Below, in pieces: positions 1-56,832 of a stretch of DNA of 56,832 nt. The position numbers and the translations under genes are program-made. Within the stretch, counting starts at the first letter, position 1, and each line of letters opens with the position of its first letter. The stretch spans positions 1-56,832 of the forward strand of contig SXNL01000038.1 in assembly GCA_005777185.1 (NCBI GenBank). Direction: 5' to 3'. This DNA comes from Myxococcales bacterium (GTDB lineage Bacteria > Myxococcota_A > Polyangia > Polyangiales > Polyangiaceae). The notes beneath the pieces are model-generated. The model saw nothing but the letters and a program-made list of their open reading frames with translations. It was not told the origin of the DNA and did no database searches.

Positions 1-103
1 GGCCGCCGCAGCCACGGCCGCCGCCGCCGCGCCCGCCGCCGGCGCGAAGGACGCCAAGGCCGCCGCGCCGGCCAAGGACGCCAAGGACGCCAAGAAGAAG
101 TAG
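1..103 (+). CDS. C-terminal tail of a probable large-subunit protein bL25 (CTC form), partial
   Basis: Only the last 33 codons are in the window, read in the frame that starts at base 2 and ends at TAG 101-103. They code for a tail made almost only of Ala, Lys, Asp and Pro with KDAK-like repeats. The tail alone cannot identify the protein. The call rests on position: bL25 (rplY/ctc) commonly precedes pth in bacteria, and long Ala/Lys-rich tails occur on the CTC form. Only 5 bases separate this stop from the start of pth, so the two are probably cotranscribed. Confidence 0.5.
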   Translation, partial: AAAATAAAAAPAAGAKDAKAAAPAKDAKDAKKK

Positions 104-108
104 GGCGT

Positions 109-714
109 TTGATCCTGCTGGTGGGCCTCGGAAACCCGGGGCGAAAGTACGAGAAGAACCGCCACAACGTCGGCTTCTTCGTCGCGGACGAGGTCGCGCG
201 CGCGACCGGGCTCCCCGATTTTCGGGAGAAGTTCTCGGGCGTCTTCACGAAGGGGTCGGCGTGGGGCGCCGACGTCGTCGTGCTGAAGCCGATGACCTTC
301 ATGAACGACTCCGGCAACTGCGTGCAACCTGCACAGTCATTCCACAAGGTCGCGGTGGGCGATGTGGTCGTGGTCCACGACGAGCTCGACCTGCCCTTCG
401 GCGAGGTCCGCGTGAAGGTCGGCGGCGGTCACGCTGGGCACAACGGCCTCCGGAGCATCATCGAGCGTCTCGGCAGCCCGGACTTCGCCCGCGTCCGCGT
501 CGGCGTGGGCCGTCCCCCGCCCGGATGGAAGGGGGACGTGGCCGATTTCGTGCTCTCCGACTTCGACCCGGTCGAGCGCGCCACCGTCCCCGACATCGTC
601 GAGAAGGCGGTCCGCGCGCTCGAGCGCGTCGTCCGCGAGGGCGCGCCCGCCGCCATGAACGCGGTGAACCCGAAGGCCCCAATCCGGAACGCGAAACCAA
701 GAAATCCCGCTTGA
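109..714 (+). CDS. pth: peptidyl-tRNA hydrolase
   Basis: Cytosolic enzyme that frees tRNA from peptidyl-tRNA dropped by stalled ribosomes. The 201-residue length is normal. The family signature GLGNPG is at residues 6-11, and the catalytic set seen in the E. coli enzyme is present one or two positions earlier: His19 (in RHNVGF), Asn66 (in TFMNDSG), Asp91 (in VHDELD) and Asn112 (in GHNG). The start is TTG at 109, chosen because the N-terminus MILLVGLGNPG then matches the family exactly and no ATG or GTG lies in frame nearby. It follows the probable bL25 gene by 5 bases and precedes rpsF by 124 bases. The C-terminal tail is basic. Confidence 0.95.
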   Translation: MILLVGLGNPGRKYEKNRHNVGFFVADEVARATGLPDFREKFSGVFTKGSAWGADVVVLKPMTFMNDSGNCVQPAQSFHKVAVGDVVVVHDELDLPFGEVRVKVGGGHAGHNGLRSIIERLGSPDFARVRVGVGRPPPGWKGDVADFVLSDFDPVERATVPDIVEKAVRALERVVREGAPAAMNAVNPKAPIRNAKPRNPA

Positions 715-747
715 GGGGCGCCGCTGTGTGGTAAGTAGCCCGCCCCC

Positions 748-772
748 GCTCGTGGGCACCTGTCCCACGGGC
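748..772 (+). promoter_or_regulatory. stem-loop in the leader between pth and rpsF
   Basis: A 9-bp stem (748-756 paired with 764-772, one G-T wobble) closes a 7-base loop. It lies about 65 bases before the rpsF start. No T-run follows, so it is a poor intrinsic terminator. rpsF leaders in many bacteria carry an S6:S18-binding autoregulatory hairpin, so this is a candidate for that role, but I cannot see the diagnostic bulge with certainty. Confidence 0.35.
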
Positions 773-838
773 TAAGCGCTCCCCCCGCGAGGGCCGACAG
801 GCTCTTCACGGCACCGAGCGCGCAACCCACGGAGAAGC

Positions 839-1378
839 ATGGAAACCACCCACACCCTCAAGTCGAAGGAGTACGAGACCATCTACATCCTTCGCTCCGA
901 CGTCGACGCGGACTCCGCCGACAAGGTCCAAGGCCGCGTCGCCGAGGTCATCGCGCGCGACGCCGGCAAGCTCGTGAAGGTCGAGCAGTGGGGCCGCCGC
1001 CGCCTCGCGTACCCGGTCGCCAAGCAGCGCAAGGGCGTCTACGTCTACGTCAAGTACGTCGGTCGCGGCCCGCTCGTCTCGGAGCTGGAGCGCAACCTCA
1101 AGCTCCAGGACGCCGTCCTCAAGTTCCAGACGGTGCAGACCGGCGACGCGATCGACATCGCCACCGTCACCGTCGACCCCGAGGAGGTCAAGTTCCAGCG
1201 CCTCGACCTCGGCAGCGAGCCCGACGAGGTCGAGTCCCGCGAGAAGCAGCTCGGTCTCGACGTCCAGGCCGAGGAGCGTCGCCCACGCCCCGAGCGCTCG
1301 CACGAGGAGGACTTCGTCGAGCCCGAGGAGGAAGAGGACCCCGCGACCAGCGCCCGGCCCGTGAAGGAGGACGAGTGA
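839..1378 (+). CDS. rpsF: 30S ribosomal protein bS6
   Basis: Small-subunit protein that binds 16S rRNA as a pair with bS18, whose gene follows. The body (residues about 13-110) has the bS6 fold features: YETIYILRSD at the start, the VEQWGRRRLAYPV stretch, and YVYVKYVG in the next strand. At 179 residues it is clearly longer than the E. coli protein (131-135). The extra length is a charged C-terminal tail rich in Glu, Asp and Arg, ending in an acidic run near residues 160-167. The ATG at 839 has a GGAG ribosome site at 831-834. It heads the rpsF-rpsR-rplI operon. Confidence 0.95.
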   Translation: METTHTLKSKEYETIYILRSDVDADSADKVQGRVAEVIARDAGKLVKVEQWGRRRLAYPVAKQRKGVYVYVKYVGRGPLVSELERNLKLQDAVLKFQTVQTGDAIDIATVTVDPEEVKFQRLDLGSEPDEVESREKQLGLDVQAEERRPRPERSHEEDFVEPEEEEDPATSARPVKEDE

Positions 1379-1404
1379 GCGCCCTGCGCTCCTCGTGATG
1401 AACC

Positions 1405-1701
1405 ATGTCGAACGTGATGATGGATGATGACAAGGACTTCGGCCGCACGCCGGACCTCAACCAGGACGCGCCCGGCCGCCGCCGCGGCGGCAAGAAGCGC
1501 GTCTGCAAGTACTGCGCGGACAAGGCGCTGGCCATCGACTACAAGGACCCGCAGGCGCTGAAGTACTTCATCAGCGAGCGGGGCAAGGTCGTCCCGCGCC
1601 GGATCAGCGGCAACTGCGCCCGCCACCAGCGCAAGGTGACGCTCGCGATCAAGCGGGCGCGGAACATCGCGCTCCTCCCCTTCACCATCAGCGGCGGCTG
1701 A
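1405..1701 (+). CDS. rpsR: 30S ribosomal protein bS18, zinc-binding type
   Basis: Partner of bS6 on the 30S platform. The 98-residue protein carries the conserved core [16 protein letters not shown] and the [12 protein letters not shown]-terminal region. Cys34, Cys37, Cys71 and His74 (CKYC and CARH) form the likely zinc site, so this is the Cys-containing form that needs zinc; zinc-free paralogues lack these residues. It begins with an unusual acidic stretch (MMDDDKD) before the basic RRRGGKKR segment. ATG 1405 is used; the nearby GTG 1395 and ATG 1398 are out of frame. It sits 26 bases after rpsF and 14 before rplI. Confidence 0.95.
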
Positions 1702-1715
1702 GGAGGACGACCACC

Positions 1716-2174
1716 ATGCCCGCTACCATCCAGGTGATCCTGCAGTCCGACGTCTCGAACGTCGGCAAGAGCGGCGAGCTCGTCCGGGTCCGCCCCGGCT
1801 ACGCCCGCAACTACCTGTTGCCCCGCCAGCTCGCCGTCCCGGCGACCGCCGCGCAGGTCAACCGCCTCGAGCACGAGAAGGCCGTGGCCCTCGCGCGCGC
1901 CGAGAAGAACAAGAAGGAGTCCCAGGATCTCGCCGAGAAGATCAAGGGGCTCCACGTCAAGATCGCGCGCCCCGTCGGCGAGGAGGACCGCCTCTTCGGA
2001 TCGGTGACCGCGAAGGACATCGAGAACGCCGTCCGCGCGGCCGGCCTGTCGAACTTCGATCGCCGCAAGATGACGCTGCCCGAGCCCCTCAAGGTGCTCG
2101 GCCTGGTCGAGCTCGCGGTTCACCTCATGCCCGGCGTGGACGCGACCCTCAAGGTCGAGGTGATCAAGAAGTGA
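1716..2174 (+). CDS. rplI: 50S ribosomal protein bL9
   Basis: Large-subunit protein that binds 23S rRNA and limits frame slippage. The 152 residues match the family length. The N-terminal domain shows QVILQSDVSNVGKSGELVRV followed by GYARNYLLPR, the bL9 signature. A Lys/Glu-rich helix (about residues 50-80) links it to the C-terminal domain, which contains RLFGSVTAKDI. The ATG at 1716 has a strong AGGAGG site about 9 bases upstream. It is the last gene of the ribosomal operon and is followed by two hairpins. Confidence 0.96.
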   Translation: MPATIQVILQSDVSNVGKSGELVRVRPGYARNYLLPRQLAVPATAAQVNRLEHEKAVALARAEKNKKESQDLAEKIKGLHVKIARPVGEEDRLFGSVTAKDIENAVRAAGLSNFDRRKMTLPEPLKVLGLVELAVHLMPGVDATLKVEVIKK

Positions 2175-2221
2175 AGTCGTGGTAGATCGCGGGTGACAAC
2201 ACCCGCTGTCGTGAGAACGAG

Positions 2222-2262
2222 GCGCTCTGGTCCTGCCGTGGACCAGGGCGCTTCGCCGTTTT
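2222..2262 (+). terminator. intrinsic terminator or attenuator between rplI and dnaB
   Basis: A 12-bp stem (2222-2233 with 2240-2251, one G-T wobble) with a 6-base loop is followed by TTCGCCGTTTT, a T-rich stretch interrupted by GCCG. A second, smaller hairpin lies just before it (2189-2195 with 2200-2206, 7 bp, loop ACAA). The T-run ends directly against the dnaB ribosome site, so some readthrough into dnaB could be controlled here. Confidence 0.65.
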
Positions 2263-2275
2263 GAAGGAGGGAACT

Positions 2276-3757
2276 GTGGACAACATGCGGTCTTTCGGTC
2301 GGAAACCGGTGGACAACAACCCCATGCCGGTCGACGGCAAGGTGCCGCCGCACGATCTCGACGCGGAGGCGGCAGTCCTGTCCTCGGTGATGATCGACCC
2401 CGACGCCTTCGACAAGGTGGTCGACTTCCTCCGGCCCGAGCACTTCTACGCCGAGGCCCACCGCCGCATCTTCGAGGCGTGCGTGGAGCTCGCCGCGGCA
2501 CACCAGCCCATCGACAACGTGCAGGTGGCCTCCTGGCTCAAGTCCCGCGAGCGCCTCGCGCAGGTCGGTGGCATGGGCTACCTCACGGAGATCCTGAACG
2601 CCGCCCCCGCGATCATGAACGTGGCCGCGTACGGGCACGTGGTGCTCGAGAAGTTCCGCATCCGGCAGCTCATCCTGACGTGCCAGCGCGTCACCGGCCA
2701 GGGTTACTCCGACTACGGCGAGGCCCAGCAGTTCATCGACCAGGCCGAGCAAGCGATCTACAACATCGCCCGCGCCGGCGCGCAGGGCAACACGGTCGAG
2801 AAGCTCAAGGACGTGATGATCAAGTCGTTCACCACGCTCACCGAGGCGGTGAAGCGCGGCGATCGCATCACGGGTGTCTCCACGGGCTTCGAGCGCTACG
2901 ATCGTCGCACGGCCGGCCTCCACGACGGCGACCTCACGATCGTTGCGGCGCGCCCCGGCATGGGCAAGACGAGCTTCGTCCTCAACGTCGCAGTCAACGC
3001 GGCCAGCCCGAAGTCGCGCGAGTCCGCGACCGATCCGAACCAGCGCTCGGAGGAGGGGGGGGTCGGCGTCGTCGTCTTCTCGCTCGAGATGCCGCGGGAG
3101 CAGATCGCGAACCGCATGGTCTGCTCTGAGGGGAGGGTCGACGTCGGCAAGATGCGGACGGGTCACCTCACGCCGCAGGACTGGACGCGGCTCACGCAGG
3201 CGGCGTCCTTCCTGGGCAGCCTGCCGATCTGGATCGACGACTCGTCGACGCTCAGCATCATGGACCTCCGCGCCAAGGTGCGTCGCCTCCAGTCCGAGTT
3301 CGACCAGTATGACGCGTCAGGCCGCCGCACGCGCCGCATCGGCTGTGTCGTCGTGGACTACCTCCAGCTCATGAAGGGCCGCGACGGCGCCCAGTCGCGC
3401 GAGCAGGAGATCAGCGAGATCTCCCGAGGATTGAAGGGCCTCGCCAAGGAGCTCAAGGTACCCGTCGTGGCGCTCTCGCAGCTCAACCGCGCCGTCGAGA
3501 CGCGCAGCGAGAAGTCGAAGCGCCCCATGATCTCCGACCTCCGAGAGTCCGGCGCCATCGAGCAGGACGCCGACAACATCGTCTTCATCTACCGCGACGA
3601 CTATTACAACCGCGAGGAGTCCGCCGAGCCCAACGTGGCCGAGCTCATCATCGCCAAGCAGCGAAACGGCCCGACCGGCACGGCGCGGGTCCGCTTCGAC
3701 CAGCAGTACACCCGCTTCGACAACCTCGCGGAAGGGGAATACGAGGACATGGGGTGA
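2276..3757 (+). CDS. dnaB: replicative DNA helicase DnaB
   Basis: Hexameric 5'-3' helicase that unwinds the fork and recruits primase. The N-terminal domain starts with HDLDAEAAVLSSVM (about residue 24) and the RecA-like motor follows, with Walker A ARPGMGKTS (about residue 225), the FSLEM motif, Walker B VVVDYLQLM and the SQLNRAVE and DLRESGAIEQDADN motifs. An extra polar loop, including a GG encoded by a G8 run at 3055-3062, sits between Walker A and FSLEM. GTG 2276 is chosen as start: the GGAGG site at 2266-2270 is 5 bases before it, whereas TTG 2261 lies upstream of that site and ATG 2285 is too far. About 493 residues, normal for the family. Confidence 0.95.
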   Translation: MDNMRSFGRKPVDNNPMPVDGKVPPHDLDAEAAVLSSVMIDPDAFDKVVDFLRPEHFYAEAHRRIFEACVELAAAHQPIDNVQVASWLKSRERLAQVGGMGYLTEILNAAPAIMNVAAYGHVVLEKFRIRQLILTCQRVTGQGYSDYGEAQQFIDQAEQAIYNIARAGAQGNTVEKLKDVMIKSFTTLTEAVKRGDRITGVSTGFERYDRRTAGLHDGDLTIVAARPGMGKTSFVLNVAVNAASPKSRESATDPNQRSEEGGVGVVVFSLEMPREQIANRMVCSEGRVDVGKMRTGHLTPQDWTRLTQAASFLGSLPIWIDDSSTLSIMDLRAKVRRLQSEFDQYDASGRRTRRIGCVVVDYLQLMKGRDGAQSREQEISEISRGLKGLAKELKVPVVALSQLNRAVETRSEKSKRPMISDLRESGAIEQDADNIVFIYRDDYYNREESAEPNVAELIIAKQRNGPTGTARVRFDQQYTRFDNLAEGEYEDMG

Positions 3758-3877
3758 TCGCGCGAGGGGGCGCCCCACCGCCGGGCGCATCGGTCACGCG
3801 AGAGGCACGCCGTCAGAACAGCGGGATGTGGCGGGGCTGCCCCCGAGCAGGGTCTCCGTGCTACAAGCCCGAGGTCC

Positions 3878-5032
3878 ATGCCCCGGTTCGAGACCATCGC
3901 GGAGCTCTGCATGTCTCGCCGGGTGCTCATCACGGCGGGGGCTGGCGGCGTCGGGAAGACGACGACCGCCGCCGCCCTTGCCGTCGCCGCCGCGAAGCGC
4001 GGGCGCCGCGTGCTCTGCCTCACGATCGATCCCGCGCGTCGCCTCGCGGAGAGCCTCGGCCTCTCCGAGATGAAGTCCGAGGCCGCCCTCGTGGACAAGG
4101 CGCGCTTCGAGAAGGCGGGCATCGCGCTCGAGGGCGAGCTCACGGCGATGATGCTCGACACGAAGCGCACGTTCGACGAGATCGTCGTCAAGTACTCCTC
4201 GTCCCCCGCCAAGGCCGAGAAGCTCCTCGCCAACAAGCTGTACCAGTACGTGTCGACCTCGCTCGCCGGGACCCAGGAGTACATGGCGATGGAGAAGCTC
4301 GTCGCCGTCAGCAACGACCCCGCGTACGATCTCATCATCCTCGACACGCCGCCGACCGCGAACGCGCTCGACTTCCTCGACGCGCCGGAGCGCATGGTGG
4401 CCGCCCTCGACTCGGCCGCCATCAACTGGTTCGTCGAGTCGTTCGAGTCGTCGGGCAAGTTCTCGCTCAACCTCCTCGCGCGCTCCGCCGCCGCCGTGCT
4501 CAAGGGGATCAGCAAGATCACGGGGGGCGGCTTCCTCGAGGCGATGGCCGAGTTCGTGCGCGAACTGAACGACCTCTTCGGCGGCTTCAAGGAGCGCGCC
4601 GAGCGCGTGAAGAAGGAGATCCGCTCCGAGAAGGTGAGCTTCGTCCTCGTGACGTCGCCCGCGCCTCCGAGCATCCGCGAGGTCCTCTTCTTCTCCGAGC
4701 GCCTCGTCGAGCACGACATGCCGCGCGGCGCCTTCGTCGTGAACCGTTTCCACGTCCCGCCGCCGTTCCCGGGCACCCCGAGCCCCGAGGAGGTGAAGGC
4801 GGCCCTCAAGGCGAAGAAACTCGCCCTCGACGACGACGCGGAGACGCGCATCGCCCACGCCCACGGCGACGCGGTGAAGCTCGCGACCCTGGACGCGATG
4901 CACGTGCGCTACCTCGAGCAGGCCGTCGACCCCGGCGTGCCGATCGTGAAGGTCGAGGCGATGGCGCGAGACGTCTACGATCTCGTGCTGCTTGACGCGG
5001 TGGCGGAGCGGATCATGAGCGGGGGGATCTAG
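3878..5032 (+). CDS. ArsA/GET3-family ATPase
   Basis: Soluble P-loop ATPase of the ArsA/GET3 group. It has the deviant Walker A GAGGVGKTT (about residues 20-28 with the chosen start), a switch I-type TIDPARR motif, and the switch II-like DTPPTANALDFLDAP segment typical of bacterial ArsA-like proteins. It has a single ATPase domain of 384 residues, unlike the double-domain arsenite pump ATPase, and no arsB or ars regulator lies nearby, so arsenite export is not supported. Bacterial relatives of this type are mostly uncharacterised; roles in membrane-protein handling are guesses. ATG 3878 (GAGG site at 3871) and ATG 3911 are both possible starts. It converges on der with only 10 bases between. 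Confidence 0.85.
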   Translation: MPRFETIAELCMSRRVLITAGAGGVGKTTTAAALAVAAAKRGRRVLCLTIDPARRLAESLGLSEMKSEAALVDKARFEKAGIALEGELTAMMLDTKRTFDEIVVKYSSSPAKAEKLLANKLYQYVSTSLAGTQEYMAMEKLVAVSNDPAYDLIILDTPPTANALDFLDAPERMVAALDSAAINWFVESFESSGKFSLNLLARSAAAVLKGISKITGGGFLEAMAEFVRELNDLFGGFKERAERVKKEIRSEKVSFVLVTSPAPPSIREVLFFSERLVEHDMPRGAFVVNRFHVPPPFPGTPSPEEVKAALKAKKLALDDDAETRIAHAHGDAVKLATLDAMHVRYLEQAVDPGVPIVKVEAMARDVYDLVLLDAVAERIMSGGI

Positions 5033-5042
5033 AGGCAAGGCC

Positions 5043-6446
5043 TCAGCCCTTGCCCCGCTTCTCTCGCCGCTTCTCCTTGTAAACTACACGTATCGGTACC
5101 CCCTCGAACCCGAACCGCTTCCTGAGCTGGTTCACCACGTACCTCCGGTACGAGAAGTGGATCGCGTCCGGCGCGCTCGCGACGACCACGAACAGGGGCG
5201 GCCGCGCCTCGGCCTGCGTGACGTAGTAGAGGCGCGGCGCCTTCCCTCCCGAGGTCGGCGGCGAGCGCGTCTCGATCACCTGCTCGAAGAACCGGTTGAG
5301 CTCGCCCGTCGTGACGCGTTTCCGGTACGCCTCGGCGCACGCGTCGATCTCCCGGAGCAGCTCCGGCACGCCGCGCCCCGTCTTCGCGCTGATGCGCACG
5401 ATCTTCACGAACGGTGCGAACGTGAGCTTGTCGCGGGCCTGCGCCTCGGCGCGCACGAGCTCGTCCTTCTTCAGGAGGTCGCACTTGTTGAGCGCCACGA
5501 TCATCGCGCGGCCGCGGTCGTTGGCGAGGCCCAGGATCTTCGCGTCCTGCTCGGCCACGCCCTCCTTCGCGTCCGCGAGCACGACGACGACGTGTGCGCG
5601 CTCCATCGCCTTCACCGCGAGGAAGACGCTCATCCCCTCGATGTCGTCCCCCGCCTTCGTGACCTTGCCCTTCTTGCGGATCCCGGCCGTGTCGATGAAG
5701 ACGTACGTCTTGCCGTCCCGCTCGACGAGCGAGTCGATCGCGTCGCGGGTGGTGCCCGGCCGGTCGTCGACCAGCATCCGGTCGTCGCCGAGGAGGCGGT
5801 TCAAGAGGCTCGACTTGCCCGCGTTCGGCCGCCCGCACACGGCGATCCGCGTGATGCGCGCGTCGTCCTCCGCCTCATCCTCGGGCTCCGCGTCCGCGAC
5901 GGGGAGGGCGTCCACGATCTCCGCCTCGAGCTCGCCGATGCCCCGGCCGTGGAGGGCGCTCACGAAGAAGAGCCCCTTCACGCCGAGCCGGTACATCTCG
6001 GACGCCTCGGCGTCGACCTTCGGGGAGTCGGCCTTGTTCGCGCAGAAGAACACGGGCTTGTCGGCGCGGCGCAGCAGGCCCACGGCCGCGCGGTCCGACG
6101 TGGTCAGCGCGCCGGTCGCGTCCGTGACGAACACGATCACGTCGGCCTCGGCGATCGCCGCCTTCACGTGCTCGTTGATCCCCTCCTTCATGGGATCCGA
6201 GCTCTCCGGGTCGAACCCGCCGGTGTCGACCAGCGTGTAGGCCCGGCCGAACGCCGACGTCTCCGCGTAGTGCCGATCGCGCGTCACCCCCGGCTCGTCG
6301 TGGACGATCGCGAGCTTCTGCCGTGCGAGGCGGTTGAACAGCGTCGACTTCCCGACGTTCGGGCGCCCGACGACGGCCACGACGGGCAGCCTCCGCGCCG
6401 ACGCGGGCACCGTGCGCGCGGGCCTGGGCCTCCTGTGCTTCGTCAT
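5043..6446 (-). CDS. der: ribosome assembly GTPase Der (EngA)
   Basis: Double GTPase needed for 50S assembly. Two G domains are visible in order: G1 GRPNVGKST near residue 27 with DTGGFDPES and NKAD, and G1 GRPNAGKSS near residue 205 with DTAGIRKKGKV and NKCD. The C-terminal KH-like domain ends the 467-residue protein with a Lys/Arg-rich tail. The two G domains are joined by a short acidic linker (EPEDEAEDD). The ATG at 6446-6444 has a GGAGG site and shares ATGA with the era stop, so translation of der is probably coupled to era. The open frame continues far upstream through era in another frame, but that part is a shadow. Confidence 0.96.
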   Translation of the reverse strand: MTKHRRPRPARTVPASARRLPVVAVVGRPNVGKSTLFNRLARQKLAIVHDEPGVTRDRHYAETSAFGRAYTLVDTGGFDPESSDPMKEGINEHVKAAIAEADVIVFVTDATGALTTSDRAAVGLLRRADKPVFFCANKADSPKVDAEASEMYRLGVKGLFFVSALHGRGIGELEAEIVDALPVADAEPEDEAEDDARITRIAVCGRPNAGKSSLLNRLLGDDRMLVDDRPGTTRDAIDSLVERDGKTYVFIDTAGIRKKGKVTKAGDDIEGMSVFLAVKAMERAHVVVVLADAKEGVAEQDAKILGLANDRGRAMIVALNKCDLLKKDELVRAEAQARDKLTFAPFVKIVRISAKTGRGVPELLREIDACAEAYRKRVTTGELNRFFEQVIETRSPPTSGGKAPRLYYVTQAEARPPLFVVVASAPDAIHFSYRRYVVNQLRKRFGFEGVPIRVVYKEKRREKRGKG

Positions 6447-7393
6447 GTCGCCACCTCCCCGTAGCCGAGCTCGTCGAGGAGCCTCGGATCCTCGTACCAC
6501 CCAGGGGTCACCTTCACGCGAATCTCGAGGTGCACTTGCTTTCCGGCGAGCTCCTCGAACCGGGCCCGCGCGAGCGTGGCGATCTCCTTCATCCGCGCCC
6601 CCTTCCTCCCGAGGACGATCGGCTTGTGGGACTCCTTGTCGACGTGGACGACCAGGGCGATGCGCGGGACGCGGCGCGACTCGTCGTACGATTCCACCGT
6701 CACGGCCACGCCGTGGGGCACCTCCTGGCGCGTGGCGCGGAGGATCTGCTCGCGCACGTACTCGCTCGCGAAGAAGCGCAGGGGGCGGTCCGTGATCTCG
6801 TCCTCCTCGAACGCCGGCTCCCCCTCGGGCGCGAGCGCCTGGAGCGCGCGCCCGAGCTCCGCCACCCCGCCCCCCCGCTTCGCGGAGATGGGGAAGATCC
6901 CCGCGAAATCGCGCGCCCTCGCGAGGCTCTCGAGCACCGGGAAGAGGAGCTCCTTGGGCTTCACGCGGTCCACCTTGTTGAGCACGAGGACCACGGGTAC
7001 GCGGGTCGGGATCCCGTCGAGGATGGCGCGGTCCTCCCGATCGAGCTCCGGCCGGGGCTTCGCGGAGAGCTCCACGACCAGCAGCACCGCGTCGCACGCG
7101 TCGAGGCTCCCCCGCGCCAGCGCGTTCATCCGGGTCCCGAGCCGCGTCCGCGCGCCGTGGATACCGGGCGTGTCCACCAGCACGACCTCGACACCCTCGC
7201 CGCGGACGACGCCGCACAGCCTGTCCCGTGTGGTCTGCGGGTGGTGGCTCGTGATCGCCAGAGGCTCCCCGAGCAGGGCATTGAGGAGCGTGCTCTTGCC
7301 CACGTTCGGCCGCCCGACGATCGCGATCTTGCCCGCGCGAGGGGCTGGCCGGGTCGCCGCGGTGGACCCGGGCCGTGGGGACGTCTTCGCCAT
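6443..7393 (-). CDS. era: ribosome assembly GTPase Era
   Basis: GTPase that binds the 3' end of 16S rRNA during 30S maturation. The 316-residue product has G1 GRPNVGKST (about residue 26), G2 around TTRD, DTPGIHG (G3), NKVD (G4) and a SAKRG G5, then a C-terminal KH domain containing VLGRKGARMKEIATLAR. An Ala/Pro/Arg-rich N-terminal extension of about 20 residues precedes the G domain. ATG 7393 is chosen because it leaves the conserved core intact; longer in-frame starts would add low-complexity sequence. The stop overlaps der by 4 bases. It diverges from the GT39 gene across 156 bases that must hold both promoters. Confidence 0.95.
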   Translation of the reverse strand: MAKTSPRPGSTAATRPAPRAGKIAIVGRPNVGKSTLLNALLGEPLAITSHHPQTTRDRLCGVVRGEGVEVVLVDTPGIHGARTRLGTRMNALARGSLDACDAVLLVVELSAKPRPELDREDRAILDGIPTRVPVVLVLNKVDRVKPKELLFPVLESLARARDFAGIFPISAKRGGGVAELGRALQALAPEGEPAFEEDEITDRPLRFFASEYVREQILRATRQEVPHGVAVTVESYDESRRVPRIALVVHVDKESHKPIVLGRKGARMKEIATLARARFEELAGKQVHLEIRVKVTPGWYEDPRLLDELGYGEVAT

Positions 7394-7549
7394 GTGGACG
7401 GCGGACCCATACCACGAGACGGAGCGAAACCCGCGGCCCACGCCGCGCGTTTCCCGGGACGGCCTCGCGACCGGGGCCCTTGCGCTCGCGCGCTCGAAAA
7501 AGTAAAGGTCCTCGGGCCTTCCCTTCGCATTTCCTCGGCAGATCACCGG

Positions 7550-10426
7550 ATGGACGCAAAAGACGAGACGACGAGCGGCCACGCAGCCGAGGAGACCCGC
7601 GATCCTGCGCCCGAGGACTCCGCCCCGGCCGTCCGTGCGGCGCCCGAGCAAGGCGAGGCCGAGAAACGCGATGCCGCCCTCCCGCCCTCCGGGCTCGCGC
7701 GCGTCCTCTCGGATGGTCGCCTCCCGCTGGTGCTCGCGACCTTGGTCCCCATCCTCCTCTTCATGGTCCTCCCGCCGCTGTCCCGGAGCGGCCTGTGGGA
7801 TCCTCACGAGCTCAACGTCGCGGACCTCGCGCGTCGGGTTGCCCTGAACCTCCACCACGCGGACACCCTCGCGCTCGACGGCGCCGACAACTCGCTCCCC
7901 CACCTGAACGATCTGGGACGCCCCCAGCTCCCCTTCACCTCGATCGCGCTGGGCTTCGCCGCCTTCGGGCTGCACGAGTGGTCCGGCCGACTCCCCCTGG
8001 CCGTTTGGGGCCTGATCGGCGTGCTCGCGACGTTCGGCTGGGTCGCGCGCCTCGTGGATCGCCGCGCGGGCCTCTTCTCCGCGGTCGCGCTGACGACGAT
8101 GCCGCTCTACTTCGTGCACGCGCGGACGATGCTCGGCGACATCGTGACGATGAGCGCGCTTTCGATGTCGTTCGGCGGCCTCGCGGTGGTCGTGTTCGAT
8201 CGTCGGGAGGACGGCGCGCGGCCGCTCCGGTTCGGCTGGCTCCTGGTCGCGCTCGTGGGCCTCGCGTGCGGGTGGTTCAGCAGGGGCGGTCTCCTCGGGG
8301 TCGCGGTGCCCCTCCTCGGCGTCGGCGCCGCGTGGCTGGTCGCCATGGCCGGCGGCTCACGCAAGGGCTTCTTCGCCGCCGACGCGGTCGCCGCCGCGGC
8401 GCTCGCGGTCGGGGTCGTCGTGGCCTACAAGGGCCTCACCGCCCTCCACGCCGATCGCGCCGGCGATCTCGACGCGTGGGTCGGCGCGATGCTCAGGCCC
8501 CAGTCGCGCTACCCGACCTTCGACTATTTCATCGGCCACCTCGGGCCCGCCCTCGCGCCGTGGAGTGCCTTCGTCCCGTTCGCCATGGGCCGCCTGTACG
8601 TCGCGCCCGTGGGTGTCCGCGGGTTCGCGTACCAGCGCGAGAGCGAAGCCCGCATGGCGATCGTCGTCGGCGCCGCCGTGTGCTTCCTCGCCCACGGCCT
8701 GATGGCCAGCAAGACCGATCTGATCGCCTTCAGCGGTCCCGCCATCCTCGCCGCCGCGTGCGGCCTCGCCCTACGCGACTACGAGCGCGGAGCCCACCCG
8801 TCGATCGCGGTCGGGGTTGGAACGGCCGTGTTCCTGGGCGTCTTCCACCATGATTTCCACCAGTTCCCGGAAAAGGCCTACCAGGCCTTCTCCGTCGTGG
8901 GTGCGAGCTTCCCCGAGTCGTTCAAGGAGCGCTCGCTCCTGCTCTGGACGATCGCCCTGGTCGGGTTCGCCGGCATCGCCTTCTTGACGTGGGTCGAGCG
9001 CGACGCCGATCGGTCGCCGTTCGATCCGGATCGCTACCTCGGCGTCATCCGCTCCCTGCGCGACGCGTGGGACGGGCTCCTCTCGCTCGCGTACTTCGCC
9101 ACGGTCGCCGGCGCCTCGCTCGCCGGTCTCGCGATCTGGGTCGGGACGCGGACCCACGCCAAGTGGCTCCCCACCCTCTCCGGTCAGATCCGCGACGGGG
9201 TCCTCAACGCGTGGTGGATCACCGCGATCGTGCCCCTGGGTGCGATCCTCGCGACGTACTTCTGGTGCGACGTCTGGCTGTGGGCGTTCCGGGGTGGCGC
9301 CCACAGGCGCCTGAGGCCGGGGCGGGGCTTCGAGCCCTTCGAGGAGGTCGTCCGCCAGCTCAGGACGACGAAGGGCGAGGCGTTCTGGGTCACCGCCCTC
9401 GTCCTCCTCCCGCTGCTCTACCTGCAGGTGCCAGGCGCGATCTTCGTCGCGCTCTACAAGCACGGCACGAAGCCGCTCATCGCGTGCGCCCTCGCGCTGC
9501 CGTCCGGCATCGCGATCATGCTGGTGCTCGGCATCCTCGGCGATCTGCTGAGGGGCAGCCGTGCGGCGTTCCTCGTCCTCACAGGCGTGTTCACCGGTGG
9601 GGTCCTCTGCACGTCCTACTACCCGGCGCTCGCGAATCAGCTCTCCCCCAAGGAGGTCTTCGAGAGCTACCAGCGGGTCAAGCGTCCCGGCGAGCCGCTC
9701 GGCCTGTATGGCGTAGGTGGCCGCACGGCGGCCTACTACGCGGGCGGCCAGCCGCCCACGTTCCGGGACAGTCAGCAGGCCTTCGACTGGTTGAACGGTG
9801 CGGGCGAAGGACGGCGGTTCATCGCGCTCGCGTCCGGCGAGCTCGCGCGCCTGAACTTCACCTGGCGCGGCAAGCACCGTGGCCAGAACCTGCCGATCCT
9901 CGACGCCCGGTCCAGCCAGATCCTCCTCGTCGCGTCGTCCCTCGCCGAGGGCGAGCGCGACCAGAACCCCCTCGGGCGCATCATCCTCGCGGCCCCGCCG
10001 ACCCCCCAGCGCCGACTCGACGCAAACCTCGAGGACAAGCTCCTGGTCCTCGGCATCGATCTCGTCGACTCGGCGACCTCGCGCAAGGTCGAGGTGGTTC
10101 GCCCCGGCAAGAAATACCACCTGAAGACCTACTACAAGGTGCTCGCCAACGTCGGCGCCGAGTGGGAGGCCTTCATCCACATCGACGGCTTCCACCGCCG
10201 TCACAACGGGGATCACAAGCCGATGGAAGGCAAGTACCCCATGAGCCTCTGGCTCGAGGGCGACTACCTCCTCGATGACCACGAGTTCACGCTCGAGCCC
10301 AACTTCTCCCCTGGCGCGTACACGATCTACTTCGGTCTGTACTCGGGGGAGACGCGCCTGAAGGTGAAGAGCGGACCCGCGGACGCCGACCACCGGATCA
10401 TCGGCGGGACGCTGAACGTGCAGTAG
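7550..10426 (+). CDS. GT39-type (PMT/ArnT-like) polytopic membrane glycosyltransferase
   Basis: Large 958-residue membrane protein. After a charged cytosolic N-terminus (about 55 residues) the first TM segment (VLATLVPILLFMVLPPL) leads into a WDPHE motif, which matches the acidic first-loop motif of GT39/GT83 enzymes that use polyprenyl-phosphate sugars. Many further hydrophobic segments follow to about residue 670. The last 290 residues are soluble and probably outside the cytosol; they contain a TYYKVLANV-like strand pattern suggesting a beta-rich domain. Substrate cannot be told; lipid, protein or polysaccharide glycosylation are all possible. ATG 7550 is used; the open frame upstream is antisense to era. 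It converges on the next gene with 17 bases between. Confidence 0.8.
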   Translation: MDAKDETTSGHAAEETRDPAPEDSAPAVRAAPEQGEAEKRDAALPPSGLARVLSDGRLPLVLATLVPILLFMVLPPLSRSGLWDPHELNVADLARRVALNLHHADTLALDGADNSLPHLNDLGRPQLPFTSIALGFAAFGLHEWSGRLPLAVWGLIGVLATFGWVARLVDRRAGLFSAVALTTMPLYFVHARTMLGDIVTMSALSMSFGGLAVVVFDRREDGARPLRFGWLLVALVGLACGWFSRGGLLGVAVPLLGVGAAWLVAMAGGSRKGFFAADAVAAAALAVGVVVAYKGLTALHADRAGDLDAWVGAMLRPQSRYPTFDYFIGHLGPALAPWSAFVPFAMGRLYVAPVGVRGFAYQRESEARMAIVVGAAVCFLAHGLMASKTDLIAFSGPAILAAACGLALRDYERGAHPSIAVGVGTAVFLGVFHHDFHQFPEKAYQAFSVVGASFPESFKERSLLLWTIALVGFAGIAFLTWVERDADRSPFDPDRYLGVIRSLRDAWDGLLSLAYFATVAGASLAGLAIWVGTRTHAKWLPTLSGQIRDGVLNAWWITAIVPLGAILATYFWCDVWLWAFRGGAHRRLRPGRGFEPFEEVVRQLRTTKGEAFWVTALVLLPLLYLQVPGAIFVALYKHGTKPLIACALALPSGIAIMLVLGILGDLLRGSRAAFLVLTGVFTGGVLCTSYYPALANQLSPKEVFESYQRVKRPGEPLGLYGVGGRTAAYYAGGQPPTFRDSQQAFDWLNGAGEGRRFIALASGELARLNFTWRGKHRGQNLPILDARSSQILLVASSLAEGERDQNPLGRIILAAPPTPQRRLDANLEDKLLVLGIDLVDSATSRKVEVVRPGKKYHLKTYYKVLANVGAEWEAFIHIDGFHRRHNGDHKPMEGKYPMSLWLEGDYLLDDHEFTLEPNFSPGAYTIYFGLYSGETRLKVKSGPADADHRIIGGTLNVQ

Positions 10427-10443
10427 CCGAAGCGCCGGAAGGG

Positions 10444-12192
10444 CTACGGCGCCGGGAAGCGGCGCGCGATGACGCCCGGGCCGGGCGAACCACCGTTCGT
10501 CCGGTCCTCCCACCCGAACGCGACGAAGGGCCCCGAGCCCCCCGCGGCCACGACGGGGTTGCCGCGCACGCGGCCGTCGACGGCGCTCGCGCGGAACTCC
10601 GTCGCTTGCCCCGTCACGTTGTTGAAGAGGAACCCCCCCGAGCCACCGACGAACCGCCCCCGCACGTGGTTCGACGAGCCGTCGAGCCACGCCACGGCGT
10701 ACGATCCCGTCTTGGCGGGCAGCCCCGCGATGGCCGGCGTCACCTGGTCGCCGTCCTTCACCACGTCGTTGAGCGGCGCGCCCTGGTCGCCGGCGACCTT
10801 CTTGCCGCTCGCGTCGAAGCGCTGGAAGAAGATGTCCGAGTTCCCGCTGCTCTTGTCGGCCCACACGACGGCGTAGCGTCCGTCGCCCAGGCCGGCGACA
10901 CGCGGCCGCTCCTGCACGCCCGCGGTGCTTTCGTTGACCGTCACCTCGGCCCCGTCGGGGGTGCCGTCCGCCTTCAGCGGTCGGAGCTTGATGTCCCCGG
11001 CGCTCTCCCACACACAGACGAAGCCGCCGCCCGCGATCGGCGCGAGCCCTGCCTGCTTGTTGCCGGTGCCCGAGCTCACCTCGGTCTCCGCGCCGACCGT
11101 GCCCGCCTCCGTGAGCGAGCGTACGTAGATCTTGCCGTTGTCGGTCGGGCTGTCGTCCTGCCACGCGACGAGGAGCTTGCCCGCGTTCACGGCGATCGTG
11201 GGCGCGGACTGGATCCCCAGCTTGCCTGCGCCGCCGGGGCCGTTCACACCCGTCGCCGCCGTGCTCAGGAGAACGAACTGCGGATCCACGGTGCGGAAGT
11301 GGATGTCACGCCCGTTCCCCGAGTCGTCGTCCTCGAAGACGATGACGTAGTTCGTCCCCGACAGCACCGCGCTCGCTGCCCCCTGCGCGAAGGGTGCGGG
11401 CTGCGACGGGAAGACGCTGTTCTTGTTGGTGAGGTTGATGCTGGACGTCCGCAGGATGACGGGGTTGGTGGCGGCTTTCAGGTCGCCTTTCTTCATCGTC
11501 TCGCTCATCACCGCGAGCGCGACGTCGTCGGTGCCGGACGTCTTGTCCGTGAACAGAGCGAGGAGCCGGCCGGCGTCCCCCCCGAGGTTGGGCCAGAGGA
11601 AGAAGGGGTCGCGCTTGTCGCCGGCGCTGCCCGTCGACGTGTTCGCCGCGGCGCTCCCCACCGAGAGGCGCAGCTCGACGGAGCGGCACTCGGCGTCGCA
11701 GACCTCGGCGTCCCCCTCGCACTGCTCGGTCGCCTCCACCGCGCCGTTACCGCACACGGCCGGTGTGATGAAGCGCACCATCTTGATGGTGAGCGGCAGC
11801 GCGTCCTGGTTCACCTTCGCCGTGGCGCACCCCGTGGCGACGACCTTGTCACCCGACGTCCCCTGGGCGAGAAAGACGCGATCCTTCTCGCTCTTGTCGA
11901 TCGACAGCTCGCCGCAGAACTTCACGCCCGGCGTGCACCCCGTGCCGAGGAGATCCTTCGTGGCGATCGGCTTGTCGGCCGCGTCCGACGTCGCGATGCC
12001 CGTGGCTGCATCGCAAGAGACCGTGCCGCTGGGATCGAAGACCGTCACCGTGAGCTTCTTGACTTCGTCCAGCACGCCGCGCGGGAACACCAGGGAGGGG
12101 CTGACCCGGACCTCCACGCGCTCCTCGTGGGGCGACGCGCATGCGGCGACGACGACGAAGATCCCCAACAGGCCGCCCACGGCATGGCGCAT
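10444..12192 (-). CDS. exported lipoprotein with a myxobacterial Cys-rich repeat and propeller-like repeats
   Basis: The 582-residue product has a lipoprotein signal with the invariant Cys at residue 18 (VVAAC). About residues 170-195 contain a CGNG...VEATEQC...C...C block, which matches the Myxococcus Cys-rich disulfide repeat. The remainder repeats segments of the form VVWxDxSSGxxDIFxQRFDxxG (for example near residues 350, 400 and 480), resembling beta-propeller repeats of secreted surface proteins. No catalytic motif is seen. It lies downstream of the sigma/anti-sigma pair and the 219-aa protein with 26 bases before it, so it could belong to the same transcript. Function unknown; a cell-surface role is inferred. 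Confidence 0.8.
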   Translation of the reverse strand: MRHAVGGLLGIFVVVAACASPHEERVEVRVSPSLVFPRGVLDEVKKLTVTVFDPSGTVSCDAATGIATSDAADKPIATKDLLGTGCTPGVKFCGELSIDKSEKDRVFLAQGTSGDKVVATGCATAKVNQDALPLTIKMVRFITPAVCGNGAVEATEQCEGDAEVCDAECRSVELRLSVGSAAANTSTGSAGDKRDPFFLWPNLGGDAGRLLALFTDKTSGTDDVALAVMSETMKKGDLKAATNPVILRTSSINLTNKNSVFPSQPAPFAQGAASAVLSGTNYVIVFEDDDSGNGRDIHFRTVDPQFVLLSTAATGVNGPGGAGKLGIQSAPTIAVNAGKLLVAWQDDSPTDNGKIYVRSLTEAGTVGAETEVSSGTGNKQAGLAPIAGGGFVCVWESAGDIKLRPLKADGTPDGAEVTVNESTAGVQERPRVAGLGDGRYAVVWADKSSGNSDIFFQRFDASGKKVAGDQGAPLNDVVKDGDQVTPAIAGLPAKTGSYAVAWLDGSSNHVRGRFVGGSGGFLFNNVTGQATEFRASAVDGRVRGNPVVAAGGSGPFVAFGWEDRTNGGSPGPGVIARRFPAP

Positions 12193-12218
12193 CGGCCGGA
12201 CTGTACCAGACAACCTCG

Positions 12219-12878
12219 TCAACGGAACGGCCAAAACCCTCGCCTCCCCGGCGCGGGCCGCGGCGGGGTCTCCATCCCCGACCTCTGCCCGTCGCGCACG
12301 ACGATCCCGCGCGCGGCGAGCGCGCCGCCGAGTTCGTCTCGTGCGGGCCCTGGCTCCTCGCAGATCACCGTCCGTACGCCGCGTTTCGCCAGCGCGCGGG
12401 CGACATCTTCGGCCCAGTCGGCGAGCTGCTCGCGGTCCTCGAAGGGAGGCAGGCACACCGCCGCCTCGTCATGACGCGTCTGCACCACGCAGCGCGGAGG
12501 CTCCCATGCACGATCGGCGGCGGCGCGTTCGCGTTCCCTCACGACGGAGAGGAACCCCTCGAGGAGCGGTGCGCCCCCGGCGGGCAAGGCGGCGACCTCG
12601 GGGAGGACGGTCGCGAGCGATCCGGTCGTGGCGTCGACCAAGGTCGTCGTCACGTCCTCCTCCGCGAGCGCCCGCCCGTAACGCAGCCAGGCGGTGAACC
12701 ACTCGTGGAGGGGCGCGCTGGAGATGGCGCGCTCGACGATGAGGGCGCGCGCGCCATCGGATCGCTCGATGCCGCGCCGGTCCGCACCGTCCAGGACGTG
12801 CGCGCGATCGGCGTCCTGCCAGGCTGCGACGAGAGCTGCCACGCGCGCGTCGGCCACCACAGCCGCAGGATACCTCAC
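12219..12878 (-). CDS. hypothetical protein, 219 aa
   Basis: I do not recognise this family. The product is soluble-looking, Ala/Arg/Glu-rich, with no signal peptide or TM segment. The middle (about residues 50-150) looks helical, the segment GVRTVICEEPG near residue 170 looks like a beta-strand followed by a loop, and the end is Pro/Arg-rich (RRGFWPFR). The GTG at 12878 is the first usable start. Codon use is GC-ending like its neighbours and the frame is bounded neatly by the flanking genes (31 bases after the anti-sigma gene, 26 before the lipoprotein), which supports a real gene. Confidence 0.6.
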   Translation of the reverse strand: MRYPAAVVADARVAALVAAWQDADRAHVLDGADRRGIERSDGARALIVERAISSAPLHEWFTAWLRYGRALAEEDVTTTLVDATTGSLATVLPEVAALPAGGAPLLEGFLSVVRERERAAADRAWEPPRCVVQTRHDEAAVCLPPFEDREQLADWAEDVARALAKRGVRTVICEEPGPARDELGGALAARGIVVRDGQRSGMETPPRPAPGRRGFWPFR

Positions 12879-12909
12879 CGGGCGGCTCGCCGCCCGCGCC
12901 GCTCGCCGG

Positions 12910-14214
12910 TCAGAACCCGCTCTCGAGCGTCGCGCGGTCCACGGGAGCGGCCTGAGCCGGCGCCGACTTCGTCGTCGCGGCGGGCGCGCCCTGGTCGCTG
13001 TCCTTGACCTCCGCAGCCGCGGCGGCCTTCGCCGGAGCCGCGGCGCGCTTCGCCGCCACCTGGGCCATCGCGTCGAGCCCTGCCTGGGCGCGGGCGGCGA
13101 AGGACGGGACCGCCAGCATGCGCTGGTACCTCGGGCGCGCCTGGTCGTACTGCCCCATCACGCGATAGCAGTCCGCCGCCTCCATCATCGCTTCCTGCTG
13201 CGGGTACGTCCCCACGCCGCCGACGCTGTCGAACCTTCCAACCGCGACCTGGCAGCCGCTGTGGGCCTTCACGCTCCGCCCGGCCCACAGGGCGGCGTTC
13301 TTGTCCCCGGACTTGGCCGCGTCGTCGAAGAGGCGCGTGGCCTCGGGGTAGCTTGCGCCACGGTACGCCGCCATGCCACGCGTGAAGGGGTCGTCGCCGA
13401 CGTTGCCATCGCGGCGGCCCTGGTGCACCCCGGACCCCGACTGCACCTGCGCCATCGGTGGCGGCGCGGCCGTGGCCATGGCCCGCGGTGGAGGCGACGC
13501 GGGGGTCGCGCCACGCGGCGCCCCGGCGTACGGGCCGGCGTTGGAGGGTGCGATGTCGAGGGGGTCATCCACCTGCGCGAGCGCCTTCCCGAGCGCGGGG
13601 CTCTCATCCTCCTTCTTCAGCTTCGCCGCACCCCCCCGGTCACGCTCGGCGCGGTCGTCGGCCGTCGCGGGGGAGGCGACCGCGAGCGACGCGGCCGCCG
13701 CCGCCGTCGCCGTCGCCGTCGCTGTCGCGACGCGTGCTCGCCCCTCGTCGACCCCGTGCGCCTTCGAACCGGCGGGGAGATCCAGCCTGTCCGTCTCCCG
13801 CACTTGGGCAACAGGCTCGCCCCGCTCGCTCACCGTGACGACCGAGCCGCCGCTCGAGTGGCGCTTCTGCAGGAAGAGCGTGGTCGAGCCCACCATCAGC
13901 AGGAACAGCGCCGCCATGGCCGTCTGCGGTCGCATGGCCCAGGCGCCCGCCCACGAGACCGTGCGCGAGATGCGGCTGCGGATCGGGATGACCTTCTGCG
14001 CCTCGGCGGCGGCCGCGAGGATGCGGGCCTCGAGGTCGGCCGGCGGCTCGAAGAGCGGAAGGGTGGCGAGGCGCCGCGTGGCACGAAGCCCCGCGAGGAT
14101 GGCCGCGCACCGCGCGCACCCCGAGACGTGCCGCCGGACCGCAGCACTCGTGAGCTCGTCGAGCTCCTCGTAGAGCTCGTCCAGTAGCAGCGGTTCGCAC
14201 TTCTCGCAGTCCAT
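12910..14214 (-). CDS. transmembrane anti-sigma factor with zinc-finger (ZAS-like) domain and a TPR-like periplasmic region
   Basis: Likely inhibitor of the sigma factor coded just upstream. The N-terminus has a zinc-finger of the anti-sigma type: Cys3, Cys6, then His29-x3-Cys33-x2-Cys36. One TM segment (about residues 96-115, MAALFLLMVGSTTLFLQK) separates this cytosolic part from a long low-complexity Ala/Pro linker and a C-terminal region of about 150 residues with TPR-like helices (FTRGMAAYRGASYPEATRLFDDAAK, then YRVMGQYDQARPRYQ). At 434 residues it is much longer than a plain anti-sigma factor, which suggests a periplasmic sensing or docking part. It starts 34 bases after the sigma gene, the usual order for such pairs. 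Confidence 0.85.
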   Translation of the reverse strand: MDCEKCEPLLLDELYEELDELTSAAVRRHVSGCARCAAILAGLRATRRLATLPLFEPPADLEARILAAAAEAQKVIPIRSRISRTVSWAGAWAMRPQTAMAALFLLMVGSTTLFLQKRHSSGGSVVTVSERGEPVAQVRETDRLDLPAGSKAHGVDEGRARVATATATATAAAAASLAVASPATADDRAERDRGGAAKLKKEDESPALGKALAQVDDPLDIAPSNAGPYAGAPRGATPASPPPRAMATAAPPPMAQVQSGSGVHQGRRDGNVGDDPFTRGMAAYRGASYPEATRLFDDAAKSGDKNAALWAGRSVKAHSGCQVAVGRFDSVGGVGTYPQQEAMMEAADCYRVMGQYDQARPRYQRMLAVPSFAARAQAGLDAMAQVAAKRAAAPAKAAAAAEVKDSDQGAPAATTKSAPAQAAPVDRATLESGF

Positions 14215-14248
14215 GATCGTCGGCCTGGTTCCTAGAACTTAAGACGCC

Positions 14249-14860
14249 CTAGCGGAGCGCGCGCGCGTATTCCTCGTACTCGCTCAGCGCTTCCTGGAGC
14301 CTCTCCAGAGCGTAGCGCATCCGGCTCTTCACTGTGTTCTCCGGCACCCCGGTGATCTCGGCGATCTCCTTGAAGGGCATGTTCGACGTCTCTCGCAAGA
14401 GGAAGACCTCGCGCTGATCGTCCGGCAACCTGTCCACGGCCTGCACGATGCGCTCCTTGAGCTCCGTGCCGATCGCCTCGCGATCGGTGCTCGCCCGCGT
14501 GTCCGCGGTACGTTCCCCGAGGGTGGGACCGTCCTCGTCGCCCGTACGGGAGTGATCCAGGGAGGCGTGTTTCCTCAGCGCGTTCTTCCTGAGCTGGTCG
14601 ATGCAGAGGTTTCTCACGATGGTGTAAACCCAGGTCAGGAAGCGCGCGTCGTGCTTGAAATCCTGCGCGCTCTGCACCACCCGGACGAAGGCGTCCTGCA
14701 CGACCTCCTCGGCGACCTGCGGCGCGCGGACGTGGCGGATGGCGAAGTTGTAGAGGGCTCCCTGGTGCCGCCGGACGAGGAGCGCGAACGCCGTCTGGTC
14801 GCCGCGCTGGTAGCGGATCATCAGCGCCTCGTCGGAGACGTCGCCGCGCGGGGTGGTCAT
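14249..14860 (-). CDS. ECF-family RNA polymerase sigma factor
   Basis: Directs RNA polymerase to envelope or stress promoters. Region 2 is clear (GDQTAFALLVRRHQGALYNFAIR, then EEVVQDAFVRV and FLTWVYTIVRN) and region 4 contains LPDDQREVFLLRE and the helix-turn-helix FKEIAEITGVPENTVKSRMRYALERL. No N-terminal region 1 or 3, as expected for ECF types. An acidic linker (DEDGPTLGERTADT) lies between the domains. ATG 14860 gives 203 residues; a GTG at 14887 would add nine non-conserved residues. Directly followed by its anti-sigma gene. A candidate self-recognised promoter lies at 14952-14975. Confidence 0.93.
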   Translation of the reverse strand: MTTPRGDVSDEALMIRYQRGDQTAFALLVRRHQGALYNFAIRHVRAPQVAEEVVQDAFVRVVQSAQDFKHDARFLTWVYTIVRNLCIDQLRKNALRKHASLDHSRTGDEDGPTLGERTADTRASTDREAIGTELKERIVQAVDRLPDDQREVFLLRETSNMPFKEIAEITGVPENTVKSRMRYALERLQEALSEYEEYARALR

Positions 14861-14951
14861 CGCGATCGCCCAGGCGGGTGGAGCCACGCGCGCCCCCGGC
14901 GAGCAGCGATGCTGGGGCGAACACCGTGAACCGCATTTTCTTGGGGCATGT

Positions 14952-14975
14952 GACGCGCCAGCTCGGACAAAGTTC
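14952..14975 (-). promoter_or_regulatory. candidate ECF-type promoter for the sigma/anti-sigma operon
   Basis: On the minus strand GAAC (14975-14972) is followed after 16 bases by CGTC (14955-14952). A GAAC-N16-CGTC layout is common for ECF sigma factors that control their own gene. It lies about 90 bases upstream of the sigma start. The motif is short and could be chance. Confidence 0.35.
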
Positions 14976-15215
14976 TTCGGCCCTCGTTTGGGATCGGGTG
15001 GCAGGGCCGGGCCTGGTGGCCAACGTCCGGCAACCTCACGGATTACAGGGGGTTAAGCGGTACGCGAGCCCCCGGCTCCGTGACACGCGCAAACGCTACC
15101 TTCTTCCAGCGCAGCCTCGGCGTGCCCACCGTTCATACAACACAAGGGGGTGGGCGCGCGACGAGATCAAGGCCGTCTCGAAACGCGAAAAGCCGGGGGG
15201 GGGTCGCGTGGGTGG

Positions 15216-15245
15216 TTGCCATCCCCACCTCTGGCAAACTACACT
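15216..15245 (+). promoter_or_regulatory. sigma70-like promoter of the OmpA-led envelope cluster
   Basis: TTGCCA (5 of 6 to TTGACA) at 15216-15221, an 18-base spacer, and TACACT (4 of 6 to TATAAT) at 15240-15245. It stands about 78 bases before the OmpA-like start, in one of the few less GC-rich stretches here. Confidence 0.5.
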
Positions 15246-15323
15246 CCCTGCCGCAGACGCTTTGTTTTCTGCGCGGGCGATCGCCCCGCGAGGCTCCCGG
15301 TCTTCCGAAAGGGGAACGTTCAC

Positions 15324-16538
15324 ATGCGACGTCAAGCTATCACCCTGGCCCTCCTCGTGCTCTCCGGTCTCGCGCCCGTCGCCCTCGCGCCGGTGGCGCT
15401 CGCGCAGGACCCCAGCGCGGCCGCGCCCCGCCTCGAGGGGAACGAGATCAAGATGCCGGGCGAGATCGAGTTCGAGAACGGCAAGGCCACCATCCGCGAG
15501 GCCGGGGCCTCGGGCAACGTCCTCAAGACGGTCGCGAAGGTGATGAAGGACAACCCGAGCATCACGAAGCTCGGGGTCGAGGGACACACCGACAACACGG
15601 GCAACGCCGAGGCGAACAAGAAGCTCTCCCAGCAGCGCGCCGAGGCCGTCGCCAAGTGGCTCGAGAAGAACGGGGTGACGAAGGATCGGCTCGCCATGAG
15701 CGGCTTCGGTGCGGACAAGCCCGTCGCGCCGAACGACACGCCCGCGAACAAGCAGAAGAACCGGCGCACCGCCTTCCAGGTGCTCGAGATCAACGGCAAG
15801 GCGCCCGGCTCGGCGCCGATCGTGCTTGCAGGCGTCGCCGCGGCGGCCGAACCCCCGCCTCCCCCGCGGCCGGCGTCGACGGGCCCCGCCGTACCCATCC
15901 CGGAAAAGCAGATGGATGGCGCGACGTACGCCGTCCGCCTCCGCGATCTCGAGGCACGCGTCGACGAGCTCAAGGACCAGATCCGTCGCAGCCACACGCG
16001 CCTCGCGCTCCTCTCGGACACGATCCTCTCCGGCGGCGCGGCGGGAACGCGATCCGAGGTCATCTACCGGAACCAGATGTCGAGCGCGTTCCGCCTCGTG
16101 AAGGTGCTCTTCGTCATCGACGGCACCGTGCAGCTGAACAAGGCCGACGACACGGGCCTCCTCGCGGACCAGAAGGAGATGTCGATCTTCAACGGGTCCA
16201 TCCCGCCGGGCGATCACACCGTGCAGGTGGTGCTCAACTTCCAGGGTAACGGGTACGGGGTGTTCACCTACCTCCGTGGCTACAAGTTCGAGGTGAAGAG
16301 CGCGCACTCGTTCACGACGGCGGAGGGCAAGACGCTCGTCCTCACGGCGACCTCGCTCGAGAAGGGAGGCGTCACCACGCCGATCGAGCAGCGCCCCACC
16401 ATCGAGTGGAACGAGAAGTTCGCGCCGCTCAACGCCGGCCCATCCACGGGTGGCGGCGGCGGAGGGGGCGGCGTGACGACGACGCCTGCACCTGCGGGCT
16501 CGGTCGGCGGTGGCTTCTCCATCGGAGGCGGCAAGTGA
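15324..16538 (+). CDS. exported OmpA-domain protein with coiled coil and unique C-terminal domain
   Basis: 404 residues. Signal peptide residues 1-27 (cut near ALA-Q). Residues about 40-150 form an OmpA/MotB peptidoglycan-binding domain: EIEFENGKATI, then LGVEGHTDNTG and the QQRAEAVAKWLEKNGV helix, ending in NRRTAFQVLE. The Asp and Arg that hold meso-diaminopimelate are present (GHTDNTG, NRR). A Pro-rich linker, a short coiled coil (about 200-225) and a 150-residue region of unknown fold follow; the end is a Gly-run flanked by Thr/Pro. The domain order is unusual: OmpA is normally C-terminal. ATG 15324 with an AAAGGGG site; the frame is open upstream but reads as shadow. First gene of the cluster; a peptidoglycan anchor role is inferred. 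Confidence 0.82.
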   Translation: MRRQAITLALLVLSGLAPVALAPVALAQDPSAAAPRLEGNEIKMPGEIEFENGKATIREAGASGNVLKTVAKVMKDNPSITKLGVEGHTDNTGNAEANKKLSQQRAEAVAKWLEKNGVTKDRLAMSGFGADKPVAPNDTPANKQKNRRTAFQVLEINGKAPGSAPIVLAGVAAAAEPPPPPRPASTGPAVPIPEKQMDGATYAVRLRDLEARVDELKDQIRRSHTRLALLSDTILSGGAAGTRSEVIYRNQMSSAFRLVKVLFVIDGTVQLNKADDTGLLADQKEMSIFNGSIPPGDHTVQVVLNFQGNGYGVFTYLRGYKFEVKSAHSFTTAEGKTLVLTATSLEKGGVTTPIEQRPTIEWNEKFAPLNAGPSTGGGGGGGGVTTTPAPAGSVGGGFSIGGGK

Positions 16539-16575
16539 GCGAGCGCCCGGGGGACGAAGGATCGCGGAGGCGAAC

Positions 16576-18951
16576 ATGAAAAAAAAGCTGCGAACCGCCC
16601 GAGTCGCGGCCGCCGCCGCGATCGCGGCCGCGTACCTCGCGGCGCCGGGCCTCGCCCGTGCCGACGCCGCCACCGCGCAGGCCGAGATCTCCGCGGTCGC
16701 GGGCGAGACGGGGTCGATCCAGGCCGCCATCGAGAAGGCGAAGAACACGAAGGTCACGGTCGAGGAGCGCATCGTCGCGGGCGAGTTCCTGTTCCACAGC
16801 AAGGACTACGTGCGCGCGAGCATCGTCTTCGGCGAGATCGTCGAGGAGTTCCCGACGACGACCCAGTCCTACCCCCACGCGCTCTTCCGCCGCGGCGAGA
16901 CGTATTACGTCACGAGGGAGTACCTCTCGGCGCGCCGGGACTACCGGGCCATCGTCGAGAAGGGCAACGAGCCAAACTTCAGCCCGTATTTCGGCAAGGC
17001 GCTCGCGCGCCTCGTGGACGTCTCGCTCCGTGTCAACGACATCAAGGGCCTCGACGAGGTCTTCGCGAAGCTCAGCATGGTGCCGCCGTCGCAGGTCGAC
17101 ACGGCCCTCACGTACGCGAAGGGCAAGGCGTACTACGCGAGGAAGGACTACTCGAACGCCACGAGCGCCCTGGCGAGCGTCCCGAACGGCACCGACTACA
17201 CCCACCAGGCGCGCTACTTCCAGGGTCTCGTGGCCCTCCGCACGACGCCCCCCGGCACGCCCGCCAGCCCCGACGGCAAGACCCGCGCGGTCCCCGCGAA
17301 CTACAAGGAGGCCGTGGCCGCGTTCAAGGTCGTTACCGACCTCCCCGGCGACACCGAGGACCACCGGCACGTCATCGACCTCGCCTGGATGGCGATCGGG
17401 CGCCTCTTCTACGAGATGGAGAGCTACACGCAGGCCGCGGAGGCGTACTCACGCGTCGGGCGCGAGTCGCCCGAGTTCGCGACGATGCTCTACGAGCTCG
17501 CCTGGGTGTACGTCCGCCTCGGCGATGTTCAGCGCGCCGAGCGGGCCCTCGAGATCCTCCAGCTCACGGATCCCGACGCGTCGTCGGTGGGCGACGGAGC
17601 CCTCCTCCGCGCCGACCTCATGCTGCGTGCCGGAGCCTTCAACCAGGCGCTGCAGGTGTACGAGGGGGTCAAGTCCACCTACGACCCGATGCGCGCGAAG
17701 CTCGAGGCGTTCATCGACGTCACGAAGGATCCCGCCCTGTACTACGACCGGCTGAGCCAGCAACAGCTCGAGGTCCTCGACCAGAACGACCAGATCCCCC
17801 CCCTCGCGGTGCGGTGGGCGCGGGAGGCGGAGGACGGGCCGCTCGCCTTTGCGGTCATCGACGACGTCAACCACTGCAAGAAGCTCATCCGGCAGTCGTA
17901 CGTCCTCGTCGATCGGCTCAATGTCATCATCACCGCGGCGAACCGGGTGCGGGCCTTCCCGGAGCTCCGCGCGGGTGAGGAGCGCGCGCTCGCCCTGCTC
18001 AACCGCGTGTCCAAGGCGCGGCTCGACATCGCGCGCGGCCTCGACGCAGCGGAGCCGGGCGAGCTCGGGGGCGAGATGGGGGAGGTACGCAGGCAGCGCC
18101 GCGCCCTCATGAGCGTGATCGACGTGCTGCCCGTGACGGACGCGAATTTCGCCGATCGCGACTTCCAGGGCACCAAGCAGTGGAACACGCTTTCGCAGGA
18201 CCTCTCCCGCCAGGTCATCGAGCTCGATCGGCTGCAGGCGCTCGTCAACGGCCTCCGCCGCGTCATGCGCGAGGGTCCGCAGCACGGCGTGACGCGAGAC
18301 CCAGCGTCGATCCAGAAGTTCAACGCGGAGATCGACGCGAACGAGAAGGAGCTCAAGAAGCGCCAGGCCGAGGTCGTCGAGCTCCGCCAGCGGATCGACA
18401 ACGGGCGTGCGCAGATCGGCCTCGGCGACGCCAGGTACCAGTCCGACGCGCTCGCGCGCATGCAGTTCCGCGACCTCCTCGACAAGGAGGTCGCGCTCGC
18501 GGCGCAGGGTAGGGCGGGCGGCGGCGCCCAGGGTTACGCCACGAGCGTCCAGCCGGTGCTCTCGCAGGCCCGGCAGGTCGAGGACCGGCTCATCGCCAGC
18601 TTCGCGCAGCTCGAGGCGGAGGTCGCACGTCGCATCCAGGGCCTCCGCGACAAGATCGAGGCGGAGCGCGTCAAGATCAACGGGTACAACATGCAGCTCG
18701 GCGCGCTCGACCGCGAAGCGCAAGACCTGGTCGGCCAGGTCGCCAAGAAGAACTTCGAGCTCGTGCGCGACCGCCTGCGCAACATCGTGCTCCGCGCAGA
18801 CGTGGGGATCACGGAGCAAGCGTGGGAGGTCCGGGAGGAGGCGCTCGAGCGCGTCCGGATCCTCCAGACGGAGCGTGCGCGGGAAGAGAACCTCCTCGAC
18901 GAGGAGCTGCGCGAGGTCCTCGACGACTCCGGCGGCGAGAAGACGAAGTGA
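16576..18951 (+). CDS. exported TPR/coiled-coil protein, 791 aa
   Basis: Signal peptide of about 30 Ala-rich residues ending ARADA. Residues about 60-330 are TPR-like helical pairs (for example EFLFHSKDYVRASIVFGEIVEE, and AKGKAYYARKDYSNATSALASV). The C-terminal half is charged and predicted helical, with a clear coiled coil (NEKELKKRQAEVVELRQRI, about residue 590) and another near the end. No catalytic motif. The start ATG 16576 follows a GGAGG site and is part of an A8 run (Lys-Lys-Lys). It lies 37 bases after the OmpA-like gene and 51 before the large TPR gene, so all three are likely cotranscribed. A periplasmic scaffold role next to a peptidoglycan-binding protein is inferred. Confidence 0.8.
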   Translation: MKKKLRTARVAAAAAIAAAYLAAPGLARADAATAQAEISAVAGETGSIQAAIEKAKNTKVTVEERIVAGEFLFHSKDYVRASIVFGEIVEEFPTTTQSYPHALFRRGETYYVTREYLSARRDYRAIVEKGNEPNFSPYFGKALARLVDVSLRVNDIKGLDEVFAKLSMVPPSQVDTALTYAKGKAYYARKDYSNATSALASVPNGTDYTHQARYFQGLVALRTTPPGTPASPDGKTRAVPANYKEAVAAFKVVTDLPGDTEDHRHVIDLAWMAIGRLFYEMESYTQAAEAYSRVGRESPEFATMLYELAWVYVRLGDVQRAERALEILQLTDPDASSVGDGALLRADLMLRAGAFNQALQVYEGVKSTYDPMRAKLEAFIDVTKDPALYYDRLSQQQLEVLDQNDQIPPLAVRWAREAEDGPLAFAVIDDVNHCKKLIRQSYVLVDRLNVIITAANRVRAFPELRAGEERALALLNRVSKARLDIARGLDAAEPGELGGEMGEVRRQRRALMSVIDVLPVTDANFADRDFQGTKQWNTLSQDLSRQVIELDRLQALVNGLRRVMREGPQHGVTRDPASIQKFNAEIDANEKELKKRQAEVVELRQRIDNGRAQIGLGDARYQSDALARMQFRDLLDKEVALAAQGRAGGGAQGYATSVQPVLSQARQVEDRLIASFAQLEAEVARRIQGLRDKIEAERVKINGYNMQLGALDREAQDLVGQVAKKNFELVRDRLRNIVLRADVGITEQAWEVREEALERVRILQTERAREENLLDEELREVLDDSGGEKTK

Positions 18952-19002
18952 GGTCCGCGTGACAGGGTGTCCGGGCCTGGGGGCTCGACGGAGATTGAGA
19001 CG

Positions 19003-22000
19003 ATGGAAAAGGTCGTGAAGAAACTTGGCTTGATGGCGCCGCGACGGAACGCTTCGCCCATGCAGGTGGCGCTCGCGGCCGCCGGCCTGCTCGTCGGCCT
19101 CGCCCTGTCCGGTGGCGATGCGGCGGCCCAGGGCGCGGACGCCGGCGCCAAGCCAGCCCCCGCGGCAAGCGGCAGCGCGGGCCCGGCGACCCCTCCGACC
19201 AGCCCGCTCGGCGCTCGCAAGCTGGCGCCCCCCGCGCCGCCGCCGTCCAGGGAGCAGGTCGCGGCCCTCGAGGCAATGAAGACGGAGATGGATGCCTACG
19301 AGAGGGGCGCCAAGGACTATCGCGACACGGTCACCACGATCATCAAGCTGCACTACGAGGCCAAGAAGCGCGAGATCCTCTCCGGGCTCGATCGCGAGAT
19401 CGTGATCGAGAAAGGCGAGCTGAAGAAGGCGCGCGAGACCGCGATCAAGCGCCTCGAGGAGTTCATCGCCACCTACTCGGGCCCCCGCGCGCAGCCGGAA
19501 GCGACGCCGGACGCCATGTACCGCTTGGCGGCGCTCTACGAGGAGCGGGCGCGCTCCGAGGACGCGACGGAGCCCCCGGAGCAGGGCCTCCGGCCCGCGA
19601 TCGCCCTCTACAAGCGCATCATCGTCGAGTACCCGAAGTACCGCGAGCTCGCCGGCATCTTCTACTTCCTCGGGCACGCATACGTCGACTCGGGTCGCAT
19701 GGACGAGGGACAGCAGGTGTGGCGCTCGCTCGTGTGCCACAACCGCTTCCCGTACCCGACGCCTCCCGACGCGAAGCGGCCGGATCGTGACAGCATCACT
19801 CCGCTGCCGCAGGATCACGACGAGGAGTACTGGAACGCCTGGCGAAACAAGTACCGGGATCCGAAGTCGATCCGCCGCGGCAACCCCGACACGACCTACA
19901 CCGAGGTCTATCCGAAGGACTGCGAGGCCATCCGGCAGCCTGGGCTCCGGCCTGGCGAGGATCCCCGGTACGTCGCCGAGATCTGGTGGCAGATTGGCAA
20001 CTGGGAGTTCGATCAGCTCGACTTCGGCAGCGGCGTGACCAAGCTCGATCCCTACAGCGTGTGGGGCTACAACCGCGCTGCGAGCGCCTACTCGCAGGCG
20101 ATGAACTTCAAGAGGCCGCCCCTGTTCGGCGTGGCGCTCTACAAGTACGCGTGGGCGCTCTTCAAGCAGCAGCGGTACGAGCTCGCGACCAAGGAGTTCA
20201 TCAAGCTCCTGAACTACACCGACGAGCAGCAGAAGCTCACGGGTGATCCGGGCGCGGACTTCCGCGCGGAGGCTTACACCTACATCGCTGGCTCGCTCAC
20301 CAACGTCGACTTCGCGGGCCCCGGGCCCGATGAGCCGTACATTCTCCGACCGGACATCATCGACACCGAGCCCCGCCCCGACGTCGTCGAGAAGAAGCTC
20401 CACATCGCGATCGACCGCGTGAAGGACCCGGCGCTCATCCCCCAGGACAAGCCCTGGACGATCGAGATCTACCGCTCGCTCGCGATCGAGTACTCGAGCT
20501 TGAACCAGTACTCGAACGCGGTCGAAGTGTACGAGATGATGCTCAAGAAGTGGCCGATGGATCCCACGGCCCCGGACATCCAGAACGCCGAGGCGGAAAC
20601 GTTCGACAAGATCCTCATGATGAAGAAGCCGGGCACGGCCGATCACGAGGCCGCGGCGGCGAAGGCGCTCGAGGCGCGCACGAAGCTCGCGAACTACATC
20701 GGCAACACGCCGTGGGTCGACGCGAACAAGGACAACCCCCCGGCCCTCCAGAACGCCGAGCGCCTCGTCGCGCGCGGCCTGCGGCAGGCGGCCGCCCAGC
20801 ACACGAACAACGGTCGACGCGACTACCAGGCCGCGAACGAGACCGGCGATGCCGTCCGGCAGCTCGATCTCCTCAGCCGCGCCGCGACCGAGTACCGGCT
20901 CGCCGCGATGGGCTGGCAGGGCTACCTCAAGCAGGACGAGAACGCGCCGGACGCGTACGAGAGCCGGTACTGGCTGGCCGATGCGCGGCACAACCAGGTT
21001 CGCATCCAGGTCATCCTCCACAAGCTCAACAAGGACAAGTTCCCCGAGCCTACGCGGAAGGAGATCGACGAGGCCCTCACCTCCGCGATCGACGTGCGCG
21101 ACTCGAACGAGGACGACCGGTTCCTCGACAACGCGGCGCTCTTCGTCGTGGACGTGGCGGACGTCGATCGCGACCTCGCCTACCAGCGCTTCGAGGACAC
21201 GAAGGGCTCCGCGGGCGTCCAGAAGCGGGACGAAGTGAAGTTCGACTCCGAGCCGGTCGCGACCCGCAAGGTCGTGCGCGAGGAGGTGCCGCCGGTCGTT
21301 CTGCAGAGCGTGACGGCCCGTGACGAGTACGTGCAACGCGTTCCGTCGCAGCTCGATGTGCAGAAGCACGCGCTGGAGTACCAGTTCTACGCGGCGGCCG
21401 TGTACTTCGTGTACGGGCAGTTCGACGTGGCGCGCTCGCGCCTCGAGCCCATGTGGAAGGAGCACTGCACAGCGGACGAGTACGGCTACCGCGCCTGGGA
21501 GAAGCTCATCACGATGAGCAACATGGAGCGCGATGCCGAGCGTTCGCGGCAGCTCGCCGAGGCGCAGAAGGCGAAGCCGTGCTGCGTGTCGGCGGACCAG
21601 TGCGCCAAGGGCACGGTCATCATCAACCCCACCATCCAGGAAGCCGCCTACATCGACGCGCGTCTCAAGTTCGAGGCCGCAAAGAAGGCGCCTCCGGGGC
21701 CGGAGCGGGAGAAGCTCTGGCGCGAGGCCGCGGGCCTCTACGAGGCCGCCCTCCAGGCTGCGCCTGCGCGCGACGAGGCCCCCGAGGCCGCGATGAACGC
21801 CGCGTTCGCCTACAAGCAGGTGGGCGAGTACAACAAGGCCATCGACCTCTACAACAAGTTCATCAGCGAGTACGGGAGCGAGGCGCTGCTGTCCAAGCTG
21901 GAGAAAGGCGACAAGAACGCCAAGGTCGCGCCGGACCCCGCGAAGTACGAGGAGCGGAAGAAGTTCCTGCGCGACGCGTTCGACGCGCTCGGCAGCACGT

Positions 22001-23250
22001 ACTACAGCTTCTTCAACTACCAGCGCGCGGCCGAGACGTACGAGAAGGTCGCGGCCAACGAGCGCTTCCCCGAGGACTACCGCCGGACGGCCGCGAAGAA
22101 CGCGATGACCTTCTACGCGAACCTCGGTCAGAAGGAGAAGATGATGGCGCAGTACCGCCTCCTCCTCAAGCTCAAGCCCGGCGCCGAGGAGAAAGCCGGG
22201 GCGGACTACCTCGCTGCCGACTACGACCACAAGCAGTGGAACCCGACGGGCTCCGATACGGGCCAGAACCGGAACTTCCGGACCAACGGCGCGGTGGCCC
22301 TCATGGGTTACTACCAGAACAACAAGGCGACGGCGGGCGCGGGCAAGTACATGGTCGAGGCGGCCTACTCGGTCGCCAAGATGCTCAAGGCCGGCGGCGA
22401 TACGACGTACCGCATCTGGCTGCGGAACACGATGAACACCTGGGACGCCTACAACCGCACCGCGCCGCAGAAGGACGGCAAGAGCGAGGCCCTCCTCCCA
22501 CCGCTCGTCGACTACGCGGCCGAGGCGGCGTTCACGCTGCTGGACGACGAGATCAAGGCCAAGTACGACACCGACGCGAAGCACAGGTACGCCGGTGCCG
22601 TCGCGGACGTCGTGGGTGAGACCGACGCGAACGGCAAGCACATCCGGGATGGCAAGTACCAGGCGAACGCGAAGGACGCCGACCGCTGGGACAAGGAGCT
22701 CGAGCGCATCGCGAAGCAGTACCCGTCGCTCGAGTGGACGCCGGCCGCGATCGCCCGTCAGGGGTCGCTCTTCGATACCCTGCGCACGGGGCTGTACAAC
22801 ACCGTTCCTGTGCCCGCGGGCTCGCTCAAGCTCTTCACCGCGAAGGAGGAGGGCTTCCTCAAGCAGCTCGAGAACAGCGGTCGCGACGACCTGATCGAGA
22901 AAGCCGACAACCTCAAGATCGCCAAGAAGGAGTTCTGGCGCGGCAAGAAGGAGAAGGAACTCGTCGGCGCGGACCAGGTCATGACCCAGCGTTACGCGCA
23001 GGCGATCGCCTACGCGCGCAAGTACAACGTGAAGAACGCCGCGGTGCAGCGCGCCGTCGCGCGTCTCGCGTACTTCACGGACATCATCGGCAACGCCAAG
23101 CTGAAGGACTACGTCACGGCCACCAAGGATCCGAACGATCCGTCGCGGACCCTCGACTACAAGGACGACATGTACGTCCAGATCCGACCGGGCCTGGTCG
23201 CCATCCCCTCGGCGAATGGTGGCGCGTCGACGCTGCCCCCCTCACCGTGA
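19003..23250 (+). CDS. very large exported TPR protein, GltD/AgmU-like by context
   Basis: 1415 residues, the longest gene here. An N-terminal hydrophobic segment (about residues 20-40) acts as signal or anchor, followed by an Ala/Pro-rich linker and a charged helix. Many TPR-like units follow, spaced across the protein: IFYFLGHAYVDSGRMDEGQQVW, YKYAWALFKQQRYELATKEFIKL, then YKQVGEYNKAIDLYNKFISEY and YYSFFNYQRAAETYEKVA. No enzyme motif. ATG 19003 has GGAG at 18990-18993; GTG 18967 is an alternative. In Myxococcus xanthus a similarly large periplasmic TPR protein, GltD (AgmU), precedes gltE, gltF and gltG in the gliding cluster; the neighbours here fit that order. Identity to GltD is inferred from size, type and order only. 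Confidence 0.75.
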   Translation: MEKVVKKLGLMAPRRNASPMQVALAAAGLLVGLALSGGDAAAQGADAGAKPAPAASGSAGPATPPTSPLGARKLAPPAPPPSREQVAALEAMKTEMDAYERGAKDYRDTVTTIIKLHYEAKKREILSGLDREIVIEKGELKKARETAIKRLEEFIATYSGPRAQPEATPDAMYRLAALYEERARSEDATEPPEQGLRPAIALYKRIIVEYPKYRELAGIFYFLGHAYVDSGRMDEGQQVWRSLVCHNRFPYPTPPDAKRPDRDSITPLPQDHDEEYWNAWRNKYRDPKSIRRGNPDTTYTEVYPKDCEAIRQPGLRPGEDPRYVAEIWWQIGNWEFDQLDFGSGVTKLDPYSVWGYNRAASAYSQAMNFKRPPLFGVALYKYAWALFKQQRYELATKEFIKLLNYTDEQQKLTGDPGADFRAEAYTYIAGSLTNVDFAGPGPDEPYILRPDIIDTEPRPDVVEKKLHIAIDRVKDPALIPQDKPWTIEIYRSLAIEYSSLNQYSNAVEVYEMMLKKWPMDPTAPDIQNAEAETFDKILMMKKPGTADHEAAAAKALEARTKLANYIGNTPWVDANKDNPPALQNAERLVARGLRQAAAQHTNNGRRDYQAANETGDAVRQLDLLSRAATEYRLAAMGWQGYLKQDENAPDAYESRYWLADARHNQVRIQVILHKLNKDKFPEPTRKEIDEALTSAIDVRDSNEDDRFLDNAALFVVDVADVDRDLAYQRFEDTKGSAGVQKRDEVKFDSEPVATRKVVREEVPPVVLQSVTARDEYVQRVPSQLDVQKHALEYQFYAAAVYFVYGQFDVARSRLEPMWKEHCTADEYGYRAWEKLITMSNMERDAERSRQLAEAQKAKPCCVSADQCAKGTVIINPTIQEAAYIDARLKFEAAKKAPPGPEREKLWREAAGLYEAALQAAPARDEAPEAAMNAAFAYKQVGEYNKAIDLYNKFISEYGSEALLSKLEKGDKNAKVAPDPAKYEERKKFLRDAFDALGSTYYSFFNYQRAAETYEKVAANERFPEDYRRTAAKNAMTFYANLGQKEKMMAQYRLLLKLKPGAEEKAGADYLAADYDHKQWNPTGSDTGQNRNFRTNGAVALMGYYQNNKATAGAGKYMVEAAYSVAKMLKAGGDTTYRIWLRNTMNTWDAYNRTAPQKDGKSEALLPPLVDYAAEAAFTLLDDEIKAKYDTDAKHRYAGAVADVVGETDANGKHIRDGKYQANAKDADRWDKELERIAKQYPSLEWTPAAIARQGSLFDTLRTGLYNTVPVPAGSLKLFTAKEEGFLKQLENSGRDDLIEKADNLKIAKKEFWRGKKEKELVGADQVMTQRYAQAIAYARKYNVKNAAVQRAVARLAYFTDIIGNAKLKDYVTATKDPNDPSRTLDYKDDMYVQIRPGLVAIPSANGGASTLPPSP

Positions 23251-23258
23251 GATCCACC

Positions 23259-24646
23259 ATGCGAAAGCTCGTCTCCATCACCGTACTCTCCCTCGCACCG
23301 CTGCTTCTGTCGGCCACGCTCGCCGCGTGCGGTGGCGACAAGCCCGAGGCCAAGGCGCCCACGGCGGGGACGGAACCGAGCGCCGATACGAGCGGGGGCG
23401 GTGCGGGGCCCGCTCCCGCGCTGCCCGCCGACCCCATCGCGGGCGGAGGAGGCGGGGGTGGCGCGACCACCGTCGTGGATGTGAACCAGTCGGGCCTCAC
23501 GGGTGCCGCGAAGGAGGCGTACCAGCGAGGCTTCCGTGCGTGGCTCGACGGCGACCTGCCGAGCGCGAAGAAGGGCTTCGCCGAGGCAGCCTCCGCGGAC
23601 CCGAAGTCGCCCGTGCCGCGGTATGCCATCGGGCTCGTCGACCAGCGAACGGGTGATCTATCCGGGGCGCAGCAGGAGTGGCGGACCGCCTTCACCATGG
23701 CGCCCGACTTCGAGGTGGCCATGGGCGCGTACGCGCTCTCCCTCGCGTCGGCGGGGCACCTCACGGAGGCGGAGACCTTCATCAACGAGAAGAAGGGCAA
23801 GGCTCCCAATTCGCCTCGCCTCCTTACGTACGCCGCCGAGGTGAAGTCGCTGCAGGGCGATCACGGCGGCGCGCAGGCCATGGCGCAGGACGCGCTCCGC
23901 CTGAACCCGGACTTCAAGGAGGCGATGGTCTGCATCGCCCGCGATCACTGGCGCGCGAGGAAGATGGATCTCGCGGAGTACGCCCTCAAGGCCATCCTCG
24001 AGGGCTTCGACGCGTCGAACCCGGCGCGCGACCCGGACAACGCGGACGCGCACCTCGTCCGCGGCCTCATCCGGCGTGACGCGGGCAAGCGGGCGTTCGC
24101 GATCAAGGACTTCGAGGCCGCGAACGCGAAGCGCCCCGACCTCGTGGAGGCGCTGATCAACCTCGGCGCGATGCGCCTGGAGGCGGGCAACGCGCAGGAC
24201 GCGCAGCCCCTGCTCGAGAAGGCGGTGCGCTACGCACCCAACAGCGCCAACGCGCACCTGAACCTCGGTGACTGCTACCGCCTCCTCGGCCGCGTCGCGG
24301 ACTCGAAGAAGGAGCTCGACACGGCGCTCGCGATGGACGCCGCGCTCGCCCAGGCGCACTACAACCTCGGGCTCCTCTACCTCTTCTCTCCGAGCGTCCC
24401 GGGCGCGAACGCGAACGAGCAGGTGGCGACGGCCATAAAGGAGCTCGAGACGTACAAGACGATGCGCGGTCCGAAGGCCATCGCCGTGAACGACGACATC
24501 GACGATCTCCTGAACCGCGCCAAGGCGAAGCAGGCCGAGCTCCGCGGGGCCGCAGCGCTGCCGCCTCCGCCCCCCCCCCTCCCGCCAGCGGAGGTGCGAC
24601 GGCGCCGCCCGCGGCCGCCGCGGGGGATGCCGGGGCACCGTTCTAG
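23259..24646 (+). CDS. TPR lipoprotein, GltE/AglT-like by context; frame changes at a C10 run
   Basis: Lipoprotein signal with Cys24 (LAAC), a Gly/Ala/Pro linker with a Gly-run, then about ten TPR helices (YQRGFRAWLDGDLPSAKKGFAEA, LINLGAMRLEAGNAQDAQPLLEKA, AHLNLGDCYRLLGRVADSKKELD). Read strictly, the frame has no stop until 24953 and runs through 44 Arg/Pro-rich, non-coding-looking codons into the next gene. With one more C in the C10 run at 24570-24579 the reading gives an Ala/Pro/Gly tail of about 21 residues ending at TAG 24644-24646, typical for this kind of protein. The end given here assumes that shift. Starts 8 bases after the GltD-like gene. Likely an outer-membrane partner of it; GltE identity is inferred. 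Confidence 0.72.
24570..24579 (+). repeat. C10 homopolymer at the 3' end of the TPR lipoprotein gene
   Basis: Ten C residues in a row, preceded by CCGCCTCCG. In frame it codes for Pro. The zero frame after it joins the TPR lipoprotein to the next exported protein; the frame reached by adding one C (or losing two) meets TAG at 24644. This makes it a candidate slippage site or a sequencing/assembly error. Confidence 0.8.
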
Positions 24647-24713
24647 CGCGAGGGGTGGTGAGAGGCCCTCGCGCTGCCCGTTTCTGTGTCAACATGTAGG
24701 TCGAGGTCACGTC

Positions 24714-24953
24714 ATGAAGAAGCTCGCGTTCGCTGCTGTCGCGCTCGCCGTCCACTCGCTCTCCCCTGCCGCAGAGGCGCAGCAGAAGGGGGGTGGCGTG
24801 ATCACCATCAACGAGGTCACGATCGTCGGGCGCGTGCAGAAGCCAGTCGCCTCGGTCGACGTGAGCAAGATCCAGCCGAAGCTCACGCTCGCCGAGCTCA
24901 GGCAGCCCTTCATCGATCGGATCGAAGAGGCGACACGCTCCGATCCGTTCTGA
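24714..24953 (+). CDS. small exported protein, 79 aa
   Basis: Signal peptide of about 21 residues (KKLAFAAVALAVHSL, cut after AEA). The mature 57 residues are compact and look ordered: VITINEVTIVGRVQKPVASV, then KLTLAELRQPFIDRIEEA. No Cys, no TM. The ATG at 24714 has GAGG upstream. It lies between the TPR lipoprotein and the TolQ-like gene; in M. xanthus the small gltF gene takes the slot between gltE and gltG, so it may be its positional counterpart, but I cannot show sequence homology. The strict reading frame of the upstream gene enters this frame directly, which could produce a fusion. Confidence 0.7.
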   Translation: MKKLAFAAVALAVHSLSPAAEAQQKGGGVITINEVTIVGRVQKPVASVDVSKIQPKLTLAELRQPFIDRIEEATRSDPF

Positions 24954-24962
24954 CCACCCAGG

Positions 24963-25604
24963 ATGCGAGGGGCTGAGAAGGCCTGTTCGCGCTCCCCGAG
25001 AAGGTCGCGAGGCGTTGTGATCACTGTTCTGGCGATCGTCGTGGCCGTCCTGTGCGTCGCCGCGAGCGTGCGCCGGCTCCTCTTCGTGCTGCCGCCCGAC
25101 GGGCTCGACACCGGTGAGATCGTCGTCGCGCTGCGCGGGGACGCGGGCCGGGCGCGCTTCCCGGGCGTCGCGTCGCGTGTGGCGAAGCTGCCCGCGGGAG
25201 CGTGGGAGCGCGAGATCTTCGCGGCGGCGTCCGAACGGCCCGCCGAGGTACGGGCCAGCTTGCTGAACGAGCAGCTCCGTGAGCGCGACTTCGACCTCGC
25301 GCGGTGGAGTCGCGTGCCGCGCGTGTGCGCGAGCATCGCGACGTCGAGCGGCCTCCTCCTCGCGACCACCGCGCTCCGCGCCGGGCTCCAGGATCCGGAC
25401 GCCCTCGCCGCGGACGTCGGGCAGCTCGTCACCTCCGGAGCCGTCGGCCAGGCGCTCGACGTGGCGATGGTCGGGCTCGCGGGTGCTGTCGCGTGCCTGG
25501 CCCTCCAGGCGAGCGCGAACCGGCTGGCCAAGGCGGAGCTCGCGGCCACCGACGAGCTCGTCGGCCGCGTGGAGGCGCTGACGGACTCAAAAAAACCACA
25601 ATGA
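24963..25604 (+). CDS. TolQ/ExbB/MotA-like membrane protein, degenerate
   Basis: 213 residues. One TM segment near the start (VVITVLAIVVAVLCVAASV, about residues 19-37), a soluble stretch of about 80 residues, then two hydrophobic helices (CASIATSSGLLLATTALRAGL and QALDVAMVGLAGAVACLALQASANRLAK). The three-helix layout and the small-residue-rich last two helices with a following charged helix resemble TolQ/ExbB/MotA stator proteins. The usual conserved GL-GTV motif is not clearly present, so proton channel activity is doubtful. It follows the 79-aa gene by 9 bases. The stop codon region includes an A7 run. Alternative: an unrelated three-TM scaffold. Confidence 0.55.
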   Translation: MRGAEKACSRSPRRSRGVVITVLAIVVAVLCVAASVRRLLFVLPPDGLDTGEIVVALRGDAGRARFPGVASRVAKLPAGAWEREIFAAASERPAEVRASLLNEQLRERDFDLARWSRVPRVCASIATSSGLLLATTALRAGLQDPDALAADVGQLVTSGAVGQALDVAMVGLAGAVACLALQASANRLAKAELAATDELVGRVEALTDSKKPQ

Positions 25605-25789
25605 TCTTCGAGGTGTGGCGGCGCGATCGGCCAGAAAAGCGGCCCGACGAGCCCGGTCCGTGTTATTTTTCGCCTCCCTTCGATTTAAGGGAACCCGCGC
25701 CCAGGTCCGGTAGTCTAACGACCTCGGTGCTCTCGTCTCGTGATCCTCACGGCTGACTCGCGCACCGGGTCACCGTGTCTGCTGGAGGA

Positions 25790-27196
25790 ATGGCCTTGAA
25801 CCAAGGAATGGGCGTACAGCCGCCGAACCGTCCCGGGCAGATGACCGCCGTGATGCGCGCCATGAGCGTCGTCGCGGGGCCGAAGGTGCTCCGCATCGGG
25901 CTCGTGCAGCGCGGGCGCATCGTCGAGGAGCGCGTCATCAAGCAGCGCACGACGGTGACGGTGGGCTCCAGCGAGAAGAACATGTTCGTCGTGCCGGTCC
26001 CCGCGAACATGCTGCCGGCGCAGTTCAAGCTGTTCGAGCTGATCAACAACGACTACTTCCTCAACTTCACCGACGGCATGCAGGGACGGGTCGCGCTGGC
26101 GACCGGCATCACCGACATCGCCGCGCTGCGCGGACAGGCGAAGCGCGTCAACAACGTGGCGCAGGTGAAGCTGAGCGAGGAGGCCCGCGGAAAGGTCGTC
26201 ATCGGCGACTGCACGTTCCTCTTCCAGTTCGTCACACCGCCGCCGATCCAGCCGCGGCCGCAGCTCCCGCTCGCCGTCAAGGGGCTCACCAACCAGATCG
26301 ACTGGGCGCTCACGATCATCGCGGCGTTCAGCTTCCTCCTGCACTTCGGGTTCGTCGGCGCCATGTACTCGGACTGGTTCGACTCCGTGGTCAGTGACGG
26401 CATCGATGTGGGCCTGCTCGTCGACCGCAACCCGAACGTGCCGGCCGTGCAGGTCAACGAGCCGACCGACGCGACGGCGACTGCCGCGGCGACTTCGACG
26501 GCCGCGCCCACGGCGACGGCCGGGAACACGAAGAGCACCGGCGGCGCTGCCGGCCCGAAGGGTGCCGTGAGCGAGGCCAAGGCGGCGGCGCTCGCGGCGC
26601 AGGCCGACGCGATGCAGATGGCGATGCTCGCGTCGCTCGCGGGTGGTAGCTCGGTGCAGGGCGCGCTCAACCGCAGCGACATCCCGCCGGTCGACCTGAG
26701 CGGCGCGGCCGCGTCCGGCGCCGGCGTGTCTCCGGGTTCCGGCGACCTCCGCTTCGGATCGGGCGGCAGCCCCGTTCAGGGCCGTGGCAGCGGCCTCGCG
26801 GGGCTCGGCGGCGGGACGGGCGGCGGCGGGACGGGCGGCGCGGGCGTGGAGCGCCGGATCGAGGGGCCGCGCGGCGACGCCCAGGTGGGCGGCAGCACGG
26901 CGACCGTGCCGATCTCCGACGCCGATCGCGTGATCGCGGGTCTGCGCGGCAGGTTCCGCCAGTGCTACCAGCAGGGGCTCAACTCCGATCCCACCATGCA
27001 GGGCCGCGTGATGATCGTCGCGAAGGTCCAGCCGAACGGTGAGGTCGCGAGCGCGGACATCGGCTCGAACACGGGCCTCTCCGCCGGCGTCGCCGCGTGC
27101 ATCGCGCGGCACGTGAAGAACGCCCAGTTCTCGGCCCCCGGTGGCGGCGGCTCGACAATCCAGATCCCGGTCACGTTCGTCCAGCAGAACAAGTAG
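25790..27196 (+). CDS. FHA-like/TM/AgmX-PglI-tail protein, GltG-like
   Basis: 468 residues. N-terminal region (about 20-150) resembles an FHA domain: LRIGLVQRGRIVEERVI, TVTVGSSEKNMFVV, then FKLFELINNDYFLNF. One TM segment (about 170-190) is followed by a long Ala/Thr/Gly-rich periplasmic linker. The C-terminal 110 residues (VIAGLRGRFRQCYQQGL, GRVMIVAKVQPNGEV, CIARHVKNAQFSAPGGG, IPVTF) match the TonB-like AgmX/PglI C-terminal domain found in gliding proteins GltG and GltJ. No zinc ribbon or GYF domain, so it is closer to GltG (PglI). Start is uncertain: GGAGGA at 25784-25789 is too near ATG 25790; TTG 25796 and GTG 25775 are alternatives. It follows a 185-base gap and may have its own promoter. 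Confidence 0.8.
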   Translation: MALNQGMGVQPPNRPGQMTAVMRAMSVVAGPKVLRIGLVQRGRIVEERVIKQRTTVTVGSSEKNMFVVPVPANMLPAQFKLFELINNDYFLNFTDGMQGRVALATGITDIAALRGQAKRVNNVAQVKLSEEARGKVVIGDCTFLFQFVTPPPIQPRPQLPLAVKGLTNQIDWALTIIAAFSFLLHFGFVGAMYSDWFDSVVSDGIDVGLLVDRNPNVPAVQVNEPTDATATAAATSTAAPTATAGNTKSTGGAAGPKGAVSEAKAAALAAQADAMQMAMLASLAGGSSVQGALNRSDIPPVDLSGAAASGAGVSPGSGDLRFGSGGSPVQGRGSGLAGLGGGTGGGGTGGAGVERRIEGPRGDAQVGGSTATVPISDADRVIAGLRGRFRQCYQQGLNSDPTMQGRVMIVAKVQPNGEVASADIGSNTGLSAGVAACIARHVKNAQFSAPGGGGSTIQIPVTFVQQNK

Positions 27197-27541
27197 GCAG
27201 CTGGACCGCCCGACCGCCGGTCGCCCGCCCACCAGGCAGGGCGGACCGGCGAGTCGGGACCTGCGGAGCGCGGGACCGGCCCGGATGGCGGGACCCGAGC
27301 GTGATCGCGGACCGGCGACGCCGACATTTTTCTGAATGTCACGGCCTCCCGTGCACCGAATGGACCAAGCGAGAGAACGCCTGTCTGGCTCGGGGCCCCG
27401 TTCCCGTCCCGAAGCGAGACGCAAATCGACAACCTATTGAATTAACTCAGTAAAATATGTTCCGCTCCGCTCCGGTGATCGTTGACACGGCCCCGGCGCC
27501 ACAGTAGAGTGGATCGTCGCGAAGGCAGGAGGCTTGAAGCC
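27197..27541. other. 345-base intergenic region between the Glt-like cluster and the export genes
   Basis: No gene seen. The left part is extremely GC-rich with short repeated CGGACCGGCGA units (near 27241 and 27308). A weak 6-bp hairpin (27323-27328 with 27335-27340) may end the upstream transcript. An AT-rich pocket at 27425-27460 contains TCGACA, 19 bases, TAAAAT (27426-27456), a possible second promoter. The main promoter is at 27482-27510. Confidence 0.6.
27482..27510 (+). promoter_or_regulatory. strong sigma70-like promoter before the exported protein/porin/OPX genes
   Basis: A perfect TTGACA at 27482-27487, exactly 17 bases, then TAGAGT (4 of 6) at 27505-27510. Transcription would start near 27517, giving a leader of about 25 bases that contains AGGAGG (27527-27532) before ATG 27542. 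Confidence 0.7.
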
Positions 27542-28108
27542 ATGCGATTTCGGACCAGCCTGAAGTGGATTCTCGGTGTCGCGATCATGGTGTACGCCGT
27601 CACGCCTGCAGGCGCGCAGACGGTGCCCGCGGGTGGTCAGTCCGTCCCGTTCAAGGGTAAGACCGCGCTCAACCCTCAGGAACAGTCCGAGCAGGCTCAG
27701 ATGGTGCTCAGGCGCATGGACGACCAGCGCGCGGCCGTCAACAAGCAGTTGCAGACGGCGAAGCAGCAGCGCGACGCGATCAAGATAACCTGCCTGGAGG
27801 ACAAGCTCACCCAGATGGACGTCACGAAGAAGACCGCAAAGCAGGCAGGCAATGACCTCGCGAACGCGGTCCGCACCGGCAACAGCGAGGCGGCGGGGCA
27901 CCACTTCACCATCGTGACCATCTCGCAGGGTCGGGTCGACGAGCTCGCCGCCGCCGCAAACCAGTGCATCGGCGAGGACACAGCGTTCGTCGGGGCGACC
28001 AACGTCACCACGACCATCACGGACGTGCCGCCCACCGAGGACGGCTATCCGCCACTCGATCCCACGCTCGTATCGCTTCCACCGGCCTGTACGAGTTGTC
28101 AGCTGTAA
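27542..28108 (+). CDS. exported protein of unknown family with a coiled-coil segment
   Basis: 188 residues with a clear signal peptide (SLKWILGVAIMVYAVTPAGA, cut before QT). Residues about 45-120 are helical and charged (QEQSEQAQMVLRRMDDQRAA, then KQQRDAIKITCLEDKLTQ), probably a coiled coil. Four Cys are spread through the mature part; two (CTSC) are three residues apart at the very end. I do not recognise the family. Its promoter, AGGAGG site and ATG are all well placed. It precedes the porin and OPX genes with a 129-base gap, so a role in polysaccharide export or a regulator of it is possible but not shown. Confidence 0.75.
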   Translation: MRFRTSLKWILGVAIMVYAVTPAGAQTVPAGGQSVPFKGKTALNPQEQSEQAQMVLRRMDDQRAAVNKQLQTAKQQRDAIKITCLEDKLTQMDVTKKTAKQAGNDLANAVRTGNSEAAGHHFTIVTISQGRVDELAAAANQCIGEDTAFVGATNVTTTITDVPPTEDGYPPLDPTLVSLPPACTSCQL

Positions 28109-28237
28109 AACGGACGCTTTTCGGGTCGAAATTCTTGTAGAACCCTGGTAGGTCCGTCCTCACAACAAGGCAACGATGGGGAGCGTTCGTGGCCCACTCG
28201 TCGCAGGGCACGAATTCCCTTCAGCGCTCCAGAGACA

Positions 28238-29713
28238 ATGAACCGACGACGAACAGATGGTGTGGGCGGCCGCGGGGTTCAACTGAGCGTCGCTGCCATG
28301 GTTCGCGTCGGAGCGGGCGCGGGTGCGCTACTCGCCGTGCTCGGCGTGACGAGCTCGGCAGAAGCGCAGGAGTGGCTCAAGGATCGTCGATACTCGGAGG
28401 GCTCGGGCGTCAAGACCGGGGACTTCGAGATCCATCCCGGCATCGCCGCCGAGATGGGGTACGATTCGAACTGGTTCCTCCGTACCGACAAGGACTGCAA
28501 GACCCCTGCGAACCCGACGGGGGGCTGCCTCAACGGCCCGCCTTCGGCCGAGGTGCTCGCGGCGGGGATGCTCCGGGTGACGCCTTCGCTCAGCATAAAC
28601 TCGGCGCAGGCCCTGCAGCGGACCGAGGGCGGACCTGCACCGGATCCGTCCGTCCGGTTCCGCGCGGCCGTCGACGCGACGTACCGGCAGTTCTTCGGGC
28701 CGCAGGACGTCAGCCGGCAGAGTAACCTGGGCGGACACGCCAACGCGCGCGCGGACATCCTGCCCGGCAAGCCGTGGGGGGCGGCCGTGTTCGCGGGCTA
28801 CACGCGCACCATCCAGCCGCAGGCGCTGGGGAACCCGGATGCCTCGTTCAACCGGAGCGACATCAACGCGGGAATCGACCTGATCGCGCAGCCCAACAGC
28901 GGTACGCTCGACTTCAAGGTCGGCTACGCGTTCTACGCGGCGCTGTTCGAGCAGAGCGAGGGCGTGCCGTTCACGAACTACACGCACGAGATCTCCGCCG
29001 GCGATCGCTGGAAGTTCACGCCGCGCACGTCGATCTTCCAGGACACGCAGGCTCGTTTCACGACCTTTCCGCACGCGGACCGCTCGGTGAACTTCCTCAA
29101 CGACTCCACCCCGTTGAAGACGCGGTTCGGGCTCAACGGTCTCATCACCTCGCGCATCTCGACGCTCGTCGCCGTCGGCTACGGCACGACGCTCGCGGGC
29201 AACGGCTCGTCCCCGGCGACGCGGCAGTTCGACAGCGTCACGGCGCAGGCCGAGGGTACGTTCTTCCTGTCCCCGAACCCGGCCTCTGCCGAGCCCGGCT
29301 CGGTGTCGCTCGCGTTGTCGTCCTTCACGCTCGGGTACTCGCGCGACTTCTCGCAGAGCTACTTCGGCAACTTCTACGGATCGGACAAGGGCTACGGCAA
29401 GCTCTCGTACTTCTTCGCGGGCAAGGCCATCCTCTCCCTGGGAGCCTCCGTGTCCGCGCTCCAGTACCCCGACGTGTTCGTGGTGCCCGCGAAGGGTGCA
29501 CCCCCCGTGCTCGGGCAGACGGCGTTCACGAACATCTTCGTGTCGTCCACGCTCTTCGGCGAGTACCGGCTGACGGATGCCTTCGGCATCAACGCCACCA
29601 TCGACTACGGCAAGATGATCAGCGACGTCCAGCTGAGCCAGGGCGGGCCCTTGCCGTTCCACCTGAGCTGGCAGCGGTTCCAGGGCTTCCTGGGCGTTCG
29701 TTACTTCCTGTGA
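28238..29713 (+). CDS. outer-membrane beta-barrel porin, Wzp-like (polysaccharide export)
   Basis: 491 residues with a signal peptide (about 1-44, cut after SAEA). The mature part has alternating hydrophobic/polar strands ending in aromatic residues, for example AAVFAGYTRTIQ, FKVGYAFYAALF and LALSSFTLGYSRDF, and the chain ends in RYFL, a terminal aromatic/hydrophobic signature for barrel assembly. A GIAAEMGYDSNWF motif near the N-terminus is of the type seen in outer-membrane barrels linked to polysaccharide loci. In M. xanthus, Wzp porins pair with short OPX proteins lacking their own outer-membrane helix; here the next gene is such an OPX protein. Wzp identity is inferred from that pairing. 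Confidence 0.75.
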   Translation: MNRRRTDGVGGRGVQLSVAAMVRVGAGAGALLAVLGVTSSAEAQEWLKDRRYSEGSGVKTGDFEIHPGIAAEMGYDSNWFLRTDKDCKTPANPTGGCLNGPPSAEVLAAGMLRVTPSLSINSAQALQRTEGGPAPDPSVRFRAAVDATYRQFFGPQDVSRQSNLGGHANARADILPGKPWGAAVFAGYTRTIQPQALGNPDASFNRSDINAGIDLIAQPNSGTLDFKVGYAFYAALFEQSEGVPFTNYTHEISAGDRWKFTPRTSIFQDTQARFTTFPHADRSVNFLNDSTPLKTRFGLNGLITSRISTLVAVGYGTTLAGNGSSPATRQFDSVTAQAEGTFFLSPNPASAEPGSVSLALSSFTLGYSRDFSQSYFGNFYGSDKGYGKLSYFFAGKAILSLGASVSALQYPDVFVVPAKGAPPVLGQTAFTNIFVSSTLFGEYRLTDAFGINATIDYGKMISDVQLSQGGPLPFHLSWQRFQGFLGVRYFL

Positions 29714-29878
29714 TCGACGAGATCGTCGCCTCGCGACGGTCGCTCGACACACTCCGGAAGGACGGACGCGACCGTCGGCATGATGCTGGGTGAACGATCG
29801 GGAGCCAGGACGCCACCAATGGGCGTGATCGTGAACCGCTTGATCGAATCGCCACGGTGGCGTATGGAAGTGCCCGTG

Positions 29879-30478
29879 ATGCATCGTGTTTTCGCTCGTT
29901 TTCTCGTGCTGGCGCTGGTCGTCGCGATGGTGGCGTGCTCGTCGAAGCGCCCCCCGCCTCCGCGCAACCTGCCCGTCGCGACGCCGAGCACGACGGTGGG
30001 ACCAGGGGACATGTTCGAGGTCCACGTGATGGGGGAGAACCTGCCGAAGGACTTCCGGGTCCAGCCGGACGGGAGCATCAGCTTCCCCTACCTCGACAAG
30101 CTCCAGGTCGCGGGGCTCGAGCCCCAGCAGATCGAGGAGCTCATCAAGACCAAGCTCAAGGCGGCCAAGATCCTCCTGGAGCCGCAGGTCTCGGTCGTGG
30201 TTCGCACCTACACCTCGAAGAAGGTCACCGTGATCGGCCAGGTCACCCGGCCGGGCAACCTCCCGTTCACCGAAGGGATGAAGCTCGTCGAGGCCATCTC
30301 GCTATCCGGCTGGTTCACACCCATAGCCGACAGCAACCACATCATCCTGACGCGGCAGGTCGTGGACAAGAAGACCGTCACGGCCATCATCAGCGTCGAC
30401 GCCATCACCGACGGCGCGCAGCAGGACATTCCGCTCCAGGCCGGGGACACGATCAAGGTGGAGCAGAAGGTCTTCTGA
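29879..30478 (+). CDS. polysaccharide export (OPX/Wza-family) lipoprotein, short class
   Basis: 199-residue lipoprotein with Cys20 (VAMVAC). The mature part has the Poly_export domain (VGPGDMFEVHVMGE, QPDGSISFPYLDKLQVAGL, PQVSVVVRTYTSKKVTVIGQV) followed by one SLBB-like domain (RPGNLPFTEGMKLVEAISLSGW and GDTIKVEQKVF). It is far shorter than E. coli Wza (about 380) and has no C-terminal helix to cross the outer membrane, so it should need a partner porin, which the preceding gene supplies. ATG 29879 is chosen for its GGAAG site; in-frame starts further upstream would place charged residues before the signal. No Wzc, Wzx, Wzy or glycosyltransferase genes flank it. Confidence 0.9.
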   Translation: MHRVFARFLVLALVVAMVACSSKRPPPPRNLPVATPSTTVGPGDMFEVHVMGENLPKDFRVQPDGSISFPYLDKLQVAGLEPQQIEELIKTKLKAAKILLEPQVSVVVRTYTSKKVTVIGQVTRPGNLPFTEGMKLVEAISLSGWFTPIADSNHIILTRQVVDKKTVTAIISVDAITDGAQQDIPLQAGDTIKVEQKVF

Positions 30479-30517
30479 GGCGTCGCGGGGGCTGGATGAG
30501 CTAGCCTGCACCGCACC

Positions 30518-31525
30518 ATGCGGGTGCTGCTCATGCTGACGGGGGGGACGCTCCTCATGCGGCCCCGGTCGGACGCGGCCGTCACGCTGGCCGTGGACGA
30601 CGGCGCGCGATCCCGCGATCTCGTCCGGGAGTTGCCCGCGCTCGGCAGGATCGCGGAGATCGAGACGCGGTCGCTGCTCAACATGGACTCGGCCGATCTC
30701 CAGCCGACGCAGTGGATCGAGATCGCGCGCGCGCTCCACCGGGAGGTCTCGTCCGGCGCGTACGGGGGCATCGTCGTCGTCCACGGGACCGACACGATGG
30801 CCTACACCGGGAGTGCGTTGTCGCTCATGCTCGGGCCGCTGCCGTGCCCCGTCGTGCTGACGGGGGCGCAGCGCCCGCTCCACGAGCCGCGCACCGACGC
30901 GCGGCGCAACCTCGTCGACGCCGTCGAGGTCGCGACGATGGGGATCCCGGAGGTCCAGGTCGTCTTCGCGTCGCGATCGATGCGGGCCGTCCGCGTCACG
31001 AAGAAGGACGGGTGGGCGTTCGAGGCCTTCGAGTCACCGAGCTGCGCGCCGCTCGTGGAGCTGGGCCTCGACGTACAGGTCGGACCCCACGCGCGGTGGT
31101 CGAAGGCGCCCCTGTTCCCGCTCGACGACAGGCTCGATACGCGCGTCCTCTCGGTGCGCGTGTTCCCGGGGCTCGACCCGGCGCTCGTGACGGGCGCGCT
31201 CGAGGCCGGCGTGCAGGGCCTCGTGCTCGAGGTCTACGGCACCGGGACGATGCCGCGCCTCGAGGGATCCCTGATCGGCGCGCTCGAGGTCGCCCGGGAC
31301 AGGGGGGTGCCCGCCTTGCTCATCTCGCAGTGCCTTCGCGGGCGCGTGGAGCTCGACCGGTACCAGGGAGGCGTGGAGGCCGCGGCGGCGGGGGCCATCT
31401 CCGGTGGGGACATGACCGTCGAGGCGGCGCTCGCCAAGCTGATGATCGGGCTAGCGCGGTTCGGGCGCGGCGCCGAGCTCCGCACGTGGCTCGAGACCGA
31501 TCAGGTGGGCGAGCGGTCGGGCTGA
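30518..31525 (+). CDS. type I L-asparaginase
   Basis: Hydrolyses L-asparagine to aspartate and ammonia. The 335-residue product has the two threonine motifs of the family: TGGTLLM at residues 8-14 and VVHGTDTMAYTGSALS near residue 90, plus the Lys-containing segment (RVTKKDGWAFEAFESP) near 160 and a C-terminal AGAISGGDMTVEAALAKL. There is no signal peptide, which suits the cytosolic type I enzyme. It follows the OPX gene by 39 bases but is unrelated in function. Its last 25 bases overlap the end of the convergent permease gene. Confidence 0.92.
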   Translation: MRVLLMLTGGTLLMRPRSDAAVTLAVDDGARSRDLVRELPALGRIAEIETRSLLNMDSADLQPTQWIEIARALHREVSSGAYGGIVVVHGTDTMAYTGSALSLMLGPLPCPVVLTGAQRPLHEPRTDARRNLVDAVEVATMGIPEVQVVFASRSMRAVRVTKKDGWAFEAFESPSCAPLVELGLDVQVGPHARWSKAPLFPLDDRLDTRVLSVRVFPGLDPALVTGALEAGVQGLVLEVYGTGTMPRLEGSLIGALEVARDRGVPALLISQCLRGRVELDRYQGGVEAAAAGAISGGDMTVEAALAKLMIGLARFGRGAELRTWLETDQVGERSG

Positions 31526-32625
31526 TCCTTGCGCGCGTAGAACTCCGACGCGAGGTACGCCTTCACCGCGCGCTGGACGAAGATCTTGACGACGGCGCCC
31601 AGGGGGACCGCCAGGAGCACGCCCATGAAGCCGAACAGCGATCCCGCTGCCATCATGGTCACGAGCACCTCGAGCGGAGCGAGGCCCACGGAGCGGCCCA
31701 CGATGCGGGGTGTGATGACCAGGCCGTCGACGATCTGCACGCCGATCATCACCAAGAGGACGCCGATCAGCGTGCCCGCGCCGTGCCAGTCCAGCACGGC
31801 CATGGCCACCGCGAGGGTGAGGCCCGTGGCGAAGCCGACGTACGGCACGAAGGCGAGCATCCCCGTGAGGACACCGATGGGGACCGCCAGGCGGATGTCG
31901 ACGATGCGGAGACCGACGGCGTAGAGCGCGGCGAGCACGATGTTGGCCGTGACCTGGCCGCGGACGTACCCGCCGAGGGTCTTGTGGATCTGCGCGGCCA
32001 CTTCGGAGACGGGCGTGATCCAGCGGCGGGGCACGAGCTCGCCCACGCGGGTCACGATCCGATCGAAGTCGATCAGCAGGTAGAGCGCGAAGACCGGCAC
32101 GATGAGGGCGGACAGCGCCACGGCCACGTAGCTCAGCGTCCCGAAGATCGCCGTCACGCCCGCCTTCGCGACGTCGGGTATCTCTCCCTGCGCGCGATCG
32201 CCGACGGCCTTCCCCAGCTCGCTCATCGTGTGCGGGAGGCGGACCTTGAACGTGGCCAGGAGCCAGGGCTCCAGGCGCGCCTGCAAGCCAGCGACTTGCC
32301 GCGGGAAATCGGCGGCGGCGCCGCGGACCTCCTCCACGAAGACGGGCACCGCGTACGTGACCGTCACCACCACGAGGCCGCTGATGCCGACCATGACGAT
32401 CACCGCGCCGAGCGCGCGGGGGATGCGGATCACCTCGAGCTTGTCGACCATGGGATCGAGCGCGTAGGCGAGGAGGAACGCGAGGAAGAGGGGGACGAGC
32501 ACCCCGCGGAGCGTGTACGCGAGCCACACCGCGGCCGCGAGCCCGAGGGCGATCATGATGCGGCGGAACGTCGTCTGCGGCGGCGGCTGCGCCGCGGGCC
32601 CCGTCTCCTCCATGAGCCGAAGCAT
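31501..32625 (-). CDS. AI-2E-family (TqsA/PerM-type) membrane permease
   Basis: 374 residues, polytopic inner-membrane protein with about eight hydrophobic segments in the AI-2E transporter pattern: paired helices near the N-terminus (IMIALGLAAAVWLAYTLRGVL, FLAFLLAYALDPMVDKLE), a soluble middle, and a C-terminal half with FALYLLIDFDRIV and the conserved PYVGFATGL and GLVITPRIVGRSVGLAPL motifs. The substrate of such proteins is generally unknown. The start at ATG 32625 has GGGGGG 6 bases before it; ATG 32613 (MEETG) is an alternative. The end overlaps the asparaginase end by 25 bases, and the start diverges from mazG across 66 bases. Confidence 0.9.
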   Translation of the reverse strand: MLRLMEETGPAAQPPPQTTFRRIMIALGLAAAVWLAYTLRGVLVPLFLAFLLAYALDPMVDKLEVIRIPRALGAVIVMVGISGLVVVTVTYAVPVFVEEVRGAAADFPRQVAGLQARLEPWLLATFKVRLPHTMSELGKAVGDRAQGEIPDVAKAGVTAIFGTLSYVAVALSALIVPVFALYLLIDFDRIVTRVGELVPRRWITPVSEVAAQIHKTLGGYVRGQVTANIVLAALYAVGLRIVDIRLAVPIGVLTGMLAFVPYVGFATGLTLAVAMAVLDWHGAGTLIGVLLVMIGVQIVDGLVITPRIVGRSVGLAPLEVLVTMMAAGSLFGFMGVLLAVPLGAVVKIFVQRAVKAYLASEFYARKDQPDRSPT

Positions 32626-32691
32626 ACAGGACCCCCCGTGGTGGTCGAATCTTTCGCGGCTCCGGGGGCCAGGTGCTAATCCCGAGGCGCG

Positions 32692-33546
32692 ATGGATACG
32701 TTGCCCCGCTTCGACGAGGACGCGCCGCGGCCCGTGCCCGCGCTGGCCGTTCAGGACGGATCCACCCTCGCGCGACTCGTTGGCGTGATGCGGCGGCTCC
32801 TGGCGGACGACGGGTGCCCGTGGGATCGCGAGCAGAGCCCCGAGACCCTCCGGAAGTACGTGATGGAGGAGGCGTGCGAGGTGCTCGACGCCATCGACGC
32901 GAAGGATCGCCACGCGCTCCGCGAGGAACTCGGTGACCTCTTGTTGCAGATCGTGTTCCAGGCGGAGCTCGCGCGCCGCGAGGGGGCGTTCGCGATCGAC
33001 GACGTGGTCGCCGGGATCGTCGACAAGCTGGTACACCGGCACCCGCACGTGTTCGGGGACGCCACCGCCGAGGACGCCGAGGAGGTCCTCCGGAACTGGG
33101 AGAAGATCAAGGCAGCCGAGAAGAAGGGCCGCGGCATCCTCGGCGGCGTCCCGCGCAGCATGCCGGCGCTCGTCCGCGCGCAGCGCATCGGGGAGAAGGT
33201 CGCGCGCGTGGGGTTCGACTGGCCGGACGCCGCAGGCTCGCGCGCAAAGGTCGCCGAGGAGCTGCACGAGCTCGATCGGGCGATCGCGAGCGAGGACGCC
33301 GCGGCGGTCGAGGAGGAGCTCGGGGACGTGCTCTTCGCCCTCGTGAACCTCGCGCGGCACGTCCGGGTGGACGCCGAGAGCTCCCTGCGGGGCACCATCG
33401 ACAAGTTCACCCGGCGCTTCGCCCACGTGGAGCGGCGCGTGGCCGAGCTGCACGGGGGGTGGGGCGATCCCGAGGATGGGGCTTTGCCGCTGGAGACGCT
33501 CGATCGATACTGGGAAGAGGCGAAGGAGATGAGGGTGACGCGATGA
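32692..33546 (+). CDS. mazG: nucleoside triphosphate pyrophosphohydrolase MazG
   Basis: Hydrolyses (d)NTPs to monophosphates, sanitising nucleotide pools. The 284-residue protein has two MazG repeats: the first with DDGCPWDREQSPETLRKY, the EEACEVLDAID helix and EELGDLLLQIVFQAE; the second with EELHELDRAI and EEELGDVLFALVNLAR. The metal-binding ExxE...ExxD sets are visible in both. HPHVFGD and NWEKIKAAEK between them are family signatures. ATG 32692 with GAGG at 32684. First gene of a six-gene chain; its stop overlaps the next start (ATGA). Confidence 0.95.
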   Translation: MDTLPRFDEDAPRPVPALAVQDGSTLARLVGVMRRLLADDGCPWDREQSPETLRKYVMEEACEVLDAIDAKDRHALREELGDLLLQIVFQAELARREGAFAIDDVVAGIVDKLVHRHPHVFGDATAEDAEEVLRNWEKIKAAEKKGRGILGGVPRSMPALVRAQRIGEKVARVGFDWPDAAGSRAKVAEELHELDRAIASEDAAAVEEELGDVLFALVNLARHVRVDAESSLRGTIDKFTRRFAHVERRVAELHGGWGDPEDGALPLETLDRYWEEAKEMRVTR

Positions 33547-35347
33547 GAAGGTTCGTCCTGGTGGTGGGGGCCGCGTGCCTCCTTTCGGCGTGTCCGAAGC
33601 CGAAGCCCGCGGTGGTTCCGCCGCTCACCACGACCGGGCGAGCGGGGGGCGAGTTCGTACCCGGGGAGTACCGGTCCGTCATCGACGCGGTCCTCCAGGC
33701 GTACTTCAAGGCGGATCCGCCGACGGCCACGCGCACGGGCGAGCACGCGTGGGACGGGGAGTGGCCCGCCATCGGCGCGGACGATCAGGTCGCCCTCGTG
33801 GCGGACTTCCGCGCCCGCGCGCAGGCGCTCCGCGACATCGAGCGGCTCGCGCCGGAGACCTGCGACCCCGCGGCGTGCGGGACCGATCGCCCGAGGCTCG
33901 ACGCGCGCCTCCTCGCGGATCGGCTCGAGGGGCGCGCCGAACACGTGACCCTCGTGCGGCCGTTCGAGCGGGATCCGTCGATGGTGCTCGGCGTCGTCGG
34001 CGTCGGGATCCACGGGATCGTGGCGCACCCCTACGCGCCCAAGCACACGCGGTACTATGCGCTCCTCTCGCGCGTCGAGAAGATCCCGAAGTTGCTCGAG
34101 ACCGCGCGGCCCAGGCTCGTGGATCCGCTCCGGGCGGGGCTCGAGAACATGGCGGTCGTCTCGCAGGGGCTCGCCGCCATGCTGCGGGGTGAAATTTTCA
34201 AGGTCGATGCGAAGGACGTCGAGAACGACAAGGAGCTCCCTCCCAGGCTGCGCGCCGCGGCCGACGCCGCCGCGAAGGCCATCGAGGCGTACACGGCCGA
34301 TGTCGCGAAGGCGTTCCCGCTCGACAAGGCGAAGAACACGCCGATCGGCGCCCCCGCCTGGCAGAAGCTCGCGCGCCTCAACGAGGGGGTCACCGACTCG
34401 CCCGAGGACGTGAAGGCCCTCGGTGAGAGGGAGATCCTTCGGCTCACGCGCGAGCTCGACGTTCTCGTCGAGAAGACCGGCCAGCCCTACGAGACGCGCC
34501 AGTCCTTCATCGGGCGGCTGCAGGCCGACGTCCCTGTGGCCGACAAGGTCCTCGACGAGTACCGGAAGACGAACGAGGGGGTCGAGACCTGGATCAAGGG
34601 CGCCAGGTTCGTCACCGTGCCGTGGGAGCGAAAGAAGATCGAGATCGTGCAGAGCCCACCGCATCTCCGCGGCGTCAGCTTCGCCAGCCTCAACGTGGCG
34701 GGCCCGCTCGACGCGATCGAGGAGGCCCATTTCGAGGTCAACACGCCCGACGCGCGCATGCCCAAGGAGCGGCAGGACGCGCTGCTCGCGTTCCACGCGC
34801 GCTCGATGATGGAGAACATCAGCGTCCATGAGGCGATCCCAGGGCATTACCTCCAGGGCCTCTACAGCCGGCAGGCGCCGTCGAAGGTCCGGCGTGTCCT
34901 GTGGAACGCGACGTACGGGGAGGGGTGGGCCCACTACTGCGAGGAGGCCGTCCTCGAGGCGGGCTACAAGGGCAAGGACGCGACGGCGGCGCGGGGCGCG
35001 ATGCTCCGGATGGCGCTTCAGCGCGCCGTGCGCGTCGTCGTGGACGTCGGCGAGAACGACGGATCCATGACCGAGGAGCAGGCGCAGAAGCGGCTCGAGA
35101 CCGACGCGATGCTGCCGCCTCACGCGGCGAAGATCGAGGCGCGCCGCGCGATCGTCTGGCCCGTGAACATGTTCGCGTACACGTACGGCAAGCTCCAGAT
35201 CGTTGCGCTGCGCGAGGCCGTGAGGAAGCGCGACCGGGACGCGTTCGATCTCGTGAGGTTCCACGACGCGTTCCTGGGCGTCGGGCCCGCGCCCGTGCGG
35301 GAAATCGGCCTCGTGGCGTTCAAGCTGGACGTCGACGCGCGGGGGCC

Positions 35348-35351
<4 letters not shown>
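33543..35351 (+). CDS. DUF885-family zinc metallopeptidase-like lipoprotein
   Basis: 602 residues with a lipoprotein signal (Cys17, LSAC), so it is attached to a membrane outside the cytosol. The motif SVHEAIPGHYLQG (about residue 430) is the HExxPGH signature of DUF885 proteins, thought to be zinc peptidases; the downstream TYGEGWAHYCEE segment provides the matching Glu. The N-terminal third contains YFKADPPTATRTGEHAWDGEW, also typical. The ATG shares ATGA with the mazG stop and is in frame with the signal peptide. The stop overlaps rlmN by GTGA. Peptidase activity is inferred from the motif. Confidence 0.88.
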
Positions 35352-36543
<1,192 letters not shown>

Positions 36544-36547
<4 letters not shown>

Positions 36548-37179
36548 GGACGCGCCCGCACGTCGGCCTCCTGTCGCTCGCGGCGGCCCTCGTCGCGAGC
36601 CTCGCAGGCGCGGAGGAGACCCCTCCCGCGACGGAGGATCGCGCCCATGTCCCCCCCGCTGCGACGGATCCGTTCGCCGAGAAGCCCGGGTACTGGCACC
36701 TCTTCGCCTCCGGGTTCGTGGGATCGGGCCTCCGCTTCAACAACCCCTACCGGCTGCCGACCCCGCTCGGGAGCGACGCCGAGAGCGTGTCGCGCACGGC
36801 CGTCTACACGGACCTCGGCGTCGGCGCGACGATCGGGCGGCCCCGGGGCCTGCAGCACGGGATCGCCCTCCGCACGAGCATCGCGCTCGAGGGGATCCAG
36901 CAGTCCGTGATCGCGCCGGGGTACATCGCGTACCGCAGGTGGCGCGCGCTCGCGGCCTACGGACGCGTCGCGATCCCGATCGTGCTCCGTCCGGATCCGG
37001 GCGTGGGCGCGGAGGTCGGCGTGGGGGGGATCTGGTTCTTCCGCGCCGGCCTCGGCGTCGCGGGCGAGATCGTCGGGGATCTGTTCTACGGCGCCGGGAC
37101 GACCGAGGTCGCGCGGCCGGCGTACCCCATGCTGTCGGGGCAGCTCGGCCTGCACGTGGACTACGAGGTGCTGCCGTGA
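36544..37179 (+). CDS. exported small beta-barrel-like protein, 211 aa
   Basis: Signal peptide (GLLSLAAALVASLAGA, cut after AGA). The mature part alternates short hydrophobic strands and turns (HLFASGFVGSGLRF, TAVYTDLGVGATIG, AYGRVAIPIVLRP, GAEVGVGGIWFFRAGLGVAGEI), which suggests a small outer-membrane barrel of about eight strands. I do not recognise a named family. The ATG overlaps the rlmN stop by ATGA; its stop overlaps the next start by GTGA, so it is fixed in the operon. Confidence 0.65.
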
Positions 37180-37613
37180 GGGAGCGTCGCGCGACCGTGG
37201 CCGTCGTCATCGTCTCCGCCGTCTTCCTCGCGGCCCCCACGCCGGGCGACGTCGGCGCCTGCGGGAAGACCGCCCAGGAGATGTCGTCGGCGAGCTTCGC
37301 GGCGGCGCGCAAGAGGGCCGACTGCGCGGGATGCACCGCGTGCGGCATCGTGTCCGATCGGTGCGTCCGCGCTTGCAACGAGAAGCTCCCGCCGGAGATC
37401 GCCCTTCCGCCCACGTGCAGGCCGCTGATCCACGATGGCGAGGTGTGCCTCCGCGCGATCAACGACGCGCCGTGCGATCGGTTCGCGACGTACGTGGACG
37501 AGTTCGCGCCGGCGACGCCGTCGGAGTGCACGTTCTGCCTCGTCCCGCCCCCGCCGCCGCCCGGCAGCTTCGCGGGCCCCGACGCGGGCGACGGGGGGGA
37601 GGCGGGGCCATGA
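37176..37613 (+). CDS. exported Cys-rich protein with P6 tail
   Basis: 145 residues. Signal peptide (VAVVIVSAVFLAAPTPG) ending near GACGK; it may be a lipoprotein, but the lipobox is poor. The mature part has 12 Cys, including CAGCTAC and the end motif VCLRAINDAPC...CTFC, followed by six Pro and an Asp/Gly/Ala-rich tail. The Cys spacing suggests disulfides in an exported domain. It resembles the 55209-55652 product in its end motif and tail. GTG 37176 overlaps the previous stop. Function unknown. Confidence 0.7.
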   Translation: MRERRATVAVVIVSAVFLAAPTPGDVGACGKTAQEMSSASFAAARKRADCAGCTACGIVSDRCVRACNEKLPPEIALPPTCRPLIHDGEVCLRAINDAPCDRFATYVDEFAPATPSECTFCLVPPPPPPGSFAGPDAGDGGEAGP

Positions 37614-38587
37614 TCTCCACGCGAGATCTCGCGCCTCCCCTGGTATATGTATTATGCATATACATGGGCCTGGCGCAGCTCGGGTGCGCCGCGACGCGCC
37701 CCCTTCTCGCGAGCCCGGGCGATTACGTCGACTACCGCACCTACCGCATGACCCAGGACCGCGGCATGCGACTCCGCCGGGCGCAGGCCTACCTCGCCGC
37801 GCACCCCGGTGGGAGCTGGGCCGCCGAGGTGTCCCGGGACTTCGAGGAGGACGAGCCCCGGTACTACGAGGCCTGCCAGGCGTCGCGCGCGGGGACCAGC
37901 GAGTATCTCGCGAACCTCCCCGCCGGTCCCCACGCGCAGGCTGCGATCGCGCTGCTCACGGCGTTCGACACGAAGATCGAGGAGCTCGACACCGAGGCCG
38001 AGGTTCGCGAGGCGCGGCGCACCGAGGCCACGCTCGAGAAGGCGAACATCGCCCGCAAGCAGGTCGGCGCGGCGATCCTCGGCGCGCTGGGCGTGCTCCT
38101 CGATCCGGGTGTGTACGGGCGGTCGCTCGCGGACGCACCGGAGCCGCTGCGCCGGCGCTTCGCGCCTGTCTCCACGACGTGGGGGGGGCCCCCCCGGGCG
38201 ATCGAGGAGGACCTGTTCTTTCTCCTGCCGACGCGACCCGAGCGCACGTCTCGCCTGCTCACGCTGTCGACCGAGGTCGTCGTCGTGGACGGCGTGGTGC
38301 GGGGCGCGCGGTTGAGCGGACCGGACCTCTTCGTGACCTGGTACGAGGCCGCGAACATCGCCCTCCTCGACCCGACGGACGACGCTGACCGCAGGAAGGC
38401 GCAGGCGCACGCCGTCGAGATCCTCGACGGGGCGCTCGAGGCGTCGTTTCCGAGGAAGAGCTGCGGGGCTCGCCTGTTGGAGGGTCAGATCCTCGCGCGC
38501 GCGTGCGACGGGCGGACCGTGGCGGTCACGGCGGGCGCGCGGGCGGGCGAGGTCGACCGGGTCGAGATCGCGGAGGGTGTGAAATAA
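37610..38587 (+). CDS. exported protein, probable lipoprotein, with a rare-codon signal peptide
   Basis: 325 residues. The N-terminal hydrophobic stretch LVYVLCIYMGLAQLGC ends in a possible but imperfect lipobox (Cys26). The remainder is helical then mixed: YRTYRMTQDRGMRLRRAQAYLAAHP, ARRTEATLEKANIARKQVG with a short coiled coil, a hydrophobic AAILGALGVLLDPGVYG segment, and a soluble C-terminal domain. I do not recognise it. Codons 12-19 of the signal (37643-37666) are GTA TAT GTA TTA TGC ATA TAC ATG, strongly unlike the rest of the gene, and form an inverted repeat. A G8C7 run lies at 38181-38195. Last of the overlapping chain; 48 bases before lgt. Confidence 0.7.
   Translation: MISTRDLAPPLVYVLCIYMGLAQLGCAATRPLLASPGDYVDYRTYRMTQDRGMRLRRAQAYLAAHPGGSWAAEVSRDFEEDEPRYYEACQASRAGTSEYLANLPAGPHAQAAIALLTAFDTKIEELDTEAEVREARRTEATLEKANIARKQVGAAILGALGVLLDPGVYGRSLADAPEPLRRRFAPVSTTWGGPPRAIEEDLFFLLPTRPERTSRLLTLSTEVVVVDGVVRGARLSGPDLFVTWYEAANIALLDPTDDADRRKAQAHAVEILDGALEASFPRKSCGARLLEGQILARACDGRTVAVTAGARAGEVDRVEIAEGVK
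37643..37663. repeat. AT-rich inverted repeat inside a coding region
   Basis: Perfect 7-base arms (GTATATG at 37643-37649, CATATAC at 37657-37663) around a 7-base AT-rich loop. It lies in the signal-peptide codons of the 37610 gene and is by far the most AT-rich stretch in its surroundings. It could be a protein-binding site or a rare-codon pause. Confidence 0.6.
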
Positions 38588-38635
38588 GGCTCGGCGCTGG
38601 AAGCCGGGGCGCGGAACGGATAAGAGGCTTCTCGA

Positions 38636-39616
38636 ATGATTCCCTACATCCACGTGCAGGACCTGAAGATCGGCGGTCTCACGTTGCACCCGTTCGGGCT
38701 CCTGGTCGCCACGGGCGTGGTCGTCGGTACTTTCCTGGCGACGAACCGGGCGCGAAAGCGCGGGATCGACCTCGACAAGCTCAACTCATTCATCACGTGG
38801 ATGCTGGTCGGCGGCTTCACGGGCGCTCACATGTTCGACGAGATCTTCTACCACCCGTCGGAGATCGTGAAGCGGCCGTGGTCGCTCCTGTTCCTGTGGG
38901 AGGGCCTGTCGTCGTTCGGGGGCTTCCTCGGCGCGCTCATCGGGATCGTCCTCTGGAAGTACTTCGAGGCCGTCCCGTACAAGCAGCTCGGGCCTGTCGC
39001 GACGATCCCGAAGTTCCGGCGGCGGAAGGAGCCCATGCCCGTCATGCCGCTCGCGGATCTGATCCTGTCCGTGTTCCCCGTGGCGTGGATCTTCGGGCGG
39101 AGCGGGTGCACGGTGGTGCACGACCACCCGGGGATGAAGGCGGATCCGGGCTCCATCTTCGCGGTCGCGTACGGGCCGTACAAGACCGCCGAGGTGCAGA
39201 GCTACGGCCCCGTCCTCGACGGCCACGCGCTCATCGAGCTCCGCCACGGCAGCACCCCGCAGTTCGATCTCGGCTTGCTCGAGCTCCTGTTCACGATCGT
39301 CCTCGCGCTCCTCTTCGCGACGACGTGGTCGCGGCGGCTCACGACCGGCACGTACATCGCTGTCGTCTCGCTGTCGTACGGCCCGGTGCGGTTCGTCATG
39401 GACTTCCTGCGCATCAAGGACGTGGAGAACGCCGATCTCCGCTACGGCTCGCTCACGTTCGCGCAGTGGTGCTGCGTCGCGCTGACGTTCTTCGGGCTCT
39501 ACATGGTCAAGTGGGTGCTGGACATCAAGAAGTCCGGCAAGGACCCGCTCGAGCCGCTGCTGAGAGGGCCAGAGGAGCCGGAGACGCCCGCGCCGACGGA
39601 AGCTCCCTCCTCCTGA
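38636..39616 (+). CDS. lgt: prolipoprotein diacylglyceryl transferase
   Basis: Inner-membrane enzyme that attaches diacylglycerol to the lipobox Cys, the first step of lipoprotein maturation; many lipoproteins in this window depend on it. About seven TM segments in 326 residues. Conserved points: HPFGLLVATGVVVG near the start, FLWEGLSSFGGFLGALIG (the H/G-rich second motif region) and AWIFGRSGCTVVHDHPG, which corresponds to the GRxGNF signature but with Cys-Thr in place of Asn-Phe. YGPVRFVMDFLR near the end is typical. The C-terminal tail is Pro/Glu-rich. ATG 38636 has AAGAGG 8 bases before. It follows the chained operon by 48 bases. Confidence 0.92.
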   Translation: MIPYIHVQDLKIGGLTLHPFGLLVATGVVVGTFLATNRARKRGIDLDKLNSFITWMLVGGFTGAHMFDEIFYHPSEIVKRPWSLLFLWEGLSSFGGFLGALIGIVLWKYFEAVPYKQLGPVATIPKFRRRKEPMPVMPLADLILSVFPVAWIFGRSGCTVVHDHPGMKADPGSIFAVAYGPYKTAEVQSYGPVLDGHALIELRHGSTPQFDLGLLELLFTIVLALLFATTWSRRLTTGTYIAVVSLSYGPVRFVMDFLRIKDVENADLRYGSLTFAQWCCVALTFFGLYMVKWVLDIKKSGKDPLEPLLRGPEEPETPAPTEAPSS

Positions 39617-39620
39617 CGCG

Positions 39621-40031
39621 TCAGGCCGGGGTCATGTGGCGGGCGAAGAGCTCGCGCATCTCGTCCGAGAAGGGGACCTTCTCGAGCGCGCCGAGGCGCG
39701 CGTGGACGCAGACGTGCTCGGCCTCGCACACGCGCGTGCCGTCGTCCTTGACGAGCCGGTAGCGGAAGATGCAAGACGTCGTCCCCACGCGATCGATGGT
39801 CGTCTCGATGTCGAACACGTCGCCATAGCGGAGGGGGCCGAGGTAGTCGCACTTCGTGTGGACCGCGGGGAAGCCGAGCCCCTGGCCGACGACGATGCCC
39901 GCGTACCCGCCGGAGAGCTCGGAGAAGAAGTCCTCCATGCCCTCGTGGCAGTAGCCGAGATACCTCGCGAAGAAGACGATCCCGGCGGCGTCGACCTCCT
40001 CGAAGCGGACGGCACGGCGGAGGCGCTTCAC
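39621..40031 (-). CDS. hotdog-fold acyl-CoA thioesterase, YbgC/4HBT type
   Basis: 136 residues with the family pattern: VRFEEVDAAGIVFFARYLGYCHEGMEDFF at the start (Asp in VDAAG is the catalytic position), then the hot-dog strands DVFDIETTIDRVGTTSC and FRYRLVKDDGTRVCEAEHVCVHA. The start is GTG 40031, overlapping the DUF3501 stop by GTGA, so it is the last gene of the rubrerythrin operon. In other bacteria YbgC thioesterases sit in tol-pal operons; here the context is oxidative defence, so substrate and role are open. Confidence 0.87.
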   Translation of the reverse strand: MKRLRRAVRFEEVDAAGIVFFARYLGYCHEGMEDFFSELSGGYAGIVVGQGLGFPAVHTKCDYLGPLRYGDVFDIETTIDRVGTTSCIFRYRLVKDDGTRVCEAEHVCVHARLGALEKVPFSDEMRELFARHMTPA

Positions 40032-40603
40032 GCCAGATCCTCCGCGAGGCTTCGCGCCACCGCGAGGGGGAGGGCCACCTCCGCCTGGTAGGCGGCGTGC
40101 TCGACGACGAGGGACAGCGCCCCGTCGCCGCGCGCGACCCGGGCCCGCGGGGCGTCGGGCAGGAGGAACTTCGCGTAGATCACCGCCGAGGCGCGCCCCT
40201 CGAGAAGACGCGAGGGCGCGACGGTCGCGGGGATCTTCTGCCCGTCGCAGACGAGCGCGATCGCGCCCTCGAGGCCGGAGGCGTCGACGAGGAACGCGTC
40301 GCGCTCCGCCTTGTCGTCGATCTCGATCATGAACGTCGCCGACAGCTCGTGGTCGCCGGGGACGAGCTCGTTGTAGGTCTCGATCTCGTGGAGGACGGCG
40401 GCCTCGCGGGTGATGCGCTCGGTGCGGAGCATCTCCTGGATCTGTAGCAGCGCCGTGTCGTGGTTCTCGAACACGAACGACATGCGATCGCCGAGCCGGC
40501 CGCGCCGGCGCTTCTTCTCGTCGATGACGCGCGCGCGGAAGCGATCGCGGATCTTCTCGTACTCCCCGAGATCGAGGATCTCGGCGCGGGTGACGGGCTT
40601 CAT
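40028..40603 (-). CDS. DUF3501 family protein
   Basis: 191 residues, soluble. It begins [23 protein letters not shown] and has RLGDRMSFVFENHDTALLQIQEM and the helix AAVLHEIETYNELVPGDHELSATFMIEI, which I recognise as DUF3501. Such genes usually accompany rubrerythrin and a GlpC-like Fe-S protein, as here. Activity unknown. Starts with ATG overlapping the Fe-S gene stop (ATGA) and ends overlapping the thioesterase start (GTGA): the three are translationally coupled. Confidence 0.9.
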   Translation of the reverse strand: MKPVTRAEILDLGEYEKIRDRFRARVIDEKKRRRGRLGDRMSFVFENHDTALLQIQEMLRTERITREAAVLHEIETYNELVPGDHELSATFMIEIDDKAERDAFLVDASGLEGAIALVCDGQKIPATVAPSRLLEGRASAVIYAKFLLPDAPRARVARGDGALSLVVEHAAYQAEVALPLAVARSLAEDLA

Positions 40604-41922
40604 GGCGTTCCCTGGGCGATGCCGTACGCGCGTGCGAGCGCCTCGGCGGGGTGGAGGACGGCGACGCTGTTCTCCTTCTCGATGCGGCGGGCGGAAAGGG
40701 GGCAGTCCGTCACGACCGTGGTCGCCTCGGCGCGCTCGATGCCGCGCGCGAGCTTGTCGGCGTAGCGCCGGCCCATGTCGTAGTGCTCCGCCTTCATGCC
40801 CCACGTGCCGTCGACCGCCGAGCACTTCTCGACGATCTCGACCTCTGTGTCGGGCAAGAGGCCGAGCACGCGCGCGCCGGGCGTCCCGATCTTCTGCGCG
40901 CGCAGGTGGCACGCGGCGTGGTACGCGACCTTGCCGAGGCCTGACGCGAACGTGGTGTCGAGGCGCTTCTCGCGGCGGAGGCGATCGAGGAACTCCATCA
41001 GGTCGAGCGTGTTCGCGGCGACCGTGCGCGCCTCGGCGGTGCCGAGGAGGTCCGGGTAGTCCTTGCGGATCGTGTACGAGCACGACGGGCCCGGGCAGAC
41101 GACCGTCTTCCCGGCCTCGATCTCGCGGAGGAGCGAGGCGACGTTGAACCGCGCCTTGGCCGTCGCCGCCTCGACGTCGCCGCCGTCGAGGTTGGGGATG
41201 CCGCAGCACTGCTGCTCGGGGCGCGTGACGGCGAAGCCGTTGTGCTCGAGCACCTGGACGGCGGCCTGGGCGATGCGCGGGAAGTTGTAATCGCCGAGGC
41301 ACGTCGCGAAGAGGGCGATCGCGCCAGCCTGGCCCGCCGTCTTCGCGGGCGTGTGGCGCGCGAGCCACGTGGCGAAGGGCTGAGACGCGAAGGTGGGGAT
41401 GGGGAACTCGGCGCTGATGCCGAGGACCTTCTCGTTCGCCTTGCGCACGAGGCGGTTCGCGTTGACGAGGTTCGTCACCCCCGCGAGCGGCCCGGCGACG
41501 AGCTGGCCGAGGCGCCCGGGCTCGCCGAGCGCCATGTCTTGCAGCGTCACGCCGTCGCGCCGGGCGCGGTTCGCTTTCTGGCGGGAGAGCACGCGCGGGA
41601 AGTCGAGCGCCCACGCGTGACCCTGGTCCGGAGTGTACGGGCAGTCGATGTAGCAGAGCTTGCACTGCCAGCAGAGATCCGTGACCGCGTCGAAGTCCTC
41701 GGCGGAGAGGAGCTCCGCCCCCTCCGCGCCGCGCGTCTCGATGTCGCGGTCCACGCGCCGGAAGAGGTCCGGGAACGAGCCGCAGTAGCTCACGCACATC
41801 CGGCAGCCGTGACAGACCTCGAAGGTCCGGCGCAGCTCCGACTCGAGATCGGGCGCGTCCCAGTAGCGCCAGTCACGCGGATCGCGCGCTGGCGCTCGGG
41901 TCGGGAGGGGAGGGATCTTCAT
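40600..41922 (-). CDS. GlpC/heterodisulfide reductase-type Fe-S oxidoreductase subunit
   Basis: 440 residues. Two [4Fe-4S] motifs in the N-terminal part: [15 protein letters not shown] and [15 protein letters not shown]. Two CCG-type domains follow: [14 protein letters not shown], and [13 protein letters not shown] with [13 protein letters not shown], where the second pair is CS instead of CC, as in GlpC relatives. It has no flavin or membrane domain, so it probably transfers electrons between partners. Placed after rubrerythrin (22 bases), it is a plausible electron donor to it; this is an inference from the recurring gene neighbourhood. Cytosolic. Confidence 0.9.
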
Positions 41923-41944
41923 GTGGCCGAGCCGCGGCCCGGGA

Positions 41945-42364
41945 TCAGAGCGTCCCGAGCAGCTTGGAGAAGCGTCCCGCGTGGCTCTTCTCGGCCTTCG
42001 CGAGCGTCTCGAACCACTCGGCGATGTCGTCGAAGCCCTCGTCGCGGGCGGTCTTGGCCATGCCGGGGTACATCGTCTCGTACTCGTGCGTCTCGCCCTG
42101 GATGGAGGCCTTGAGGTTCTTCTCCGTGTTGCCGATGGGGAGGCCCGTCGCCGGGTCGCCGACCTGGGCGAGGTACTTCAGGTGGCCGTGGGCGTGGCCT
42201 GTCTCGCCGTCGGCGGTCTCCTTGAAGTTGCCCGCGATCTCCGGGAGGCCCTCGATGTCGGCGACCTGCGCGAAGTAGAGGTAACGGCGGTTCGCCTGCG
42301 ACTCGCCTGCGAAGGCGTCCTTGAGGTTCTGGTGGGTCTTGGTGCCAGCGAGCGACTTCGACAT
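41945..42364 (-). CDS. rubrerythrin-type diiron protein without rubredoxin domain
   Basis: Four-helix ferritin-like protein that reduces hydrogen peroxide at a diiron site. The 139-residue chain has [59 protein letters not shown] and [12 protein letters not shown], supplying the Glu and His ligands of two ExxH pairs. There is no Cys at all, so the C-terminal rubredoxin domain of classic rubrerythrin is missing and electrons must come from another protein, probably the Fe-S protein that follows. ATG 42364 with a GGAG site. It lies 54 bases after the Fur-type gene. Confidence 0.92.
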
Positions 42365-42418
42365 GGTGTCTTCTCCGTGGGGTGTGGGTGGATTCTTTCA
42401 GGGGAGGCGTGTGACGAG

Positions 42419-42892
42419 CTACCCGTGGCAGCTGGCGCACACGCCGCGGTAGACGTGCTCGACGGCGCGGACCGTGAAGCCTGGCGCGCGCTCGCGCACC
42501 ATGAGCGCCTCCCCCTTCGCGGGCAAGAGGGAGGGGGCCGGGAGGTCGAGGATCGCGCCGCACGCGTCGCACACCGCGTGGTGGTGCGGATCCGGGTTGG
42601 GATCGAAGCGCGCGCCGCCCTTCGCGTCTCCGAGGCGGAGCGTCCGCGAGAGGCCCATCTGCGCGAGGGTGTCGAGCGTGTTGTAGACCGTGGCGAAGCT
42701 CATCGAGGGGAAGGCCGGGCGCAGGCGCTCGAACAGATCCTGCGCGGTCGGGTGGCCGAGATCGCGCGCGAACAGGCGCACGATGGCCATGCGCTGCGGC
42801 GTCATCTTGAAGCCCGCGCACTTCAGATCGTGGAGCATCTCCTCGGCGCGGCGATCCAGGGCTTCCCTTGCCGTCGTCGTCCGCGCCTTCAT
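42419..42892 (-). CDS. Fur/PerR-family metal-dependent repressor
   Basis: 157 residues. Winged-helix DNA-binding part: CAGFKMTPQRMAIVRLFA and SMSFATVYNTLDTLAQMGL. The metal part has HHHAVCDACG and the C-terminal CASC pair, making the structural zinc site of two CxxC motifs. The operon (rubrerythrin and partners) suggests peroxide sensing, i.e. PerR, but this cannot be decided by eye. Three ATGs are possible: 42919, 42907 and 42892. I chose 42892 because the Fur-box-like operator (42905-42923) covers the other two and a GGTGG site lies 8 bases before 42892. Confidence 0.88.
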   Translation of the reverse strand: MKARTTTAREALDRRAEEMLHDLKCAGFKMTPQRMAIVRLFARDLGHPTAQDLFERLRPAFPSMSFATVYNTLDTLAQMGLSRTLRLGDAKGGARFDPNPDPHHHAVCDACGAILDLPAPSLLPAKGEALMVRERAPGFTVRAVEHVYRGVCASCHG

Positions 42893-42904
42893 CCTGCCGG
42901 CCAC

Positions 42905-42923
42905 CATAATGATAACCATTCCA
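42905..42923. promoter_or_regulatory. Fur-box-like operator in front of the Fur/PerR gene
   Basis: The 19 bases match the classical 19-bp Fur box at 14 of 19 positions, including ten in a row. The site overlaps the upstream start region of the regulator, so it most likely serves autoregulation and controls the rubrerythrin operon. Such an AT-rich word is rare in this sequence. Confidence 0.7.
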
Positions 42924-42949
42924 AATTACAAGCCCTTCCAAAGAAGGGG
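42921..42949 (-). terminator. intrinsic terminator of the fatty acyl-AMP ligase gene
   Basis: On the minus strand a 6-bp stem (42948-42943 with 42938-42933, loop of 4) is followed by TTGTAATTT. It stands 15 bases after the ligase stop. The T-rich tail runs into the Fur-box region, so terminator and operator are packed together. Confidence 0.6.
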
Positions 42950-42963
42950 CTCATCGTGAGGAA

Positions 42964-44808
42964 TCACTTGCGTTTCCTGGCCCCCAGCACGGCGAGCTTG
43001 AAGTAGCTGAGCTGGCTCTTCGCGGCCTCCTTCACGAGGTCGAGGCGGTCCTTCTCGCGGGCGCTGCGCCGCGTGGTGAGCTCGCCCACGTCGTAGAGCT
43101 CGCGGGTGCGCGTGCGCTGGAGCTTGCCGCTCGAGGTCTTGGGGAGCGCGCCGGCCGCGAGCGGCACGACGTCGTCGAGGGTGAGCCCGGTGCCCTCCTG
43201 GACGGCCTTGCGGACGAGGGCGGCCACCGACTGGCCGTGGGCCTTCGCCTGCTCGGGCGCGACCGCGACGTCCTGCACCTCGAAGGCGAGGACGACCTTC
43301 TCGCGCTCGCCGGATGCGTCGTGCGTGCCGAACGCGATCACGTTGCCCTTGCGCACGCCAGGGACGCGGCTCGCCTCCCACTCGAGATCCTGCGGGTAGT
43401 AGTTGCGCCCGTTGATGATGATGACCTCCTTCGAGCGGCCGCAGATGAAGAGCTCTCCGCCGTGGAAGAAGCCGAGATCGCCCGTTCTCAGCCAGTCGCC
43501 CGCGAACGCGTCCTTCGTGCGTTCGGCGTCCTCCCAGTAGCCGTGCATCACGCTCGGCCCCTTGATGCGGATCTCGCCGACCTGCCCCTCGGGGAGCGTG
43601 GGGGAGGTCCCGTCCGCGTCCGCCGGAGGAAAGATGGCGATCTCGTGGCCCGGGAAGCTCGGGCCGCAGGAGACGAGGCGCACCGCGCTCTCGGCGTCGT
43701 CCGGCGCGGGGATCGCCAGCGACTCGCCGAAGAGGCGGTCGCCGTCGAAGGTCGTCGCGCGCATCCCCCGCTCGAGCCCGCTGAACGCGATCGCGAGGGA
43801 CGACTCGGCCATGCCGTAGGAGGGCAGGAGCGCCTCCTGGCGGAAGCCGATCTTGCCGAAGGAGTCGCAGAACGTCTGGAGCGTCTCGGGCCGGATGGGC
43901 TCTGCGCCGCAGCCCGCGACGCGCCACGTCGAGAGCTCGAGCCCGCCGAGATCGCGCTCGCGGACGCGCTTGGAGCACAGCGCGAAGGCGAAGTTGGGCG
44001 CGTACGCGATCGTCCCCTTGTGCCGCGTGATCGTCTGGAACCAGGTCACCGGGCGCCTGAGGAAGAGGAACGGTGGCATGAACACGATGGGGACGCGGTG
44101 CACGAGCGGGGCGAGCATGAAGCCGATGAGGCCCATGTCGTGGTAGAGCGGCAGCCAGGAGATCCCGACGTCGGTCTCGTTGATGCGGAGGCCTACCTCC
44201 ATGATGCAGTGGATGTTCGCCATGAGGTTCGCGTGCGTCACGCTCACGCCCTTCGGACGCGACGTCGACCCGCTCGTGAACTGGAGGAAGACGACATCGG
44301 AGGGGTCGATCTTCGTGGCTGCGAGGGGCTCCTGGGACTCGCGGATCGCCTCGACGGCCACGACCGCCTCGAGCGACGGACAATGCTCCTGCACCGTGCC
44401 GAGGAGGCGCTTGATGGTGGCGCTCGTGACGAGGGCGCGCGCGCCGCTCTTGCCGACGATGTGCCGCGTGTTGTCGAGGTACCCCTGCAGCTGGCCGAGG
44501 CCGAGCGGGGGGTAGATGGGGACGGGGACGATGCCCGCGCGGACGGCGCCGAGGAAGCAGAGGACGAAGTCCTCGTTCGTCGGCAGGATGAGGGCCACGC
44601 GATCGCCCTTCCGCAAGCCGAGGGCCTGCAGCGCGCCGCCGTAGCGGGCGCTCGCGCGCTCGAGGGCCGCGTAGGAGAACGACGACTCGGCCGGCACTCC
44701 GGCGTCGAACCCGGGCACGCCCTGGTCCGAGACGAAGCGGTACCCGCGGGCGGGATCGACGGTGCTCGCGGTCTCGATCGCCTGGACGAAGGTGCTGAAC
44801 GTGGGCAT
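42964..44808 (-). CDS. fatty acyl-AMP ligase (FAAL/FadD32-like)
   Basis: Adenylates a fatty acid for transfer to an acyl carrier or other acceptor. The 614-residue protein has P-loop FTSGSTSRPKGVSVTHANLMAN, the A5-type YGMAESSLAIAF motif, and GELFICGRSKEVIIINGRNYYPQDLE, which is characteristic of FAALs, then the C-terminal LPKTSSGKLQR lysine motif. The NGRNYYPQDLE form favours FAAL over acyl-CoA synthetase. No polyketide synthase, NRPS or carrier protein gene is adjacent, so the acceptor is unknown. Start ATG 44808 after a GGGGGG stretch. It diverges from the 87-aa gene over 121 bases and ends in a terminator. Confidence 0.9.
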   Translation of the reverse strand: MPTFSTFVQAIETASTVDPARGYRFVSDQGVPGFDAGVPAESSFSYAALERASARYGGALQALGLRKGDRVALILPTNEDFVLCFLGAVRAGIVPVPIYPPLGLGQLQGYLDNTRHIVGKSGARALVTSATIKRLLGTVQEHCPSLEAVVAVEAIRESQEPLAATKIDPSDVVFLQFTSGSTSRPKGVSVTHANLMANIHCIMEVGLRINETDVGISWLPLYHDMGLIGFMLAPLVHRVPIVFMPPFLFLRRPVTWFQTITRHKGTIAYAPNFAFALCSKRVRERDLGGLELSTWRVAGCGAEPIRPETLQTFCDSFGKIGFRQEALLPSYGMAESSLAIAFSGLERGMRATTFDGDRLFGESLAIPAPDDAESAVRLVSCGPSFPGHEIAIFPPADADGTSPTLPEGQVGEIRIKGPSVMHGYWEDAERTKDAFAGDWLRTGDLGFFHGGELFICGRSKEVIIINGRNYYPQDLEWEASRVPGVRKGNVIAFGTHDASGEREKVVLAFEVQDVAVAPEQAKAHGQSVAALVRKAVQEGTGLTLDDVVPLAAGALPKTSSGKLQRTRTRELYDVGELTTRRSAREKDRLDLVKEAAKSQLSYFKLAVLGARKRK

Positions 44809-44929
44809 GGCGAGCCCCCCGGATACCACGCCGCGGGGCGCGAAATGGCGCGAAAATGTGGTGCTGGTGAGGCGCTTTTGACAACCGTGGCAGAACGGCG
44901 GGATACTGCGCGTGGAGGATCCGACACCG

Positions 44930-45193
44930 ATGGCCCTGATCGAGACCGAGGAAGCCGCCCGCCGCCTGGCCCGCGCCATCGCCAGCGATCTCTCGCTCTA
45001 CAACGAGGAGAAGATCGTGAAGGGCATCACCGAGGACAACCTGTTCACGACGCTCGCCGAGGAGATCGAGGAGGGGCGGGCGCTGTACAAGCGCAGGGTG
45101 GACCCCGGCCTGTACGGCAAGAACTTCTACGATCGCGCCCTCGTCGACATCCTGGTGAAGGCCAAGGGGCACATCAAGTCGAAGATCTGGTGA
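44930..45193 (+). CDS. small uncharacterised protein, 87 aa
   Basis: Soluble and charged with two helical regions: EEAARRLARAIASDLSLYNEEK and ITEDNLFTTLAEEIEEGRALYKRR, followed by a DRALVDILVKAKGHIKSKIW end. I do not recognise a named family, but the ordered pattern and clean ribosome site (GGAGG 44914-44918 before ATG 44930) support a real gene. It lies one base before the pseudouridine synthase start and is probably translated with it. GTG 44912 is an alternative start. Confidence 0.7.
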   Translation: MALIETEEAARRLARAIASDLSLYNEEKIVKGITEDNLFTTLAEEIEEGRALYKRRVDPGLYGKNFYDRALVDILVKAKGHIKSKIW

Positions 45194-45194
45194 T

Positions 45195-46178
45195 GTGATC
45201 CTCGACCTGGCGCGCGGGCCGATCACGCTCGTCGTCCCCGACCACGCCCGGGGCTCGCGCCTCGATCGGTGGCTGGCCGCCGCCATGACCGCGGCGGGCG
45301 AGCCCGTGTCGCGCGCGGAGCTGCAGCGGTGGATGGAGGACGGCCGGGTCACAGTCGGGGGTCGCCCGCGGCGGCCAGCCGATCGCGTGCTGGCGGGGGA
45401 GCGCGTCGTCGTGGAGCCGGCGGAGCCGCTGCGGAGCGAGGCGGCGGCGGACGCCGGAGTGATCTTCGAGATCCTGCACGTCGACGAGGACATCGTCGTC
45501 GTGAACAAGCCGGCGGGGCTGGTGGTCCATCCCGCCGCCGGGCACGCGTCCGGGACACTCGTGAACGGGCTCCTCGCCCGCGGGCTGTTCGACGTGGCGA
45601 GGTTCGGAGGGGAGGGGGAGATCGAGCGGTTGCGACCGGGGATCGTGCACCGGCTCGACAAGGGGACGAGCGGGGTGATGGTGGTCGCTCGCACGCCCGC
45701 GGCGCGCGAGGCGTTGAAGGCCCAGTTCGCCGACCACACGATCGACAGGGTCTACGAGGCGATCTGCGTCGGACACGTCGAGAGCCGCGTGATCGACACG
45801 TTGCACGGGCGGCACCCCGGAGATCGCGTGCGCTTCTCCTCGCGCGTCAGGGCGGGCAAGCGCGCGGTGACGGTCGTCGCGGCCCGGGAGGCGCTCGGCG
45901 GCGCGACGTATGTAGACTGCACGCTTCGGACGGGGCGCACGCACCAGATCCGGGTCCACCTGGCGGACGCCGGGACGCCGATCCTGGGGGATCCACTCTA
46001 CGGCAAGGAGCCGCGCGAGCACGTGCTCCGTGACATCGCGCGCGCGCTCGGGAGGCAGGCGCTGCACGCGCGCGTTCTCGGGTTCGCGCACCCGCGGACG
46101 GAGGCGCGCGTGAGGTGGGACGTCGGGGCGCCGCCAGACTTCGCGCGCGCGCTCGAGGCGCTACGCGCGCTCCGGTGA
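45195..46178 (+). CDS. RluA-family 23S rRNA pseudouridine synthase (RluD-type)
   Basis: Converts uridines to pseudouridine in 23S rRNA. The 327-residue product starts with an S4-like RNA-binding domain (SRLDRWLAAAM, SRAELQRWMEDGRVTVGGR), then the catalytic domain with the invariant Asp in RPGIVHRLDKGTSGVMVVA, HPAAGHASGTLVNGLLA, and the C-terminal TGRTHQIRVHLA and GDPLYG motifs. The S4 domain favours RluD or RluC over RluA. Start GTG 45195, one base after the previous stop. It converges on the peroxiredoxin with 6 bases between. Confidence 0.93.
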   Translation: MILDLARGPITLVVPDHARGSRLDRWLAAAMTAAGEPVSRAELQRWMEDGRVTVGGRPRRPADRVLAGERVVVEPAEPLRSEAAADAGVIFEILHVDEDIVVVNKPAGLVVHPAAGHASGTLVNGLLARGLFDVARFGGEGEIERLRPGIVHRLDKGTSGVMVVARTPAAREALKAQFADHTIDRVYEAICVGHVESRVIDTLHGRHPGDRVRFSSRVRAGKRAVTVVAAREALGGATYVDCTLRTGRTHQIRVHLADAGTPILGDPLYGKEPREHVLRDIARALGRQALHARVLGFAHPRTEARVRWDVGAPPDFARALEALRALR

Positions 46179-46184
46179 CGGGCG

Positions 46185-46679
46185 TCAGCCTAGCTGGGAG
46201 AGCAGCGTCGTGGCATCGCTGACCTCGAACTTGCCCTTCGCCTCGACGTTGAGCAGCTTGACGACGCCGTCGTCGAGCAGCATCGAGTAGCGGCGCGAGC
46301 GGACGCCCATGTCAGGAAGATCCTGCTCGAGACCGAGCTTGCGCGTCAGCTCGGCGGCCCCGTCGCCGAGCATGCGGACCTTGCCGAAGGCCCCGAGCTC
46401 CCGGCCCCACGCGGCCATGACGTAGCCGTCGTTCACGGACACGCACCACACCTCGTCGACGCCCTTCGCCCGCAGCGCGTCGAGGTGCTCGACGTACCCG
46501 GGCACATGCTTGGCCGAGCACGTCGGCGTGTACGCTCCGGGCAACGCGAAGAGGGCGATCTTCTTGCCCTTCGCGGCCTCGGTGACCGACACCCGGCCGG
46601 GGCTGACGGGGCAGGCCTCGCCGAACGCGATGGACTCGAACAGGGTGGCCTCGGGGATACGGTCGCCGATCTGGATCAT
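46185..46679 (-). CDS. Prx5-type peroxiredoxin
   Basis: Thiol peroxidase of 164 residues. It has the peroxiredoxin 5 signature FALPGAYTPTCSAKHVPGYVEHL with the peroxidatic Cys in PTCS (about residue 54), and later ELTRKLGLEQDLPDMGVRSRRYSMLLDDGVV, also typical. Another Cys lies in VWCVSVND. No signal peptide, so cytosolic. ATG 46679 overlaps the stop of the upstream membrane protein (ATGA), so the two are coupled. Confidence 0.92.
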   Translation of the reverse strand: MIQIGDRIPEATLFESIAFGEACPVSPGRVSVTEAAKGKKIALFALPGAYTPTCSAKHVPGYVEHLDALRAKGVDEVWCVSVNDGYVMAAWGRELGAFGKVRMLGDGAAELTRKLGLEQDLPDMGVRSRRYSMLLDDGVVKLLNVEAKGKFEVSDATTLLSQLG

Positions 46680-47644
46680 CTTGCCTCCGTTTTCTCACGC
46701 AGCAGCTTGGGGTACTTGCCCTTGAGGAGTGACAGCGCCACGAACCCGACGAACACGGCGAACCATAGCGTGGCGAAGCGCACGAGGATCATCGCGGCGG
46801 TCGCGTTCGTTTCCTTGACGTGGCCGAGCTCGAGCATCTGGCCCATGAGGGCGCTCTCGGTGACGCCGAGGCCACCCGGGACGGGGACGATGGCGCCCGC
46901 GAGCGTGCTCGTGGCGTAGAAGAACGTCGCGAGGGTGACGGGCGTGGTCTCGTAGAAGCCGCGCAGGATGACCCAGAGGCTCAGGCACTCGAGCTCCCAC
47001 GCGAAGACCGAGAGGGCCGTGGGGAGGACGAGGTTACGCGGCTCGAGGAGCACCGCGAGGCTCTCGTACATGGCCCGCACCTTGGGCGCGGCCTTGCCGA
47101 ACGGGCCGGGGAGCTTCGCGAAGAGGTCGATGATCGCCATGGAGAGGCGTCGCGACGCGATCACGACGACGATCGACGCGACGAGGCCCAGCCCGATGCC
47201 GGCCCACACCATGCCGCCCTGGAAGCCGATCGATGCGACCGCGATCAGCACGACGATCCCGAGCACGTCGGTGACGCGCTCGGCCACGACGATGGGCGCG
47301 GTGGTCGTCATGGGGACGGCGTACGTCTCGAAGAGGACGAGGGACTTGAACACCTCGCCCACCTTCCCGGGTGTGATCGTGAGGACGAACCCCGAGAGGA
47401 ACGTCAGGAAGCTGTCCCGCTTGTCGACGCCCTTGATGTCGAGGCGGGCGAGGTAGAACTCCCACTTGAAGTACCGGAGGACGTAGTTGCCGAACGCGAG
47501 GCCGCACGCGGCGAAGAAGGCCCACCACTGGAAGGACGAGAGGGCAGCACCCATCTTGCCGACGCCGCGCCAGACGGCGAAGCCGCCGTAGAGCGCGACG
47601 CCGAGGAGCATCATGGAGAGGACGCGTCGGACGTTGAACTTCAC
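46676..47644 (-). CDS. LPG synthase-type (UPF0104/AglD-like) polytopic membrane protein
   Basis: 322 residues with about seven TM segments. It shows the pattern of the lysylphosphatidylglycerol synthase TM family: LRYFKWEFYLARLDI, FLSGFVLTITPGKVGEVFKSLVLF (the TPGKxGE motif), VAERVTDVLGIVVL and GAIVPVPGGLGVTESAL. There is no cytosolic aminoacyl-transfer domain, so LPG synthesis is not expected; relatives act as lipid flippases or are unassigned. Start GTG 47644 overlaps the tiny TM gene stop (GTGA). Confidence 0.88.
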   Translation of the reverse strand: MKFNVRRVLSMMLLGVALYGGFAVWRGVGKMGAALSSFQWWAFFAACGLAFGNYVLRYFKWEFYLARLDIKGVDKRDSFLTFLSGFVLTITPGKVGEVFKSLVLFETYAVPMTTTAPIVVAERVTDVLGIVVLIAVASIGFQGGMVWAGIGLGLVASIVVVIASRRLSMAIIDLFAKLPGPFGKAAPKVRAMYESLAVLLEPRNLVLPTALSVFAWELECLSLWVILRGFYETTPVTLATFFYATSTLAGAIVPVPGGLGVTESALMGQMLELGHVKETNATAAMILVRFATLWFAVFVGFVALSLLKGKYPKLLREKTEAR

Positions 47645-47868
47645 GGTCTCCCTCGCCTGGACGCGGGCGTCTCGTCGGGGCGCCGCCTCCGGAAAACGCC
47701 CCCGCGCCACAGGAGGTACAGCGCCCCGCCCACGACGAGGGCGCCGATCACCCCGTAGAACGCCCACGCGGGGGCCTCCCATCGGCCGCGCGCGAGGCCC
47801 GGATCGGGTCGCGTGACGCCGTCCTGCGCCGGCTCGAGGACGCGCGATTCCGTGGATGATGCAAGCAT
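47641..47868 (-). CDS. tiny single-TM protein, 75 aa
   Basis: A polar N-terminus ([23 protein letters not shown]), one TM segment ([20 protein letters not shown], about residues 38-57) and an Arg-rich tail. Family not recognised. ATG 47868 is chosen; an in-frame earlier start reaches 47919. It heads the three-gene minus-strand operon with the flippase-like and peroxiredoxin genes. Its 5' end lies beside the MoxR start, with about 62 bases between to hold both promoters. Confidence 0.55.
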
Positions 47869-47930
47869 CGTGGACGCCCCGCTTCTATCACCTTTGCAAT
47901 CCGCGTTCACCTGATGCAACGTACCGGCCC

Positions 47931-48932
47931 GTGAAGGACGACGCCCCCTCCGACGTGGAGCTCCTCGAGAAGGCGCACCGCGCCGGGAAGGCGCTGCACG
48001 AGGCGCTCGGCGCGAGGGTCGTGGGGCAGACGGCCACGATCGAGCTCATGCTGGTGACGCTCCTGTCCCGCGGGCACGCGCTGCTCGTCGGCGTGCCCGG
48101 CCTGGCGAAGACCCTGCTGGTGGCGTCGCTCGCGGACGCGCTCGGGCTCTCGTTCGGTCGCGTGCAGTTCACGCCGGACCTGCTCCCGGCGGACATCACG
48201 GGAACCGACGTCCTGATGGAGGAGGACGACGACAAGGGCGGCGTCCGGAGGCGGACGCGATTCTTGCCTGGCCCCATCTTCCACAACCTCGTCCTCGCGG
48301 ACGAGATCAACCGGACTCCACCCAAGACGCAGGCCGCGTTGCTGCAGGCGATGCAGGAGCGGAAGGTCACCGTCGGCGTCGCGACGCACGAGCTTCCGCC
48401 GCCGTTCCAGGTCTTCGCGACGCGCAACCCCATCGAGCAGGAGGGCACGTACCCGCTGCCCGAGGCACAGCTCGACCGCTACCTGCTCGTGATCCACGTG
48501 GACTACCCGTCGGAGGCGGAGGAGCGCGAGATCGCGCGCCGCACCACGAGCCCGGTCCTCGGGGAGGTCCCGCGCGTGCTGTCCGGCGCAGACGTCGCGG
48601 CGCTACAGGCGCTCGTGCCGCGCGTACCGGTCACGGAGGAGGCGGTCGCGCTCGCGGTCGCCCTCGGGCGGCGAACGCGGCCCCTGGACGCGCACGCGCC
48701 CAAGAAGGTGCAGACGTTCGTGCGCTTTGGTGCTGGCCCGCGCGGCTCGCAGGCGCTCGTCCTCGCCGCGAAGGCGCGCGCGGCGCTCCGGGGAGAGGCT
48801 GCGGCGGACATCGACGACGTGCGCGCGCTCATCACGCCCGTGCTGCGGCACAGGCTCGTCCTCTCGTACCGGGCGGAGGCCGAGGGCGTCCGGGACACCG
48901 ACGTCCTCGCGGAGGTCGCGAGGTGTGTATGA
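47931..48932 (+). CDS. MoxR-family AAA+ ATPase
   Basis: Chaperone-like ATPase. The 333-residue chain shows [34 protein letters not shown] (Walker A GVPGLAKT), [20 protein letters not shown] (Walker B and sensor region), and the MoxR signature [24 protein letters not shown]. The C-terminal domain has [13 protein letters not shown]-type helices ([19 protein letters not shown]). MoxR genes are normally followed by DUF58 and VWA genes; none is present here, and a metallopeptidase-like gene follows after 12 bases. GTG 47931 gives the usual N-terminus; ATG 47856 would add 25 residues that overlap the divergent gene. Confidence 0.92.
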
Positions 48933-48944
48933 TGGAGGCCGGCC

Positions 48945-50366
48945 ATGGCCGACAAGCCCCCCAAGAAGGATGCGCCGACCGCGCCCGCGTCGAGCGCCAA
49001 GGAGGCCAGGGAGGTGCCGGTCGCACCCCTCTCGCGGCTCGACGTCGACGAGAAGCCGTCCCTGCCTGCCATGCCGGCAGCCGGGCCGTGGCGTAGCTAC
49101 AAGGAGCTCGTCAGCCAGCTCTCGCAGCGCATCGTCGAGGCGCAGCGCCCGATCCGCGTGCTCCAGGCGATCAAGTGGGAGAGGGAGATCGACGAGGCGT
49201 TCTTCAAGGCGCGGTTCCGCGAGCTGCCGAAGGCCGATCAGGCCTTCTACGCGCGCATGGAGCTCGGGTTCGATCCGAAGGCGAAGGCCGCCGAGTTCGA
49301 GACCATCGCGCGCGACATCGACCGCGAGCTCGGGGAGGACGACGCCATCGGGAACATCATGCTCGCGTCGGCCCTCCAGTATCGCGATCTCGTGCGGATG
49401 CTCGAGGGCCGGGGAACGCCGCTGTTCTACGCTTACGCGCGCAAGCTGTACGGGTCGCCGAAGGACAAGTTCCCGGACGGGAAGAGCACGGTGCGCGAGC
49501 TGGGGCACGTGCTCTACGAGATCCTGACGAACGATGCGCAGCTCGGCCCGCGCGCGGCCCGTACCCTCACCGCGCAGGAGGCCGCCGAGCAGCTCAACGA
49601 GCGCTTCACGAAGTACTTCGGGGATGCTGGCGTACGCGTAGAGCTCGACGACGGCATCCTGTCGGACGCGGCCGCCGGAGGGGACTGCGTCAAGGTGCGC
49701 ACCGGCGCGATGTTCTCCCCGCGCGACGTGGACATCCTCGAGGTGCACGAGGGATGGGTTCACGTCGCCACGTCGCTGAACGGGCAGCAGCAGGCCGTGG
49801 CGCGGTGGCTCGCGAAAGGGCCCCCCCGGACGACCACGGTGCAGGAGGGGCTCGCGGCGCTGGTGGAGATCTTCACGTTTCGCACGTACCCGCGGCGCGC
49901 GAGGCGGCTCAACGATCGCGTCATCGCGGTCGACAAGGCCGAGGACGGCGCCAGCTTCCTCGACGTGTTCGAGTGGTTTCGCACCGAGGGGTACGACGAG
50001 GACGAGTGCTACGCGAACACGCGCCGCGTGTTCCGAGGTGGCGTCGTGGACGGCGGAGCGCCTTTCACGAAGGACGCCTGCTACTGCAAGGGGATCGTCC
50101 TCAACTACGCGTTCATCCGGAGCGCCTTTCTTCACAACCGCGCGGATTTATTGCCCTATTTGTTCGTTGGCAAGGTCGCGCACGAGGACATCCCGGTGCT
50201 CGCCCGCCGCGTCGGAGACGGCGTCGTCAAGCCTCCGAGGTACATGCCGCCCATGTTTCGCGACCTGAACGGGCTCTCGATCTGGATGGCGTACTCGGCG
50301 TTCTTCTCACGCCTGTCCGGGGACGCGATCCTCGAGCACTACGGGAAGCTCTTCGCGCGCTACTGA
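48945..50366 (+). CDS. DUF1704 (QEGLA-motif, MATCAP-like) metallopeptidase-like protein
   Basis: 473 residues, no signal peptide. It carries the QEGLA signature (TTTVQEGLAALVEIF, about residue 297) and, about 30 residues before it, EVHEGWVH with His268, Glu269 and His273, an HExxxH motif. This combination matches the bacterial 'flavohemoglobin expression-modulating QEGLA' family, whose eukaryotic relatives (MATCAP) are tubulin carboxypeptidases. Substrate in bacteria is unknown. Start ATG 48945 with GGAGG at 48933. It directly follows MoxR, with which it is probably cotranscribed. Codons 50145-50168 include TTA and other AT-rich codons unlike the rest of the gene. Confidence 0.88.
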   Translation: MADKPPKKDAPTAPASSAKEAREVPVAPLSRLDVDEKPSLPAMPAAGPWRSYKELVSQLSQRIVEAQRPIRVLQAIKWEREIDEAFFKARFRELPKADQAFYARMELGFDPKAKAAEFETIARDIDRELGEDDAIGNIMLASALQYRDLVRMLEGRGTPLFYAYARKLYGSPKDKFPDGKSTVRELGHVLYEILTNDAQLGPRAARTLTAQEAAEQLNERFTKYFGDAGVRVELDDGILSDAAAGGDCVKVRTGAMFSPRDVDILEVHEGWVHVATSLNGQQQAVARWLAKGPPRTTTVQEGLAALVEIFTFRTYPRRARRLNDRVIAVDKAEDGASFLDVFEWFRTEGYDEDECYANTRRVFRGGVVDGGAPFTKDACYCKGIVLNYAFIRSAFLHNRADLLPYLFVGKVAHEDIPVLARRVGDGVVKPPRYMPPMFRDLNGLSIWMAYSAFFSRLSGDAILEHYGKLFARY

Positions 50367-50415
50367 CCCTCGGAGGCGCCGCGCGGGGGCCGGCACCCCG
50401 GCAGGAATCGAGAAC

Positions 50416-50421
50416 TATAAT
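50416..50421 (+). promoter_or_regulatory. possible -10 element upstream of the second ECF sigma gene
   Basis: A perfect TATAAT, unusual in this GC-rich sequence, about 120 bases before the sigma start. No convincing -35 lies 16-18 bases upstream, so its function is doubtful. Confidence 0.25.
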
Positions 50422-50542
50422 GCCGGCTTGAAGAGACCGGTGAGCATCATGCTGCCGCGCGCGCCGGGGCGTATCGCGCCGTCCCGGGCCGCCACCCGAA
50501 GAAAGATCAAACCGCCACCCTGTTTCGGACGTCCTAGGCCCG

Positions 50543-51202
50543 ATGCCCACCCCTGCCGAGCGCGAGGCCGCGACCGCGGCGTTCCTGGTCGCGCGTGCGA
50601 AGGCGGGGGATCCCCGGGCGTTCGACGCGCTCGTGCGCCGCTACCGTCCCCGGATCTTCGCGCTGGCCCTCCACCTCTCGGGCTCGGAGAGCGACGCCGA
50701 CGACATCGTTCAGGACGTCTTCCTCCGCGCGTACGCCGCGCTCGACCGCTTCGAGGGTAGGAGCGAGTTCTTCACGTGGGTGTATCGCCTCACGCTCAAC
50801 CGCGCCTTCGATGCGCGGCGCGCGCGGGCCCGACGCCGCGAGACGACCATCGACGGGTACGATCCGCGCATCGAGCGATCCATCGAGGTGGACGCGCCCG
50901 GCGATCCCGCGCGCGCCGCGGAGCTTCGGCAGACCTACGCCCGCGTGCTACGCGCGCTCGACGCGCTTCCGCCCGCGATCTCCGCGACGGTCGTGCTCGT
51001 CGCGCTGCAGGGGTTGTCGAACGTCGAGGCCGCGGTCGTGCAGGGGTGCTCGCCGAAGACGATCGGGTGGCGCCTGCACGTCGGCCGCAAGCACCTGCTC
51101 GAGGCGATCTCGGACGTGCAACCCGCGACGTACCTCTCCGAGCGCCTCGGCTTGCTCCTCGCCGAGGCGGGGATGCCGGCGCCGGGGCCGATGCGCGTGT
51201 AA
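50543..51202 (+). CDS. ECF-family RNA polymerase sigma factor, second
   Basis: 219 residues. Region 2: GDPRAFDALVRRYRPRIFALALH, then DDIVQDVFLRAYAALDRFEGRSEFFTWVYRLTLNRAFDARR. Region 4: ALDALPPAISATVVLVALQGLSNVEAAVVQGCSPKTIGWRLHVGRKHLLEAI. The region 4 helix is less canonical than in the first ECF factor. No anti-sigma gene with a zinc finger is adjacent. It precedes a surface-repeat protein by 29 bases, which may be its target or partner. ATG 50543. A target promoter cannot be named. Confidence 0.92.
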   Translation: MPTPAEREAATAAFLVARAKAGDPRAFDALVRRYRPRIFALALHLSGSESDADDIVQDVFLRAYAALDRFEGRSEFFTWVYRLTLNRAFDARRARARRRETTIDGYDPRIERSIEVDAPGDPARAAELRQTYARVLRALDALPPAISATVVLVALQGLSNVEAAVVQGCSPKTIGWRLHVGRKHLLEAISDVQPATYLSERLGLLLAEAGMPAPGPMRV

Positions 51203-51231
51203 GGTCCGCGACGGCCCGTCGTTGGGACGGG

Positions 51232-52491
51232 ATGCGAACCTTCCTCGCCTTTGGCGCCTCGTGCGCTCTCCTCGCCGCCACCTCCTCTTCCCGCGCCGAC
51301 GCGCCCCGCGCGACCGACGACATCGGGACCACGCCCGCCCGCTCGTACGCGCCGCCGGCCGCCAAGTCGGCGCCCGACCGCGCCGAGCCCGCCGCCGAGC
51401 TTGCAGGCTCGAACGGCCCCCGCCTCGAGCGCTACCGCCACATCGACGCGCCCATCGCCTCGGAGCCGCCGGGCGACTGGGCGGTCCTCCACGCTGGGCT
51501 TCGCCCGCACATCGGCCGCTTCGCCGGCGTCGGGACGCTCGCGGTCGCGCACGCGCGCACGGAGCGGTTCTACGGGGGTTTCTCCCTGTCCGCGATCCGC
51601 AACGACGCGGGCACGCACGTCGGCCTCGCCCAGCTCGCGCTGGGCCGCAACCTCTCCGACACGTTCGGCGGGGGGGTGCAGCTCGGTCTGACGGAGAACC
51701 GCGCCCGGACCTTCCTGGGCCTCGGCCAGACGACCCTCGGGTACAACCGGGCGGGGGATCTGACGGGCGTGTACCAGCTCGCGGCGTACAACCGCGCGCG
51801 TGTCTTCCAGGGCGTCCTCCAGCTCGGCGCGTACAACCGGACCGACGACGACTTCACCGGGGTGGTGCAGCTCGGCGCGTTCGATCACGCGCGCCGGGAC
51901 TTCAGCGGCCTCGCGCAGATCGGCGCGGTCTCGGCCACGGGCCCGGACCTCATCGGCGAGCCTCACAGGTCGAACCGCTTCGCCGGCCTCGCGCAGATCG
52001 GCGCCGCGAGCTCGGTGGACGGCAACTTCTACGGGCTCACGCAGATCGGGATGGCGAGCATGACGTCGAGCAACTTCCGCGGGCTCTTCCAGCTCGGCGG
52101 GCTCGCGGCGTACGCGAACGACTTCGGCGGGCTCGCGCAGATCGGCGCGGGGGTCCTGTCGGAGCGATCCCGCGGGGGGCAGATCGGCGCTGTCGCGATC
52201 GCCTTCACGGAGCACACGGGCCTCCAGCTCGGGGGTCTAGGGAACTACGCTCGATCCGTCGACGGGGCCCAGGTCGGCGTCGCGAACCTCGGGGAGCGCG
52301 TCCGCGGCGTACAGTTCGGGCTGTTCAACCACGCGCAGAGCCTCCGCGGCGTGCAGATCGGGCTGGTCAACCACGCCGACGACGGCGTGCTCCCCTGGAC
52401 GGCGCTCCTGAACATGGGCTTCGGGGATGGCGACGGCGGCGGCCCGGAGGACTTCGAGGATCGGCGCGCGAAGCAGGCCGCCCGTCGCTGA
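51232..52491 (+). CDS. exported surface-repeat protein (LA_2272-like beta-solenoid)
   Basis: 419 residues with a signal peptide (RTFLAFGASCALLAATSSSRA). From about residue 100 it is built of repeats of roughly 18-23 residues of the form GLxQLGAxNxxxxDFxG, with variants GLAQIGAASSVDGNFYG and QFGLFNHAQSLRGVQIGLVNHA. At least twelve units can be counted, ending with GVQIGLVN-type units like the LA_2272 surface-repeat family. Such repeats fold as a right-handed solenoid. It follows the ECF sigma gene and converges on the enoyl-CoA hydratase with 2 bases between. Location on the cell surface is inferred. Confidence 0.78.
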   Translation: MRTFLAFGASCALLAATSSSRADAPRATDDIGTTPARSYAPPAAKSAPDRAEPAAELAGSNGPRLERYRHIDAPIASEPPGDWAVLHAGLRPHIGRFAGVGTLAVAHARTERFYGGFSLSAIRNDAGTHVGLAQLALGRNLSDTFGGGVQLGLTENRARTFLGLGQTTLGYNRAGDLTGVYQLAAYNRARVFQGVLQLGAYNRTDDDFTGVVQLGAFDHARRDFSGLAQIGAVSATGPDLIGEPHRSNRFAGLAQIGAASSVDGNFYGLTQIGMASMTSSNFRGLFQLGGLAAYANDFGGLAQIGAGVLSERSRGGQIGAVAIAFTEHTGLQLGGLGNYARSVDGAQVGVANLGERVRGVQFGLFNHAQSLRGVQIGLVNHADDGVLPWTALLNMGFGDGDGGGPEDFEDRRAKQAARR

Positions 52492-52493
52492 GC

Positions 52494-53288
52494 CTACCGA
52501 GCGCGGAAGACGGGCTTCTTCTTCGAGGTGTACGCGGCCAGGCCCTCCTTCGCGTCCGCGGACGCGAAGAGCTCGGCCTGCAGCTCGCGCTCGAAGGCGA
52601 GCCCCTGCTCCAGGGCCATCTCGCCGCCGCTCTGCACAGCACGCTTGATGCGGCCGACCGCCATGGCCGGCCCGGCGGGAGGGCAGAAGCCGTGCGCGTA
52701 CTCCTTCACCTTCTTCAGGAACTCCTCCTGGGAAGGACCCTCCCAGACCTTGTTGACCAGGCCGCTCGCGAGGGCCTGGTTGGGATCGAGCTTCTCGCCC
52801 TCGATCATGAGCTCGATGGCTCGAGCCTTCCCGAGGAGGCGGGCGAGCCGCTGGGTCCCCCCGGTTCCGGGGAGGACGCCGAGCTGCACCTCGGGGAGGC
52901 CGAGCTGGAACTCACCCGCGCGCGCGATGCGGAGATCGCACGCCAGCGCGATCTCGAGGCCTCCCCCGACGCAGTGGCCGTTGATCGCGGCGATGCAGAG
53001 CTTGGGCGTCTGCTCGAGGCGTGAGAGCGTCTCGTTCGCGTGCAGGCAGAAGTAGTACTTGAAGGCGAGATCGGCCTCCTTCAGCATGTTGATGTTCGCG
53101 CCGGCGCTGAAGTACTTCTCGCCGTGCCCTGTGAGGACGATCACGTGGACGTCGTTGTCGAAGCGCGCCTCGAGGATCCACGAGTCGAGCTCCTTCAGCA
53201 TCTCGTAGCTGTAGGCGTTGACGGGGGGATCGTTCAGGGAGATGAGGGCGACGCCCTTCTCGGTGGTGTAGTCGACGAGGGTTCCCAT
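52494..53288 (-). CDS. enoyl-CoA hydratase/isomerase family protein
   Basis: 264-residue crotonase-fold enzyme. Oxyanion-hole segment KYFSAGANINML, then INGHCVGGGLEIALACDLRIA with the first catalytic Glu and QLGLPEVQLGVLPGTGGTQRLARLLG with the second, matching Glu144/Glu164 of the mammalian hydratase, so hydratase activity is likely. Typical end: KKKPVFRAR. ATG 53288 is chosen over a longer in-frame start. It is a single gene, oriented against both neighbours; fatty acid or branched-chain oxidation are possible roles. Confidence 0.92.
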   Translation of the reverse strand: MGTLVDYTTEKGVALISLNDPPVNAYSYEMLKELDSWILEARFDNDVHVIVLTGHGEKYFSAGANINMLKEADLAFKYYFCLHANETLSRLEQTPKLCIAAINGHCVGGGLEIALACDLRIARAGEFQLGLPEVQLGVLPGTGGTQRLARLLGKARAIELMIEGEKLDPNQALASGLVNKVWEGPSQEEFLKKVKEYAHGFCPPAGPAMAVGRIKRAVQSGGEMALEQGLAFERELQAELFASADAKEGLAAYTSKKKPVFRAR

Positions 53289-53480
53289 GGGATCTGACGA
53301 CTTTCGCGCATGGAGCGGCCCCCGGTCAAGAAGGGGCACCGGCCTCGAAGAGGCCGCACGGCGCGCGTTTGCAGCCGGTGAGTTGCCAAATTGTCCGGGA
53401 TCGCGCTAACTGACGCCGGAATGCACGGCCGTGCCCTCGTGTTGGCGCGCCGGGGACGAAGGAGACAGAAGGACCCATCG

Positions 53481-53963
53481 ATGACGCTTCTCAGGACGCT
53501 GTGCCTCCCGATCCTTGGCCTCGCCCTCGGCCTCACCGGCTGCGGGACGACGATGATCCCCAACACCGACGTCGAGGACAACAGCAAGAACCGCAAGGTC
53601 GTCTCGTACTGCGAGCAGTACCGCCACGCCGTCGAGGAGAAGAACGTGGGGCTCCTGCTCCAGATGGCCCACGAGCGCTACCTCGAGGACGGTGGCAACA
53701 CGTCGACCACCGACGACATCGACTACGGCGGCCTGCGGGAATACCTGACGACCCAGTTCGTCAAGACCCAGCAGATCCGCTACGAGGTGCGCTACCGCCG
53801 CATCACGTTCACCCAGGCGGACAAGATACTTGTAGATTACACATATTCGGCCAGCTACAAGATCCCGGGCGTCAGCAAGGAGGAGTGGCGCCACACCGTG
53901 GCGGACAACCGCCTCGTGCTCGTCCCCACCGGGGAATCGTACAAGATCCTGAGCGGCATGTGA
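53481..53963 (+). CDS. exported NTF2-like lipoprotein
   Basis: 160 residues with a lipoprotein signal (Cys21, LTGC). The mature domain has an N-terminal helix (SYCEQYRHAVEEKNVGLLLQM) and then curved-strand segments (YEVRYRRITFTQADKILVDYTYSASYKIPG), consistent with an NTF2-like cone fold; no catalytic residues can be named. An AT-rich run of unusual codons lies at 53829-53846. The stop shares GTGA with the metallophosphoesterase start, so the two are coupled. ATG 53481 has AAGGA about 8 bases before. Confidence 0.78.
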   Translation: MTLLRTLCLPILGLALGLTGCGTTMIPNTDVEDNSKNRKVVSYCEQYRHAVEEKNVGLLLQMAHERYLEDGGNTSTTDDIDYGGLREYLTTQFVKTQQIRYEVRYRRITFTQADKILVDYTYSASYKIPGVSKEEWRHTVADNRLVLVPTGESYKILSGM

Positions 53964-55144
53964 CCCTGGTCCTCGCGCACGTCTCCGATCTGCACGTGTC
54001 GGCCTTCGGCGATACCTTCCACGATCGGCTGAAGATGGTGCGTCGCTCGGCCCGGATCGCGGACACGGCCGACGCGCGCTGGGAGGTCGCCTGGGCCGAG
54101 TCCGGGTGGCGCGTACTCCGCGAGATCGGCCGCAGGAGTCCCAAGGTCGCGCTCGTCGATCCCGACGGGTACGCGCACCCGATCCCCCCGAAGAAGGGCG
54201 AGCGCGGAACCGACAAGGTCGAGCGAGGCGCGCGGCGCGCGTGCCGTCTGGAGGCCCGGCGCGCGGACACCCTCGCGGCCAGCCTGCCGCGGTCGGGCGC
54301 GGTCGACATCCTGCTCGAGGCGACGCCGAGCAACGTGAACGTCCGCCTCCTTCGCGCGGCGCGCGAGGTCGGCCCGGACACGAACATCGTGATCGTGACC
54401 GGGGACCTCACCGACGACGGCGCCGGCCACGCGCTCGTGCGCGCCGCGTTCCAGAGCCACGCGGGCAGGGAGCGTCTGCTCTGCGTCCCTGGCAATCATG
54501 ACCGGTACCTGTTCCCGATGCAGGGGAGCGAGCGCCCGCGCCCGACCCACGAGTCGAAGGCGCTCTCGTGGCGCGCGTTCATGGAGTCGACGGGCACCGT
54601 CCCGGAGCCCTGTGGGGCGTGGGTGCGCGCGTTCCCGGAGGGGGACTGCGTGATCCTCGGCCTCGACTCGTGCCGGCGTCAGCGGCGGTTCTACCGGCAC
54701 AACGGGTCGGTCGGCGAGGAGCAGCTCGCCTTCGCCCGGGCGATCGCGGCGCGGGATCCCTGGCGAAGCGCGCGGCACCGGCTCGTGCTTCTGCACCACC
54801 ACGTGGTCCCCCTGCCGGTCGGCGTCGGGCGGGGCGCGCCGAGCGAGATCGGGATGCGGCTCGACGACAGCAAGGCTGCGGCGGCGTGCTTCGAGGAGAT
54901 CGGCGCGACGCTGGTGCTCCACGGGCACCGGCACGTCAGCGAGCGGCGTCAGCCGGCGGGCGCGAGCTTCACGATCCTGTCGGCGCCGTCCTTGACCCTG
55001 GGCTGCAAGAGCGGGGACGCTCCCTCGTACTGGCGGATCGAGCTGGACGACCGCGCACACGTCGAGCGCCGGAAGATCCCCTTCGCGAACGCCCACGGCG
55101 AGGAGGCCGAGGCCGACCTCGTGGCGGCGGAGGACGAAGCCTAG
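53960..55144 (+). CDS. calcineurin-like metallophosphoesterase with a large insertion
   Basis: 394 residues, no signal peptide. The metal-binding set is complete: HVSDLHVS (near residue 8), VTGDLTDDG (about 140), VPGNHDRY, LLHHHVVP and VLHGHRHVSE. Between the first and second motifs there is an insertion of about 90 residues beyond the family norm, rich in Arg, Lys and Pro (for example PKVALVDPDGYAHPIPPKKG). This could recognise substrate. The start is GTG 53960, overlapping the lipoprotein stop. Substrate unknown; UDP-hydrolase, phosphodiesterase and similar roles are open. Confidence 0.85.
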   Translation: MTLVLAHVSDLHVSAFGDTFHDRLKMVRRSARIADTADARWEVAWAESGWRVLREIGRRSPKVALVDPDGYAHPIPPKKGERGTDKVERGARRACRLEARRADTLAASLPRSGAVDILLEATPSNVNVRLLRAAREVGPDTNIVIVTGDLTDDGAGHALVRAAFQSHAGRERLLCVPGNHDRYLFPMQGSERPRPTHESKALSWRAFMESTGTVPEPCGAWVRAFPEGDCVILGLDSCRRQRRFYRHNGSVGEEQLAFARAIAARDPWRSARHRLVLLHHHVVPLPVGVGRGAPSEIGMRLDDSKAAAACFEEIGATLVLHGHRHVSERRQPAGASFTILSAPSLTLGCKSGDAPSYWRIELDDRAHVERRKIPFANAHGEEAEADLVAAEDEA

Positions 55145-55208
55145 TCCGGCGGTTCGGGGCCGAGCCGAAGACTTGGCCTTGCCCCTCGGCCTCCGCTATG
55201 GGGACGGG

Positions 55209-55652
55209 ATGCGCCCCCTCGCTCCTCCGCTCGCGGCGATCGCCCTCGCGGCCGTGATCGTCGCGTCGGGTTTCACCGGGTGTACTTCGTCGGCGGTCGC
55301 GGTGGAGTCGTGCCGCCAGATCGAGGAGGCGCGCTGCAAGCGCGCTCCGGGCTGCAACATCCCGATGTCTCCTCCCGTCCATGACGAGGGGGGGGGCCGC
55401 GACGTCGAGGCCTGCATCCGCTTCTACCGCGACGCATGCCTCCATGGCTTCGAGGCCAACGCCGATCGCGGCACCATCGAGGTGCGCGCGTGCGTCGCGG
55501 CGATCTCCACGGCGGACTGCAGCGTCGTGAAGAGCCCGCAGACCCACCCCGACTGCGCGTTCCTCACGCCGCCACCGCCGCCGCCGGTCCCGGCCGCCGA
55601 CGCGGCGAGCGACGCCGCCGCCGCACCGGTCCCGGACGCGGCGGGCGGGTGA
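55209..55652 (+). CDS. Cys-rich exported lipoprotein with P6 tail
   Basis: 147 residues. Lipoprotein signal with Cys25 (FTGC). The mature part has nine further Cys (CRQIEEARCKRAPGC; ACIRFYRDAC; ACVAAISTADC; DCAFL), a run of six Pro and an Asp/Ala tail. The end motif C-x8-C...C-x-F then P6 is shared with the 37176-37613 product. A G9 run at 55388-55396 codes for Gly-Gly-Gly. The stop overlaps the nucleotidyltransferase start by GTGA. Function unknown; disulfide-stabilised exported domain inferred. Confidence 0.72.
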   Translation: MRPLAPPLAAIALAAVIVASGFTGCTSSAVAVESCRQIEEARCKRAPGCNIPMSPPVHDEGGGRDVEACIRFYRDACLHGFEANADRGTIEVRACVAAISTADCSVVKSPQTHPDCAFLTPPPPPPVPAADAASDAAAAPVPDAAGG

Positions 55653-56512
55653 CCACGCGGGCCTTCGTGCTCGCGGCGGGGTTGGGGACGCGCCTCGGCG
55701 CGCTCACGAAGCAGCTCCCGAAGCCGCTCGTTCCCGTCGGGGATCGGCCCGCGATCGCTCACGTCGTGGACGCGATCCGCGCCGGGGGGATCGGGGACAT
55801 CACGGCGAACGTGTTTCACGGCAGGGATGCCCTCGTCGCGTGGCTCGGGGCAGCCGGCGTCCGCGCGAGCGTCGAGGACGAGCTGCTCGGAACAGCGGGC
55901 GGCCTGCTGCAGGCCACGCACGGGCGCGAGGCGGGCGCGGTCCTCGTCTACAACGCGGATGTCTTCGCGCCGTCGCTCGACGTGGGCGCCCTGCTGCGCG
56001 AGCATGGGCGAGGTGGTCACGACGCCACCCTCGTCGTCCGGCGTGCGTCGCCGGGCACGGTCGGGAACGTGGGGATCGGTCGCGAGGGGAGGGTGGTCCG
56101 CCTGAGGACCACGCGCGTCTCGGAGGACCCCGAGATCGTCGCGGGCGAGTTCCTCGGCGTCCATGTCCTCGAGCCGGCGTTCACGCTACCGCGGCGCGGC
56201 TGCGTCGTGGGCGACGTGTACCTGGCGAGTCCTGGGCGCGCGCTCCACGCGTTCCTCCACGACGAGCCGACCTGGGACGTGGGGACCCCCGCGTCGTACC
56301 TCGACGCGAACCTCGGGTGGCTGGCCCGGACCGCGTCACGGGTGTTCCTCGGCGCGGGGGCGTCCGTCGTGGGCGCGGCGGATCTCGTCGTCGCTGGCGC
56401 GGGCGCACGCGCGCGAGGCCGCCTCGAACGCGTCGTCCTGTGGCCAGGTGCCTCCTTCGACGGCGACCTCCGCGATGCGATCGTGACGCCATCCGGCGTG
56501 GTCGCCGCCTAG
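55649..56512 (+). CDS. sugar-1-phosphate nucleotidyltransferase
   Basis: Rossmann-like transferase of 287 residues that couples a sugar-1-phosphate to NTP. The signature FVLAAGLGTRLGALTKQLPKPLVPVGDRP lies at the N-terminus, then ELLGTAGGLLQA and LVYNADVF (metal-binding Asp), and VGDVYL near the end of the core. The C-terminal part ends with short hexapeptide-like stretches (GAGASVVGAADLVVAGAGA). It resembles MurU/mannose-1-phosphate guanylyltransferases; the exact sugar and nucleotide cannot be told. GTG 55649 overlaps the previous stop. A short hairpin-forming GGGGTGCCCC at 56555-56564 follows the gene. Confidence 0.88.
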   Translation: MTTRAFVLAAGLGTRLGALTKQLPKPLVPVGDRPAIAHVVDAIRAGGIGDITANVFHGRDALVAWLGAAGVRASVEDELLGTAGGLLQATHGREAGAVLVYNADVFAPSLDVGALLREHGRGGHDATLVVRRASPGTVGNVGIGREGRVVRLRTTRVSEDPEIVAGEFLGVHVLEPAFTLPRRGCVVGDVYLASPGRALHAFLHDEPTWDVGTPASYLDANLGWLARTASRVFLGAGASVVGAADLVVAGAGARARGRLERVVLWPGASFDGDLRDAIVTPSGVVAA

Positions 56513-56586
56513 AGCCAATGCCGATCGGTTAGGCGCGATCCAGCGCAAGAGAAGGGGTGCCCCTACTCGCCGCGCTGCGCGCGTCG

Positions 56587-56702
56587 GTCTCCCCCAAATC
56601 GCGCGCTACGCGCGCTCAAGAGCTGTCCAACAATTGCCCGGGGCTGCCCTTCGTTGACGGGAGAGGGCGCGCGCAATTTTGGACAGCTCTTCAGGGGGAG
56701 AC
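56587..56702. repeat. nested imperfect inverted repeat, MITE-like
   Basis: Inner arms: 56618-56637 and 56673-56691 pair over 13 plus 6 bases with one bulged C, around a 35-base centre; this core is 74 bases. Outer arms: GTCTCCCCC at 56587-56595 pairs with 56694-56702. Between the left arms lies another short GCGCG...CGCGC palindrome. The structure is typical of a small non-autonomous mobile repeat or an intergenic palindromic element; no target-site duplication is obvious. Confidence 0.65.
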
Positions 56703-56716
56703 GAAGAGGTTCCGGT

Positions 56717-56832
56717 AGCCCCGCGCAGACCTCACCCTCCCGGCCTCGCTCTCCCTGAAGGGAGAGGGAGGAGCGCGCGAGCCCCGCGCAGACCTCACCC
56801 TCCCGGCCTCGCTCTCCCTGAAGGGAGAGGGA
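56717..56832 (+). repeat. direct repeat, two identical 53-base units
   Basis: 56717-56769 and 56780-56832 are identical, separated by 10 bases (period 63). Each unit contains a perfect 7-bp hairpin CTCTCCC-TGAA-GGGAGAG. The second unit ends exactly at the window edge. It looks like a REP-type tandem extragenic repeat. Confidence 0.85.

Follow-up and report, generated by a model that had tools for sequence, protein, structure and literature searches.

Gene content of the locus

The window, by which we mean the whole stretch of DNA analyzed (56,832 nucleotides; Myxococcales bacterium, assembly GCA_005777185.1, contig SXNL01000038.1), contains seven genes that run in one direction at 15324-27196. 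A first-pass annotation had assigned these bounds to a compact envelope cluster resembling the Glt gliding machinery. The genes are real, but barrel and OPX genes further downstream had been missed: after GltG, and on the same strand, lie genes for a three-helix protein (27542-28108), an outer-membrane barrel (28238-29713), and an OPX lipoprotein (29864-30478). On sequence comparison, the conserved cassette is larger than first noted and extends to 30478. The features of the locus are as follows.

12910-14214, minus strand: putative anti-sigma factor, divergent from the cassette (named by eye from the sequence)
14249-14887, minus strand: putative ECF-type sigma factor, divergent from the cassette (named by eye from the sequence)
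15324-16538, plus strand: head protein, with an unnamed conserved domain at about residues 195-375 and an N-terminal OmpA domain
16576-18951, plus strand: GltC homologue, an exported-looking TPR protein (NF033756, E=3.2e-20)
19003-23250, plus strand: GltD homologue, a large exported-looking TPR protein (alignment and tree)
23259-24646, plus strand: GltE-type TPR lipoprotein (NF033758, E=1.2e-18; position)
24714-24953, plus strand: GltF/CglF-type small exported-looking protein of 79 aa, a conserved family
24963-25604, plus strand: diverged TolQ/AglR-like protein of 213 aa (hhalign), occupying the motor slot
25790-27196, plus strand: GltG homologue (NF033760, E=4e-16; NF033768, E=6.3e-17; trees)
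27542-28108, plus strand: exported three-helix protein with two invariant Cys (alignment and structure model)
28238-29713, plus strand: outer-membrane barrel, a Wzp-like porin (18 strands in the model)
29864-30478, plus strand: short OPX lipoprotein with Poly_export and SLBB domains, WzaB-like (PF02563, E=3.4e-19; SLBB; lipobox by eye)

Homologues of GltC, GltD, GltE, GltF, and GltG span 16576-27196. The earlier proposal of a GltD-GltE-GltF-GltG order is borne out by profile matches, by an end-to-end GltD alignment, and by trees. The same annotation had taken the 791-aa protein encoded at 16576-18951 for merely another TPR protein and had listed GltC as absent from the window; this protein is in fact the GltC homologue. 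Its score against NF033756 is 72 bits, under the equivalog cut-off of 450, and a profile of window-type GltC matches the GltC of Nfs-type clusters at 103-115 bits. GltA and GltB are, as had been stated, not in the window. The 19003 product could be aligned over its full length with GltD-type proteins from other cassettes. The 23259 product is exported-looking, with a lipobox identified by eye, and its match to the NF033758 GltE model is partly generic TPR signal. The GltE reading frame slips into the GltF frame at a C10 tract (24570-24579), while the other frame stops naturally at 24644-24646; because relatives encode GltE and GltF separately, the slip is probably an assembly or sequencing error. 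The Myxococcus eversor counterpart of the 24714 product matches the CglF model NF033764 (E=5.4e-5), and the GltF-type profile also matches Nfs-type clusters, weakly. The 25790 product, originally described as an FHA-like/TM/PglI-tail protein, does have a cytoplasmic domain, one membrane segment (by eye), and an AgmX/PglI tail (NF033768), but an FHA domain was not matched in Pfam. Its match to the GltG model begins at model position 196, beyond the FHA region, which is listed at 26-90 in Myxococcus xanthus GltG.

The head protein has a signal-like N terminus (by eye) followed by an OmpA domain (PF00691, E=1.1e-22) that covers residues 50-147 (15471-15764 in the window). The first-pass annotation regarded this domain as the cluster's own OmpA-like anchor. 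The N-terminal domain is present as described, but it is rejected as a defining part: a motif scan found no OmpA motif in about 40 head-protein counterparts, Pfam OmpA was matched in 0 of 10 counterparts tested, and of the proteins sampled, that of the window alone carries the domain. In two loci (L061 and L108), at about 15-17 kb, the head protein gene is present in two tandem copies.

The three-helix protein was modeled with a core pLDDT of >95 and is encoded, with few exceptions, between GltG and the barrel; it has no Pfam or NCBIfam match and no significant PDB match. The barrel model has 18 strands at moderate confidence (mean pLDDT of 72), its PDB matches being outer-membrane barrels only, generic and with no specific relative among them. 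WzpB-type porins are likewise reported to be 18-stranded (PMC9603273, PMC9601211), and the window barrel is syntenic with barrels at the WzpB position in Myxococcus. The adjoining OPX open reading frame has a further possible start at 29780, giving a length of 204-232 aa, and its product is short, without a long C-terminal extension. Elsewhere in the window, at 48945-50366, a protein matches PF08014 (named for microtubule-associated tyrosine carboxypeptidase) with an E value of 6.9e-127.

Conservation of the cassette

Profiles built from the cassette genes recovered the same order in other Myxococcota families, namely, head protein-GltC-GltD-GltE-GltF-[motor]-GltG-helix protein-barrel-OPX, and this order is also seen in named Myxococcus, Archangium, and Citreicoccus records and related ones. 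Within the window's own taxonomic order, the arrangement of divergent sigma/anti-sigma genes, head protein, GltC, GltD, GltE, GltF, slot protein, GltG, helix protein, barrel, and OPX is mostly kept. Where loci of this order have room for it, a sigma factor counterpart is mostly present upstream, and the anti-sigma counterpart adjoins it in most of these cassettes with enough contig; the pair was not seen at the Myxococcus cassettes examined.

The wide search across genomes used GltG as the query. We counted as eligible those loci with GltD and GltG present and at least 4.5 kb of sequence beyond GltG. The barrel and OPX genes both lay just beyond GltG in 38 of these 52 loci, with one only in 4 and neither in 10; these counts are non-independent, the genomes being related and many of them metagenome assemblies. 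The head-protein domain was found upstream of GltD in 90 of the 91 loci with room. With dozens of loci showing the same gene order, the arrangement is not due to chance. The 10 loci in which the barrel and OPX are unrecognized indicate, in turn, that the Glt part can exist without them.

Branch membership and the Myxococcus counterpart

In GltG trees, the cassettes of the window's order, those of other families, and the Myxococcus cassette group apart from the Glt G1, Nfs, and G5 sequences (support of 98/96 and 100/99), and a quick GltD tree agrees with this split (support of 99); all trees are midpoint rooted only. The G1 label was assigned from a GltG model score of >1000 bits, the Nfs label is inferred from a single C-D-E-F-G cluster with the second-best score, and the G5 label from being the remaining copy, one Archangium sequence so labeled grouping with G1 in the tree. 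Both GltG and GltD of the window group with the Myxococcus cassette copy, and the window's scores against the Glt models are far under the equivalog cut-offs. The cluster first described as gliding-like is thus a Glt relative, but one outside the G1 gliding, Nfs, and G5 branches. The window's genome (82% complete, 413 contigs) also encodes a second, different GltG on contig C205, which belongs to the sister group of Myxococcus Glt (100/99) and has GltC, GltD, and GltE matches close to it. Second GltG-like genes are found in the window's order (L051-L053, L060, and L062-L065), none of them with cassette neighbors. A record titled Comamonas sp. KCTC 72670 (L187, BNCN01000011.1) clusters with Myxococcus in both GltG and GltD, and its label looks wrong.

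The order head protein-GltC-GltD-GltE-GltF-GltG-helix protein-barrel-OPX, present in the window, matches that of the G4-type cassette: judged by gene order, the Myxococcus cassette fits the M. xanthus G4 cluster plus wzpB/wzaB. Counting locus tags from the OPX gene as 1915 and the barrel as 1916 places GltD at 1922, provided that GltG and the helix protein have one small gene between them. The G4 gltD in Luciano et al. (PMC3169522) is MXAN_1922, and MXAN_1915/1916 are wzaB/wzpB (PMC7310880, PMC9603273, PMC9601211). The M. xanthus sequence itself (L160) ends in GltE, and the adjacency proposed for that species is read across from M. eversor, M. qinghaiensis, and the record titled KCTC 72670.

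Motor genes and the slot protein

In 13 sampled loci from other families, the interval separating GltF from GltG is occupied by one TolQ-like and two ExbD-like genes. In the window's order, this slot mostly holds one protein of about 200 aa and is empty in a few cassettes. The slot protein family was compared with AglR families by hhalign and matched both cassette AglR (E=1.7e-9, 187 columns) and displaced AglR (E=1.1e-10, 194 columns) with probabilities of 96-97. Controls with reversed, column-shuffled, and unrelated alignments gave E values of 0.2-1, which rules out the 24963 product being a chance hydrophobic protein and bears out the original description of a degenerate TolQ-like protein between the small protein and the PglI-like one. 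Pfam and NCBIfam scans assigned this 213-aa product to no family. By eye, its third membrane segment is without the AglR Thr pair. A full AglRQS-type motor is not in the window cassette, as had been noted; the slot has one diverged TolQ-like protein with no adjacent ExbD partner.

A check of the genome placed complete motors on contig C412 (L255), where one M2-like and one M1-like set are found. The same arrangement of two divergent sets, back to back at a separate locus, is present in six sampled relatives; in the window's order, such pairs were seen at L244-L249 and L255. An AglR tree gives set A one Myxococcus motor as its sister (98/88) and set B the remaining one (100/100). We take the sister of set B to be aglRQS because its subunits match the AglQ and AglS lengths in Table 1 of Luciano et al. 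(162 and 194 aa). The sister of set A would then, by elimination, be MXAN_3003-3005 (M2), which is the only complete motor set besides aglRQS in M. xanthus (PMC3858216). The motor serving the window cassette is most likely M2-like and encoded in trans.

The motors also differ in a membrane residue. Among 32 loci with cassette motors (a single contig being counted twice), 26 carry Asn instead of the membrane Asp in the first ExbD-like subunit, while the second retains Asp; L172 and L190 have the reverse pattern. This pattern was noted for the cassette motors of L097-L105, L110, L111, L114, L115, L120-L128, L132, L135, L137, L157, L169, L173, and L194. Displaced motors (C412 and Myxococcus) have Asp in both ExbD-like subunits.

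Polysaccharide genes beyond OPX

The barrel and OPX genes downstream of GltG point to polysaccharide export. Wzc/Wzy-type polysaccharide genes adjoin the OPX end in three sampled families, represented by G020 and G019 from the window's order and by G112 from a further family. All three have Wzc-type co-polymerases (GNVR and AAA_31; Wzz in two) and Wzy_C proteins, along with CapD-type enzymes, UDP-sugar dehydrogenase, glycosyltransferases, and sugar transferases in differing combinations; Wzx itself was not identified among these genes. In the window, no polysaccharide synthesis genes adjoin OPX, and an asparaginase is found there instead. In M. xanthus, wzaB is required for BPS (PMC7310880). 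A limited literature search found no paper linking G4 or M2 to WzaB/WzpB, and BPS has never been reported to require G4.

Proposed function

Comparison establishes gene content, homology, branch membership, synteny, and motor displacement. We consider it moderately probable that the cluster is a G4-type Glt transducer that is energized in trans and drives or positions polysaccharide export. Motor-assisted export or placement is proposed because Glt homology predicts force passing from stator to outer membrane, where an OPX lipoprotein and a porin are the usual neighbors. In this scheme, a motor of the AglRQS type (proton-driven and M2-like, on another contig) would drive GltG at the inner membrane, and GltG would pass force through periplasmic GltC, GltD, GltF, and the head protein, together with the lipoprotein GltE, to the short OPX lipoprotein and its 18-stranded porin. 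There, the force might energize, gate, or position Wzx/Wzy-type polysaccharide export. In the window's species, the head protein may additionally grip peptidoglycan via its added OmpA domain. Assembly into a single complex, service by the motor in trans, a polysaccharide cargo, and this role for force are points we infer from the comparisons above. The cassette-borne motor of other families and the grouping of set A on C412 with the presumed M2 count in favor of this explanation, as do the phylum-wide synteny with barrel and OPX (both present in 38 of 52 loci), the 18-stranded barrel model, and the polysaccharide genes beyond OPX in G020, G019, and G112. Precedents are AglRQS, which drives Nfs and the spore-coat polymer (PMC3858216), and the BPS requirement for wzaB (PMC7310880). 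Counting against it are the absence of any report that BPS requires G4, the unlinked motor in the window's order, the TolQ-like protein without an adjacent ExbD partner, the loci without a recognized barrel and OPX (10 of 52), and the lack of synthesis genes beside OPX in the window. The earlier phrase "variant trans-envelope machine" remains a fair description.

Could the cluster instead move the cell, as a compact variant of Glt? The homology and order of GltC-D-E-F-G are those of a gliding machine, but the GltG and GltD trees put the window outside the Glt branch and the genome has a separate Glt-branch cluster on C205, on which grounds we reject a gliding function. Mutation of the M. xanthus G4 gltD (MXAN_1922) also left motility unaffected (PMC3169522), and we regard gliding as very improbable here. 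A polysaccharide export or placement machine is more likely than a gliding engine because this branch sits beside genes for an outer-membrane sugar-polymer exit channel throughout Myxococcota.

Two other readings were weighed. The machine might place or process polysaccharide at the surface, as Nfs does, with OPX and porin alone sufficing for export through the outer membrane. There is precedent in AglRQS, which drives Nfs and the spore-coat polymer around the spore (Wartel et al.; PMC3858216), and M. xanthus EPS export is described with an OPX protein and a barrel but no linked Glt set (PMC9601211). However, OPX and porin are integral to the window-type cassette; by contrast, the spore-coat OPX (MXAN_3225) and nfs (around MXAN_3374) have distant locus tags. 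We judge surface placement unlikely, though worth keeping in view. The TolQ-like and OmpA domains of the window, and the 10 of 52 loci whose Glt part is without a recognized barrel or OPX, would also suit an envelope-integrity or Tol-Pal-like system to which OPX and porin are neighbors without common function. Gene order and strand are nevertheless maintained in many families, and the OmpA domain is peculiar to the window's protein among those sampled, which makes such a system improbable. Returning to motor-driven export, a broader version, which we advance tentatively and would sooner doubt than accept, is that the G4 cassette works as a stator-driven machine for polysaccharide secretion, complete in itself, whose motor, transducer, and translocon co-evolved across Myxococcota, with gliding and spore-coat wrapping as later offshoots.

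Comparison with known systems

The Agl-Glt gliding machine of M. xanthus (G1, G2, and M1) has a homologous GltC, D, E, F, G layout. In contrast to it, the window lies on a different branch, has no FHA match, is without GltA, B, H, I, J, or K, and is joined to OPX and a barrel. The Nfs spore-coat machine of M. xanthus is a Glt-type transducer that handles polysaccharide and has C-D-E-F-G in one cluster; the window differs in its branch, and descriptions of nfs place no OPX and porin genes in its cluster. D1D2/Class 3 OPX proteins paired with an 18-stranded barrel (WzaB-WzpB, EpsY-EpsX, and ExoA-ExoB) resemble the window in its short OPX lipoprotein beside a barrel. For such translocons, joining to a Glt transducer or motor has not been described (PMC9603273, PMC7310880, PMC9601211), whereas the window has the Glt join.

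The Myxococcus cassette that fits M. xanthus G4 together with wzpB/wzaB (MXAN_1916/1915) shares the window's GltG/GltD branch and its cassette order. Relative to G4, the window adds the TolQ-like protein between GltF and GltG, the OmpA domain of the head protein, and the divergent sigma/anti-sigma genes. The G4 cluster and the M2 motor had no assigned function in Luciano et al. (2011; PMC3169522), and in Islam et al. (2020) wzaB is termed orphan-like, lying 1 Mb away from the remaining pathway genes. We propose that a phylum-wide cassette unites these loose ends, with G4, M2, and WzaB/WzpB forming one machine. If so, proton-driven force would be tied to polysaccharide export, suggesting a possible origin of the gliding machine.
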